Shown here: positions 1 through 45,416 of the stretch, piece by piece | Layout of the letters: every line of letters starts with the position of its first letter | How positions within the stretch are numbered: position 1 is the stretch's first letter | DNA from: Sulfuriferula nivalis | GTDB lineage: Bacteria > Pseudomonadota > Gammaproteobacteria > Burkholderiales > Sulfuriferulaceae | Direction: 5' to 3' | Length of the DNA: 45,416 bases | NCBI RefSeq assembly: GCF_009937995.1 | Contig: NZ_AP021882.1 | Coordinates: 1 to 45,416, forward strand | The notes under the pieces: model-generated | What the model was told of the DNA's origin: nothing | The model's database searches: none | What the model saw: the letters and a program-made list of their open reading frames with translations, nothing else | Program-made: the position numbers and the translations under genes

Positions 1-25
1 ACTGTTGCTAGGCTGGGTATTATTC

Positions 26-60
26 CTTAGCGTACGATTCTTCTGTTTTCTACAGTGCCC
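26..60 (-). repeat. Tn3-family-type terminal inverted repeat (solitary)
   Basis: Read on the minus strand, the segment begins GGGCACTGTAGAAAAC and ends TCGTACGCTAAG, the layout of Tn3/Tn21-family ends. Its outer (G-rich) end points right, so the transposon body would lie left of the window. No partner is visible here. It separates the replicon from whatever lies upstream. Confidence 0.6.
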
Positions 61-85
61 ATTTTAAGCCAAGTATTAATTATGT

Positions 86-114
86 TTGCGTAATTTTACG
101 ATTAGTCGCAAAAT
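86..114 (+). promoter_or_regulatory. Candidate parA promoter with internal palindrome
   Basis: TTGCGT (86-91) and CAAAAT (109-114) are separated by 17 bp. The near-palindrome CGTAATTTTACG (89-100) lies between the two hexamers, where a ribbon-helix-helix protein such as the downstream ParG-like product could repress its own operon. The site is also a candidate for part of the centromere. Prediction from sequence only. Confidence 0.4.
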
Positions 115-146
115 CACATAAACGTAAAAACATAAAAGGTGAAAAA

Positions 147-776
147 ATGATTGTCGGGATTTTGAACCAAAAGGGAGGGGTGGGGAAAACCACCATCGCC
201 GTGAACTTGGCCGCTAGTCTTGCACGAACTGGAGCGCGAGTGCTGCTGATCGATGCCGATCCACAAGGCAGTGCATTGGATTGGGCTGCGGCACGACAAG
301 GGGTGCCCCTTTTCTCTGTGGTTGGATTGCCAAGACCAACAGTACACAAAGAAATCGGTCAGATCGGCTATGGATATGATCACATCGTCATCGACGGACC
401 GCCTCGCGTCACTGATTTGGCCCGATCAGCCATTATGGCTGCCGATGTTGTTCTAATCCCTGTGCAGCCAAGTCCATACGATATTTGGGCTGCTGATGAA
501 GTGGTGAAGCTTATTGATGAGGCTCGTGTTTACAAAGAAGGGCTTAAAGCCGCTTTTGTGGTTAATCGTAAAATCGCAAATACTGCAATTGGGCGTGACG
601 TGGGCGATGCTTTAGCTGCTTACCCAGTTCAAGTACTAGTGGCTAGCATCACTCAGCGGGTAATTTTTGCCGAGGCTGCGGCTCAAGGTAAAGCGGTTCA
701 TGAAATTGATGTGGATGGACCAGCCGCTGCCGAAATTGAAGCCGTGGTAGCCGAACTACTGGGGTTTACACAATGA
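147..776 (+). CDS. parA: ParA/ParF-type plasmid partition ATPase
   Basis: This is a 209-residue deviant Walker A ATPase of the MinD/ParA superfamily, which segregates low-copy plasmids by forming dynamic patterns on the nucleoid. The P-loop KGGVGKTT lies at about residues 10-17, followed by the Walker A' region with [11 protein letters not shown] at about 39-49 and the DGPPR segment near residue 71. It has no N-terminal helix-turn-helix, so it belongs to the short ParF-like (type Ib) group. The ATG follows AAAGGTG with proper spacing. Its stop overlaps the start of the next gene (ATGA), giving a two-gene partition operon. Family assignment is secure; the partner and centromere are inferred. 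Confidence 0.93.
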
Positions 777-1009
777 GTACAAAGAAAGTTTCAATTGGTG
801 CCAAACCGACCAACAAACCAGCCACACCAACCGCCGATGCGTGGGTGGAAAATCGAACCGCTGCCGATGCACACGAAACAATGAAGCGCTTAACAATTGA
901 TGTACCAGAGAGCTTGCACCGCGCAATCAAATCTCAGTGCGCTATGCGCGGTACCAAGATAGCCGACGAAGTACGTGAGTTACTTTTACAGAAATACGGA
1001 AATCATTAA
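773..1009 (+). CDS. ParG-like ribbon-helix-helix partition protein
   Basis: This 78-residue basic protein is translationally coupled to parA by a 4-nt overlap. The N-terminal half is rich in Ser, Thr, Pro and Lys and probably flexible. The C-terminal half (about 38-76) has the pattern of a ribbon-helix-helix fold: a short strand (KRLTIDVPE), then two helices ([28 protein letters not shown]). In ParF/ParG systems such a protein binds the centromere and represses the operon, while its flexible tail stimulates the ATPase. Role is inferred from fold, size and position; sequence similarity alone is weak. Confidence 0.75.
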
Positions 1010-1079
1010 ATGATATTTTGTAATTTTTCATCAATGCGACATTAGCTAAAACCTCCCTTTCCAAGAGGTGGATAAAGCG

Positions 1080-1096
1080 TCACGCAGGCCAACGGC
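1080..1096 (+). terminator. Possible terminator hairpin after parA-parG
   Basis: GCAGGCC and GGCCTGC form a perfect 7-bp stem around a 3-nt loop, followed by a T-rich stretch without a full U run. It lies between the partition operon and the convergent repL-like gene and may end either transcript. Confidence 0.4.
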
Positions 1097-1176
1097 CTGC
1101 TGTTGTTGATTTTAGGTGAAAGCCCCTTCCTTTCTTGCCTAAGCAAGTTTTGCCTTGGCAAAAGGTAGGAGAAGCT

Positions 1177-1803
1177 TCACTCAATTAGCCTAGCTTGCCT
1201 ACTTTCTTCTAATTTAGCGCGACCGTTCTCATCTGGCGATGTAGATTTCCGACGATACTCTTTTAGGAACATAACTCGATTGCCTTTAAAAAATAGTGAC
1301 GGATTGACCCAAAACAGATTGGGCTGTCTTGGTGAGATAAATCCCTTGGATAACAACTCTTTTAGTCCTCGAGTGAAAGTATCGTCACTCATATCAATTT
1401 TTCTTCCAGACAATCCACCATCAAACCAAGCAAGATAAACACTATCAGCAAAACCGCCATTCATTGGCTCTGCCTGGTAAATTTCAAGAACCGCCTGAAA
1501 CACCCTAGCCGCCGTTCTACTTAAGTCATAAATTGCTTTAACACCTGCGGCAAATACCTTAACAAACTCCTCATCGTCTTTTTCTTCAATTGTATGAATT
1601 GTAGCGATTCCAGAAATAACACCTGTTGTCGGATCGATTAAATCCTGTTTAAGTCCAGTCCTTACCCTACGACGCTTTATATCAATCTCACCAGCAGTAA
1701 CAAGTGGATTGGTATTTGGGCTGTACTCTAGCTTACGAAGATTTGGGCCTTTCCTTGCTGTGGATTGTGTCATTTTCATGCCTTTAATCTGCTGGTAAAT
1801 CAA
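1177..1803 (-). CDS. RepL-like plasmid replication initiator
   Basis: This protein (208 residues from the first ATG; an internal ATG at residue 11 gives about 198) has a central/C-terminal region resembling RepL-type winged-helix replication proteins. It has an amphipathic helix-rich segment (FAAGVKAIYDLSRTAARVFQ), a helix-turn-helix-like stretch (DTFTRGLKELLSKGFI) and the tail FWVNPSLFFKGNRVMFLKEY, typical of RepL (residues about 165-185). It would bind the origin and start plasmid replication. It is convergent with the partition operon. Upstream lie direct repeats of TTTTGCGG(T/G)TC and an AT-rich stretch, as expected of an origin. An alternative would be another winged-helix regulator. The replication role is inferred from motif similarity plus context. 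Confidence 0.75.
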   Translation of the reverse strand: MIYQQIKGMKMTQSTARKGPNLRKLEYSPNTNPLVTAGEIDIKRRRVRTGLKQDLIDPTTGVISGIATIHTIEEKDDEEFVKVFAAGVKAIYDLSRTAARVFQAVLEIYQAEPMNGGFADSVYLAWFDGGLSGRKIDMSDDTFTRGLKELLSKGFISPRQPNLFWVNPSLFFKGNRVMFLKEYRRKSTSPDENGRAKLEESRQARLIE

Positions 1804-1828
1804 CTATTTGATTTTTAATGCTGGTCAA

Positions 1829-2045
1829 AACCGCATTTTACAATGTTTTTTGCGGTTCAATAAGCACAGTATCCGCGACTAAAACGCAAAAATCAAATCT
1901 TTTTTGCGGGTCAAGTGGGTGCGTTTTGCGGTTCGTACCGTTAGTTTTGCGGGACGTTTCTCACCTGGCGTGGCCTGGAGGCCACCCCTTCTCACTCTAT
2001 ACGTAGTATGTGCATTTTTATTAAATAAATTATATACAAATCTAA
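1829..2045. other. Probable origin region: iteron-like repeats and AT-rich stretch
   Basis: Four direct copies of TTTTGCGG(T/G)TC or a close form lie at about 1847-1860, 1901-1914, 1924-1935 and 1945-1956. The last three are spaced close to two helical turns. One reversed copy lies at about 1829-1836. An AT-rich stretch with little GC follows at about 2008-2042. This layout directly upstream of the repL-like start matches an iteron origin or an autoregulatory operator. There is no supported gene from 1804 to 2481. Confidence 0.55.
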
Positions 2046-2089
2046 GGCAAGCGAAGCGCGTCAGTAAAGCTTTAAAACTGCCGTGATGA

Positions 2090-2174
2090 GCCTGTGTGCA
2101 GGTCAGGAATCGGCTTGCCGATTGTGCACAGGCGAAGGGTTATCAGCCTGTGTGCAACTGAGCTGTGCACAGGC
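2090..2174. repeat. Alternating GCCTGTGTGCA / TGTGCACAGGC repeats
   Basis: The same word occurs four times with alternating orientation: forward at 2090-2100 and 2146-2156, reversed at 2123-2133 and 2164-2174. The array lies just beyond the AT-rich stretch of the presumed origin and may be a second binding array for the initiator or a partition site. Confidence 0.55.
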
Positions 2175-2218
2175 GGACGCGAGATAAACCACTGTAAGTG
2201 AGTCTTGGAAGGTGTTAT

Positions 2219-2278
2219 GCCGCTTTGCGGCATCGCGCGCCATGCGCGCAAACCCAATAAGGCGTGCGCTGTGCGCAC
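2219..2278. repeat. Three consecutive perfect trinucleotide-loop hairpins
   Basis: GCCGC-TTT-GCGGC (2219-2231), GCGCGC-CAT-GCGCGC (2235-2249) and GTGCGC-TGT-GCGCAC (2264-2278) are three perfect stems with 3-nt loops inside 60 bp. They lie next to the repeat arrays. They could be structures for single-strand priming or nicking, or protein-binding palindromes. Function unknown. Confidence 0.6.
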
Positions 2279-2534
2279 ACATTTTAAGAAGCGAACGCTA
2301 AAAACAAAACCCTACAAACAAAGCCAAAACCAAAACAAATCGTTATTCAACCGCAAGTGGCCAGCCCAGTCTAGGCGTGATGAAACCCACGCCAAGACCC
2401 GCATAAATCACCCCAGAGCGCCAAAACCGCGCTCTGCGGCTCAAGCGGGTGCTTGTGAGCACTTGGGCAATACTGAACAAGGTTATTTAACCATTTTAAA
2501 ACCAGCTTGCATAAAGGCAGGTGGGTTTGGCCTT

Positions 2535-2654
2535 GTGGATACGTTCTGGTATTGTCAGGAGCTGATTGGTGCGATTATTTTGACTGCGCTGGTAGTCATG
2601 TATGTCTTTGGTTGTTTTAATCGCTTAAATCGCCTCAAATCGGGTTTTTTGTGA
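2535..2654 (+). CDS. Tiny membrane peptide (copy 1)
   Basis: From a GTG the frame gives about 39 residues with one clear membrane span (LIGAIILTALVVMYVFGCF) and a basic tail (NRLNRLKSGF). The frame is kept in the duplicated segment at 22.1 kb, while the sequence upstream of this point is shifted by an indel between the copies. That argues the coding part starts about here and not at the distant upstream ATG. Product unrecognised. Confidence 0.35.
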   Translation: MDTFWYCQELIGAIILTALVVMYVFGCFNRLNRLKSGFL

Positions 2655-2685
2655 GATAGTAAATCTTCTGTATTTGTAAAAGGAT

Positions 2686-2820
2686 ATGAAAATGTCGATT
2701 GCATCCTTAGTCGGTCTTGGTGCGTTTACTTTGTTTATGCTTTTTATGGCGATCTACGCGAACACGCATCGCGCCGAGGATTCCAAAAAGAAACAAAATA
2801 TTCAGGAAAATAAAGCATAA
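2686..2820 (+). CDS. Small single-span membrane protein (copy 1)
   Basis: The 44-residue product starts MKMSIASLVGLG, has one hydrophobic span and ends in a charged, Lys-rich tail with IYANTHRAED and KKKQNIQEN. The counterpart at 22249-22383 has the same length. The two differ mainly in the membrane span and keep the tail, a pattern of purifying selection. AAAAGGAT precedes the ATG. In size and layout it resembles very small subunits such as CcoQ of cytochrome oxidases, but no cytochrome oxidase genes are near and I make no identity claim. Confidence 0.55.
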   Translation: MKMSIASLVGLGAFTLFMLFMAIYANTHRAEDSKKKQNIQENKA

Positions 2821-2877
2821 AGCATCATTTAAATTGCCTTATCATGATCGTACGTATCCTCACCTGGCGTAATTAAT

Positions 2878-2985
2878 ATGAAAACCATTACATCATTATT
2901 CATTTCTGGTTTTATAGACGGCGTTGAACTGGCTTTGGTAAGCAACAAAAGGATGTTGCTACAGGTATTCAGTCATCTCAGATAG
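2878..2985 (+). CDS. 35-residue conserved peptide (copy 1)
   Basis: The ATG at 2878 opens a 35-codon frame (starts MKTITSLFISGF, contains ALVSNKRMLLQVF) that overlaps the 3' end of the convergent gene by a few bases. The second copy at 22441-22545 keeps the frame with an altered N-terminus. Coding status is uncertain because the DNA of the last half is nearly invariant. Confidence 0.35.
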   Translation: MKTITSLFISGFIDGVELALVSNKRMLLQVFSHLR

Positions 2986-3214
2986 CAAAAGCAATGCTGG
3001 ATACATGACTACCCATGATGGTTTCTATTTCACGCGTTAACGTATCCAAGGTGGCAAACACTTTTGTTTTGCCAAGCGCTGTTTGTAGCGTCCAGTTTTT
3101 ATCCTGTTGACCTTCGATACACAAAATCCAGCAGCCTGGCTCAATATCACGCACCGCATAAAATTTAGTGATGATGCCTAGCTCAAAATACGCTTTTGCC
3201 TGATTTATTTTCAT
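2978..3214 (-). CDS. Conserved 78-aa plasmid protein (copy 1)
   Basis: From the ATG at 3214 the product has 78 residues beginning MKINQAKAYFELGIITKF and containing GCWILCIEGQ and TLDTLTREIETI. Its paralogue at 22538-22774 has the same length and differs at only two residues while the DNA has more changes, showing that it is translated and conserved. It is small, alpha/beta in character and has no signal peptide. I do not recognise a named family; it looks like accessory plasmid backbone. The longer frame starting upstream is not conserved in the second copy. Confidence 0.7.
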   Translation of the reverse strand: MKINQAKAYFELGIITKFYAVRDIEPGCWILCIEGQQDKNWTLQTALGKTKVFATLDTLTREIETIMGSHVSSIAFAI

Positions 3215-3294
3215 GAAATTTTGTTTTCGTGATGATGAATTGTGGTTTTCATTATAACAAAACATTCAAAACGTGATGTAATAGACGTACGGAA

Positions 3295-3324
3295 GCCATC
3301 CTAATTTTTTCAAATTAGGATGGC
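3295..3324. terminator. Perfect 13-bp inverted repeat
   Basis: GCCATCCTAATTT and its complement flank a 4-nt loop (TTTC). The hairpin sits exactly where the two backbone copies stop matching, as if inserted into copy 1. It may terminate or insulate transcription. The rest of 3215-3628 has no gene that I can support. Confidence 0.5.
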
Positions 3325-3457
3325 TAAAAGCTTAAATTTTGCGAGACGGCATGATCTAGGCAACTCAAATGAGTCTTAAAATGCAACCTAAGTTGCGGCA
3401 GGGATTTAACCCCAATTATCATTTTGCCGAACTCGGCTTATTTTGGCTCTGTGCCAA

Positions 3458-3483
3458 GTAATTCGCGCTTTTTGGCGAATTAC
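3458..3483. repeat. 9-bp stem hairpin
   Basis: GTAATTCGC and GCGAATTAC pair around an 8-nt loop inside the gene-free stretch 3325-3628. There is no U-tract; role unknown. Confidence 0.4.
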
Positions 3484-3628
3484 AGTAAGTAAAAACACGT
3501 GTTTTCAGCCGCATGTTTTTTGGTCAAATCTTGATTTCTTGATTACAAGAGGGTTGATTTTGCGAGAGGTGATAAAAATACACGTCTGGTATGAATGACA
3601 ATTGCACGGTCGGGTAATTTATGCAGGC

Positions 3629-3664
3629 AAAAAAAAACCACCAGACCCAGAGGGAATGGTGGTT
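3629..3664 (-). terminator. Intrinsic terminator of the large non-coding RNA
   Basis: On the minus strand AACCACCA (3664-3657) pairs with TGGTGGTT (3643-3636), and the downstream arm runs into nine consecutive Ts (3637-3629). This is a textbook rho-independent terminator, oriented to end a transcript that comes from about 4.9 kb. Confidence 0.8.
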
Positions 3665-4911
3665 AAGTTGTTAAATACACTGTAAAACAGGTATTTTTGC
3701 TTACCCGCTTTTACCAAATAAATTGGCTTTGCGGGTTTCGGCGTTTCGTAAATTTCAGCCGTCTCGACTTAAATTTAAACAAAGTTGGTACTTTTTTTCT
3801 CCCGTTTTTATTTATTTAACAGGTAGTACTACTAAACAAAAAATCATGGTTCTGAAAAACCAGTCCATTCTTGTTTTTACCACCAATTGTCACGATTTTT
3901 TGCGCCAATCTTCTAGAAAATACCACCCCACGGCCAGGCAGGGCAAGACATTCGCGGCCAAGCGAACATCAGTTTCAACCAGGTTTCCAGCCTGATCTAA
4001 GTCACTTTAAAACACACACATGGGCTTTCAACCCTAACACCTTTCATACGGCCCCTGCTTTCTTACCCTGTTCGTCACAGGCTCACGATCACCACCGCTT
4101 TGGTCAGCAGCATTCGTGCCTCATACTTGCAAAGTCTCCCTCTCTTGCGCCTCACCAAGTGCCACCTTGGCTAAAACGGCCGTCAGAGATTCCCAACTTA
4201 GTCAGTTCCCCTTCTTCGGTGTTTTGAAGTGTCGGGATTCTTCCATTACTGTCACATCCTCCTAGCGGTCATCTAATTTGTTTACCTTGGCTTTAAAAGC
4301 CTACCCCGCATCATTTCTGACTTGGGTTTCGCGGGAAAAAGATTCCAAAAATTCTCCGTTACTGGCTACAAACGTCGCTGATTACCAAAATACCGCCGCG
4401 CATCAAAAAACTGATGTTTTCAGAGATAACATCTCGAACGCTCCCTCCAGCTTTCGCTGTGGGTTACGATTACATGCTTAAGCTATCCATAGACCCAGTC
4501 CTTCAACTGGTGCCGATCTGTCCAGGTTTCCCCTCAAGACCCTGTTATGTTTCCATAACCTCATAAGCCCACATGTCGAGCCACGTCATCCGCATTACTG
4601 CAAATCCCGTGGGCTACTGGCAAAAAACACCAGTAACTTTCATGGCTGACAGGTACCGTCCAATTCTTTCCTGAACAAGCCCGTTTCGTTGTCGCCCAAT
4701 ATTCATAATAAAAATTTGAAAGATTGAGTCGAAGGAGGCATTTCAGCCTCCAGCGCTCAGCGTAGCCGGACGAACTCTATTAGAAGTATCCGGCTTCACC
4801 GTACTAACCTGAACTGGCAAGTTCAGGCTAGGGAGAATCCTCTCCCAGCGTTTTTGTGTGTTGGGGCTGGCGGCCCCTTGTGTTACAATTTCAGGGTTGG
4901 CCGCCCCGTGA
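3629..4911 (-). ncRNA. Putative large structured non-coding RNA (about 1.28 kb)
   Basis: No open frame in this stretch looks like a gene. On the minus strand the segment has a promoter-like start, many perfect stem-loops and a good terminator. Near its 5' end are GGGGC/GCCCC (4863-4877), GGGAGA/TCTCCC (4831-4846), CCTGAACT/AGTTCAGG with a 4-nt loop (4808-4827), AGCCGGA/TCCGGCT (4764-4795) and GGAGGC/GCCTCC (4734-4751). Further in are a CAGC-GAAA-GCTG tetraloop hairpin near 4450-4460 and CCTGT/ACAGG near 4070-4085. Size and ornament recall large RNA classes such as GOLLD or ROOL, or an ORF-less group II intron, but I see no convincing domain V and cannot assign a family. Confidence 0.55.
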
Positions 4912-4918
4912 CAGTCTC

Positions 4919-4947
4919 ATTTTGAAACTGCCAGAGGAGAAAGTCAA
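4919..4947 (-). promoter_or_regulatory. Promoter-like element for the non-coding RNA
   Basis: On the minus strand TTGACT (4947-4942) and CAAAAT (4924-4919) are separated by exactly 17 bp, which puts the start near 4911, directly before the first strong stem. The spacing matches sigma-70. The -10 hexamer matches consensus at four of six positions. Confidence 0.45.
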
Positions 4948-5106
4948 ATTTTTATGTGGAATCTTAATATACTATGTAACACCATTGTCATTTTGCTTTT
5001 ATATGATGTAACATAACAGTAAAAAGCCGTAACCGTATCAGCTGCCATAGCCGCTATTTTCGGTGTCAATTTTGTTGCTAGTTAATTTTTCCGTAGTGAG
5101 ATTTCC

Positions 5107-5832
5107 ATGACAGAACCCCAGCCCTCTGCCGTCCAGAAAAGACCCCAAATCAACCACGCCTTGTTCCTATTTGACAAGAAAACCGCCTGGATGCAACGGC
5201 TGGCTGATCTGTCCAGGTATGGTTATTCGTTCTACATACAAGGCCAAATCTCTCGTGAAAAAGCCTACTTCATGGCCGAAAAATTCGCCTTATTCTACGG
5301 CACGGGTTTAGGCCGAATGGAGCAAAGCCGACTACGCAAACAGGGGCAGGCGACATTTCGATTTCTTGCCTGGCATGATGAAAAGAACGATGTTGTCCAT
5401 TGGGTATTATTGCGAACAGATGGTTCTACCCCAGAACAAGCCGCTCGGGAAAACTGGCGCAGCCTGGTTGATGACAGGCTGGTTGTTGTCGGCGGTTATG
5501 AACTGGTGCGCGTGACCAAGGTGGGTACAAAGAAACCAGTGTGGACATGGCGTTATACCAAAGCCCACTATGCCGCTTTACGAGAAAGCCTGATTGGTGA
5601 CATTCGCGGTCATCGAGACCTGCTTACCAAACAGCTTATCCATGAGATATGGCGCACCCCTGGGTTCTCTGCAGCCCGTGAGCAGGTAAAGCAACTGAAG
5701 ACCTTAATCCTGGCCGAATGGAAACGTAGCCGGGGAACAGACCCACTGCCTGAGATTCCAGCCAGACTGGGCTATGTGCGCAAGCTGGCAGACAAAGGTA
5801 CCGTCATGAAGAAAACCAAGGTGAAGAAGTGA
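5107..5832 (+). CDS. Unrecognised 241-aa basic protein
   Basis: The product has no signal peptide or membrane span and ends in a Lys-rich tail (KKTKVKK). Noticeable segments are a Trp/Tyr-rich N-terminal half (HALFLFDKKTAWMQRL, YGYSFYIQGQISREKA), a middle part with WVLLRTDG and VDDRLVVVGGYELVRV, then WTWRYTKAHYAALRESLIGD and a helical C-terminus. The mix of aromatic and basic residues suggests nucleic-acid contact, but no catalytic motif is visible. It is divergent from the large structured RNA, with about 200 bp between the two starts, so they may work together. It could be a replication or mobilization accessory protein. No function is claimed. Confidence 0.7.
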   Translation: MTEPQPSAVQKRPQINHALFLFDKKTAWMQRLADLSRYGYSFYIQGQISREKAYFMAEKFALFYGTGLGRMEQSRLRKQGQATFRFLAWHDEKNDVVHWVLLRTDGSTPEQAARENWRSLVDDRLVVVGGYELVRVTKVGTKKPVWTWRYTKAHYAALRESLIGDIRGHRDLLTKQLIHEIWRTPGFSAAREQVKQLKTLILAEWKRSRGTDPLPEIPARLGYVRKLADKGTVMKKTKVKK

Positions 5833-5875
5833 AGATTAGTCTTGGTTTTTTGTTAAGGGCGCACAGGTATGTATT

Positions 5876-6589
5876 TTATTTTAAGATTCCCATCATCGCG
5901 GCTCGGATTACTGCTGCTGTTTTATTTGGTGTATTTAGCTTAGTAATAGCATTACCAATATGAAAATTCACTGTACGCTCGGAGATGTTTAGGATGTCAG
6001 AAATTTCGCTGGATGTCTTTCCATCACCTGTCCATTTTAATACTTCGATTTCTCGAGGAGACAACTGTATCATGGACTCTGGCAACAGTTTTGGCGTTAG
6101 TCGCTGCGCCATCACTGAGTGTGTTGCCTGGGCGAGCCATGTCATTTTACACTCATTAGCCTGACGTTCCATTTCAGAAATGGGCTCCTCAGCACGGGCT
6201 AGCGTCAACATGCCTGACGCATTATTTATATCCCGACTCGACTGAGCCCAGCCAATCTTCAATCCGAAGGATTGCGCATCTTCCCAGAGTTCGCGAGCAG
6301 AGGAAAACAGACTCTCCGTCCAAATGACCGGTAACGTAGAGCGCATCCCATGCTGTACAGTCGGGTCAGCTGCAATATAATTCCGTTCCTGATATTGGTT
6401 TTGCCATGCTATGGGATAATTATTGAATAGGGCAAGCTTTGGTTGAGTTAACGGCAGTGGCATACGTAAACCATAAGCGCAATGGTCAAACCCAAGCTCA
6501 CGTCCTATGGACACGACCAGACAAAAGAGTTTGTCTTCGCACTCAACAGATAATAAGGCATGAAGCTGATTTTCTTGCCAGGTTGTCAT
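5876..6589 (-). CDS. luxR: LuxR-type quorum-sensing regulator
   Basis: From the ATG at 6589 (AAGGAA upstream) the product is 237 residues, the normal LuxR length. The N-terminal autoinducer-binding domain keeps the canonical pocket pattern: NYPIAW, QYQERNYIAADP and PVIW supply the conserved Trp, Tyr, Asp and Trp. The C-terminal part is a LuxR helix-turn-helix (LSPREIEVLKWTGDGKTSSE, then ISERTVNFHI). It should bind an acyl-homoserine lactone and activate promoters with lux boxes. It is divergent from the rsaM-luxI pair, and the ten-gene biosynthetic operon ends beyond luxI. The longer frame upstream lacks a ribosome site and is not used here. Confidence 0.93.
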   Translation of the reverse strand: MTTWQENQLHALLSVECEDKLFCLVVSIGRELGFDHCAYGLRMPLPLTQPKLALFNNYPIAWQNQYQERNYIAADPTVQHGMRSTLPVIWTESLFSSARELWEDAQSFGLKIGWAQSSRDINNASGMLTLARAEEPISEMERQANECKMTWLAQATHSVMAQRLTPKLLPESMIQLSPREIEVLKWTGDGKTSSEISDILNISERTVNFHIGNAITKLNTPNKTAAVIRAAMMGILK

Positions 6590-6630
6590 TTTTAGTTCCT
6601 TGATTGATATGTCTCTGCTGAAGTGGAGTG

Positions 6631-6662
6631 AATCCACTATACACTGTGGTGTCAACTTTACA
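6631..6662. promoter_or_regulatory. Possible LuxR operator in the luxR-rsaM intergenic region
   Basis: GGTGT and ACACC (about 6648-6664) are symmetric around a 7-bp spacer just upstream of luxR, inside a longer imperfect dyad between TACACTG and ATGTA. This is not a good lux box match; it may bind LuxR or RsaM. Weak prediction. Confidence 0.25.
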
Positions 6663-6760
6663 CCGTATACAATGTAGGAAAAACCCTTCCTGTTAAAGAT
6701 AACAATAGGTTTTTTTTTATGTCATGTTAGTGTAAGGAATTCTATTTTTTAAATACAATT

Positions 6761-7195
6761 ATGTTTAATTTAATTGACAACGATATGAGGCTGGGTAACT
6801 TTACTCTTATGGATAAGGTATCTTGGGATTTTTACGTGCGTATGACAGTGGAGACACTTACCTCGCTTCGGTTGAAGCATTTAATGTCTGCCATTGATTT
6901 AGATGAGCCGGATCAGTGCCAAAAAGGGACGGGCCTTACGCAGATATCTGGATATACCGAATGGGTTAGCGAGACCACACCAACCATTACGCTAGGGTGG
7001 GACTGGGAACTTAATACGCTGCAAGCACACCCATTCGTTTGCAGGGTTGGGGCACCACGAAGTAACATTATGATAGTTGACGATCTGCAGCAGGACTTAA
7101 AATATATTGAAAACTCAAGACTATTAGAGACTTTTATTGACCAACTCCAATGGCAGGAAGAGGTACGTGAAAGTGTTAATAATAAATATAGTTAA
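6761..7195 (+). CDS. rsaM: RsaM-like (DUF4902) quorum-sensing modulator
   Basis: This 144-residue protein lies between divergent luxR and downstream luxI, the position of rsaM in Burkholderia and Pseudomonas fuscovaginae. It has the signature blocks I associate with the DUF4902/RsaM family: GYTEWVS, a Trp-rich TLGWDW, and PRSNIMIVD, then a helical end with LLETFIDQLQW. In those systems RsaM restrains autoinducer production, although its biochemical mechanism is not settled. The start at 6761 is preceded by only a weak, distant AAGGA; an ATG at residue 9 is an alternative. It probably forms a luxI-controlling circuit with luxR. Confidence 0.78.
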   Translation: MFNLIDNDMRLGNFTLMDKVSWDFYVRMTVETLTSLRLKHLMSAIDLDEPDQCQKGTGLTQISGYTEWVSETTPTITLGWDWELNTLQAHPFVCRVGAPRSNIMIVDDLQQDLKYIENSRLLETFIDQLQWQEEVRESVNNKYS

Positions 7196-7202
7196 TCTGT
7201 CA

Positions 7203-7222
7203 ATCTGTTAATTCTAACAGTT
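7203..7222 (+). promoter_or_regulatory. lux box upstream of luxI
   Basis: The 20-bp dyad contains CTGTTA-ATTC-TAACAG, that is CTG, ten bases, CAG, exactly the spacing of lux/rhl boxes. It lies 63-82 bp before the luxI ATG. LuxR with its signal most likely binds here to give positive feedback on luxI. Confidence 0.75.
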
Positions 7223-7284
7223 ACCTAAAGTGCTGAAATCCAGCCTAATATCTCCACAACACAACGTGTTTTGGAGGAGTGGTG

Positions 7285-7839
7285 ATGCGAGTCATATCAG
7301 GTATACCAGAAGTATTTTCGGGAAGCTTATTCCCTGATATTTATCGTTATCGCCATAAAGTGTTCGTTGAGCAGCTGGGCTGGGATCTTCATACAAAAGA
7401 TGGTTTGGAACAAGATCAGTTTGATCGCGCAGATACAGTATATGTCGTAGCGCAGGATGAGGAAGGTAGTATTTCTGGATGCGCAAGGCTGCTTCCAACA
7501 AACCGTCCTTATCTCCTGGGGGAAGTATTCCCACAGCTTCTTAATGGCTTGACACCACCATGCTCTCATGAAATATGGGAGCTTTCACGTTTTGCCGCAA
7601 TCGATTTTAATAATCAGACCTCTTCAGCGTTAAATCAATTTTCTTCACCGGTTGCAATTGAATTACTTCGGGAATCTATTGCTTGTGCCGCTAGACATGG
7701 TGCAAAACACATCATTACCGTATCACCGATTGGAGTTGAAAGACTGCTGCGTAAGGCGGGTTTTCATGCGCATCGGGCGGGGCCGCCGATGGTTGTTGAT
7801 GGGCATGCGATATTCGCGTGCTGGATTGAACTTGATTAG
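7285..7839 (+). CDS. luxI: LuxI-family acyl-homoserine-lactone synthase
   Basis: The 184-residue enzyme makes an acyl-homoserine lactone from S-adenosylmethionine and an acyl-ACP or acyl-CoA. All hallmark residues are visible: R and F in YRYRHKVFV, W in LGW, E/D/D in EQDQFDRAD, R in CARLLPT, F in EVFPQL, and E and R in WELSRFA. The chosen ATG follows GGAGGAG (7273-7279) with good spacing; two GTG codons just before it are less likely. A lux box lies upstream and a terminator follows. The acyl-chain length cannot be read from sequence. Confidence 0.95.
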   Translation: MRVISGIPEVFSGSLFPDIYRYRHKVFVEQLGWDLHTKDGLEQDQFDRADTVYVVAQDEEGSISGCARLLPTNRPYLLGEVFPQLLNGLTPPCSHEIWELSRFAAIDFNNQTSSALNQFSSPVAIELLRESIACAARHGAKHIITVSPIGVERLLRKAGFHAHRAGPPMVVDGHAIFACWIELD

Positions 7840-7846
7840 CCATATC

Positions 7847-7868
7847 TTGGGGTAATCCCCCAATTTTT
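7847..7868 (+). terminator. Intrinsic terminator of luxI
   Basis: TTGGGG pairs with CCCCAA around a 5-nt loop, followed by ATTTTT. Oriented for the luxI transcript. The remaining sequence to 8098 holds no supported gene. Confidence 0.7.
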
Positions 7869-8098
7869 AGCTGGGGTTAAAAGTAGAGTCATGCGGCCAT
7901 GGCAATTTAGCACCAGCCGTGTTCGCACAAAAATTTAGCAAACAACAGGCTGGCATTTGAGGTGGGTGTGTCTACGGTAGTCAGGACAGGTCATACCGGC
8001 AGAGTCTTGGATTTGAAACATAAACCAGTCCAAGTTTTTGTCCGCATCCCCCTCATAATTACGTTTAAATGGTCATTATTCGATGAGCGTCAACACCC

Positions 8099-9079
8099 CT
8101 ATGCTACCAATGGAAGTGCATTTTTGTGATTACCGCGATTGCTTATTTTGGCCAGATAAAACCACTCATTTTGCAATTTTGCATTTGGATTCGGGAATAA
8201 AATTAAACCAGCATCTGATGCTCGAATTTCTTCCCCAGAATATCTTGTAGCGATTATGTCCCCTGCCTGCAGAGGAGAAAAATTTACCCAGTCATGGGTG
8301 AATTGATCTCCAAGATGCTCACGATCATAAACCTTGTATAGTTCATATACTTGGTGGGAAGGAACTTCAATAGATATCGACGCATCGATTATTTCTAAAT
8401 AAGTTAGTGCGTTAAGGATTGCAGTATATGCAATAACTTCTGCATTCGGATCCGTATGTTGACCACATTCTAACGTAACCCCATACTTGCCAAGTATTCG
8501 CATAGTCTCCGTGGTTCCAATACCATGACTGGGGGAAAAATTAGTTATGCCTTCAGTATTAGAAGACCCAACCCGATCAAGCCTTTTCTGAATACCTCCA
8601 GTGAATGCATTCAACCAGCCATAAATTATTTTTTTAGGTCCTAACTGCAAAGCAAGTTCGAACTCTTCATTAGCAAAGGAGAAGGGCTCCAGCAGTCCAT
8701 TATTATTTTCTGGGCCAATGAATATAAAAGGGCATCCGGGAGCTGCAAAAGAATGAAGGTCCAAGAGAACATCGTGTCTTTGCAAAATTGGAATTAGCAA
8801 ATTTGATATGTGATCTTCATTATTTTCAGGATTTGAAACAATTTTCATATTGCGATTTAAATTACGATCCCCTTCTCTTGATAACTTATGATAGGCGAGT
8901 TGGTTCGTAACCGGAATAAAGGTTACACCACCTTTGACTAATTTAATCTTATTGGAGTCTATCTCTTCCATCACTCTTCGTATGGCTCGTGTACCGCAGG
9001 TCTCATTACCATGGACTGCGCCAGTAACAAGAAATTGGGAGCCCGTGGCTAGAGCTTGATATGTATGGCTTTTAAGCAT
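8099..9079 (-). CDS. AstE/aspartoacylase-like zinc hydrolase
   Basis: This 326-residue protein belongs to the succinylglutamate desuccinylase/aspartoacylase family (M14-type fold), which removes an acyl group from an N-acyl amino acid. Zinc ligands are visible as H and E in AVHGNETCG (residues about 21-29) and the later H in LDLHSF, and the substrate-arginine segment appears as GDRNLNRN. It is the last gene of the ten-gene operon, one base after the stop of the ATP-grasp gene. In the cluster it could remove a protecting acyl group late in the pathway, or hydrolyse the product as self-protection. Substrate unknown. Confidence 0.85.
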   Translation of the reverse strand: MLKSHTYQALATGSQFLVTGAVHGNETCGTRAIRRVMEEIDSNKIKLVKGGVTFIPVTNQLAYHKLSREGDRNLNRNMKIVSNPENNEDHISNLLIPILQRHDVLLDLHSFAAPGCPFIFIGPENNNGLLEPFSFANEEFELALQLGPKKIIYGWLNAFTGGIQKRLDRVGSSNTEGITNFSPSHGIGTTETMRILGKYGVTLECGQHTDPNAEVIAYTAILNALTYLEIIDASISIEVPSHQVYELYKVYDREHLGDQFTHDWVNFSPLQAGDIIATRYSGEEIRASDAGLILFPNPNAKLQNEWFYLAKISNRGNHKNALPLVA

Positions 9080-9080
9080 A

Positions 9081-10340
9081 TTAATTTGTGATTACTACAT
9101 CAATTCCAGAGACAATCTGGGCCGAATACTCCGCAAGCTCCTGCGATGTTGCGGCATCAAGAATAACCCATCCAAGCCTGGCTTCAGGACCTGTCATTTT
9201 GCCAAGTTTGGCACCAATTTTGTGTTCAAGGACAAGCTCTCTGACAGTTGCAGGAGAGGATAAATCAAAAACATGGTCTCTAGCGTAATACTTGTTTTCA
9301 GGAAAGCAATTAACTACGATATTCTCATCATGGATCGAAACCTTTTTAAGAGTTCCAAGGGTATGACGCAGATATATTTGTTGAGTGTGCCGAATAGGTC
9401 GAGGATATTGTACGAGCTCACCTAAAACCGTTCTAATTATAGCCTCCTCAATTAATTGACCGGTTGCTAATTGATACATTGCAAATATCCCGTCACCGGG
9501 AGGCCGAGCTGCAATCTCCATAAGGTATATCTTACCCTCTGCCGTAATCCTATATTCAGCGTGAGAGATGCCATCGAGAAATCCCATTCGTTTTAAAATT
9601 TTTTGATTTATCACATAAGCTGCTTCAATCCGATCCTGTGCAATTTTTTGGGCAGGTATGTTATAGCCCATCTCCAAGTGATGCCCATCTATAAAAAGAT
9701 TTTCTTCTTCTGTAAGGTTGTCGTATTTCACTACACCATTACAAACGATGGTTTCAATTGAAAAGTCCTTACCTTGAATATATTCTTCGAAATTCAATTG
9801 TTCTCTGTAATTGAATTCTTCTAAAGCCTGTAGCGCTGCACTCTCATCTTCAACTAAAACTATTCCTTGTCCGCCATGTTTGTCTGAGGCTTTAATAACA
9901 GCAGGATATGCAATATCCGTTGGAAGCTCCGAGCCTTTTGAGATATAGCTAAAAGGGGGGCTCCATTGTGAGAAATAAGCTCTTTGAAGGATTTTGTTGC
10001 TTGCGATGATGCTTGCCTTGATACTAGGGCCCTTCAACTGAAGGTAATCAATTGCAATAGCACTGCTAAGTGTAAACTCTTCAATTGTATTTAATGCACC
10101 CTTGATATCGTATTTTATGGCCCACTGTTTGCACTGATGAAGAATCGCAGATAAATCTGAGCCTTCCGTATAGCAAACTTCGGATTTGACTGGCGTATAT
10201 CCGGCATCATTTCTGTAACAGTCGCTACTTGGCAAATCGATTATCAGAACATTAAGATCTAACTCCGCCAAAACTGGGATGAATTTGTGGTAAAGCGAAC
10301 GGGTAAACCCTCCAAAAAGTATAAATGCCGACTTACGCAT
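9081..10340 (-). CDS. ATP-grasp ligase (second in cluster)
   Basis: The 419-residue protein has a pre-ATP-grasp N-terminal domain and an ATP-grasp core with the glycine-rich loop KASDKHGGQGIVLV (about 150-165), the downstream metal/ATP segment LMEIAARPPGDG (about 272-283) and the EEYIQGKDFSIE strand. It is of the carboxylate-amine ligase type related to L-amino-acid ligases and carnosine-synthase-like enzymes, which join amino acids through an acyl-phosphate. It overlaps the phzF-like gene by 8 nt. It probably makes a peptide or pseudopeptide bond in the cluster product. The substrates cannot be deduced. Confidence 0.87.
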   Translation of the reverse strand: MRKSAFILFGGFTRSLYHKFIPVLAELDLNVLIIDLPSSDCYRNDAGYTPVKSEVCYTEGSDLSAILHQCKQWAIKYDIKGALNTIEEFTLSSAIAIDYLQLKGPSIKASIIASNKILQRAYFSQWSPPFSYISKGSELPTDIAYPAVIKASDKHGGQGIVLVEDESAALQALEEFNYREQLNFEEYIQGKDFSIETIVCNGVVKYDNLTEEENLFIDGHHLEMGYNIPAQKIAQDRIEAAYVINQKILKRMGFLDGISHAEYRITAEGKIYLMEIAARPPGDGIFAMYQLATGQLIEEAIIRTVLGELVQYPRPIRHTQQIYLRHTLGTLKKVSIHDENIVVNCFPENKYYARDHVFDLSSPATVRELVLEHKIGAKLGKMTGPEARLGWVILDAATSQELAEYSAQIVSGIDVVITN

Positions 10341-11277
10341 TTGCTACCTCCCCTACATAAGAAACATCAATCTTAGTAAGGATATCGCTAAGGATTTCAC
10401 CTGTGCCGATAACGACCGCGTCTCCTCCTAGTTCGACATTACCAATACCAGATATTGAAGGGATTATTTTCACTTGTAACATACTTTTCCTGCCAATTTG
10501 GGCCCCTTGGTGAATTGACCAAGTTTGAATCTCCATGGATTTATTTTTTTGCGCTAGGTAACTACCTAGCGCAGCAGCTGCTGCGCCAGTTGCCGCATCT
10601 TCAGCTTGTCCAAATGCTGGTGCGAACATACGCACAAAAGCCTCATGTTTTTCACAATCTACAAAATATGGATAAACTTGAGGTGCTGGCGACTTACTAA
10701 TTAACAACTCCCATTCATTCAAATTCATAGATATATTTTCCAGCACTTGTCTGGATTTAACTGGGATCATTGTAAATGGAACCCCGCAGGTTACGTATGC
10801 TGGTTCAATAAAGGAAGTTTCTATCTGATCTGACTTAACATTTAATAGCGTAGCAAGTTGATCCAAAGAATGCGGCATTCTTTGGATTACAGCTGGTCCA
10901 ACTTTAAGAAATGCAGAAAAGGTGCCATCCTGCGATTTCATTGCTTTAACAGGTATCAATCCAGCAACTTCGTCAAATACAAGCTCAACTGAATATTCAT
11001 CAGGCCCAAGACTGGATGATGCCAGAGCTACAGCAGTACCAATTGTAGGGTGGCCTGCAAACGGTAACTCCTTTGTTGGCGTAAATATGCGCACTTGATG
11101 GGTAGCAGTTCTTTTCGCAGACGGCACTACAAATGCTGTCTCAGATAAATTAAGTTCTTTGGCTATCTTTTGCATTAGAGACGAAGAAATGCCTAGTGCA
11201 TCTGGGAACACAGCCAAAGGATTTCCACCAAATGGCGTGCCAGTGAAAACATCAAGAAGCATGAATTGATAGTTCAT
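10333..11277 (-). CDS. PhzF-family isomerase/epimerase
   Basis: The 314-residue protein has the duplicated diaminopimelate-epimerase-like fold of the PhzF family. Visible landmarks are LLDVFTGTPFGGNPLAVF at the N-terminus, the catalytic Glu in LSETAFV (about 45), LPFAGHPTIGTA and the C-terminal EDAATGAAAAALGSYL. Family members catalyse isomerization or epimerization by proton transfer without cofactor. PhzF itself acts in phenazine synthesis, but no other phenazine genes are present. In this cluster it may epimerize or isomerize an amino-acid intermediate. Overlaps the MFS gene by 4 nt (ATGA). Confidence 0.9.
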   Translation of the reverse strand: MNYQFMLLDVFTGTPFGGNPLAVFPDALGISSSLMQKIAKELNLSETAFVVPSAKRTATHQVRIFTPTKELPFAGHPTIGTAVALASSSLGPDEYSVELVFDEVAGLIPVKAMKSQDGTFSAFLKVGPAVIQRMPHSLDQLATLLNVKSDQIETSFIEPAYVTCGVPFTMIPVKSRQVLENISMNLNEWELLISKSPAPQVYPYFVDCEKHEAFVRMFAPAFGQAEDAATGAAAAALGSYLAQKNKSMEIQTWSIHQGAQIGRKSMLQVKIIPSISGIGNVELGGDAVVIGTGEILSDILTKIDVSYVGEVANA

Positions 11278-12488
11278 TTATCTAGGCCCTCAGAAGCTAT
11301 ATGGATTTTTATAACGTCACGAGCAGTCATAGTCATAATAAATATCACAATATGTACTAGGACAATTAAAAATCCAAATGACTCCAAAGCGTTCGATACC
11401 CCTTTAGAGTCAGCTACTATACCAAGTAGAATACTTGGTACTGAAAAACCAACATACGCGGCAAGAAAATAGCCTGAAACAGATCTTGCCTTGTCCAATT
11501 TAGCTTTTTCAACTACGTATGTTAGACCTCCTAAATAAGTAAATCCATAACAAGCCGCACCCGCTATAGATGACCCCAATAATAAATAAAGTATGCTACC
11601 TTGTTGAGCACCATAAATAAGCGTCAGATAGCCACTAGGGACCAAAACACAACCGATAGCCATGTTAATTTTAGGTGTAAGTCGCCGTGCCATTGGTTGG
11701 AACACTATGCCTGCAATATTTATGAGAAATAGTGCCGGACCGGTCCAAGTTGCTAAGTCGTGAATTGCCAATTGAGCCGGAAGCAAAGCTATTACTAAGC
11801 CTGAGACGCTCCATGCGGCACAAATTGCAAGATATGGAGAGATATTTCCAGAGATAAATTTAGGAATACGCGTTAGTGGTACATTCCTGAGTTTATTTGA
11901 AGTTGGTATCTTCCACATTCCCATCATTACAATAGGAAATGCAACTAATGCAATCCAAAAACTAATTGGAATTCCTTCTTGAGAGTACATTAAACTGATT
12001 GTCGTTGCGAGTGCACCACCTCCAAAGCCTAAAGAGGAAGCGAGAGCCACATGAGCTGATATAAACTTTTCCGTCCCTGGGCGTTGCTCGCTCAGGAATG
12101 CAGTGACAGTGCCCATTGCCAAGCCGACGCTAACACCTTGGAGCACTCTCGCAAAGAACAGTGAGTTCATGGATGAAAAAAAAATCATCAACAATGTTGC
12201 TAATAGAGAACAACTTAATGCTGTAATGATAATTAATTTCCGGCCCATTCGATCAGAAGCTCCAGCAAATCCAAATAATACAGGGACAAGTCCTGCAACA
12301 TAGGCAGCAAAGGCTAATGACGATACAGCGTGAGAAGCATGATTAATTTCCGCATATTGGTGATATAAAGGCACCTGCAAGTTTACAGCTCCAGTAATCA
12401 ATAACAAACTAAGAACTGTCCACCAATACTTATAACTTTCTAGGGCGCTATATTTATTTAGATTATTGGGCATATGTGGTTTCTTCAT
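11274..12488 (-). CDS. MFS transporter, probable product exporter
   Basis: This is a 404-residue major facilitator with about 12 hydrophobic spans. The cytoplasmic loop 2-3 motif A is clear (GASDRMGRKLIII, about residues 79-91), and the N-terminus is short and cytoplasmic. Placement inside the biosynthetic operon, with overlaps on both sides, suggests export of the cluster product and perhaps self-resistance. Import of a precursor cannot be excluded. The start at 12488 overlaps the upstream gene by 26 nt; an ATG five codons later is possible. Confidence 0.88.
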   Translation of the reverse strand: MKKPHMPNNLNKYSALESYKYWWTVLSLLLITGAVNLQVPLYHQYAEINHASHAVSSLAFAAYVAGLVPVLFGFAGASDRMGRKLIIITALSCSLLATLLMIFFSSMNSLFFARVLQGVSVGLAMGTVTAFLSEQRPGTEKFISAHVALASSLGFGGGALATTISLMYSQEGIPISFWIALVAFPIVMMGMWKIPTSNKLRNVPLTRIPKFISGNISPYLAICAAWSVSGLVIALLPAQLAIHDLATWTGPALFLINIAGIVFQPMARRLTPKINMAIGCVLVPSGYLTLIYGAQQGSILYLLLGSSIAGAACYGFTYLGGLTYVVEKAKLDKARSVSGYFLAAYVGFSVPSILLGIVADSKGVSNALESFGFLIVLVHIVIFIMTMTARDVIKIHIASEGLDK

Positions 12489-13332
12489 TGTTCAAGAAGG
12501 AATAAATCTCCTCAACGTAAGCAATTTCATCTTTTGGATCGCGACCTCTAGTTTCAAAAGACATGATTCCTTTCCAGCCACTCTCACTCATCGCGGTTAG
12601 AAACCCACTGATGTCTAAAGTGCCCTTACCTAGCGCCATATGTGTATCGTGAATACCGTCATTATCGTTTAGACTGACCGCGGCAATCCTATCCTTCAAT
12701 TTATTAAATGTAATGATTGGATCACCTGATATATGCTCATGACCAACGTCAAGTATCATCCTAACATTAGCTGGTGAGCCATCAAGTAGCTCCTCGTACT
12801 CTTTCAACTTAGAATAAACTGTATAAAATGGATGCTTATCGGAGTAATACTCCAAATTTTCCACCCAGATTTCGACACCTTTTTGCTGTGCGTATTCAGC
12901 TAGAGCAATGACAGATGATTTGTAAGCGCTGAGTGCACCCACCTTATACTCATTAATCATGTTATGAGTAAAAAGGCCTGATCCGTGTACGATAAGGGGT
13001 GCATTAAGCTTCTGGGCAAGGTCAATTTCAAGCGTAGCATATTTAACGGCAGCCTCCCTCACTAAGTCGAGTTCACTACTGAGGGGGTTGCGATAATTCC
13101 CGTGAACTATGGGGTGGACGCCTTTCGATGCAGCAAGAGTGATGAGTTTTGATACTTTATCATCACAAAAACTGGTCACACTATCCACTCGGGAGGCGCA
13201 CTCTACATAAAACATCTTACATCCATTTTTAGTTGCAAACTGTATGCTTTCTGCATAAGGCAAGCTTCGCTGAGCAGCAAATCCTGTTATAAATGGAATT
13301 GAGCTGGAAGGGGATTGGGAGGGCTGTGTCAT
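12463..13332 (-). CDS. Xylose-isomerase-like TIM-barrel isomerase/epimerase
   Basis: From the ATG at 13332 (GGAGA ribosome site) the product is 289 residues. It has the pattern of the sugar phosphate isomerase/epimerase family (AP endonuclease 2 fold). Probable metal ligands are E in VENLEYY, D and H in MILDVGHEH, and E in MSFETRGRD near the C-terminus, with H residues in VHGN and VHGSG. Such enzymes isomerize sugars or hydroxy-keto acids with a divalent metal. Its role in the cluster is unclear; it could act on a hydroxylated amino-acid precursor. The longer frame start at 13368 would overlap the lyase gene and has no better ribosome site. Confidence 0.82.
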   Translation of the reverse strand: MTQPSQSPSSSIPFITGFAAQRSLPYAESIQFATKNGCKMFYVECASRVDSVTSFCDDKVSKLITLAASKGVHPIVHGNYRNPLSSELDLVREAAVKYATLEIDLAQKLNAPLIVHGSGLFTHNMINEYKVGALSAYKSSVIALAEYAQQKGVEIWVENLEYYSDKHPFYTVYSKLKEYEELLDGSPANVRMILDVGHEHISGDPIITFNKLKDRIAAVSLNDNDGIHDTHMALGKGTLDISGFLTAMSESGWKGIMSFETRGRDPKDEIAYVEEIYSFLNNEETTYAQ

Positions 13333-13357
13333 AGTTTTCTCCAAGTTAATTAGATAT

Positions 13358-14833
13358 TTATTGTGCAACTGTTTCGATAGTTTTTTTTACAAGTAATTGC
13401 CTAGTTTTATCAGATTTGTTACAGCGATTAATGGCTTTTGTTAACTTAGTTCTTATTTCTACTAGAGTTTCATTGAAGCATATCCGTTCGTTAGACCAAC
13501 CTTTATGTCCAGGTCCTCCACCAAACATCGTTGAAGCGACAATATTTATGGGTGAGAACTTTTCACGACACTCATCCTTGGTTAATTCTTTGCACAAATA
13601 CTCTGCGGCTATTTGGACTCCATTCATCCCTTCAGATTCTGCGGCAGTAATCTTTTCGCCAATCTGATGGTGTGCTGATCTAAAATCATATCCCTCATTT
13701 AAAACAAGGTATTCAGCCAAATTAGTAGCACAAACATTTCCATCAATAGCAGCTTGAAGCATCCGCTCAGAATCTATCTCAAGTACTACAATGTGTCTTT
13801 CAAGAATGAGCAATGCCGATCGAATTTCCTCCATGGCTAGGTCAAATCCTTTGATAGCTTCTGTACCTACTGCGACCGAGTTTCCATAGGGGGTAGCATG
13901 CATCGCCAGCAAGGCATGCTGAAAGGCAGCGGCTGGCGACCCACTTCGGCCCTTAACGTGTTCGAGTAGAAAAGGGTTTCGCTTCTGGGGCATCATTGAA
14001 CTCGAGCCAACCAATTCGTCCGGAAGACGAATGAATCCAAACTCGTGAGTAGACCATAACAGAAGGTCCGCTGCCAACCGACTCAGAGTCAATCCCATAA
14101 TCGCCGAAGAAGATAACACTCTCAATATGTAATCTCTACTAGCGATAGCATCAATCGAATTATTGGCAGATGAGGAAAATCCGAGTAATGATGCGGTATA
14201 GTTTGGGTCGATGCTAATTGAAGTGCCCCCCCCCGCGCCCGCGCCAAGCGGAGAGATACTAAGCATACCCTCGATAACTAAAAGGGCTTGTATATCACGT
14301 ACAAGAGCATAAGAAATCCCATTAAAGTAATGGGCTAAAGTGATTGGAAAAGCTGGTTGGTAGTGCGTATAGCCTGGCAATACTGCATCTCCATTTTTTT
14401 TTGCTCGCATTTCTAACGACTCAATCAAATTAAGGGCTGCTTTTATTAAGGAGAACAGCTCATTCCGTGTCTTCATTTTAGTAATAGTTGCCGAGAGGTC
14501 ATTACGAGATCTTCCTGTCTGCAACATTCCACCTACGCTGATTCCAAGCTTTTCTATCAAATAGTTTTCGTACATCAAATAGAGGCCTCTAGCAGGATGC
14601 ACATCCTTAAGTGGCTCGAAGTCGCTTCTTAAGAGATATCCTATTTCGGCAAGTAATTTAGCCGAATCTGCTTGATTTATTAGACCGCATTTAAGCAACA
14701 TCAAAACATGAGCTTGATCAACTTCTGCTATATAACCTAATTCTGTAAGCAGCACTTTACGGTCAGGTGTTTTGAAGATAATTGATTGCAATACCGGGTC
14801 AATAGTTTTCTTTATACGACCTGTGTCATCCAT
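13358..14833 (-). CDS. Argininosuccinate-lyase-like enzyme
   Basis: The 491-residue protein belongs to the fumarase/aspartase superfamily and keeps the argininosuccinate lyase landmarks: TGRSRNDLSATI (about 105-117), GYTHYQPAFPITLAHY (about 150-165) and the flexible serine loop GSSMMPQKRNP (about 275-285). The chemistry would be release of fumarate from an N-(1,2-dicarboxyethyl) adduct, leaving a free amine. There is no argininosuccinate synthase in the cluster, but the neighbouring kinase and PLP enzyme could supply an aspartate adduct, as proposed for diaminobutyrate formation in friulimicin and pacidamycin clusters. Overlaps the upstream ATP-grasp gene by 8 nt. Confidence 0.9.
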   Translation of the reverse strand: MDDTGRIKKTIDPVLQSIIFKTPDRKVLLTELGYIAEVDQAHVLMLLKCGLINQADSAKLLAEIGYLLRSDFEPLKDVHPARGLYLMYENYLIEKLGISVGGMLQTGRSRNDLSATITKMKTRNELFSLIKAALNLIESLEMRAKKNGDAVLPGYTHYQPAFPITLAHYFNGISYALVRDIQALLVIEGMLSISPLGAGAGGGTSISIDPNYTASLLGFSSSANNSIDAIASRDYILRVLSSSAIMGLTLSRLAADLLLWSTHEFGFIRLPDELVGSSSMMPQKRNPFLLEHVKGRSGSPAAAFQHALLAMHATPYGNSVAVGTEAIKGFDLAMEEIRSALLILERHIVVLEIDSERMLQAAIDGNVCATNLAEYLVLNEGYDFRSAHHQIGEKITAAESEGMNGVQIAAEYLCKELTKDECREKFSPINIVASTMFGGGPGHKGWSNERICFNETLVEIRTKLTKAINRCNKSDKTRQLLVKKTIETVAQ

Positions 14834-16049
14834 TTAGTGGTTCCCATATAAAATCAGGAATGGAGCATGCCTCTTTGAGTGCATGTAAGATTTTAATTCT
14901 GGAGTCTCCTGCAGCAATAACATGCCCTATACGATCCCGGAAATCATTATGTACTTGTCGCTTGTCCCCCACGTGTGCATAAAGCTGAGCATCAACCAGA
15001 AACGGCTGATTATATAAAGCTTCCCAGTTAGATATGCTAATGAGCTTTCCACAGTCTGGAATCATAAAAAAACGTATACCTGCATGACTAGTCAAGCCAA
15101 TTTGCAGTTTAACTTCGTACCTAGCTGCCTTTGCTATAGTCGCAGATACCAGATCGTTTCCAGTACAAATTTTTATCAAAGCGGGGATGAATCCTCCAGC
15201 CAATCGGGGATTCACTTCAATAATTACTGGCCCGCGCGATGTCATCCGCAATTCGACATGTGTTGGACCCCATTGGAGACCTAAAGCCGCGATGGCAGCT
15301 TGAGCACATTTCATTAGTTTTTCTTTAACATCATCAGGCACAGCCGCGGGCATGTCGTGGCCAATCTCGACGAAAAACGGCATTTCACTAAGATGTTTTT
15401 CAGTAACAACTATTGGCTGACCATCAAAAGCCTCAACCGAATATTCTTTACCTGTCAAATAAGCTTCTATAAGAACCCCACCAATTGGCTGTCCTCGTTC
15501 GTTGTGTCCTTGCGCTAATAAGGATTTCGCCCATGCGATGGTATCGGCAAGATTGTCAGAAAAGCGAACTCCAAAGCTTCCAGAACCAGACTGAGGTTTT
15601 ATAACAACGTTAGGCCCAGCTTTTTTATAAGCCATTTCAATCTCATGTTGTGAGTTGACAAGTATTGATATTGGCATAAGAAGTCCAGCTGCAGATAACT
15701 TTTGCCTCTGTACATATTTCTGACGACAATCTGCAATCGCAGTACTTGAACCTGATGGAAGGTTCAGTATATTAGCCAATTCAGCCGCCATGCCGACAAA
15801 GTAATCCGAGGAGGAATAGACACCAGCGATACCTTCAGGTGCGTTTTCATCAATCCAAGTGAGAAGTGCTTGTACTGACCCTGTGTTAACTTGATGTATC
15901 TGAGTACCTTCAGGAAATTTTCCATCATATTTCTCTGGCGATTCGGCCAATACCACAGGATTGAACCCAAAATCTTCGGCTGATTGAATAAAAAGTCGCC
16001 CAGTCCCACTGGTATTGCTTTCAACAAAAATGAACTTTTTAATTTTCAT
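14826..16049 (-). CDS. ATP-grasp ligase (first in cluster)
   Basis: The 407-residue protein has an ATP-grasp core with NVVIKPQSGSGSFGVRF (about 145-161), the strand GVLIEAYLTGKEYSVEAF, and the metal-binding block VIIEVNPRLAGGFIPAL (about 280-296). It is a carboxylate-amine ligase of the L-amino-acid ligase/argininosuccinate-associated type. The start overlaps the PLP enzyme stop by 4 nt. With a second ATP-grasp enzyme downstream, the cluster could join at least three units or make an intramolecular bond, like DcsG in cycloserine synthesis. Substrates unknown. Confidence 0.88.
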   Translation of the reverse strand: MKIKKFIFVESNTSGTGRLFIQSAEDFGFNPVVLAESPEKYDGKFPEGTQIHQVNTGSVQALLTWIDENAPEGIAGVYSSSDYFVGMAAELANILNLPSGSSTAIADCRQKYVQRQKLSAAGLLMPISILVNSQHEIEMAYKKAGPNVVIKPQSGSGSFGVRFSDNLADTIAWAKSLLAQGHNERGQPIGGVLIEAYLTGKEYSVEAFDGQPIVVTEKHLSEMPFFVEIGHDMPAAVPDDVKEKLMKCAQAAIAALGLQWGPTHVELRMTSRGPVIIEVNPRLAGGFIPALIKICTGNDLVSATIAKAARYEVKLQIGLTSHAGIRFFMIPDCGKLISISNWEALYNQPFLVDAQLYAHVGDKRQVHNDFRDRIGHVIAAGDSRIKILHALKEACSIPDFIWEPLNG

Positions 16050-17104
16050 GCCATGACCTCTACATTTGATCGATTGGCTTGTATAACTTCTTGTAAAGTA
16101 CGCCTACCCCAGTCCATCATTGTCCATTGCTTCATTTCCTTTAAAGGTGAGGAGGTTATTAAAGGTTCTGGGAAAGCTCTATTTAAGTTCAGGTTTTGGG
16201 CATCAACCCAGTTGTCATCAAAAACATTGTCGAGGTATCGATACCCTTCATCTGCACATATAAAAACTGTAGTGAGTTTTGGATGTCTATCTGCCCAATG
16301 TTTGGCAACTTTGTAGGCAGCGCCACCAGTTGCACCTACAAATAGTCCATGTTGCTTATGTATGTTTCGAGTAGCTGCAAACGTTTCTTCGGCGCTAAGC
16401 CAATGCACTTCATCAAAAATAGTATGGTCGAGTATGGCAGGCATAATGCTATTGCCCAGTCCGCGAACGAGACGCTTTCCGTCAGGCTGACCAAATAAAA
16501 TACTATTAATTGTATCTACCCCAATCGCCTGCATGTCAGGGTTAACTTTGCGCAGAAATAAACTCGTGCCACACATAGATCCTCCTGATCCTACAGTGCC
16601 AATTAGACAATCAATTTTGCCAAGTGCTGTAGCAAAATATTCTGCTAATAAAGCATATGAGCTTGGATTGTTATGATTTTCGTATTGCATAGGCCAAAAA
16701 CTGTCCTTGTGTTTATCAAGGTGTTCGTTTAGTCTATCAAGCCTGGCTCTCTGATAGCCGCCAACTTTGGATGGCTCCGCTACGATATCCACTACAGCCC
16801 CAAGGCTTTCAATTCTATTTTTTAATAAAGGATCCAACACTGGGTCACTAACTAAAATGCATTTGTAACCATAATGGTTGCATAGCATTGCTAACGCCAA
16901 ACCAAAAGTACCGGAAGTGGTTTCAGCTATAGTGCTCCCTGGTCGAATTTTCCCTTCCTTCCGTGCATTATCAAGGATGAACTTGGCAGGTAGAAGTTTC
17001 ATTAGGAAGAAACTGGCCGCATATAAGTTATCTTGCAACTTAAATAGTTTAGGGTAGAGTACCGCATCCTGAAAACATGAATGAATTGAAGGCTGCAGAC
17101 TCAT
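16046..17104 (-). CDS. Cysteine-synthase-like PLP enzyme (beta-replacement)
   Basis: From the ATG at 17104 (4-nt overlap with the kinase stop) the product is 352 residues of fold-type II PLP enzymes. The likely Schiff-base lysine is in FLMKLLPAKFIL (about 35-46). The phosphate-binding glycine loop is GTVGSGGSMCGTS and the ring-N region GATGGAA is present. The substrate loop reads TTSGTFGLALA, where classical family members have SSGN-G, so the usual asparagine is replaced. The tail of about 60 residues extends past the normal core. Likely reaction: replace a phosphate made by the neighbouring kinase with the amine of aspartate. SbnA (phosphoserine plus glutamate) is the closest logic I know. 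Confidence 0.88.
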   Translation of the reverse strand: MSLQPSIHSCFQDAVLYPKLFKLQDNLYAASFFLMKLLPAKFILDNARKEGKIRPGSTIAETTSGTFGLALAMLCNHYGYKCILVSDPVLDPLLKNRIESLGAVVDIVAEPSKVGGYQRARLDRLNEHLDKHKDSFWPMQYENHNNPSSYALLAEYFATALGKIDCLIGTVGSGGSMCGTSLFLRKVNPDMQAIGVDTINSILFGQPDGKRLVRGLGNSIMPAILDHTIFDEVHWLSAEETFAATRNIHKQHGLFVGATGGAAYKVAKHWADRHPKLTTVFICADEGYRYLDNVFDDNWVDAQNLNLNRAFPEPLITSSPLKEMKQWTMMDWGRRTLQEVIQANRSNVEVMA

Positions 17105-18084
17105 TGTGACTCCCAGGCAGTATTGAAATACCACATACTTTCGATGCCAAGATTAGTCAGGCCTTTCTTGGTAATATTTATCCATTGGGCAAGGTTTGAA
17201 TCTGATGGATCGAAAATAAATCCTGCTACGCTTCCACTGTGAGCAACTTGTAATCCGCATGCACCATTCTCCGAAAGTAAATGTAGTAGTCCATCGAAAT
17301 TTGGTTTGGGCAAATGTTTCTGATTAAGTTTAGCACTGGCCGTAGCTACTTTTCCCATCAAAGATATTGATTGCGTCCGTACTGCAGCCCTCAATGAGCC
17401 GATCATTGGCCTAAAAGCACCTAATTCTTGCCAGCCATATTCAGGCAAAGGCATCTGAATTGTTGACACTCCCGAACCGTTAGGGTATGTGTTAAATCCG
17501 ATAATGAATGCTGGAGGGAGCTTTTGAACCAATGATTCAAGGATAATCCCCTCACGTTGGCAAAACACAACAGCCTGATCTTCAAACATTATCGAGTCTG
17601 AGGCTATTTCAGCCATAACAGAAATTTCCGAAATTTCAATAGCTGTTAATGACTGATGAAATGCTGCGGCAACAGCGCGAATTGTGGCCACGACGTCGCT
17701 GGTTGATGATCCTAAACCCATTTCAGCCGAAGCATCAGATACAACCTCAAGGAATCCCCCATAGCCCTCAATTCCAAGGTAAAGCATGGTAAGAGCTGCA
17801 GCTCTTTTGGATTTGGATTTCCATTCTTGCTCAATCACAAGCTCCCCGTTATAAACCGGGATGAACTTTGAGTGAGATTTAATACTTGGCCATGGGAGAG
17901 TAACTAAAAATCGACGGATGTTTTCTCCTTCGCGTTCGATAGCTCCCTGAAGAACTTCCCCATGGTGGCCGATAGCGGAACCAGTACCCGTATTAAGTTT
18001 AATCTTGTCGACACTCACCCGCTGGGGGAATATTTGTATATTCGACAAACGAAATCTATCGTCAATCGTTGAAGTTTGAGGCAT
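17101..18084 (-). CDS. GHMP-family kinase, probably acting on threonine or serine
   Basis: From the ATG at 18084 (GGAGG upstream, 2 nt after the preceding stop) the product is 327 residues. The ATP-binding motif EMGLGSSTSDVV (about 130-141) and the C-terminal GACGLQVAHSGSVAGFIFD block are diagnostic for GHMP kinases, and the N-terminal GSAIGHHGEVLQG resembles PduX-type L-threonine kinases. It would make an O-phospho amino acid that activates the hydroxyl for replacement by the next gene's PLP enzyme. The amino-acid choice (Thr, Ser or homoserine) is inferred. Confidence 0.87.
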   Translation of the reverse strand: MPQTSTIDDRFRLSNIQIFPQRVSVDKIKLNTGTGSAIGHHGEVLQGAIEREGENIRRFLVTLPWPSIKSHSKFIPVYNGELVIEQEWKSKSKRAAALTMLYLGIEGYGGFLEVVSDASAEMGLGSSTSDVVATIRAVAAAFHQSLTAIEISEISVMAEIASDSIMFEDQAVVFCQREGIILESLVQKLPPAFIIGFNTYPNGSGVSTIQMPLPEYGWQELGAFRPMIGSLRAAVRTQSISLMGKVATASAKLNQKHLPKPNFDGLLHLLSENGACGLQVAHSGSVAGFIFDPSDSNLAQWINITKKGLTNLGIESMWYFNTAWESQ

Positions 18085-18086
18085 GC

Positions 18087-19184
18087 TCAGGCCTCCACAG
18101 TCGCGTGTATTGGATTCACAGCTTGGCAAATGTCGGGCTGATTTGTTGTGATTTCAATCAAATACTGCAATACGTGGTCATATTGGATTTTAGCTGCCGC
18201 AACCGCCATTTGTGCTCCAGCTACTACGTGTTGGAGTTCCTTAGGCGTAAGAGTGGGAGTCTGATGTAACAACCCGTCAATAAGTTCTTCCGTATGTACA
18301 GGGTCGATTGAAATATGCGCGGTGAAATAGATTTGAATGTCATCTTTCAAAAAGTTCACTCGATTCATACCCGCCACAATTTCCTCAAAGTGCGGCTCGA
18401 CCCACCCCTCATTTGTCAAAAACCACCCATACTTCATGTACTTCAAGCCTGGGCGGGAAAGAAGGATATTAAATATATTTGTGGTAATTTTAGTAAACCA
18501 AGGTCGGTTATTTGTCCGGTAGTTCATGAAATCCTGCTTTGACCCCAGCCCATCTAGTAACCTACGTAGCCAGTAGGTATGAAAATTACGTAGGCTGCCA
18601 TGGCCTAGCTCATCCCATAGGTTGGATACAGTGCTTATCTTCATTAATCCTTGCATACCAACACTTAACATAGCCACTTCATCGTCGACTACCTCATTTC
18701 GAATAATTTCGTTCCAAAGAAATACCCTCATGGCTTCTGAACTTGCATTATTCCGGAGATAGGGAAACAGTGAATGTGTTAGGCTTGGGTTTGCAGCGGC
18801 TATTTGCCTTAAATGGCCTACTGCGTCCTCAACAGTAGTAATTTCTTTTAAGTGGGGCAACTGTAGCCAATAATCTTTGGCTTCGCGTTCAAGTACTATC
18901 TTTGCAGCTATGATCGCAATCTCAAACTCATCATCAATATCTAAATATAAAGGACTATCCTGATATCCAAAAAAATAACCTGAAACAATACCTAGGTACT
19001 CATTGAGAACCCGCGAATGCTCTAGAGAGTCATTACGTAAATTATTAAGAAACTCCTCCTGGTTATCCCTATTCATATTTATAAATTGTTTAAAACCTTT
19101 ATCCATCGCTTGATGTACTACTGGAGGCCAATCCCAGTTTTGTAATGGTGGGATCTGATTAACGATTTTTTCGATATTGAGCAT
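18087..19184 (-). CDS. Haem-oxygenase-like diiron oxygenase
   Basis: This 365-residue, mainly helical protein is of the iron-containing redox enzyme family (haem-oxygenase-like diiron oxygenases, as SznF, UndA and BesC). Candidate metal ligands lie in LEREAKDYW, in LWDELGHGSLRNFH (E and H, spaced as in the family) and in HISIDPVHTEEL (D and H) near the C-terminus. Such enzymes carry out N-oxygenation, C-C cleavage or desaturation of amino acids. It is the first gene of the operon, 70-90 bp downstream of a lux-box-like site. It is the best candidate for the step that gives the product its unusual chemistry. Confidence 0.83.
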   Translation of the reverse strand: MLNIEKIVNQIPPLQNWDWPPVVHQAMDKGFKQFINMNRDNQEEFLNNLRNDSLEHSRVLNEYLGIVSGYFFGYQDSPLYLDIDDEFEIAIIAAKIVLEREAKDYWLQLPHLKEITTVEDAVGHLRQIAAANPSLTHSLFPYLRNNASSEAMRVFLWNEIIRNEVVDDEVAMLSVGMQGLMKISTVSNLWDELGHGSLRNFHTYWLRRLLDGLGSKQDFMNYRTNNRPWFTKITTNIFNILLSRPGLKYMKYGWFLTNEGWVEPHFEEIVAGMNRVNFLKDDIQIYFTAHISIDPVHTEELIDGLLHQTPTLTPKELQHVVAGAQMAVAAAKIQYDHVLQYLIEITTNQPDICQAVNPIHATVEA

Positions 19185-19224
19185 TTATGATTTCCTAATT
19201 ATTATCGGTTAAGTTCGTAGCGAG

Positions 19225-19272
19225 ATTCTATTTGGATCCACACTTAAGAAAAACCTGTAAAAATTACTAGGA
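19225..19272 (-). promoter_or_regulatory. lux-box-like element and -10 for the ten-gene operon
   Basis: At 19253-19272 the plus strand reads ACCTGTA followed by AAAATTACTAGGA. The first seven bases equal the lux box half-site, and CCT/AGG are symmetric at the ends, although the right half is imperfect. On the minus strand TAGAAT (19230-19225) lies 22 bp downstream, so the box is centred near -44, close to the usual -42.5 of LuxR-activated promoters. The operon ATG is at 19184. Confidence 0.5.
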
Positions 19273-19574
19273 TATAAACCTGATTGGAATGAAACAGAGC
19301 TCGATGGGTAAAGTGGACCCCAATTTCAGGACAATGAATTAAGCTGGTAACCTGCTGTAAAAAGGAGCAGGTTCTGGACTTGAGCTATGCCTTACTGTGT
19401 CCTGGCCATCTTAATAATTATAATAATTAACAGCACTGCCAATACGGGTACTGAAACACCTCTGAAACAGGCGGAAACAGACTGTAACCAGGTATCGTCA
19501 ACACAAGCCCCCTCCCGGCGTTATTCGCAGTGTAGCGCCTGCTATTCAACAAAATAACCGTTATGGAGATTGTC
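19273..19574. other. Intergenic region without a supported gene
   Basis: Contains GTGGACCCCAATTTCAGGA (about 19314-19332) and the dyad AACCTGCT/AGCAGGTT (about 19351-19375), which look like an insertion-sequence end or remnant, but I cannot name the family. Nothing else is visible apart from the ribosome site of the next gene. Confidence 0.35.
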
Positions 19575-19913
19575 ATGTTAAAAAATTCAAGCAAAGCTAT
19601 TTTAATCACTGTATTAACCGGATTCATTGGCATAAGCGCAACCAGTGCCATGGCGGAAACCAAATTTGAAAAAACGCACCCTGCCCGCGATCAGGTCAAT
19701 GACCGTTTGGCTAAACAGGATCAGCGCATCCATCGTGAAGTCAAGGAAGGTGACATGAGCAAACAGAAAGCTGAGAAGCTGCATAAAGCAGATCATAAAA
19801 TCCGTCAGGAAGAACGCAACATGGCGGCGCATAATGGAGGCCACATTACCAAGCAAGAACAAAATACACTGAACAAGCAAGAAAATAGCGTCAGCAAAAA
19901 AATCGGGAAATAA
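19575..19913 (+). CDS. Small secreted basic protein
   Basis: From the ATG at 19575 (GGAG six bases before) the product is 112 residues with a clear Sec signal peptide (hydrophobic IAILITVLTGFIGISA-like core, cleavage after SAMA). The mature part is highly charged and rich in Lys, Gln, Glu and His, with no Cys or hydrophobic core (DQRIHREVKEGDMSKQKA, KQEQNTLNKQENSV). Similar small periplasmic proteins are common in betaproteobacteria, often unannotated. Function unknown. It is followed by a strong hairpin terminator. Confidence 0.75.
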   Translation: MLKNSSKAILITVLTGFIGISATSAMAETKFEKTHPARDQVNDRLAKQDQRIHREVKEGDMSKQKAEKLHKADHKIRQEERNMAAHNGGHITKQEQNTLNKQENSVSKKIGK

Positions 19914-19951
19914 TTGATCAGCATAAGCCAGCCAAGCTGGCAGTACTACTT

Positions 19952-19978
19952 AACCCGGCAACCGTTTGTTGCCGGGTT
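19952..19978 (+). terminator. Strong terminator hairpin
   Basis: AACCCGGCAAC and GTTGCCGGGTT form a perfect 11-bp stem around CGTTT, followed by AATTCTTT. It ends the small secreted-protein transcript and may also serve the convergent resolvase gene. Confidence 0.75.
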
Positions 19979-20042
19979 AATTCTTTATGATGCACTTGCT
20001 TCAAGGTGAGCGAGCAGTGGCACTGACAACCCATTGTTGGCG

Positions 20043-20600
20043 TCATCCTCTCCGCAGATACTGATACAGTGTTTCCCGGCTAATACCAAACTCACGGGCA
20101 AGCTGCGCTTTCTGCTCACCTGCAGCAGCGCGTGTGCATAGATCGGCGGCCTGTTCAGGCGACAACGCTTTCTTTCGCCCACGGTAGGCGCCACGCTGGC
20201 GCGCCAGCGCAATGCCTTCACGCTGGCGTTCGCGTATCAGAGCACGTTCGAACTCGGCAAAGGCGCCCATCACTGACAGCATCAGATTCGCCATTGGGGA
20301 ATCCTCGCCTGTAAAGAGCAGTCCCTCCTTAACAAACTCGATGCGTACGCCTCGACCTGTCAGCTTCTGCACGAGACGACGCAGATCGTCAAGGTTACGT
20401 GCCAGCCTGTCCATGCTGTGCACCACTACCGTGTCACCTTCACGCACAAAAGCCAACAGCGCATCCAGCTCTGGACGCCGGGTGTCCTTGCCTGAAGCCT
20501 TGTCGGTGAATAGCCTGCTAACCTTGACCTGCTCTAATTGCCGCTCAGGGTTCTGGTCAAAGCTGCTGACTCGCACATAACCTATACGTTGACCTTGCAA
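20043..20600 (-). CDS. tnpR: Tn3/Tn21-type resolvase, orphan
   Basis: A TTG start at 20600 with GGAG just upstream gives 185 residues, the normal length for Tn21-group TnpR, beginning QGQRIGYVRVSSFDQNPERQ. The catalytic serine is in VRVSS (about 9-10), with the arginine-rich YVRVSSFDQN, DRLARNL and LIRERQREG blocks of serine recombinases and a C-terminal helix-turn-helix (AQLAREFGISRETLYQYL). No transposase gene accompanies it. The res site would lie in about 20640-20780. With the inverted repeat at 21994-22031 it suggests the remains of a Tn3-family element. Confidence 0.93.
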   Translation of the reverse strand: MQGQRIGYVRVSSFDQNPERQLEQVKVSRLFTDKASGKDTRRPELDALLAFVREGDTVVVHSMDRLARNLDDLRRLVQKLTGRGVRIEFVKEGLLFTGEDSPMANLMLSVMGAFAEFERALIRERQREGIALARQRGAYRGRKKALSPEQAADLCTRAAAGEQKAQLAREFGISRETLYQYLRRG

Positions 20601-20779
20601 GATGACTCCAAAAGTAAAAGTGTCAGGCTGAAATCTATTACCTTTGGCAGATTGTGTCAATAAATATGGTTTACGGTTCTATCCTGACGGTGTTCGCATA
20701 GTATGCCTGACATCCGGTTAGGGTATACTTCATTCGGACAAAAAATCCGGCTTGATGACGGGATGCATAGAGGGAGTGC

Positions 20780-21433
20780 ATGAGTAATTTTACGATGCAA
20801 CAGTACTACGGGGCCAGAGCACCAGAGTATGACCGTGTGTATCTAAAGCCGGAACGTCAGCACGATCTGCGGTCTATCGAAAGCTGGCTGCCGTTAGCGT
20901 TATCAGGCAGATCCATCCTTGAGATCGCTTGTGGCACTGGACATTGGACGCAGTTCATCGCACCGGTGGCTAAAAGTATTTATGCCATAGATTCCTCGCC
21001 CGAAACTCTGGAGATTGCACGAGTGCGGGTACCTGCTCAACATGTCCAGTTCGTAGAAGGTAACGCATATAGCTTGCCGACACTCACTCCGCTACCCTCC
21101 GGTGGTTTTGCAGGATTCTGGCTCTCTCACGTTCCCATATCCTCAGTTCGCTCATTTTTGCTCAGCTTCAACCAGGCTCTTTGCCCTGGGGCAAAGGTTG
21201 TGCTCATGGACAATCGGTTTGTCGAAGGCAGCAGCACTCCAATCTCAAATCAAGATGCTGATGGAAATACCTATCAAATACGAAGTCTCGCTGATGGCAC
21301 GACGCATCAAGTATTGAAGAACTTTTCTACAGAGAAGCAGCTACGTGATGCTGTTGCCGGTATCGTCGACAATGTTCACTATCACGAGTGGGAATACTAT
21401 TGGGCGCTGGAGTATAGCGTTATTGCCTCGTGA
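20780..21433 (+). CDS. Class I SAM-dependent methyltransferase
   Basis: The 217-residue protein has the SAM-binding motif ILEIACGTGHWT (about 45-56), the acidic loop AIDSSPETLEIA and a later WLSHVPISSVRSFL region, typical of small-molecule class I methyltransferases. AGGGAG precedes the ATG. It lies between an orphan resolvase and a Tn3-type inverted repeat, so it is likely a transposon passenger. It is oriented away from the biosynthetic operon and has its own start, so a role in that pathway is unproven. Substrate unknown. Confidence 0.85.
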   Translation: MSNFTMQQYYGARAPEYDRVYLKPERQHDLRSIESWLPLALSGRSILEIACGTGHWTQFIAPVAKSIYAIDSSPETLEIARVRVPAQHVQFVEGNAYSLPTLTPLPSGGFAGFWLSHVPISSVRSFLLSFNQALCPGAKVVLMDNRFVEGSSTPISNQDADGNTYQIRSLADGTTHQVLKNFSTEKQLRDAVAGIVDNVHYHEWEYYWALEYSVIAS

Positions 21434-21574
21434 GGATCGGGATATGTTGGGCGGTGTAAATGATATACGCTTATCGTACTTTAACCTCTCTTTCGTCAAG
21501 TAACGCCTTATTACGAGCCGACAGGTAGTAAAACTGGCAATAGCAATCACTTTAAATGTGTGCAGAAAGACTAC

Positions 21575-21946
21575 ATGACATTGTTACATCATAAAAAACT
21601 ACCGGGCCACTCACTCTTGTCTGGACGTGAACCACCTGATGAAATTGGCTTTCGGTCTGACCAGCTCCAGATTTGGTATAACAATACAAACGAAAGTTGG
21701 GTCGGTGATGGCGAAATTCCTCACATGCACACCACAAGCGACGAGTGTTTCATTGTGCTCAAAGGCTCAATCGAGGTTGAAGTGGAAGGCAAGCGGTCGA
21801 TAATCAACGAGCGCGAATTCTGTTGCTTTCCGGTAGGGGTGTATCACGCAGTGACGAAGGTATTCCCTCCTGTGGAGACCTTGATGTTGCGCGCGCCTTC
21901 TGTCGAAGACAAGGTCTATCAGCCAGCCCCAACACCAAATAAATAA
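21575..21946 (+). CDS. Cupin-domain protein
   Basis: From the ATG at 21575 the product is 123 residues (a start five codons earlier is possible). It is a single conserved cupin barrel: metal-binding motif 1 is PHMHTTSDECFIVLKGSIEV, and motif 2 lies around CCFPVGVYHAV. Small cupins may be isomerases, dioxygenases or binding proteins; the enzymatic type cannot be read here. It lies next to the methyltransferase gene, within the segment bounded on the right by a Tn3-type inverted repeat. Confidence 0.82.
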   Translation: MTLLHHKKLPGHSLLSGREPPDEIGFRSDQLQIWYNNTNESWVGDGEIPHMHTTSDECFIVLKGSIEVEVEGKRSIINEREFCCFPVGVYHAVTKVFPPVETLMLRAPSVEDKVYQPAPTPNK

Positions 21947-21993
21947 GCGGGGATCTTTCCGGCAAAATTAAATTTCACTTGGATCGAATATTC

Positions 21994-22031
21994 TTTAGCG
22001 TGCTTTATTTTCCGTTTTCTGAAGCGACCCC
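21994..22031 (-). repeat. Tn3-family terminal inverted repeat (solitary)
   Basis: On the minus strand it reads GGGGTCGCTTCAGAAAACGG, followed by AAAATAAAGCACGCTAAA, a close match to Tn21-group ends (38 bp). The outer end points right, so the element body (cupin, methyltransferase, tnpR) lies to the left. The second backbone copy starts 12 bp to the right. No matching left end was found. Confidence 0.8.
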
Positions 22032-22097
22032 ATATTAAACTTAGTTATTTAACCATTTTAAAACCAGCTTGCATAAAGGCGGGTGGGCTTTGGCTTT

Positions 22098-22217
22098 GTG
22101 GATACGTTCTGGCATGGTCAGGGGCTGATTGGTGCGATTATTTTGACCGCTCTGGTAGTCAGGTATGTCTTTGGTTGTTTTAATCGCTTAAATCGCCTCA
22201 GGACGGGTTTTTTGTGA
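22098..22217 (+). CDS. Tiny membrane peptide (copy 2)
   Basis: The frame from a GTG gives about 39 residues with the same membrane span as copy 1 (LIGAIILTALVVRYVFGCF) and the tail NRLNRLRTGF. An indel just upstream breaks the longer frame seen in copy 1, so the conserved coding part starts about here. Coding status tentative. Confidence 0.35.
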   Translation: MDTFWHGQGLIGAIILTALVVRYVFGCFNRLNRLRTGFL

Positions 22218-22248
22218 GATAGTTAATCTTCTGTATTTGTAAAAGGGT

Positions 22249-22383
22249 ATGAAAATGGCTATTAATTCATTAATCGGTTTAGTTGCTGCAACCCTTATTC
22301 TGCTTGTAATTGCTATCTACGCGAACACGCATCGTGCTGAAGATCACAAAAAGAAACAAAATATTCAGGAAAATAATGAATAA
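22249..22383 (+). CDS. Small single-span membrane protein (copy 2)
   Basis: The 44-residue product begins MKMAINSLIGLVAATLILL and ends in the same charged tail as copy 1 (IYANTHRAED, KKKQNIQEN). Hydrophobic residues were exchanged freely while the tail was kept, which supports a real gene with a membrane anchor and a conserved cytoplasmic or periplasmic tail. AAAAGGGT precedes the start. Confidence 0.55.
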   Translation: MKMAINSLIGLVAATLILLVIAIYANTHRAEDHKKKQNIQENNE

Positions 22384-22440
22384 AGCATCATTTGAATGGT
22401 CTTAGCATGATTGTTCATATCTTCACCTGGAGTAGTTAAT

Positions 22441-22545
22441 ATGAAAACCATCGCAATATTTAGTTTTGGGTTTGTTGACGGCGTTAAATTGGCTTTGGTA
22501 AGCAACAAAAGGATGTTGCTACAGGTATTCAGTCATCTCAGATAG
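22441..22545 (+). CDS. 34-residue conserved peptide (copy 2)
   Basis: Counterpart of the 35-codon frame at 2878-2985. It starts MKTIAIFSFGFVDG and ends in the same ALVSNKRMLLQVF segment. It is preceded by CTGGAGT. Its last half overlaps almost invariant DNA at the end of the convergent gene, so coding is uncertain. Confidence 0.35.
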   Translation: MKTIAIFSFGFVDGVKLALVSNKRMLLQVFSHLR

Positions 22546-22774
22546 CAAAAGCAATGCTGGATACATGACTACCCATGATGGTTTCTATTTCACGGGTTAA
22601 CGTATCCAGGGTGGCAAACACTTTTGTTTTTCCAAGTGCGGTTTGTAACGTCCAGTTTTTATCCTGTTGACCTTCGATACACAAAATCCAGCAGCCTGGC
22701 TTAATGTCACGCACCGCATAAAATTTAGTGATGATGCCTAGTTCAAAATACTCTTTTGCCTGATTTATTTTCAT
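22538..22774 (-). CDS. Conserved 78-aa plasmid protein (copy 2)
   Basis: The product starts MKINQAKEYFELGIITKF and is nearly identical to copy 1: Ala8 is Glu and Glu25 is Lys, while the DNA carries further silent changes. Same orientation and neighbours as copy 1. Function unrecognised. Confidence 0.7.
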   Translation of the reverse strand: MKINQAKEYFELGIITKFYAVRDIKPGCWILCIEGQQDKNWTLQTALGKTKVFATLDTLTREIETIMGSHVSSIAFAI

Positions 22775-22932
22775 GAAATTTTGTTTTCGTGATGATTAAT
22801 TGTTGTTTTCATTATAACAAAACATTGAAAACGTGATGTAATAGACGTACTGTAAATTTAAATTTTGTGAGATGACGATTAATTTTGATCGTATTTTGTT
22901 CTTCGCTGACGTTATACAAAAACAAGGAGTAG

Positions 22933-23313
22933 CTAATGCAGCATCGGCTCAAAAGCGACACCGAAGCGTACAGCTAAATCCGCAAGTCGCTTATCAAGCG
23001 TCCATAATTCAGTACTGGGTGTAATAAGCGTAGATGCCAGTAATGTAATATCTACTAATCCGCATCCAAGGCCATACAGTTTCTCATGTTCGATGAATTG
23101 CATGACTTCACCTAGACTTACCTGGTTACAGGATTGCAAAAAGCTAATGTTATTTAACGTTTTGATGCGGGGTGCTGGTGGTGTTCCACAAGCAAGTTCG
23201 AGTATGACCATTGGATGAGTGAATGCACGGTCTAGCTCTATGATATTAACCAATACATCATTACCGTTTCGGAAGTGATCTATCCACACCGAGGTATCAA
23301 TGAGTACATTCAT
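22933..23313 (-). CDS. vapC: VapC-type PIN-domain ribonuclease toxin
   Basis: The 126-residue PIN domain has the acidic active-site residues of VapC toxins: D6 in [13 protein letters not shown] in MVILELACG (about 40), and D residues in [12 protein letters not shown] (about 90) and [10 protein letters not shown] (about 106). VapC toxins cleave initiator tRNA or other structured RNA. It overlaps the upstream antitoxin gene by 4 nt, the usual antitoxin-first operon. It lies next to the duplicated backbone segment and likely stabilises the plasmid. Confidence 0.92.
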
Positions 23314-23516
23314 TGCGAAGCGGCGTGATCACGGCGGCGCGGTATATCTTGAATTTCAGGCATGGTGCCGCCTAGTGCGACAAGCCGCTTGGCGGCTTGT
23401 ACACGTACAAAAGTTTTAATCGCTTCTCTGAAAATATCCGCTTTATCCATGTTCGTATCGGCCATTTCCAGGGCTTGTTCATAGAGGGCATCATCAATAG
23501 TAACCGTCGTGCGCAT
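23310..23516 (-). CDS. vapB: VapB-type antitoxin
   Basis: From the ATG at 23516 (GGAG seven bases before) the product is 68 residues. The N-terminal [19 protein letters not shown] is a ribbon-helix-helix DNA-binding module as in VapB2-type (DUF2191-like) antitoxins. The C-terminal part with [13 protein letters not shown] binds and neutralises the toxin. It overlaps vapC by 4 nt. The complex would repress its own promoter. Confidence 0.9.
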
Positions 23517-23589
23517 TGCTATCTCCATTTTTGCATCATTAATGATGTTAATGTACATCAAAAACATCATCACCACTACTATTAAATGT

Positions 23590-24297
23590 TTAAAACAGCT
23601 TTTTCATTTCGAGTGCTGTGTGGGCAATGTCGAGCTGGTTTTTAAGTTTCTCAACGTGGGTTTCAAGTTCAGTGATTCGCTCATCACGTTCATCTGGTGT
23701 GTCATCTTCTTCATTTTGTTGCAACTGATTTACAGTGTTTGTCAGGTGAGCTACGCGTTGTTTCAATACATTGTTTTCTTCTGTTTTTTGCGATACCGTA
23801 TTTTCTAACGTGCTAATGTCACCTGATTCAGCCTCACGTCTTTTTGTATTCTTAAATGCCATAAAGAAGTAAAATATAACGGAAAATGTGATGGCGATGA
23901 TTGCGATAGTGACGATAAAAAAGAACCATCTGTAGCCTATTATTTTCCAGTACGTATCCTTTAATACTGCTTTTGAAACATCTGAAAATGGATCTGCTTT
24001 CGCATCTTTTGTTGCTTTTGCGACTGATGCGGGATCACATCCTGGAATTATTTTAGGAATTAGATTATTAAAAATGCCAAATGAATAACCACAACCGTTA
24101 ATAATCGCCTGATCTTCATTCGCTACGCGGTTATCAACAATTTGATTTATTCGAGCATCGGCGTCATTTAATTGATCATTGCATTTGCCAATCAGATTTT
24201 GCTGGTCTTTGATCTTTGCAAGATCGTCATCGTCGTGACAACCAGTTAACAGTCCAGTCAGCATTAACATTGTCATGATTGTTTTTATAATTCGCAT
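23590..24297 (-). CDS. Lipoprotein with a transmembrane span and coiled coil
   Basis: From the ATG at 24297 the product is about 235 residues. It has a lipoprotein signal peptide with lipobox LTGC (Cys about 20), an Asp-rich start to the mature part, a second strong membrane span ([25 protein letters not shown], stated in parts: [11 protein letters not shown], then [14 protein letters not shown]) and a C-terminal coiled coil of about 75 residues ([34 protein letters not shown]). It overlaps the replication-relaxation-like gene upstream by a few bases. Possible roles are surface exclusion or envelope anchoring of a mobilization complex; no family recognised. Confidence 0.75.
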
Positions 24298-24298
24298 A

Positions 24299-25066
24299 TC
24301 AAACCTCAATCAGTTCATAAAAAATCTTATTTTCAACTTCTTCACCAACCAGATAGTCATTTTCTTTTACCCATTTGCCATTACTATTTTTGGTCCATTT
24401 TGCGTAGGTTGCAGACGGGGACAATGCTTTTTGGTATCTATTTAGAATGGCTTTTGAATCGGACACAATCTGGATCAGATCGACCTTTTTATTTTTGATT
24501 GAAAGCGAGCAACCACGAACAAAAAAGTCCAAGTCGCGCTCCCATTTTGCTGAAAGTTCAATTTCAACGCCAACTGTTCTTTTGTCGGACATAATAATAA
24601 TTAAATCGAACTGTTTTTCACCCGCGACGGATTTTTCTGCGAGTTCTGATTCGGTCAGAAAGGTGTGTCCATTCTTGATTGCTTTCAAAGCTGTTTTTTG
24701 GATAAACAGGTCATGCCTAAAATGATCTTGCCTGGATCGATACGGATCCAACTGGTAATTCAAAAGTTGATTTGAATGTGAGGTGGCAATTTCAAGACCA
24801 GCCCTGGATAAAGTTAAAAAAGTTGGCGGAGAACCGCTCGCCGTTTTTGTTTCTACTAATAGTTCTTTTTTTACCAGGCGATTTGATAGTCCAGTAGTCG
24901 TTGTCATATTTAAAGAATCGACGATTTTTTTGGATGAAAAACCGAAACGATATACCCACAAAAGCGCGGCGATTTCTTTCTCGCGGCCAACAGCTTTTGG
25001 TGATTTTCCCGTGGCTTTAAACTTTTCCCGCGCTGTGCTTAAATTAGATTCTATGTTATTGTTCAT
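24299..25066 (-). CDS. Replication-relaxation-like protein (winged helix plus nuclease-like core)
   Basis: The 255-residue protein has a Lys-rich N-terminus, a winged-helix-like region (EIAALLWVYRFGFSSKKIVD and SNRLVKKELLVE, about 30-75) and a C-terminal part with EKQFDLIIIM followed by TVGVEIELSAKWERD (about 150-180). D...E-x-E...K is the arrangement of a PD-(D/E)XK-like core and matches the VEVELS-K signature of the replication-relaxation (MobC/RepRelax-type) family found beside mobilization genes. It might act at an origin of transfer or replication in the structured intergenic DNA upstream. No relaxase is visible in the window. Confidence 0.6.
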   Translation of the reverse strand: MNNNIESNLSTAREKFKATGKSPKAVGREKEIAALLWVYRFGFSSKKIVDSLNMTTTTGLSNRLVKKELLVETKTASGSPPTFLTLSRAGLEIATSHSNQLLNYQLDPYRSRQDHFRHDLFIQKTALKAIKNGHTFLTESELAEKSVAGEKQFDLIIIMSDKRTVGVEIELSAKWERDLDFFVRGCSLSIKNKKVDLIQIVSDSKAILNRYQKALSPSATYAKWTKNSNGKWVKENDYLVGEEVENKIFYELIEV

Positions 25067-25080
25067 AATTAGATAATGTA

Positions 25081-25810
25081 TTGAAATTATATATCTAATA
25101 TAACATGCTAGTATGGTGTTGTAAACTATATTTATTTTTTAAATTGTGTTGTTGTGTTTGTGCTGCAAAAGCTTTTGAATCGCCATAATCTAATTTTGCT
25201 GCGCAAAACGGCTGTACGCCGCGCTACGCGTTTATTATAGCTATTTTGCTGGACGCAAAATTTCAAAACTTTTACAGCCTTTCGTCGGCTTTGCCTCCTC
25301 CAGCGGACTAGTCGTCCTCGGGTGCCCCGCCGCTTCGCGGCTACCCCGCAACCCGACTGCGCAAATCGCACTAGTTGGCACTAGTCCAATTTACTGGATT
25401 CCGCTACCGCAGAATTGACTGTCGTCATCGTGTTTCGGGGTAGCCGCAAAGCGCGGCGCAGGGGCTGTGCCCCCCACCCAAAGTCGCGCACTTGGGTGCG
25501 CTAAAATTGCCGACGCTACGCTGGCAATTTTCCTTTGCGCGGCTCCACCCAGCATTTTGTCTGCGCCAAAATGGGCTGCGGCTGTACGCCTTGCCCCGCT
25601 TCGGCGGCACCTCGCGCCATTGCGCGTCGCCAAAACCTGCCTATTTTGATTGTTAATTTTGGTTTTACAGTTGTTTTGCAGAATCGCGTGCGAGCGTATT
25701 TCTGTTTGTGGTGACTTGTCACAATCTTCCTGTTCAGGCTTTGTGATAATTGGGATAGATGAATTGCAATTACGATTCTTCGGCATTACAATATTACTAC
25801 TTTTGTAGTT
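25081..25810. other. Gene-free, palindrome-rich intergenic region (possible oriT/oriV)
   Basis: About 700 bp with no credible gene. GCGGCTACCCCG near 25341-25352 reappears inverted near 25436-25447. Other features are a GCCGC-TTC-GCGGC hairpin (about 25329-25341), repeated words with CGCTACGC and GGCTGTACGCC, and three ACTAGT sites within about 80 bp (25307-25385). The location between a replication-relaxation-like gene and a toxin-antitoxin pair fits a transfer or replication origin, but nothing decisive is visible. Confidence 0.35.
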
Positions 25811-25832
25811 ATATTATGTTTGGAGAGCAAAG

Positions 25833-26060
25833 ATGGGCATGCCAGTTAGAATCGACGATGCATTATATGAACTAGCGCGAAGCGAAGCGAAAGTAGAGCA
25901 CCGAACAATTGCGGGACAGATTGAGTATTGGGCTATGGTGGGCCGGGCTTCACTCGACAATCCTGATCTACCTGTGAGTTTTGTGGCGGAATCACTGGCT
26001 TCAATGCGTGAGCCACGCAAACAGACAACACCTTTCGTACCACGCAGTCAGCGTGCATGA
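25833..26060 (+). CDS. ParD-like antitoxin
   Basis: The 75-residue protein starts MGMPVRIDDALYELARSEAK, the pattern of the ParD-like antitoxin family, with a short beta strand then helices that bind operator DNA. The tail (REPRKQTTPFVPRSQRA) is basic and likely disordered until bound to toxin. GGAGAG precedes the ATG. It overlaps the toxin gene by 4 nt (ATGA). Confidence 0.85.
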   Translation: MGMPVRIDDALYELARSEAKVEHRTIAGQIEYWAMVGRASLDNPDLPVSFVAESLASMREPRKQTTPFVPRSQRA

Positions 26061-26335
26061 GTTACACCGTTGAACAGACGCGGCGGTTTGCGCGTCAATA
26101 TAAAAAGTTACACGACAATGTCGCCGCTGACGTTGATAGTGCAGTCAAGCGTGTGGCTGAGAACCCAGCCGTCGGTGATCGCAAAAAAGGCGATCTCGTC
26201 AATTTATTGGTTTACAAATTCAACAGTCAAGGACAGCTCTATCTGCTGGGCTACACACTCGACGACAATGTCCAGCTGGTTTATCTAGAAGCGATAGCAC
26301 CACATGAAAACTTTTATCGCAACCTCAAACGCTAA
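26057..26335 (+). CDS. RelE/ParE-family toxin
   Basis: The 92-residue protein has the compact RelE/ParE layout: two N-terminal helices (TRRFARQYKKLHDNVAADVD), then strands with the DRKKGDLVNLLVYKF turn and a hydrophobic QLYLLGYTL strand, ending in HENFYRNLKR. Whether it cleaves mRNA on the ribosome or poisons gyrase cannot be told. It is coupled to the upstream ParD-like antitoxin. Confidence 0.87.
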   Translation: MSYTVEQTRRFARQYKKLHDNVAADVDSAVKRVAENPAVGDRKKGDLVNLLVYKFNSQGQLYLLGYTLDDNVQLVYLEAIAPHENFYRNLKR

Positions 26336-26402
26336 GTAATGCCTGGATAGTCTGGTCGTAGCCAGTCATTGAGCGTCATCCCAATACCTGGCCATGCAAC
26401 CT

Positions 26403-26675
26403 TTAATTAACTGCTTCTTTTAATGCCTTGCCAGCACTAAACCCTGGTGAATTGCGGGCAGCGATTTCCAATGCGGCGCCTGTTTTAGGGTTGCGTCCTG
26501 TACGCGCTTCGCGCTTAGACACCTTAAATGTACCAAAGCCCACTAATGCCACATCATCGCCTTTCTTAAGGGCATCCGTAATACTGCTAATGATGGCATT
26601 TAATGCGTTTTCTGCTGACTCTCGTGTTAATTCTGACTCCTTGGCAATGAATGCCACTAGCTCTTTCTTGTTCAT
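26403..26675 (-). CDS. hup: HU-family DNA-binding protein
   Basis: From the ATG at 26675 (GAGCGACC upstream) the product is 90 residues, the standard HU length: MNKKELVAFIAKESELT at the start, VGFGTFKVSKREARTGRNP (the DNA-binding arm with the conserved RNP) and the C-terminal FSAGKALKEAVN. It bends DNA nonspecifically and could help plasmid compaction, replication and recombination. A plasmid-borne HU is common on large plasmids. The frame from 26720 has no ribosome site and is not used. Confidence 0.95.
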   Translation of the reverse strand: MNKKELVAFIAKESELTRESAENALNAIISSITDALKKGDDVALVGFGTFKVSKREARTGRNPKTGAALEIAARNSPGFSAGKALKEAVN

Positions 26676-27052
26676 GGTCGCTCTCTTTTGTTTATGGAAA
26701 TTGATGGATAGTATCGGCACGTGTGCCGTTGCGTATTATGCCACGGCATTATTGGGGAATGGCATCGGTTGCGTGACATGTTCCGTTGCTGGTTAGGCCA
26801 TTTTATGTTGTTCCAACATGCAGCGAGTGACCTGCCTATAAACAACATCCACACGAATTTGTGTGTAACCCCCCGCGCATTGTGGGCTGGCGGCCATGTT
26901 TCCCGGTGCTTGCTTCATGACAGACAAACTTATACGCAATAAGTATCTAAACACAGCATATAATATCAAGCTACACCGTCATTCACGAACGGCATGTTCA
27001 TGACGTGAATGCGCATGCATAACTAATAATTATTGTTGAGTCTGGAGTTACC
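26676..27052. other. Intergenic region with no clear feature
   Basis: Separates the divergent HU and vgrG genes. Apart from a CTGGAG ribosome site before vgrG and generic AT-rich promoter-like sequence I see no supported gene or structured element here. Confidence 0.4.
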
Positions 27053-30000
27053 ATGATGAATAACAACGACACCACCGCATTTGACAGCCTAGCCGCAATA
27101 GCAGGTTACAGCAGCGACACACGGCTCTATGAATTCACCTTTGCCGATACCGATGAACTCACTCCTTGGCTAGACAACAACGGCCTGCTGGTTGCCGCCT
27201 TCAGCAGCAATGACCGCCTGCACCAGGTGCCCTACACCGACATTCTCGTGCTCTCACGCCGCCCAGACCTGCCCCTGCAATTAGCAATGGGTCGCGCCGC
27301 CACCCTGCACATCAGCCTAGCCAACACCAGCCGCACCCACCTCAACGGCTACATCACCGACATCCAGCCACTAGGCAGCGACGGTGGCGTAACCCGTTAC
27401 CAGTTGCGCTTATCCCCCTGGCTGGAAGATCTACGCCATGCCACCCATAGCCGGGTCTGGCAGGAGCAGTCAGTGCTGGCGATAGTCGATAGTGTATTTG
27501 CCGATTATGCCCCACGTGCCTACTGGGACTGGAGCAATGATGCGCTGTCGCTGTTGTCTGCCCTGCCTGTGCGTAGCTACTGTGTGCAGTATCGTGAATC
27601 GGATCTGGCGTTTGTGACGCGCTTGCTGGCTGAGGATGGCTTGAGCTGGCGAGTGGATCAGGATGATGTGGATGCACCTGATGGGCATACGCTGGTGTTG
27701 TTTGCCGACAGTACGCAAGTCAGTGCTTGCCCTGCTGTGCCGTTTGCACCAGCAACGGGGTTGCGCTTTGCGGGTACTGGCTCGCAGCAGCAGGCGGACA
27801 GTATTACGGCGTTGTCTTCTTCGCACCGGTTGATACCGGCACGGGTGACGCTGGCGAGTTTTGATTATAAGGCGAAGTCGGTGGTGGCAAGCTCGGTGCC
27901 AACACAGCTGGTGATCGGTGATGCGCAGTATCAGAAGTTGCCACCCATAGAGCATTATGACTATGTGGGGGCATATGCGTTCAGCCAGGCGGATGAAGCA
28001 CAACGCCATGCGCTGGTAATCATGCAGGCGCTGGAGGCACGGCAGCAGATTTGGTCGGGGTTGAGTACGGTGCGCAGTCTGCGGGCGGGGTTGCAGTTTG
28101 GCATAGACGGGCATCCACGGGTGGGGGTGCCTGGTACGCCGGAGAGTTGGGTAAGTACGCAGGTGGTGCAGGCGGGGATTAATAATTTGCCTTATGCGGC
28201 GCATGGCAGTGCTGCGGGCAATACGCTGGTGCCGTCTTTGACGGACTGGCTGATGGCGTTGTTAGCGCCATCATCTGATGATGCTGACACAGCGCACAAC
28301 ACGGCAAGGCAGCGCGATCAGGATGTGGATGCGCTGTCTGCCCCGCTTGCGGATGAAGCCCGTGCCGCGCTGGTGGCGACTGCCCAGCGTCTGGGTTATG
28401 CCAATGCGTTTATCGCATTACCTGCCAACCGCCCATGGCGACCCTGGCAGTCACGGCATTTGCATATGTTGCCAACTGGCATGGGCAGTCAGACTGCACG
28501 GGTGGTGGGGTTTGATGGGGCTGATGATGGTTATGCTGACAGTGATGCGTCTGGCAGTTCCCCTGCCCTGTTGGGCAACGATGAGATTTGTTGTGATGCG
28601 CTGGGGCGGGTGCGGATACGGTTCCAGTGGCAGGATGCACTGGACCAAACTGGCAGTCGTGCCAGTTGCTGGGTACGGGTGGCGCAGCGTTCTGCGGGTG
28701 GCGGGATGGGCAGTCAGTTCCTGCCGCGTATCGGGCAAGAAGTACAAGTCCAGTTCATGGAGGGCGACATCAATCGCCCGGTGATAGTGGGTGCGCTGTA
28801 CTTTGGTCAGGGTGAGGCCGGTGTGCCGGCAACCCCTGCGGGATCATTGGTAGATGCGGATACGAGTGCGTTAAGTCAGGCAACTGATCACAGTGTGTCA
28901 GCTCAGGGCAATTTAACCGCAGGCTATGCGCCTGCCTGGCATGGTGCGGGGGTGGGTGCGGATGCGCATAACAACGCTGCTGCGCAGTTTGGTATCCGTA
29001 GTCAGGAATACAGTGGGTCGGGTTATAACCAGCTGGTGTTTGATGACAGTGATGGTGCGGGTCGGATACAGTTGAAGACAACACAATCAGGGACAGAGTT
29101 GAATCTGGGGCATCTGCTGCATACGGCAGATAACTATCGGGGCAGTTTCCGTGGTAATGGGATTGAGCTGCGTACCGATGCCTGGGGGGCATTACGTGCA
29201 GGGTCGGGCTGGCTGGTGTCGAGTTATGGGGTGAGCCACAGTGCCAGTCAACGCCAAACCGCTGGGGATGTGCCTGCGGGCTATGGGTTGTTGAATACGG
29301 CCAATACGCTCGGGGCGAGTCTGAGTCAGTTGGCGGATAGTCATTTGAGTGTGGGTATTGCGGCGCTCAAGGGCAGTAGCAAAGCCAACGCCAGTTATCT
29401 GAATGACGAGGCTGCGCCAATTCCTGCCTTGGGCAAGGTGTTGCAGGGGATGGTGGATGGCAAGGCGCTGGATGCAGCACAGGGGGATGCGGCAGCACAG
29501 AACACGCAGGCAGATGACCAGCACCTGCCCCACCACACTGATCCAGTGATCAGCATTCTGGCGAAGCATGATTTGAGTATGACGGCGAGGCAAGATGTGC
29601 AATTCAACGCAGGTGAGACGTTGAATGTGCTGAATGCGGCAGATAGTCAGTTCACTACGGGTGGGGCGTTCCGTGTTCACAGTGGGCAGGCGATAGGCTT
29701 GACGGCTGGGGGGTTGAAGCAGAACCAGACGGCGGGCATGCAGTTGATTGCAGCACAAGGCGATACGACGATACAGGCGCATAACGACATCATCAGTTTA
29801 AAAGCTAAAAACAATCTGGATATGAAGAGTGCGCAGGCGAGTATCGACTTTGCTGCGGCGACGGATATTACACTGCGTACCGCAGGCGGTGCGGCTATCA
29901 CGATTGCTGGGGGGAATATCACGGTGCAGTGTCCAGGTAAGATATTGGTGCAGGCTGGGGTGAAGGGGTTTACGGGGGGTGCTAGTATGAATTATGCGTT

Positions 30001-30082
30001 GCCGCAATTTGCCACTTCCACTATTTGCATACCTTGCTTGCTCAAGGCGCTTAACGCAGGCTCAGCATTAGCCAGTGTCTAA
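27053..30082 (+). CDS. vgrG: Type VI secretion spike protein VgrG with C-terminal extension
   Basis: The 1009-residue protein has the gp27-like N-terminal region (about 1-390, with LRFAGTGSQQQADSITAL), a gp5-like OB-fold (about 470-580, with RFQWQDALDQTGSRASCWVR and GMGSQFLPRIGQEVQVQFME), and a long beta-helix tail of the DUF2345 type (about 690-980, with RQDVQFNAGETLNVL). It caps the T6SS tube and carries the phospholipase encoded downstream. No other T6SS structural genes are in the window, so this is a cargo island that relies on an apparatus elsewhere. The very GC-rich reading gives many long antisense frames that are shadows. Confidence 0.95.
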   Translation: MMNNNDTTAFDSLAAIAGYSSDTRLYEFTFADTDELTPWLDNNGLLVAAFSSNDRLHQVPYTDILVLSRRPDLPLQLAMGRAATLHISLANTSRTHLNGYITDIQPLGSDGGVTRYQLRLSPWLEDLRHATHSRVWQEQSVLAIVDSVFADYAPRAYWDWSNDALSLLSALPVRSYCVQYRESDLAFVTRLLAEDGLSWRVDQDDVDAPDGHTLVLFADSTQVSACPAVPFAPATGLRFAGTGSQQQADSITALSSSHRLIPARVTLASFDYKAKSVVASSVPTQLVIGDAQYQKLPPIEHYDYVGAYAFSQADEAQRHALVIMQALEARQQIWSGLSTVRSLRAGLQFGIDGHPRVGVPGTPESWVSTQVVQAGINNLPYAAHGSAAGNTLVPSLTDWLMALLAPSSDDADTAHNTARQRDQDVDALSAPLADEARAALVATAQRLGYANAFIALPANRPWRPWQSRHLHMLPTGMGSQTARVVGFDGADDGYADSDASGSSPALLGNDEICCDALGRVRIRFQWQDALDQTGSRASCWVRVAQRSAGGGMGSQFLPRIGQEVQVQFMEGDINRPVIVGALYFGQGEAGVPATPAGSLVDADTSALSQATDHSVSAQGNLTAGYAPAWHGAGVGADAHNNAAAQFGIRSQEYSGSGYNQLVFDDSDGAGRIQLKTTQSGTELNLGHLLHTADNYRGSFRGNGIELRTDAWGALRAGSGWLVSSYGVSHSASQRQTAGDVPAGYGLLNTANTLGASLSQLADSHLSVGIAALKGSSKANASYLNDEAAPIPALGKVLQGMVDGKALDAAQGDAAAQNTQADDQHLPHHTDPVISILAKHDLSMTARQDVQFNAGETLNVLNAADSQFTTGGAFRVHSGQAIGLTAGGLKQNQTAGMQLIAAQGDTTIQAHNDIISLKAKNNLDMKSAQASIDFAAATDITLRTAGGAAITIAGGNITVQCPGKILVQAGVKGFTGGASMNYALPQFATSTICIPCLLKALNAGSALASV

Positions 30083-30093
30083 CAGGAGTATTG

Positions 30094-30960
30094 ATGTATT
30101 TCGCTAATGACTATTTGGGCGCATGGGAATTGCTTGATCATGCGCTATCCATTATTGCTGAACGACCTGCGCTGAATTGGATAGCCGTCGTCGATCAAGC
30201 ATTTGATTATCAGGCAGCGCCTTTACGCTGGCGTAGTGAGTCGGTGTGTTTGTATGACAATGACCTGATGCAGCAATTCGCCAAGCTTAGCCCAGTGCTG
30301 CTGGCGCTACCCACGGCTGAACCAGAGCCTTTACGCAAAGCGCTGGTTACCCTGTTTGCACACTGCGAGGGACGCCCTATGTTGAGTCTGATTGCCAGTG
30401 AACATTCCGCAATGGAAATTGCCGAGGCTTGGCGTCCGTTTCAGAAAGTCAAAACAGACGATGGGCAATTATTTGTGCTGCGCCTCGCTGATACGCGGGT
30501 GTTACCCGCGCTGGCCGTGGCACTACCGCCAGCGGCATGGCATGGATTAACCCATCAGTTCGCAGCCTGGTACATCATTAATCGTAGCGGCGATTTGGAA
30601 AATATCCCGCTAGCCGAAACAGATGCAGAGATTCCTGATGAAATCACGCTAGATGCGGAAGCGGTTGCAATGATGCTGGACTTGGGGCAGCCTGATGCGG
30701 TGATAGCGGCGTTGCATGAGAAAACGCCTGATCTGGTACCAGACTCCCAGCGAGCACAGTTTTACCAACGTATAACTGACATATGCGCCTATGCCAAACA
30801 ATATAGGGTTGAGTCATTCCAAGACATTGTCGCCCTCGCCATATTAGGCTGCCTCACCAACAATGAAGCTTTGGCTGACCCGAAGTTGCAGCAATTATTG
30901 GAGCAACATAAGTGGGAGCAAGGCAGTCTTATTTCGGAATTGGAGGCGTATGTTGAATAA
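30094..30960 (+). CDS. DUF4123 adaptor/chaperone for a T6SS effector
   Basis: From the ATG at 30094 (AGGAG seven bases before) the product is 288 residues. The N-terminal half has the pattern of DUF4123 (WELLDHALSII, NWIAVVDQAFDY, then PVLLALPT and LSLIASEH), proteins that load effectors on VgrG. The C-terminal helical part may hold the effector. It lies directly between vgrG and the lipoprotein/effector genes, the standard order for Tle1-type modules. Confidence 0.85.
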   Translation: MYFANDYLGAWELLDHALSIIAERPALNWIAVVDQAFDYQAAPLRWRSESVCLYDNDLMQQFAKLSPVLLALPTAEPEPLRKALVTLFAHCEGRPMLSLIASEHSAMEIAEAWRPFQKVKTDDGQLFVLRLADTRVLPALAVALPPAAWHGLTHQFAAWYIINRSGDLENIPLAETDAEIPDEITLDAEAVAMMLDLGQPDAVIAALHEKTPDLVPDSQRAQFYQRITDICAYAKQYRVESFQDIVALAILGCLTNNEALADPKLQQLLEQHKWEQGSLISELEAYVE

Positions 30961-31486
30961 AGTTCAGATACAAAAAATGAAAACCCTGCTCCTCATTCTC
31001 GTACTATGCCTGCCGCTGGCAGGCTGTTTTGAAGAACCTACCGCGACCGTTTCCTATGGTGCGATTAGTTATATCGACGAACCTATTGTCTCCATCATCA
31101 TCAACGGCGAAGGCGGCATACTCGGCGTTAACCCTCACGCTGGTGGCGCAGGCGGCATGTGCTGCGTAGTGATTCCCGAGCATTGGCACCCTGGCCTTAA
31201 AGCCACGATTAAGTGGCAAATGGATGGTACGTGGCTAAAGGACAGCCAAGGCAAACTGGTCATCCGCAACGGCAAAAATGTCCTTGTCCAAGGCCCATGG
31301 AAACAAAAAATCGTTGATATACCCGAATACAAGGAAGCAGATACGGTTGCGATTAACTTCTTCCCGCATGATGACGTAAAGGTGTTGGTAACCAAATGGG
31401 GGCCAGGCTCTCCCAATTATCCCTATCCAGTTCCAGACCCTAACCATTGTTGGGATGGTATTGAAAACATGTGTAAAGGAAAATAA
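30950..31486 (+). CDS. DUF3304 lipoprotein, likely immunity protein
   Basis: From the ATG at 30950 (GGAGG just before; an ATG at 30977 is also possible) the product has a lipoprotein signal peptide with lipobox LAGC and a mature part typical of DUF3304: AISYIDEPIVSIIINGEGG, GGMCCVVIPEHWHPG, and a C-terminal Cys pair around NHCWDGIENMCKG. DUF3304 lipoproteins sit beside Tle-type effectors and are thought to neutralise them in the periplasm. It overlaps the DUF4123 gene by 11 nt. Confidence 0.82.
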   Translation: MLNKVQIQKMKTLLLILVLCLPLAGCFEEPTATVSYGAISYIDEPIVSIIINGEGGILGVNPHAGGAGGMCCVVIPEHWHPGLKATIKWQMDGTWLKDSQGKLVIRNGKNVLVQGPWKQKIVDIPEYKEADTVAINFFPHDDVKVLVTKWGPGSPNYPYPVPDPNHCWDGIENMCKGK

Positions 31487-31488
31487 TT

Positions 31489-33147
31489 ATGACAGCATTG
31501 ACTCCGCAACCTTTTCCAGCTGACGGCTATCGTAAATTATCTGCTAAGGAAACCATGCAGCGCGCACAGGCCATGAACAGCACCATGGCTACAGACACCC
31601 AGCCCAAGTGCTCGGGTCAGGTACATGTCGGCATGTTTTTTGATGGTACAGGTAATAATAAAACAGCGGATTATGATGATTTGCCACCAGAAAAACGTAA
31701 GCACAGCAATATCGTCAAGCTTTTTCACGCTTATCCAGATGCACCTGATAGGGGTTACATTGCCAATTACATTCCCGGTGTCGGCACAGCATTCCCTGAA
31801 ATAGGCGAAAAAAGCACCAGCGCGATGGGCTCCGCCGCTGCGGCGGGCGGTGCTGCCCGCATTATCTGGGGTTTGTTGCAAGTAGTGAATGCCCCTTATC
31901 GCTATGTAACAACTGCGCCATTAATCCCAGACAAACAGGCTGGTGATATTAGCAATATGCAAGCGTGGACAGCCGATGCTGAAAACCGCAAGGTGTTACA
32001 CCACTGGCAGGATCAGCTCAAAGCCGCACTCGCAGGCAAAAAACCGCACGTTGAGCAAATCAATCTGTCAGTATTCGGTTTCTCGCGTGGGGCTGCCGAA
32101 GCACGGGTATTTTGCAATTGGTTAATGTCGGTATGCAAACAGGAAAATGGCGGCTGGACATTTGCGGGCATTCCGCTATGCATTACTTTTTTGGGAATAT
32201 TCGATACCGTGGCATCAGTAGGCGCTGCCAATTTATGGGGCGGCAACTCGGTAACGGGGCATCAGCAATGGGCTGATAATAGCCTGCAAATCCATCCCGC
32301 CATTGAGCGCTGCGTGCATTTTGTGGCGGGGCATGAGGTGCGGGCAACCTTTCCGCTGGATTCAACGCGGATTAAACAGCAATACCCTGCCAATACCAAA
32401 GAGGTGGTGTACCCTGGCTCGCACTCCGACCTGGGGGGCGGCTACGCACCCACCGCCCTCGGACTGATTCCTGCGCCTGATGATAACTTGAGCATCATTC
32501 CTGGCATGACCATGTACCATGAAGCTATGAAATCAGGGGTGCCATTAATTGCGTGGCAGAAATTACCAAAGAATTTCAAAGACGACCTGACACCTACACA
32601 GGCTACTATTGCCGCCTTCAACACCTACGCCCAAGACGCAAAAATCAGCTCAGCTGCGGTAGAGCATATGCTGGAACAGCATATGGCGCTGTATCTCAGC
32701 TACCGTTTCAAATATCGCAATGCGCTACCAGAGCGCATGTTTTACAAACGCGCCAATAAAGCAGATCGGGGTTATTTGCAGACCACCCAAAACACCATTC
32801 ATTTCCGACTCGGCGAGCTGGCGGTTGGCGACCCTAATTCACCCGATTTTGATCCGGCTATAGCCGCCGCTCAGGCGAAAGCGCGTGCTATTGCAATGGC
32901 TAAAGCCACTGGTATCGCATTCGACGAACAAGACCTTAAAACCCAGCAACTCTACAAAATCGCTGCCGCCATCAATATTAAAAAGCTTACCCCTGCAATT
33001 GAACAGCTTTGTGAAGACTATATCCATGACTCCATGGCAGGGTTTATCGGCATGGCAACAGTTTGGGACAGAGGGATAATGAACGAAGAAGCGTTCAATA
33101 GCATGGGTATCATGAAGTTTCGCCATGTGTTCTTTGGGAATGATTAA
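31489..33147 (+). CDS. Tle1-like T6SS phospholipase effector (DUF2235)
   Basis: The 552-residue protein is an alpha/beta hydrolase of the T6SS Tle1/DUF2235 family. The nucleophile elbow is VFGFSRGAAEARVF (about 186-199, G-F-S-R-G). Other landmarks are VHVGMFFDGTGNNK at the N-terminus (about 46-59), LGIFDTVASVG (about 231-241; probable catalytic Asp) and YPGSHSDLGGGYAP (about 310-323; probable catalytic His). It has no signal peptide, as expected of a VgrG cargo. It would hydrolyse phospholipids in a target cell. It starts 2 nt after the lipoprotein stop. Membrane-spanning segments are not evident. Confidence 0.9.
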   Translation: MTALTPQPFPADGYRKLSAKETMQRAQAMNSTMATDTQPKCSGQVHVGMFFDGTGNNKTADYDDLPPEKRKHSNIVKLFHAYPDAPDRGYIANYIPGVGTAFPEIGEKSTSAMGSAAAAGGAARIIWGLLQVVNAPYRYVTTAPLIPDKQAGDISNMQAWTADAENRKVLHHWQDQLKAALAGKKPHVEQINLSVFGFSRGAAEARVFCNWLMSVCKQENGGWTFAGIPLCITFLGIFDTVASVGAANLWGGNSVTGHQQWADNSLQIHPAIERCVHFVAGHEVRATFPLDSTRIKQQYPANTKEVVYPGSHSDLGGGYAPTALGLIPAPDDNLSIIPGMTMYHEAMKSGVPLIAWQKLPKNFKDDLTPTQATIAAFNTYAQDAKISSAAVEHMLEQHMALYLSYRFKYRNALPERMFYKRANKADRGYLQTTQNTIHFRLGELAVGDPNSPDFDPAIAAAQAKARAIAMAKATGIAFDEQDLKTQQLYKIAAAINIKKLTPAIEQLCEDYIHDSMAGFIGMATVWDRGIMNEEAFNSMGIMKFRHVFFGND

Positions 33148-33158
33148 GCCGCTATGAG

Positions 33159-33232
33159 AACACCAGCCGCACCCACCTCAACGGCTACATCACCGACATC
33201 CAGCCACTAGGCAGCGACGGTGGCGTAACCCG
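33159..33232 (+). repeat. 74-bp fragment copied from vgrG
   Basis: Identical over 74 bp to 27323-27396 near the 5' end of vgrG (encodes NTSRTHLNGYITDIQPLGSD and following). It lies 11 bp after the effector stop, in the same orientation. It is a remnant of a recombined or displaced vgrG. The rest of 33233-33388 has no supported gene. Confidence 0.9.
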
Positions 33233-33388
33233 CTAATGACGAGCATAGCTTTATTGCGGCGCAGTCTCCGTTGCAGTATCCTGCTTCGACGATGACGGCT
33301 TAATAGGCTCATTGGGAGCGAAGCTACAATTTAGCGACATTAGGGGCGGAATCACGTTAGAAGCATTGCTGGACATGGTTTTCACTCA

Positions 33389-33599
33389 GGGTGTTTTTGA
33401 CTAAAACCGCGAAATGTCAATTAGCTGCTTTTCCGCCGCTGGTTAATGCCTCAAGCCGATCAATAATGGCAGAAATGTCAACGAGGCCACTGCCTATAAA
33501 AATCTGACGGCAACAAAAAGAAATGAAACGCGCGATGTTTCACGCTCACAAGACGTTCTTGTCTTAATTGACATTTCGCGGTTTTAGTCAAAAACACCC
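33389..33599. mobile_element. 211-bp MITE-like element with perfect 35-bp inverted repeats
   Basis: The left end (33389-33423) starts GGGTGTTTTTGACTAAAACC and ends GTCAATTA. The right end (33565-33599) is its exact reverse complement. The 141 bp between them hold no gene. Outer ends are G-rich as in many transposon ends, yet I cannot assign a family and see no clear target duplication. A 15-bp piece of the end (GTGTTTTTGACTAAA) recurs near 34374-34388. Confidence 0.75.
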
Positions 33600-33616
33600 A
33601 GTTTTAGCCTCGATGA

Positions 33617-33642
33617 GTAAGACTCTCGCACGAGAGTCTTAC
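33617..33642. terminator. Perfect 12-bp inverted repeat downstream of higA
   Basis: GTAAGACTCTCG and CGAGAGTCTTAC with a 2-base centre form a near-continuous 26-bp palindrome, 17 bp past the higA stop. There is no U-tract. It may terminate the operon or be an operator. Confidence 0.45.
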
Positions 33643-33658
33643 TGTTCTGCGATGTGCT

Positions 33659-33961
33659 TTATGCGGAATGAGCCATCTCTGCGTGCAGTTTGATACCCAG
33701 TGCTGACATCACCTTGAGAATAGTAGAGAAGCTTGGATTTCCTTCGCCAGATAAGGCCTTGTAGAGGCTTTCTCGTCCCAATCCACTATCTTTGGCAAGT
33801 TGTGTCATGCCTTTGGCGCGTGCAATCGTACCGAGTGCTTTGGTAATAAAAGCCGCATCATTACCCGCCTCGTCTAGACATGCTTCAAAATAGAGCACCA
33901 TATCCTCATCAGTCTTGAGGTGTTCAGCACTATCCCATTTTCGTAGTTTGATCGTTTTCAT
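33659..33961 (-). CDS. higA: HigA-type antitoxin (addiction module antidote)
   Basis: The 100-residue protein is an XRE-like helix-turn-helix antitoxin of the addiction-module antidote family: ITKALGTIARAKGMTQLAKD and SGLGRESLYKALSGEGNPSF form the helix-turn-helix (about 40-80), and the C-terminus reads KVMSALGIKLHAE. It follows its toxin gene by 3 nt, the reversed (toxin-first) order of higBA. It should bind the operon promoter and neutralise the toxin. Confidence 0.9.
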   Translation of the reverse strand: MKTIKLRKWDSAEHLKTDEDMVLYFEACLDEAGNDAAFITKALGTIARAKGMTQLAKDSGLGRESLYKALSGEGNPSFSTILKVMSALGIKLHAEMAHSA

Positions 33962-33964
33962 TGC

Positions 33965-34261
33965 TCACTCCTCAATTTGTTGCGCAATCTCCAACGCGGT
34001 TTTAATGTCTTTCGATTGCGTGGACTTATCTCCACCAGCCAGTAAGATCACTATTTCAATTCCTTGTTGAACAAAGTACACGCGATAGCCTGGTCCATAA
34101 TCAATCCGCATTTCGGAAACGCCTTTGCCAACAGGTTTGCAATCCCCAAAATTACCATCTTCGGCGCGATCGATTCGAACCTGTACACGCCTCACGGCCT
34201 GCTTATCCTTCAGACTAGCGAACCAGTCATCGAAAATTTCCGTTGTGTGAATTGAATTCAT
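33965..34261 (-). CDS. higB: HigB-like RelE-superfamily toxin
   Basis: From the ATG at 34261 the product is 98 residues (a start 12 codons upstream is possible; neither has a strong ribosome site). It is of the phage-derived Gp49-like/HigB killer family: FDDWFASLKDKQAVRRVQVR, GNFGDCKPVGKGVSEMRIDY, then GYRVYFVQQG and LLAGGDKSTQSKDI, where the G-D-K-x-x-Q block is diagnostic. Such toxins cleave mRNA in translating ribosomes. Confidence 0.9.
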   Translation of the reverse strand: MNSIHTTEIFDDWFASLKDKQAVRRVQVRIDRAEDGNFGDCKPVGKGVSEMRIDYGPGYRVYFVQQGIEIVILLAGGDKSTQSKDIKTALEIAQQIEE

Positions 34262-34323
34262 ATGGTTGATTGTAATCTTTGGGATACATTGCGTCAATTG
34301 TTATTGGTTGTCTTTGACTGACT

Positions 34324-34360
34324 GGGAACATTTCAGAAAACGGAAATTATCGTTATTGCG
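34324..34360 (+). repeat. Degenerate Tn3-type inverted repeat
   Basis: GGGAACATTTCAGAAAACGG followed by AAATTATCGTTATTG resembles Tn3/Tn21 ends except at the inner end. The outer end points left. Probably a decayed transposon boundary beside higBA. No supported gene lies between 34262 and 34713. Confidence 0.4.
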
Positions 34361-34713
34361 ATTGGGGGAAGCGTGTGTTTTTGACTAAATCGGTGTACGA
34401 ATCAAAGCGCACATCCGATATTGATTTTGCTTAGTTTCGGACAGGGCTAATTGGGGGTGTACGCAACTGGACGGTTTCGGGTAGACGTTGATGTGACATG
34501 TCACTGAGTGGTGAGGCGGCGAGCCGATGTCCAGGTCGGGGCTATCTTTCGCTTCTCGGCCTAAACGGACTCTCTTTAAGTAAATTATCCAACCTAGTAA
34601 GGTGCCTGCTGTTATTAGACCACTACAATTATGAGCAGGCAGATGTTGTGTCGAGTGAGGTTGAGTTTTAAAATCCATATCGGTTATTTATAGCCTTAGG
34701 AGGGGTGTTAAAA

Positions 34714-35358
34714 ATGAAAGTTATTATGGGTAATGAGCCAGAAACTAAATCAGCATTAACTGGCGACCAAAAAGTTAGCCTAGCTATTGCTATAGGCATA
34801 ATCGGTTTTTTACTTGCAAAACATCATGCATTTCTAACGCCTCATGCTTTCAAAATCACTATGGCTGTTATCGCTTTTTCGGTTGTTGCTTTGTTGCTTA
34901 AAGCAATACCTGAGCGTGCCGCGAGACAAGTATCTAATAGTTTAGAAAAAATGGCAGAACAGGATAATAAAGGAATGCCGAAAATTTCTAATGGGCGTAT
35001 AGCTCATGATAACTACTGTGAAGAGTTGGTGCGCCGCGCAAAAAAACATAATTCAGTCGTAAATATGGCTACTTTTATCTTTTTATTAGCGGCTATCGTT
35101 ATTTATTTTCTTAATCTGAGCATGATAATGTTAATTGCATGTGTTGTATTGGCTGTGATGTCTCGTTCGTTTTCTATTAGATCTAATCGCTGGCTTTCTT
35201 CTGCTGAGTATTATTCTTTTCCTGGGGCTCGATTGCAAAATATGCAGCATCGGTGCATATTTTGTGGCGCAAAAGGGATATATATAAAGGGACAGTATGC
35301 ATCAAATAATAAGTATGCTTATTGTACAAAATGCGAATCACCGCTTTTTGTACAATAA
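34714..35358 (+). CDS. Membrane protein with C-terminal zinc ribbon
   Basis: The ATG at 34714 follows AGGAGG and gives about 214 residues. Two membrane spans lie near the N-terminus (VSLAIAIGIIGFLLA, ITMAVIAFSVVALLL) and two in the middle (FIFLLAAIVIYFL, MIMLIACVVLAVM). The C-terminus has two CxxC pairs (CIFCGAKG and CTKCES) that should form a small zinc ribbon in the cytoplasm. The middle loop is basic. No named family recognised; it could sense or recruit a cytoplasmic partner at the membrane. Confidence 0.75.
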   Translation: MKVIMGNEPETKSALTGDQKVSLAIAIGIIGFLLAKHHAFLTPHAFKITMAVIAFSVVALLLKAIPERAARQVSNSLEKMAEQDNKGMPKISNGRIAHDNYCEELVRRAKKHNSVVNMATFIFLLAAIVIYFLNLSMIMLIACVVLAVMSRSFSIRSNRWLSSAEYYSFPGARLQNMQHRCIFCGAKGIYIKGQYASNNKYAYCTKCESPLFVQ

Positions 35359-35474
35359 ACGTTGAATTAAGTCAGTGCCTGGGCAGGATGATGCTTTAAG
35401 CGAGCTGGAATTTGGCATCCATAGGTGTAACGATTCGGATAAAAAGTGAGCACACAGATGAGTATTCTGGAATA

Positions 35475-36022
35475 TCAATTATTAAGTATTTTTCTTTTTT
35501 CATCGGTAAACTCTTGATCCGTTAGTGCTCCCGATTTTTTTAGTTCTACCAGACTTTTTAGTAATTCTATTTTTTGCTGTTGAGTTTGAGTTGTTGCTGG
35601 AGGCGATGTTTTTACATTAGTTGCAATTGCAGGTGTGCTAGTAAGCTTATTCTCAACCATCTCAGCTGGCTGAGCAGGTGGCAATGGGACATTGAAACCA
35701 AGTTGTTTAAGTTTTTCATCATCAGGATGAGTAACGCCTTCTTCAGGAAGTTCTTCGAGTTCGACAAGCAAGCCTGGTATTTTTTCTTGCGCCTTAGCTA
35801 ACATTTCATTGAACATTTTCTTTGAATATTCTGCATCATTGCCTTGAACGGCATTTTTAATTCCAGACATAATTCCGCTCATTAAGCCGCTAGAGCTTGA
35901 TGATTTTTGCTCATTAATAATGGCTATTCTAGTGCCTTTTTTAGATAGGTAGATACAACCAAAGATATTTTCTTTTGACTGTCCGAGCATTCCATTGTTG
36001 CTTGAACTAGATACACCAACCT
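35475..36022 (-). pseudogene. 3' part of a secreted SHOCT-domain gene split by the Tn3 element
   Basis: An open frame here encodes 171 residues from its first Met, but the sequence is the continuation of the gene fragment at 40310-40615. Removing the transposon and one copy of the AACCT duplication joins the frames as ...SAYAQVG then VSSSSNNGMLGQSKENIF. The C-terminal 30 residues (ELLKSLVELKKSGALTDQEF...) are a SHOCT domain. The fragment alone lacks the signal peptide. It may still be translated but the original protein is lost. Confidence 0.85.
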
Positions 36023-36055
36023 GGGGTCGCTGTAGAAAACGGAATTTAAAGTACG

Positions 36056-39034
36056 TTAAGCCCCAGGCATCGGCCGCAACGGCCTGAACTTACCTGCCCC
36101 GATCTTAGCGCTGGAGCGCCAGACGTAATCGCCCGTCAGGTTGATGTGCTCCCAGCCCAGTGGCGACAGGTATTGCAATAGCAAGGTGTCCACCTCCTGG
36201 CCATGGTTCCGCAAAGTGGCTGTGGCCCGCTCCAGGTAGACCGTATTCCACAAAACGATGGCCGCCGTGACCAGGTTCAAACCACTAGCCCGGTAACGCT
36301 GCTGCTCAAAGCTGCGGTCGCGGATTTCGCCCAGTCGGTTGAAGAACACAGCCCTGGCCAGCGCGTTACGCGCCTCTCCCTTGTTCAGTCCGGCATTGAC
36401 GCGGCGGCGCAACTCCACGCTTTGCAACCAGTCCAGAATAAACAGCGTGCGCTCAATGCGGCCCAACTCACGCAGTGCCACCGCCAAACCGTTTTGTCGT
36501 GGGTAACTGCCTAGCTTTCGCAGCATCAGCGAAGCTGTCACGGTGCCTTGCTTGATGGATGTGGCGAGCCGTAGGATTTCATCCCAATGGGCACGAATCT
36601 GCTTGATCTTCAATCGCTCACCGCTGATCATCGGTTTGAGACCGTCATAGACGGTGTCGCCTTTCGGAATGAAGAGCTTGGTCTCGCCTAAGTCACGGAT
36701 GCGCGGCGCGAACCGAAAGCCTACGAAGGGCATCAGGCCAAAGACGTGATCGGTGAAACCTGCTGTGTCGGTGTAGTGCTCCTCGATCCGCAAGTCCGAC
36801 TCGTGGTACAGCAAGCCATCCAGCACATAGGTGGAGTCGCGCACCCCGACATTGACCACCTTGGTGCTGAACGGTGCGTACTGGTCGGAGATATGGGTGT
36901 AGAAGGTGCGCCCCGGTTCCGAGCCGTACTTTGGATTGACATGGCCGGTGCTTTGGGCCTTGCTGCCTACCCGGAAGTTTTGTCCGTCCGATGAGGACGT
37001 GGTGCCATCCCCCCAGTGGTCGGCAAAAGGTTGCCGGAATTGGGTATTCACCAGGTTGGCCAAGGCGGCGTTGTAGGTTTCATCGCGGATGTGCCAGGCT
37101 TGCAGCCAAGCTAGCTTGGTGTAGGTGGTGCCAGGGCAGGACTCGGCCATCTTGGACAACCCCAGGTTAATACCGTCAGCCAGGAGGGTTGTCATCAACA
37201 ATGTTTTGTCTTTGGCTACGTCGCCGGACTTCAGGTGGGTGAAGTGGTTGGTAAAGCCAGTCCACCCATCGACCTCCATCAGCAGCTCGGTAATCTTGAT
37301 GTGGGGCAGCAGTGCCGCCGACTGGTCTATCAGGGCTTGTGCCTCATCGGGTACTACCGCGTCCAGTGGCGTGATCTTCAAACCCGTGGCTGTGGTGATG
37401 ATGGCGTCCGGCAACTCGTTGGCTAGCGCCATCAAGTTGGCCTTGGCAAGCTGGGATTCCAGCAGCGTCAACCGCTCATGGAGGTACTGGTCACAGTCAG
37501 TTGGCACGGCCAGCGGCAATTCGTCGGCCAGTTGCATTGTGGTGAACTTCTCGACAGGGACAAGGTACTCATTGAAGTTCTTGAATTGGCGAGAACCTTG
37601 CACCCACACATCACCTGAACGCAGCTTGTTCTTCAGTTCCGACAAGGCGCATAGCTCATAGAAACGGCGGTCGAAACCATTGCTGGTTTTGACTAACCGT
37701 GCCCAGCGGGGCGTGATGAATTTGCTGGGCGCGTCCGCTGGCACTTGTTTAGCGTTGCTGGAGTTCATCAAGCGCAGTGCCTCGATAGCTTCCAGTACAT
37801 CTTTGGCTGCTGGCGCGGCACGCAGTTTCAGCACATTCAGAAATTCAGGCGCATAGCGGCGCAAAGTCGCATATCCATCACCCATGCGGTGCAGGAAATC
37901 AAAGCTCTCGGGCTGGGCCAGCACTTGTGCCTCGCTGACGCTCTCGGCGAAGTCTTCCCAAGGAAGCACCGATTCAATGGCTGCGAATGGGTCAGCGCCT
38001 GTTTTCTTGGCTTCAATCAGCGCCAAGCCGATACGGCTGTAGAGGCACACCTTGTCATTGATGGCTTTGCCGGAGGCCTGAAACTGCTGCTGGTGCTTGT
38101 TTTTGGCTGCGTTGAACAGCTTGCCGATGATGCGGTCGTGCAGGTCGATTATTTCGTCGATGACCGTAGCCATGCCCTCAATGGCCAGCGCTACCAAGGT
38201 GGCATAGCGCCGCTGCGGCTCGAACTTGGCCAAGTCAAAGGCCCGCATTTGCCCACCCTCTCGGGCGATTTTGAGAAGACGGTTTTGATGTACCACGTGT
38301 TCAACACTGGCTGGCAGATCAAGTGCTTGCCATGATTTCAGGCGCTCAATATGCTCCAGCATGTGGCGCGAGTTTGGCTTCTTGGGTGATAGGCGCAGCC
38401 AGGCCAGCTTGGTTGTCTTGCTCCCCTCCTTGTGCAACAGTAGCTCATCCAGTCGCTGGCGGTGGGCGCGGGTCAGCTGATCTGACAGTGCCGCATAAAT
38501 GCATTTGTTGGCACGGGTGATGGCTTCGGCACAAATACGCTCAATGACGTCAACGGTGGGCAACAACACCCCCTTGCTACGCAGCGACTCGGCCAGAACA
38601 CTGGCCAGTACGATGCCCTTGTCAATCTGCAAGGCAAGCTCACCCAGGCTGTGCACTGCGGCCCGATAGTGGCTCAACGTGGTGAACGACTGAAATTCAT
38701 AAGCGGCTTGGAGTTCCAAAAGATGTTCGCGCCGCGTTTCGGCACGCTGGTGCCCGTAGTCGTTCCAAGCCTCGCGGGGAACCTTCAACTCATTCGCCAC
38801 CATGTTCAGTAAGTGGGCGGAAGGTTCGGCATCAACGCCCAGCAAGATGCCAGGGTAGCGCATGTAACAAAGCTGAACTGCAAAGCCCAACCGGTTCTGA
38901 GCACCGCGATGCTGGCGAATGAGTGCCAAGTCGACCTCGCTGAAGGTATACAGACGGATCAACTCATCCCCGGCTGTCGGGATGGCCAGAAGGCTTTCGC
39001 GCTCATTTGCAGACAAGATCGAACGGCGGGGCAT
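36056..39034 (-). CDS. tnpA: Tn3-family transposase
   Basis: The 992-residue protein has the full Tn3 transposase length. It starts [19 protein letters not shown] (the DUF4158-type N-terminal domain), and the C-terminal DDE catalytic region includes [31 protein letters not shown], and [20 protein letters not shown]. The D, D and E of the active site are consistent with D in ISDQ, D in TDTAGF and the later E in NTVYLERA. Its stop lies in the left inverted repeat. The gene is intact. Confidence 0.95.
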
Positions 39035-39192
39035 GCTGTTTCCTTCTTCTTAAAAATGTAGGTTTTTGATAAGCCTCGCCTAGTCGCCGATGCGGCACGC
39101 AAAATCAAGGCACTTCCATTCTCACAAATAGTTCTTGATATGTTATTCTCAGTCAACTACCATTACAACGAGTTTTGATAAGGAGAGATGCT

Positions 39193-39393
39193 ATGCAAGC
39201 CGTGACGACTGCCCCGCCCATACCCACGGGCAAGATCAAGAGCTTTGGTGCGTTCGGGCCAAAGTACGAAGTTGGCAAGCCACTTCGCCAGTTGGATGAT
39301 GGTGACTGGATGGTCGAGGTCAAGATGGTCGAGACAGGCGAGTCCGCCGAATATCGGTTGACACATGTTTACGATGATCCAGAGGCTCGCTAA
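39193..39393 (+). CDS. DUF5397-like antitoxin of the VapD module
   Basis: From the ATG at 39193 (AGGAGA before) the product is 66 residues: IPTGKIKSFGAFGPKYEVG, QLDDGDWMVEVKMVETGE and EYRLTHVYDDPEA. This is the DUF5397-like partner often found ahead of vapD genes. Its stop overlaps the next start (TAATG). Together they form a passenger of the Tn3 transposon, placed between tnpA and tnpR, the region where toxin-antitoxin modules are known to sit in this family. Confidence 0.78.
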   Translation: MQAVTTAPPIPTGKIKSFGAFGPKYEVGKPLRQLDDGDWMVEVKMVETGESAEYRLTHVYDDPEAR

Positions 39394-39674
39394 TGTACGC
39401 AGTTTCCTTTGATCTGACGGTGGCCGACGCCGAGATGAACCACCCAAAAGGGGTTTCACAGGCATACACCGAGATCGGTGCCATCTTGGGTGAACATGGT
39501 TTTCGCCGAGTTCAAGGTAGCTTGTATGTGACAGACAACGAGGACATGGCCAATCTCTTCCTTGCCTTCCAAACGTTGCGTGCTCGTCCTTGGTTTCCGA
39601 AGTCCGTACGAGATATCCGAGCCTTCCGCATTGAGCAATGGTCAGATTTTACCGCCGTGGTTAAAGGAGTCTGA
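39393..39674 (+). CDS. vapD: VapD-type endoribonuclease toxin
   Basis: The 93-residue protein is of the VapD family, which has a Cas2-like ferredoxin fold: MYAVSFDLTVADAEMNHP at the start (catalytic Asp7), then AYTEIGAILGEHGFRRVQGS, YVTDNEDMANLFLAF and the C-terminal VRDIRAFRIEQWSDFT. VapD proteins cleave RNA. It overlaps the DUF5397-like antitoxin and precedes tnpR by 44 nt. Confidence 0.88.
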   Translation: MYAVSFDLTVADAEMNHPKGVSQAYTEIGAILGEHGFRRVQGSLYVTDNEDMANLFLAFQTLRARPWFPKSVRDIRAFRIEQWSDFTAVVKGV

Positions 39675-39718
39675 GCAATGAGCCAATCCACCGCACATAA
39701 ATTTCACATTACAAAATC

Positions 39719-40276
39719 ATGTTGATCGGGTATGCACGCGTTTCGACACAAGACCAAAACCTTGACCTTCAGATCGACGCTTTAACCAAAGCGGGCTGTA
39801 CAAAACTGTTTGACGACAAAATCAGCGGCAGTAGTAGAGAACGGCTAGGGCTTACGAAGGCTCTGGATATGCTGCGCGAAGGCGATACCCTCGTGGTGTG
39901 GAAGCTTGATCGTTTAGGGCGTAGCGTAAAAAACCTGGTCGATTTGGTCAGTGATTTGCACAAGCAAGGTGTCCAGTTCAAAAGCCTGACTGACGCCATT
40001 GACACTGGCACCCCGTCAGGCCGCTTCTTCTTTCACGTCATGGCCAGCCTAGCCGAAATGGAACGTGAACTGACGGTGGAGCGCACCCGCGCAGGGCTGG
40101 AAGTCGCCAGAAAACTTGGCCGTACAGGTGGGCGCAAACGAAAAATGACCGACAGTAAGATCGAGTCAGCCAAGAAGCTGCTGGCCAACGGCGTGCCACC
40201 TTGTGACGTAGCTCATAACCTCGGCGTGTCCGTGCCAACCCTGTACCGCTGGATTCCAGCTTCTGGGACGGCTTAA
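39719..40276 (+). CDS. tnpR: Tn3-family serine resolvase
   Basis: The 185-residue protein begins MLIGYARVSTQDQNLDLQID, with the catalytic serine in ARVST, the YARVS/QDQ block, DRLGRSVKNL and VERTRAGLEVARKLG, and a C-terminal helix-turn-helix (CDVAHNLGVSVPTLYRWI). It resolves cointegrates formed during transposition at a res site. Its stop codon is inside the right inverted repeat. It differs clearly from the orphan resolvase at 20.0-20.6 kb, so the two come from different elements. Confidence 0.94.
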   Translation: MLIGYARVSTQDQNLDLQIDALTKAGCTKLFDDKISGSSRERLGLTKALDMLREGDTLVVWKLDRLGRSVKNLVDLVSDLHKQGVQFKSLTDAIDTGTPSGRFFFHVMASLAEMERELTVERTRAGLEVARKLGRTGGRKRKMTDSKIESAKKLLANGVPPCDVAHNLGVSVPTLYRWIPASGTA

Positions 40277-40309
40277 CGTACTTTAAATTCCGTTTTCTAC
40301 AGCGACCCC

Positions 40310-40615
40310 AACCTGTGCATAAGCGGAATTTCCACAGCCAATATAGCTCATTGTTACTGGGCCAAGATTTATTGTTTGCAAAGAAGGTTCGCCTGGGCGG
40401 TCAGGTAGTTCAGTAGGCATTAAGTTAATGTGTTTTGAAGGAAAGTAAGTGCGCGTGCCTATTGCAGCGACAAGTGCATCGACAGACCCTTTAACGTCAG
40501 TTGGGTCTGGATTTACAAGATAAAGTCGACTAACGGTAGATGACGATTGTGCAGCAGCTATGCTGGATATGAAAAATAAAGACGCAAGCAGCCCACGAAT
40601 TCCTGTTTTTAACAT
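40310..40615 (-). pseudogene. 5' part of a secreted SHOCT-domain gene split by the Tn3 element
   Basis: From the ATG at 40615 (AGGAA before) the frame encodes a signal peptide (MLKTGIRGLLASLFFISSIA, cleavage after AAAQ region) and about 80 mature residues (VSRLYLVNPDPTDVKGSVDA, YFPSKHINLMPTELPDRPGE). It runs into the transposon end, adding GVAVENGI and a stop. The original continuation is at 36022-35475. The restored protein would have about 280 residues with a C-terminal SHOCT domain. Confidence 0.85.
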
Positions 40616-40754
40616 TAAATTATTCCTGTAATTGCTACATTGTATCAATGTGATGTTAGCTAAAAAATCCCTTTTCAAGGGGGTGGCTTCACATTGTTGT
40701 ATTTAATAATATGTTTGGTTATTTTGTTGTATTGCGACAATTAAATCAAAACAT

Positions 40755-41285
40755 TCAGTTTGAACCACCTGCCTGCTGTGATACGGGTGCTGTTGGAGAT
40801 AATGTTGCCAAACCATTGTTGAATATTATTCTTTCGCCAACGGTTGGATTATGGCCTTCGCGGTAAAAGAATATTCCAATCTGGTGCGTGTCATTTGTCT
40901 CAATATATACTTTATCCACATACTTAACACCCTTATTCGGATCTTGAATTGCATTCGTAGCGCCTGCAATGATGCCACTCGCAAGACTAAGTGGTAATCC
41001 TAATGGACCATCAAAAATTATCCCAGATGCATTTCCGCCATGCGGAGCATTCACGTGATTCTCGACGCCAGTTATTGTGCCTAATGTTCCATCTGCTAAT
41101 TTTGGAAACTGCATGGGACAAGCTGGTTTCGGGTCACCCACATTTTGCAAGACTGGAATATCTGGTGCACAGTAGTTTTCAGATGCCAAATGGAACCCAT
41201 TGGGGCCTAAAGTGGCGAGCGGTATGGAGGTGCATCCTGTCATAAAAATTGATAACAGCGTTGCTGAGCCTAGTTTTTTTAACAT
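40755..41285 (-). CDS. Lipoprotein of unknown function
   Basis: From the ATG at 41285 the product is 176 residues with a lipoprotein signal peptide (lipobox MTGC). The mature part has Cys pairs (YCAPDIPV, PACPMQF), a Gly/Pro-rich stretch (NHVNAPHGGNASGIIFDGP, LGLPLSLASGIIAGATNAI) that may be a membrane-active or hairpin segment, then a strand-rich end (HQIGIFFYREGHNPTVGERI). It lies upstream of the split SHOCT gene in the same direction, perhaps one operon. Family not recognised. Confidence 0.75.
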   Translation of the reverse strand: MLKKLGSATLLSIFMTGCTSIPLATLGPNGFHLASENYCAPDIPVLQNVGDPKPACPMQFPKLADGTLGTITGVENHVNAPHGGNASGIIFDGPLGLPLSLASGIIAGATNAIQDPNKGVKYVDKVYIETNDTHQIGIFFYREGHNPTVGERIIFNNGLATLSPTAPVSQQAGGSN

Positions 41286-41551
41286 CTTTATTAACCTTAA
41301 TTTAAGAAAGAGGCCATGGCCAAAAATAACACGAAGCATTTAAAGTTGATCTGTTAAGACAACCATCGAGTTTGAGATGGTAACCTAATCACACGCAGCC
41401 GTAAGCCAAGTTGCCTTATTTTTCTTGGTGGTTCTGCTGTGGTGATTGCGCACAAGAGGTGTTATGTTAAGCGGGGGGTGTCAATTAACTGTTGTTTGTT
41501 GTTACTGAATAGCTATAATGATGTGAATACTTGCATCATTGGAGCAGCAAA

Positions 41552-41962
41552 ATGCACCTGTACACACTAGAGCAATTCCGCACCACAACCGAAACAGGCG
41601 GCATGCTGTCGGTTTCCATCATCGCGCAAGGCGGCACCTTCCATATTGTCGGTGAAACCCGACGCGGCAATGCTTCCTTGATTAAAACCAGAGGTAAAGC
41701 ACCTCGCGAATTTCGGGATGCAACCAGGGCACTTGCATTGTTGCGTGAGCTGGGTATTCGTGAGGCTAAAGTGGACACGCGGAATTGGCGTCCTGAGCAA
41801 GCTGATTTAGGCAGGGCAACCCGTCCAGATCGTGCCGCTGTGTTGCGAGAGGCATTGGCAGCCGCCGAGATTCAGCGCAGCCTGGATGCAGCTATTAAAC
41901 AAGCGGATGACCCGAATACTGTTTGGGTGGCGCATGAACATGGCTTGTTCGGCTCTATTTAG
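41552..41962 (+). CDS. ParC-like plasmid accessory protein
   Basis: From the ATG at 41552 (GGAG before) the product is 136 residues. It begins MHLYTLEQFRTTTETGGMLS and contains FHIVGETRRGNASLIKTRGK, a helical FRDATRALALLRELGI and a basic RPDRAAVLREAL part. This layout resembles the ParC-type partition-associated proteins found on broad-host-range plasmids. It has no signal peptide and is probably cytoplasmic and dimeric. The assignment is from memory of family features, so moderate. Confidence 0.6.
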   Translation: MHLYTLEQFRTTTETGGMLSVSIIAQGGTFHIVGETRRGNASLIKTRGKAPREFRDATRALALLRELGIREAKVDTRNWRPEQADLGRATRPDRAAVLREALAAAEIQRSLDAAIKQADDPNTVWVAHEHGLFGSI

Positions 41963-42082
41963 GTGGAGCTTGAGATGAATCTTCCTATCCACGAAAATGG
42001 ATAATGTAGGGTAGAATTCAAACTTCTTATAACCAGCCGTAAATATCAACCCGTAACACAAGTATAAGATCTATTCAGAGGG

Positions 42083-43027
42083 ATGCCGCACGTGATCAAA
42101 GAGAAGAAAACGCTGTATGAGATTTTGGGGGTTTCTCCTAATGCTTCTGATTCTGAAATTAAAACAGCATATCAAAACTTATCTAAAAATCTCCAATCTG
42201 CAAAGAACGACACAAATCGTGATGATGTTGATTTAAAACTGAAGGTGATTAATGTCGCTTTCAATACCCTCTCGATAACAAGAACACGTGATGCTTATGA
42301 TGCTAGGCTGGCTGGACTCAACGTACCAAAGAACACTACGACGCCACCCCTTAGTTTGATCCCATTAGAGATGGATGAAGCTTCATCGCTAAAAAATGAA
42401 GCTATGTCACTTAAGACCGAAGCTATATCACTTAAGGCTGAGAGCGTATCACTCAGGGCTGATGTTATAGCGCTTAAGGTAGAGCGTGGTTATAGTGGTT
42501 ATCAATCTACAGAAAGCGTGCTGGAGAAATCATCCAGATTGTTATCACCTGTAAAGAAAGCTTTTGCAATTGTTGGTAGTCTTGTCGCAATAGGGTTGGT
42601 GATTCAATTGATATTTATGCTCATGATAAACCGACAGGCAACTACGTTAGTTGGGAATACGTCTAAAGCAGAAGAAAAAGTTATGTTGCAGGATTATTAC
42701 CAACGAACAGGAGTGCGAGTAGCCAGCAAAGCGGAAATGGATTTGCTAGAAGCGGCGAGCCACCGTGAAGAACAAGAACAAAATAAAATACGTGAACAGG
42801 AACGCGCGAAACAACAAGAGGACAGAAAATATCAGCAATTCGTCGAAGATGGCAAGCAGGAGGGAGAAATTGTGTCTCAAAACCTTCAGCTTGCAGAGGA
42901 AAAAGCTCGTTATGAAGAAGATCAAAAGAAACGGCAAGCGCAAGAAGACCAGCGCAGACAAGATGAACTAGAGGCTGAGCGAATCCAGCGGGAGAAAGAT
43001 AGTTGGCAAAATACCCTCACCAACTAG
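42083..43027 (+). CDS. J-domain-like membrane protein lacking HPD
   Basis: The 314-residue protein starts with a J-domain-like helix pair (TLYEILGVSPNASDSEIKTA and VINVAFNTLS-RTRDAYDARL). The catalytic HPD tripeptide is absent: the loop reads NLSKNLQSAKND. Then follows a seven-residue periodic stretch (SLKNEAMSLKTEAISLKAE, SVSLRADVIALKVE, about 98-130), a membrane span (FAIVGSLVAIGLVIQLIFML, about 167-186), and a strongly charged coiled-coil C-terminus. Loss of HPD means it should not stimulate an Hsp70 ATPase normally. It may be a membrane scaffold. Function unknown. Confidence 0.75.
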   Translation: MPHVIKEKKTLYEILGVSPNASDSEIKTAYQNLSKNLQSAKNDTNRDDVDLKLKVINVAFNTLSITRTRDAYDARLAGLNVPKNTTTPPLSLIPLEMDEASSLKNEAMSLKTEAISLKAESVSLRADVIALKVERGYSGYQSTESVLEKSSRLLSPVKKAFAIVGSLVAIGLVIQLIFMLMINRQATTLVGNTSKAEEKVMLQDYYQRTGVRVASKAEMDLLEAASHREEQEQNKIREQERAKQQEDRKYQQFVEDGKQEGEIVSQNLQLAEEKARYEEDQKKRQAQEDQRRQDELEAERIQREKDSWQNTLTN

Positions 43028-43111
43028 TATGACGCAGGGATGGCCCAGTACACTAAAAAACTAATAGTCAACGGAGATTGTGTCCGTGATTGCATTTTGC
43101 GGAGCTCTAAA

Positions 43112-43474
43112 ATGAATATGACGGAAGTCCTCTCCAAGCGGTCAGTTGCTTTGTTGCTAGCTGCCTTTATGTGCGTAAGTTGCAGCCGCGAAACAATTAC
43201 GGCAAAAAGTTTCATAGGGAAATGGAAGTCAACTAGACTTGAAACGCCAACCTATCTTTATGAAAATGGGGAGTGGGAAATTAAAACTGAAGATGGTGTA
43301 ATCCTGCAATATGGCATTTGGCAATACGAGCATAATAAAATTATATGGATAGACAAGGCTGGATCTGGAATTGAAACTGATGCGAATGCTGTTTTGTCTG
43401 TAACTCCGCAGGAGTTCAGGGTTAAGGAAAATGATGGAACCACGACTACTTTTTCCAGGCTTGTTCAAAACTAG
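43112..43474 (+). CDS. Small lipoprotein
   Basis: From the ATG at 43112 (GGAG before) the product is 120 residues with a lipoprotein signal peptide (lipobox CVSC). The mature part has the strand-rich, Trp-rich pattern of a small lipocalin-like or calycin-like domain: FIGKWKSTRLETPTYLY, ILQYGIWQYEHNKIIWID and PQEFRVKENDGTTTTFSRL. Ligand unknown. It is downstream of the J-domain-like gene, with 84 bp between. Confidence 0.72.
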   Translation: MNMTEVLSKRSVALLLAAFMCVSCSRETITAKSFIGKWKSTRLETPTYLYENGEWEIKTEDGVILQYGIWQYEHNKIIWIDKAGSGIETDANAVLSVTPQEFRVKENDGTTTTFSRLVQN

Positions 43475-43562
43475 CAGCGCTTAGCAGCCTGTCTGGCTTA
43501 AATGGGGTTGGGTGGCGCAATGAATGGGTAGGCGGGGTGTAGAGCAGTCGGTATCGAGAACG

Positions 43563-43970
43563 TTAGGCGGTTCTGACCTCGGTCAATAGGTCAGGGTGGC
43601 GATCCAGCAGTTTAAACAGCTTGACCAAGGCCAGTGGCGGCTTGGTTTTTCCATTCTCATAGCGAGAGAAAGCATTGACACCACCACCGAAAAGTTCCGC
43701 AGCCTGGCGTTGGTCAAGATCGAGCTTTCTGCGCACCTTGGCGATGTAGTCTGGATCAACGTAGGCTGAGTTTATCTGCCGCTGGAATAAGCCAACTAAT
43801 TCGCTGTAACGGTCGCCATGTTCACGATTAAGAATAACTTCACCACAAGCAGGACAAAAATCGCCTGTCACCGATGGGATGGTGGTGGTTTCGCCTTTAT
43901 ATGTGTAGGGTATGTCGCGCGTGTCATTGATCAGTTCTGCTGCACCACAGCATGGGCATTTCATAGTCAT
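43563..43970 (-). CDS. mqsA: MqsA-type antitoxin
   Basis: The 135-residue protein has the two-domain MqsA layout. The N-terminal zinc-binding domain has CPCCG and FCPACGE (four Cys), and the C-terminal helix-turn-helix has DLDQRQAAELFGGGVNAFSR and YENGKTKPPLALVKL. It overlaps the toxin gene by 4 nt. In E. coli MqsA binds an AACCT/AGGTT dyad at its promoter. Confidence 0.93.
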   Translation of the reverse strand: MTMKCPCCGAAELINDTRDIPYTYKGETTTIPSVTGDFCPACGEVILNREHGDRYSELVGLFQRQINSAYVDPDYIAKVRRKLDLDQRQAAELFGGGVNAFSRYENGKTKPPLALVKLFKLLDRHPDLLTEVRTA

Positions 43971-44269
43971 AGCTCCTTAAATGAGACGATTAACACATCA
44001 TCGATGACGGTAAGCTTCAGATACACTTCATCACCACTTACTGTTTTGGTGCGGTATACGTCTTGCCAAACACAATGATCAGCATGAGTCGTCATACTCT
44101 TATAGAAATCAGCAGAGGTGAGCGATGAGACAACGGTACACATACCAGCTAGGTCGTTGATGCCAAGCTCACGCGCCCCATTAAATGCGCTGGCAGTAGC
44201 GCTGACCCGTCCAGCCTCGATTATGGCTTTGACAGTTAATAGCTTGCAGTGCGGGGTGCCTTTTTCCAT
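43967..44269 (-). CDS. mqsR: MqsR-type mRNA interferase toxin
   Basis: From the ATG at 44269 the product is 100 residues, beginning MEKGTPHCKLLTVKAIIEAG, with SADFYKSMTTHADHCVWQDV and the C-terminal VIDDVLIVSFKEL, nearly the same pattern as E. coli MqsR. It cleaves mRNA at GCU in a ribosome-independent way. Toxin-first order with mqsA. The upstream AGGTT repeats may be operator half-sites. Confidence 0.94.
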   Translation of the reverse strand: MEKGTPHCKLLTVKAIIEAGRVSATASAFNGARELGINDLAGMCTVVSSLTSADFYKSMTTHADHCVWQDVYRTKTVSGDEVYLKLTVIDDVLIVSFKEL

Positions 44270-44287
44270 GCGGTTATTGTAACTCAA

Positions 44288-44314
44288 TAGGTTAATTTGT
44301 CAATTAGGTTAATT
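44288..44314. promoter_or_regulatory. Candidate MqsA operator half-sites
   Basis: TAGGTTAATT occurs twice as a direct repeat (44288-44297 and 44305-44314) just upstream of mqsR. AGGTT is the half-site recognised by E. coli MqsA, but here the sites are direct, not inverted. The second one abuts the Tn3-type end at 44315. Confidence 0.35.
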
Positions 44315-44481
44315 GGGGTGTCTCAGAAAACGGAAAAAATCGTACGCTAAGGCTCTAACGCGCCTTCTCGCAAACGATGGTTTTTGAGATGGCTTTCTGG
44401 GAAAGCGGCGCGGCTTGGATGTTCTCGAAAATCGTTCTTGATTTGCGCAAGGCAAAACATGAGTTTCTAGAGCGTTTTGTC

Positions 44482-45003
44482 TTAGCGTGCTTTGTTGTCT
44501 GTTTCCAGAGTAGGTCGGACGGTCGCCAGCGGCAAGAATAGGGTGTGAGGTGAATCAGGTAGAGCAATGAAGCCGTGATGTCGATAGAAGGCCGCTGCCG
44601 TCTCGTCCTTGGCATCGACCATCAAGGCATAGGCAGCAATCTCTGATCGTGCGGCACGGTCTAATGCATCAGCCAGCAATGCACCGCCTAGACCTTGACC
44701 CTTGAAAGCTTGATCGACAGCCAAGCGGCCCATACGAACCGCTGGTACGGTCGGATAGCGCGGTAGCTTCTTTCCGGTGCTGGCTGGAAGATCTGCCAGC
44801 AGCAGGCTTGCCGACGCTAATGTGTAGTAGCCAGCGATACGTTGCTTGTCAGTCAGTGCTACAAAGCAGGCTGCTACACGGCGGCGAACGTCTTGGGTGA
44901 CTTGTTCACGTAAGTAGCGGTTCAGTGGTTCGGAGTCGCTGTTGAACATGGTGCGTTCATGCGTCACATCGAGCGGCGCGAGCCGGAATGGCGCGCGGCT
45001 CAT
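44482..45003 (-). CDS. GNAT acetyltransferase toxin (TacT/AtaT-like)
   Basis: The 173-residue protein has a GNAT fold: RMGRLAVDQAFKGQGLGGAL is the acetyl-CoA-binding motif A (about 80-100), and AAAFYRHHGFIALPDS holds the Tyr/Phe of motif B. Small GNATs paired with DUF1778 antitoxins acetylate aminoacyl-tRNA and stop translation. It overlaps the antitoxin gene by 4 nt. Enclosed between two Tn3-type inverted repeats. Confidence 0.9.
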   Translation of the reverse strand: MSRAPFRLAPLDVTHERTMFNSDSEPLNRYLREQVTQDVRRRVAACFVALTDKQRIAGYYTLASASLLLADLPASTGKKLPRYPTVPAVRMGRLAVDQAFKGQGLGGALLADALDRAARSEIAAYALMVDAKDETAAAFYRHHGFIALPDSPHTLFLPLATVRPTLETDNKAR

Positions 45004-45281
45004 TCAGTATGCAAGAGTTTATTGCGACGGGTGAAGGCGCGTTCCAAGGCTGGGGATGGTTGCGGCGGCGACAGCAGCGCCAATGCAAAGCATTCCTGGT
45101 CTGCCAGCGATAGGCGGATGACTTCGGCCTGCTCGATGGCGCGTTGCGCTGCGTCTTGGACAGCGGTGACCACGAAATCGGTCATGGTGCGCCCCTGAAG
45201 TTCGGCGGCGCGCTTGAGCATCGAATGTAGATCGGTGCTGATCCTGGCTTCGAGGCGTGCGGTAGAAATAGCTGCGGACAT
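45000..45281 (-). CDS. DUF1778 antitoxin (TacA-like)
   Basis: From the ATG at 45281 (GGAGG before) the product is 93 residues. The N-terminal ARLEARISTDLHSMLKRAAE is a ribbon-helix-helix, and the C-terminal helix (QECFALALLSPPQPSPALER) wraps the toxin. DUF1778 antitoxin with its GNAT partner directly downstream. It should repress its own promoter near the right inverted repeat. Confidence 0.9.
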   Translation of the reverse strand: MSAAISTARLEARISTDLHSMLKRAAELQGRTMTDFVVTAVQDAAQRAIEQAEVIRLSLADQECFALALLSPPQPSPALERAFTRRNKLLHTE

Positions 45282-45416
45282 GGTGTTATCCTCCTTTCGG
45301 TAATTGTACGGCAAATTGCCGCACATATCCATGGCTATTAGTGTGCTTTATTTTCCGAATTCTGCGACGGCCCCAAAAACGACCAGAGCGAGGCTTCCAT
45401 TGGTGCGCGAAAACGC

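What the first reader, a model, noticed from the sequence alone, without database searches (positions are those of the whole stretch)
8099..19184. Ten-gene quorum-linked biosynthetic operon for a probable diamino-acid-derived product
Seen: ten minus-strand genes from 19184 to 8099 with gaps or overlaps of at most about 25 bp. Family knowledge: a threonine-type GHMP kinase, a cysteine-synthase-like PLP enzyme and an argininosuccinate-lyase-like enzyme match the trio proposed to make 2,3-diaminobutyrate in friulimicin and pacidamycin clusters (phosphorylate the hydroxyl, replace with aspartate, release fumarate). Inference: the two ATP-grasp enzymes then form amide bonds, PhzF-like and TIM-barrel enzymes change stereo- or positional chemistry, the diiron oxygenase oxidises, and the MFS exports. 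I know of no described cluster with all ten families beside luxR-rsaM-luxI.
Basis: partly seen in the sequence, partly recalled or inferred. Interest (0 to 1): 0.93.

Follow-up and report, generated by a model that had tools for sequence, protein, structure and literature searches.

The report
Oxidised diamino-acid peptide operon beside quorum genes
A plasmid-like DNA molecule carries ten tightly packed genes beside quorum-sensing genes; they are predicted to turn threonine into a rare 2,3-diamino acid, would likely oxidise one of its nitrogens and join it to another amino acid, and relatives of the oxygenase-family gene lie near genes of a known diamino-acid pathway in many distant bacteria, which makes the prediction testable.

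Summary
In detail: ten minus-strand ORFs, 19184 to 8099, overlapping or 1 bp apart, with luxR-rsaM-luxI next door. The diamino-acid idea gains support and is corrected. Kinase, PLP enzyme and argininosuccinate-lyase-like protein travel with the first ATP-grasp enzyme as a four-part unit: it is in all ten best lyase hits on public plasmids, with ATP-grasp fused to the lyase in five, and to the PLP enzyme in two further loci. That ATP-grasp is therefore inferred to serve diamino-acid assembly, not a later amide bond. Kinase-linked PLP enzymes form one clade (16 of 16 rows) apart from SbnA (19 of 19). The oxygenase is a heme-oxygenase-like diiron-type protein, closest by sequence and predicted fold to the N-oxygenase HrmI. 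In 22 of 30 other loci its relatives lie near SbnA and/or SbnB genes (2,3-diaminopropionate synthesis); in two (Trinickia, Reinekea) beside the four-part unit. Two diamino-acid supplies beside one oxygenase family suggest that the diamino acid is its substrate. Product, oxidation site and quorum control are untested; no quorum genes were found within about 10-17 kb of the two related clusters. New variant of a known kind (oxygenase plus ATP-grasp peptide clusters).

The parts
18087..19184 (-). Gene A: heme-oxygenase-like diiron-type oxygenase (HDO), predicted N-oxygenase
17101..18129 (-). Gene B: GHMP kinase, predicted to phosphorylate threonine (or a similar hydroxy amino acid)
16046..17134 (-). 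Gene C: PLP enzyme of the kinase-linked clade, predicted beta-replacement
   Evidence: PALP; SbnA-like but under the SbnA cut-off (229 vs 350 bits); with 15 other kinase-linked PLP enzymes one clade apart from 19 SbnA rows, support 100/99
14826..16049 (-). Gene D: ATP-grasp ligase of the diamino-acid unit
   Evidence: ATP-grasp_4 + LAL_C2; homologue fused to the lyase in 5 loci and to the PLP enzyme in 2
13358..14833 (-). Gene E: argininosuccinate-lyase-like enzyme, predicted to release fumarate from a diamino-acid precursor
   Evidence: Lyase_1 + ASL_C2, argH model 298.6 bits over its 279.5 cut-off; TGRSRND, GYTHYQ and SSSMMPQKRNP motifs; the chromosome has a separate argH with 634 bits, so E is an extra copy
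12463..13368 (-). Gene F: xylose-isomerase-like TIM barrel, accessory isomerase/epimerase (inferred)
   Evidence: PF01261; homologue in the Reinekea cluster 40%, none found in the Trinickia genome
11274..12488 (-). Gene G: MFS transporter, likely exporter
   Evidence: PF07690; 64% homologue in the Trinickia cluster
10333..11277 (-). Gene H: PhzF-family isomerase
   Evidence: PF02567, TIGR00654 above cut-off; in all three clusters
9081..10340 (-). Gene I: second ATP-grasp ligase, predicted to form the peptide bond
   Evidence: ATP-grasp_4, sub-cut-off LAL_C2; in all three oxygenase-plus-unit clusters; in the 18 plasmid loci only weak matches (21-26%) lying on the D genes
8099..9079 (-). Gene J: AstE/AspA-like zinc amidohydrolase, possible de-acylating or self-protection enzyme
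   Evidence: PF24827; HGNE and DxHS motifs; no match in the Trinickia or Reinekea genomes (an empty answer of that search is weak evidence)
5876..6655 (-). luxR-type regulator
   Evidence: Autoind_bind + GerE
6761..7195 (+). rsaM-type regulator
   Evidence: DUF4902 (the name rsaM is recalled for this family)
7279..7839 (+). luxI-type acyl-homoserine-lactone synthase
   Evidence: Autoind_synth

Best explanation
The ten tightly packed genes are predicted to form one biosynthetic operon whose product is likely a small exported peptide-like compound built around an N-oxidised 2,3-diamino acid. Proposed steps, all inferred: (1) B phosphorylates L-threonine (serine or another beta-hydroxy amino acid is possible). 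(2) C exchanges the phosphate for a nitrogen nucleophile, with L-aspartate as the likely donor. (3) D, an ATP-grasp ligase tied to C and E by gene fusions, and E, which releases fumarate, finish the transfer of aspartate nitrogen and leave a 2,3-diaminobutyrate unit; which bond D makes is open (perhaps it couples the aspartate that E later removes as fumarate). (4) A, a diiron-type oxygenase closest to HrmI, oxidises a nitrogen of the diamino unit, most likely the beta-amine, to a hydroxylamine, oxime or nitro group. (5) H (and F here) isomerise or epimerise, I adds an amino acid, G exports, and J removes a protecting acyl group or protects the producer. luxR-luxI beside it may switch it on at high cell density. 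Shown: gene content, order, conservation, clade membership, catalytic motifs and, by a confident model, the fold of A. Not shown: any reaction, the product, or the regulation.
Confidence: 0.5

Rival explanations
1. The operon makes a 2,3-diamino-acid peptide, but the oxygenase breaks or forms a carbon bond (nitrile, desaturation, decarboxylation, ring) rather than oxidising nitrogen.
For: HDOs are catalytically diverse; validated ones mostly act on fatty or amino acids, with C-C cleavage and desaturation among the outcomes (PMC13108848 section 4); MboA, an HDO beside two ATP-grasp ligases, desaturates a tripeptide to an alkyne (PMC13185094, passages); FlcD ties with RohS and SznF among the second-rank fold matches.
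Against: HrmI, an N-oxygenase, stands 7.6 Z units above the next fold match and far ahead by sequence.
Confidence: 0.3
2. D and E together make a primary amide: D couples aspartate to a carboxylate and E removes fumarate, in the way that purine synthesis makes its carboxamide; the product would be an N-oxidised diamino-acid amide.
For: D fuses to E in 5 loci and to C in 2, as if D's product were E's substrate; in four of the five rhizobial loci kinase, PLP gene and the D-E fusion stand alone as a compact set. The purine parallel is recalled.
Against: In all five Streptomyces and Kitasatospora loci read, the unit sits beside NRPS or amino-acid-adenylation genes, which would need a free carboxylate.
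Confidence: 0.2
3. An ordinary member of the proposed 2,3-diaminobutyrate route as in friulimicin and pacidamycin, with the other genes making a known antimetabolite peptide already described elsewhere.
For: Same three enzyme families as the recalled trio; an argininosuccinate lyase and a cysteine synthase lie in a gausemycin-like cluster, and gausemycins hold 2,3-diaminobutyric acid (PMC12471526, passages; that paper does not assign the two genes to it in the passages seen).
Against: No paper found with this combination (none; none fitting in 14, 106), in an open-licence library only; no NRPS in the operon; the oxygenase family is absent above 29% identity from the plasmid collection.
Confidence: 0.15
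4. The operon is quorum-independent: the lux genes belong to the plasmid's own regulation and are neighbours only.
For: No luxR, rsaM or luxI homologue in about 10 kb before and 17 kb after the Trinickia and Reinekea clusters; luxR-luxI pairs also sit near kinase genes on Mesorhizobium, Bosea and Paracoccus plasmids, in the last followed by trb transfer genes.
Against: luxI ends about 260 bp from the operon end in the window; other possible lux targets on the contig were not looked for.
Confidence: 0.4

Closest known systems
2,3-diaminobutyrate trio of friulimicin and pacidamycin (recalled; pacidamycin said to make it from threonine and ammonia, PMC10714638 passage)
   Same: kinase, cysteine-synthase-like PLP enzyme and argininosuccinate-lyase-like enzyme together
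   Different: here a fourth enzyme (ATP-grasp D) is part of the unit; no NRPS; a diiron-type oxygenase goes with it. I could not compare sequences with the friulimicin or pacidamycin proteins, so they may hold the ATP-grasp too
SbnA/SbnB 2,3-diaminopropionate synthesis (staphyloferrin B)
   Same: SbnA-fold PLP enzyme; the oxygenase's relatives elsewhere sit near SbnA/SbnB
   Different: C lies outside the SbnA clade and under its cut-off, no SbnB in the operon, a kinase and a lyase instead
HrmI/BelK and RohS heme-oxygenase-like N-oxygenases
   Same: fold, the six putative ligands, highest sequence and structure similarity
   Different: 19% identity to HrmI; partner genes point to a vicinal diamino acid, not lysine or (recalled for RohS) 2-aminoimidazole
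Mangotoxin-type clusters (HDO plus ATP-grasp ligases; PMC13185094 says at least 25 unique such clusters)
   Same: an HDO with two ATP-grasp ligases

Membership tests
Heme-oxygenase-like diiron oxygenases (HDO) | heme-oxygenase fold close to solved HDOs | tested here: met
Heme-oxygenase-like diiron oxygenases (HDO) | three His and three carboxylate ligands | tested here: met
   E192, H202, E259, H290, D294, H297 invariant in 33 of 33 and matched in the HrmI alignment; metal binding itself not testable
HrmI/RohS-type N-oxygenase | oxidises an amine nitrogen | not testable with these tools
   nearest relatives only
2,3-diaminobutyrate trio | kinase, PLP and lyase genes together, with catalytic motifs | tested here: met
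2,3-diaminobutyrate trio | lyase distinct from the host's housekeeping argininosuccinate lyase | tested here: met
   chromosomal argH 634 bits against 298 for E
2,3-diaminobutyrate trio | same clade as the friulimicin/pacidamycin enzymes | not tested
   those sequences were not at hand
2,3-diaminobutyrate trio | forms 2,3-diaminobutyrate and fumarate | not testable with these tools
   needs enzyme assay
SbnA/SbnB 2,3-diaminopropionate synthases | PLP enzyme in the SbnA clade and over the TIGR03945 cut-off | tested here: not met
   229.4 bits against 349.95; separate clade 100/99, with one long SbnA branch (L016) flagged next to it
SbnA/SbnB 2,3-diaminopropionate synthases | SbnB (ornithine-cyclodeaminase family) partner in the operon | tested here: not met
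   no such family among the ten proteins
HDO plus ATP-grasp peptide cluster (mangotoxin kind) | HDO and at least one amino-acid-ligase-type ATP-grasp in one cluster | tested here: met
   genes A, D, I
Quorum-controlled cluster | lux-type operator before the operon | tested here: inconclusive
   only an A+T palindrome at 19411-19430 found; the 6659-6676 palindrome is not repeated before the operon
Quorum-controlled cluster | lux genes kept beside related clusters | tested here: not met
   none in L002, L006, L059, L060, i.e. about 10 kb before and 17 kb after the two clusters; genes further away not tested

The most novel reading that the evidence does not exclude
The oxygenase family founds a new enzyme class: N-oxygenases of vicinal diamino acids, fed by two different partner sets (SbnA/SbnB making 2,3-diaminopropionate; kinase, PLP, ATP-grasp and lyase making 2,3-diaminobutyrate) in at least five phyla, and yielding beta-nitro or beta-oxime amino acids as small exported warheads; in this plasmid the warhead is built from threonine, capped by an ATP-grasp ligase and released under quorum control.
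Probability: 0.25. Interest if true: 0.85.

Novelty: new variant of a known kind. Interest (0 to 1): 0.64.

Why it matters
If right, gene neighbourhood names the substrate class of an uncharacterised oxygenase family found here in Pseudomonadota, Actinomycetota, Myxococcota, Cyanobacteriota and Thermomicrobiota, and predicts a new group of N-oxidised diamino-acid metabolites. It also adds an ATP-grasp enzyme to the proposed 2,3-diaminobutyrate route. A side result gives it ecological reach: the related kinase and PLP genes of Paraburkholderia phymatum's symbiosis plasmid are among the genes strongly lowered in nifA-mutant bean nodules (log2 change -8.24 and -6.85; PMC8305402 table passages; same locus tags). 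The main claims can be tested with five purified proteins.

Tried and rejected
Rejected: C as an SbnA orthologue. Rejected: D as simply one of two peptide-bond formers (fusions). Rejected: E as the host's housekeeping argininosuccinate lyase. Considered and left open: ammonia instead of aspartate as nitrogen donor; serine instead of threonine. Led nowhere: a lux box before the operon; near matches of the plasmid (one search gave about 76% identical matches whose listed rows are ISPa38-type transposon DNA and neighbours, another the parA region and short transposase-like stretches); the RuMP methylotroph marker TIGR03128 gave only a sub-cut-off match, so the host was not identified beyond 16S-region DNA about 90% like Burkholderia; paper searches for the gene combination (searches gave none); a lipothrenin paper (PMC10616846, passages) whose N-oxygenase is of the AurF kind, not an HDO. 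The GHMP model is weak (pLDDT 65), so one search shows the fold only. Many neighbour ORFs of high-GC loci are probably wrong-frame; I used only those scanned.

Rows dropped before counts: the HDO tree has 29 of 31 possible rows (L030, L031 too short), with long-branch flags on seven rows incl. L006 and a composition flag on the window's row. The PLP tree leaves out fragments in L029 and L031, the partial gene of L045, and L055-L058, which were fetched later; it flags L016's SbnA as a long branch meeting the kinase-linked rows. The quartet count looked at 10 of 271 plasmid records with a lyase match, the ten best; the kinase search (102 records) and the ATP-grasp search (402 records) were followed up in 5 records (H97, H98, H101, H110, H119) and 3 records (H160, H169, H197). 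The SbnA background covers 15 of 30 loci, chosen by me (16 handles given, one not held).
Full report
Observation. Searches confirm ten minus-strand ORFs from 19184 to 8099 with overlaps or a 1-bp gap, and searches give their families. The tenth gene, 8099-9079, is a divergent AstE/AspA-like amidohydrolase with the HGNE and DxHS motifs. luxR, rsaM-type DUF4902 and luxI lie at 5876-7839. The window is contig C2 from base 1 of a 3.44-Mb genome, 45416 is the contig length given for the window's own protein, and it starts with parA. The host's 16S region is about 90% like Burkholderia. In a sample of its order the oxygenase is rare: 2 of 399 genomes including its own, and none of the 12 same-genus genomes listed; 1 other of 369 in a sample of Reinekea's class and none other of 299 in a sample of Trinickia's family.

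Related clusters. A scan of genome contigs with an alignment of 33 oxygenases gave 30 loci. Trinickia fusca (L002) has A, B, C, D, E, G, H, I in the window's order at 52-72% identity; Reinekea (L006) has I, A, B, C, D, E, F, H at 31-51%. Genes A, B, C, D, E, H, I are common to all three. F was not found in the Trinickia genome and J in neither genome at E 0.001 (an empty answer of this search is weak evidence). The three oxygenases form one clade, 100/98 (L006 is a long branch).

The four-part unit. The ten best of 271 plasmid records with a match to E were read: Azospirillum (2), Streptomyces (3), Rhizobium, Mesorhizobium and Sinorhizobium (5). All ten hold homologues of B, C, D and E within about 9 kb. 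In the five rhizobial records D and E are one protein, following kinase and PLP gene; in four of them no further biosynthetic gene adjoins, while in Rhizobium gallicum a second D-like ATP-grasp gene follows (31%). In Streptomyces globosus and Kitasatospora C and D are one protein, with kinase and lyase beside it and NRPS genes around. Such fusions are the usual sign of linked steps; hence D is placed in diamino-acid assembly. The kinase-PLP pair also occurs without D and E in four loci; in a fifth, Paracoccus, only part of the PLP gene is matched. A Pantoea plasmid has B-C-D without a lyase in the fetched stretch. None of the 18 plasmid loci has a homologue of A, F, H or J at E 0.001, and gene I matches there only weakly (21-26%), on the D genes. 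E passes the argH cut-off, but the chromosome has its own argH with 634 bits. The PLP tree separates 16 kinase-linked rows from 19 SbnA rows with 100/99 support; window position 76, in the TSGT substrate loop, is T in 16 of 16 kinase-linked rows and N in 18 and S in 1 of 19 SbnA rows.

Against. HDO chemistry is varied, identity to HrmI is 19%, FlcD is as close as RohS and SznF, six loci lack local diamino-acid genes, D's bond is unknown, and the kinase's substrate is not distinguished. The quorum link is positional: no luxR/rsaM/luxI homologue in about 10 kb before and 17 kb after the Trinickia and Reinekea clusters; the palindrome at 6659-6676 lies between luxR and rsaM and is not repeated before the operon; the only strong dyad before the operon is A+T-only, expected in about 5% of base-shuffled sequences.

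Place among the known. Clusters with an HDO and ATP-grasp ligases are a described kind: the mangotoxin paper counts 1447 HDO sequences near an ATP-grasp ligase and at least 25 unique clusters (PMC13185094, section 7 and passages). I could not see whether this one is among them. The kinase-PLP-lyase idea for 2,3-diaminobutyrate is older and is recalled here, with partial support in print. New here, as far as my searches reach, are the four-part unit with its two kinds of fusion, its partnership with this oxygenase, and the two-supply argument. I rate it a new variant of a known kind.

Noticed in passing
L043, Paraburkholderia phymatum pBPHY02, 5881-8529: Homologues of the kinase and PLP gene; the same locus tags fall by log2 -8.24 and -6.85 in nifA-mutant bean nodules (PMC8305402 passages), so this pair is strongly NifA-dependent in symbiosis and its product is unknown.
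   Followed up: partly
L044 (Mesorhizobium huakuii), L046 (Bosea vaviloviae), L045 (Paracoccus saliphilus): Kinase (with PLP gene in the first two, part of one in the third) within about 4 kb of a luxR-luxI pair, with threonine synthase (L044, L046) or transketolase (L044, L045) beside it; L046 also has an AstE/AspA-family gene, not detectably similar to gene J.
   Followed up: no
L037, L056-L058 (rhizobial plasmids); L055: Compact sets of kinase, PLP enzyme and fused ATP-grasp-lyase with no other biosynthetic gene adjoining, probably the minimal form of the unit; in L055 a second ATP-grasp gene follows.
   Followed up: partly
window 27053-33147: A type VI secretion cassette on the plasmid-like contig: VgrG with DUF2345, DUF4123 adaptor, DUF3304 protein and a Tle1-like phospholipase effector.
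   Followed up: no
window 36056-39034, 20043-20660, 39719-40276: Tn3-family transposase (about 76% DNA identity to ISPa38-annotated elements) and two resolvase-type recombinase genes (the first by Pfam; the second by eye), signs of a mosaic plasmid.
   Followed up: no
L009 and L010 (Streptomyces hydrogenans, S. xanthophaeus): SbnA-SbnB-oxygenase loci with three weak ATP-grasp matches upstream, a likely related peptide pathway starting from 2,3-diaminopropionate.
   Followed up: no
window 19411-19430: Nearly perfect A+T palindrome TTAATAATTATAATAATTAA in the region before the operon; chance expectation about 5% for an 18-mer in base-shuffled sequence.
   Followed up: partly
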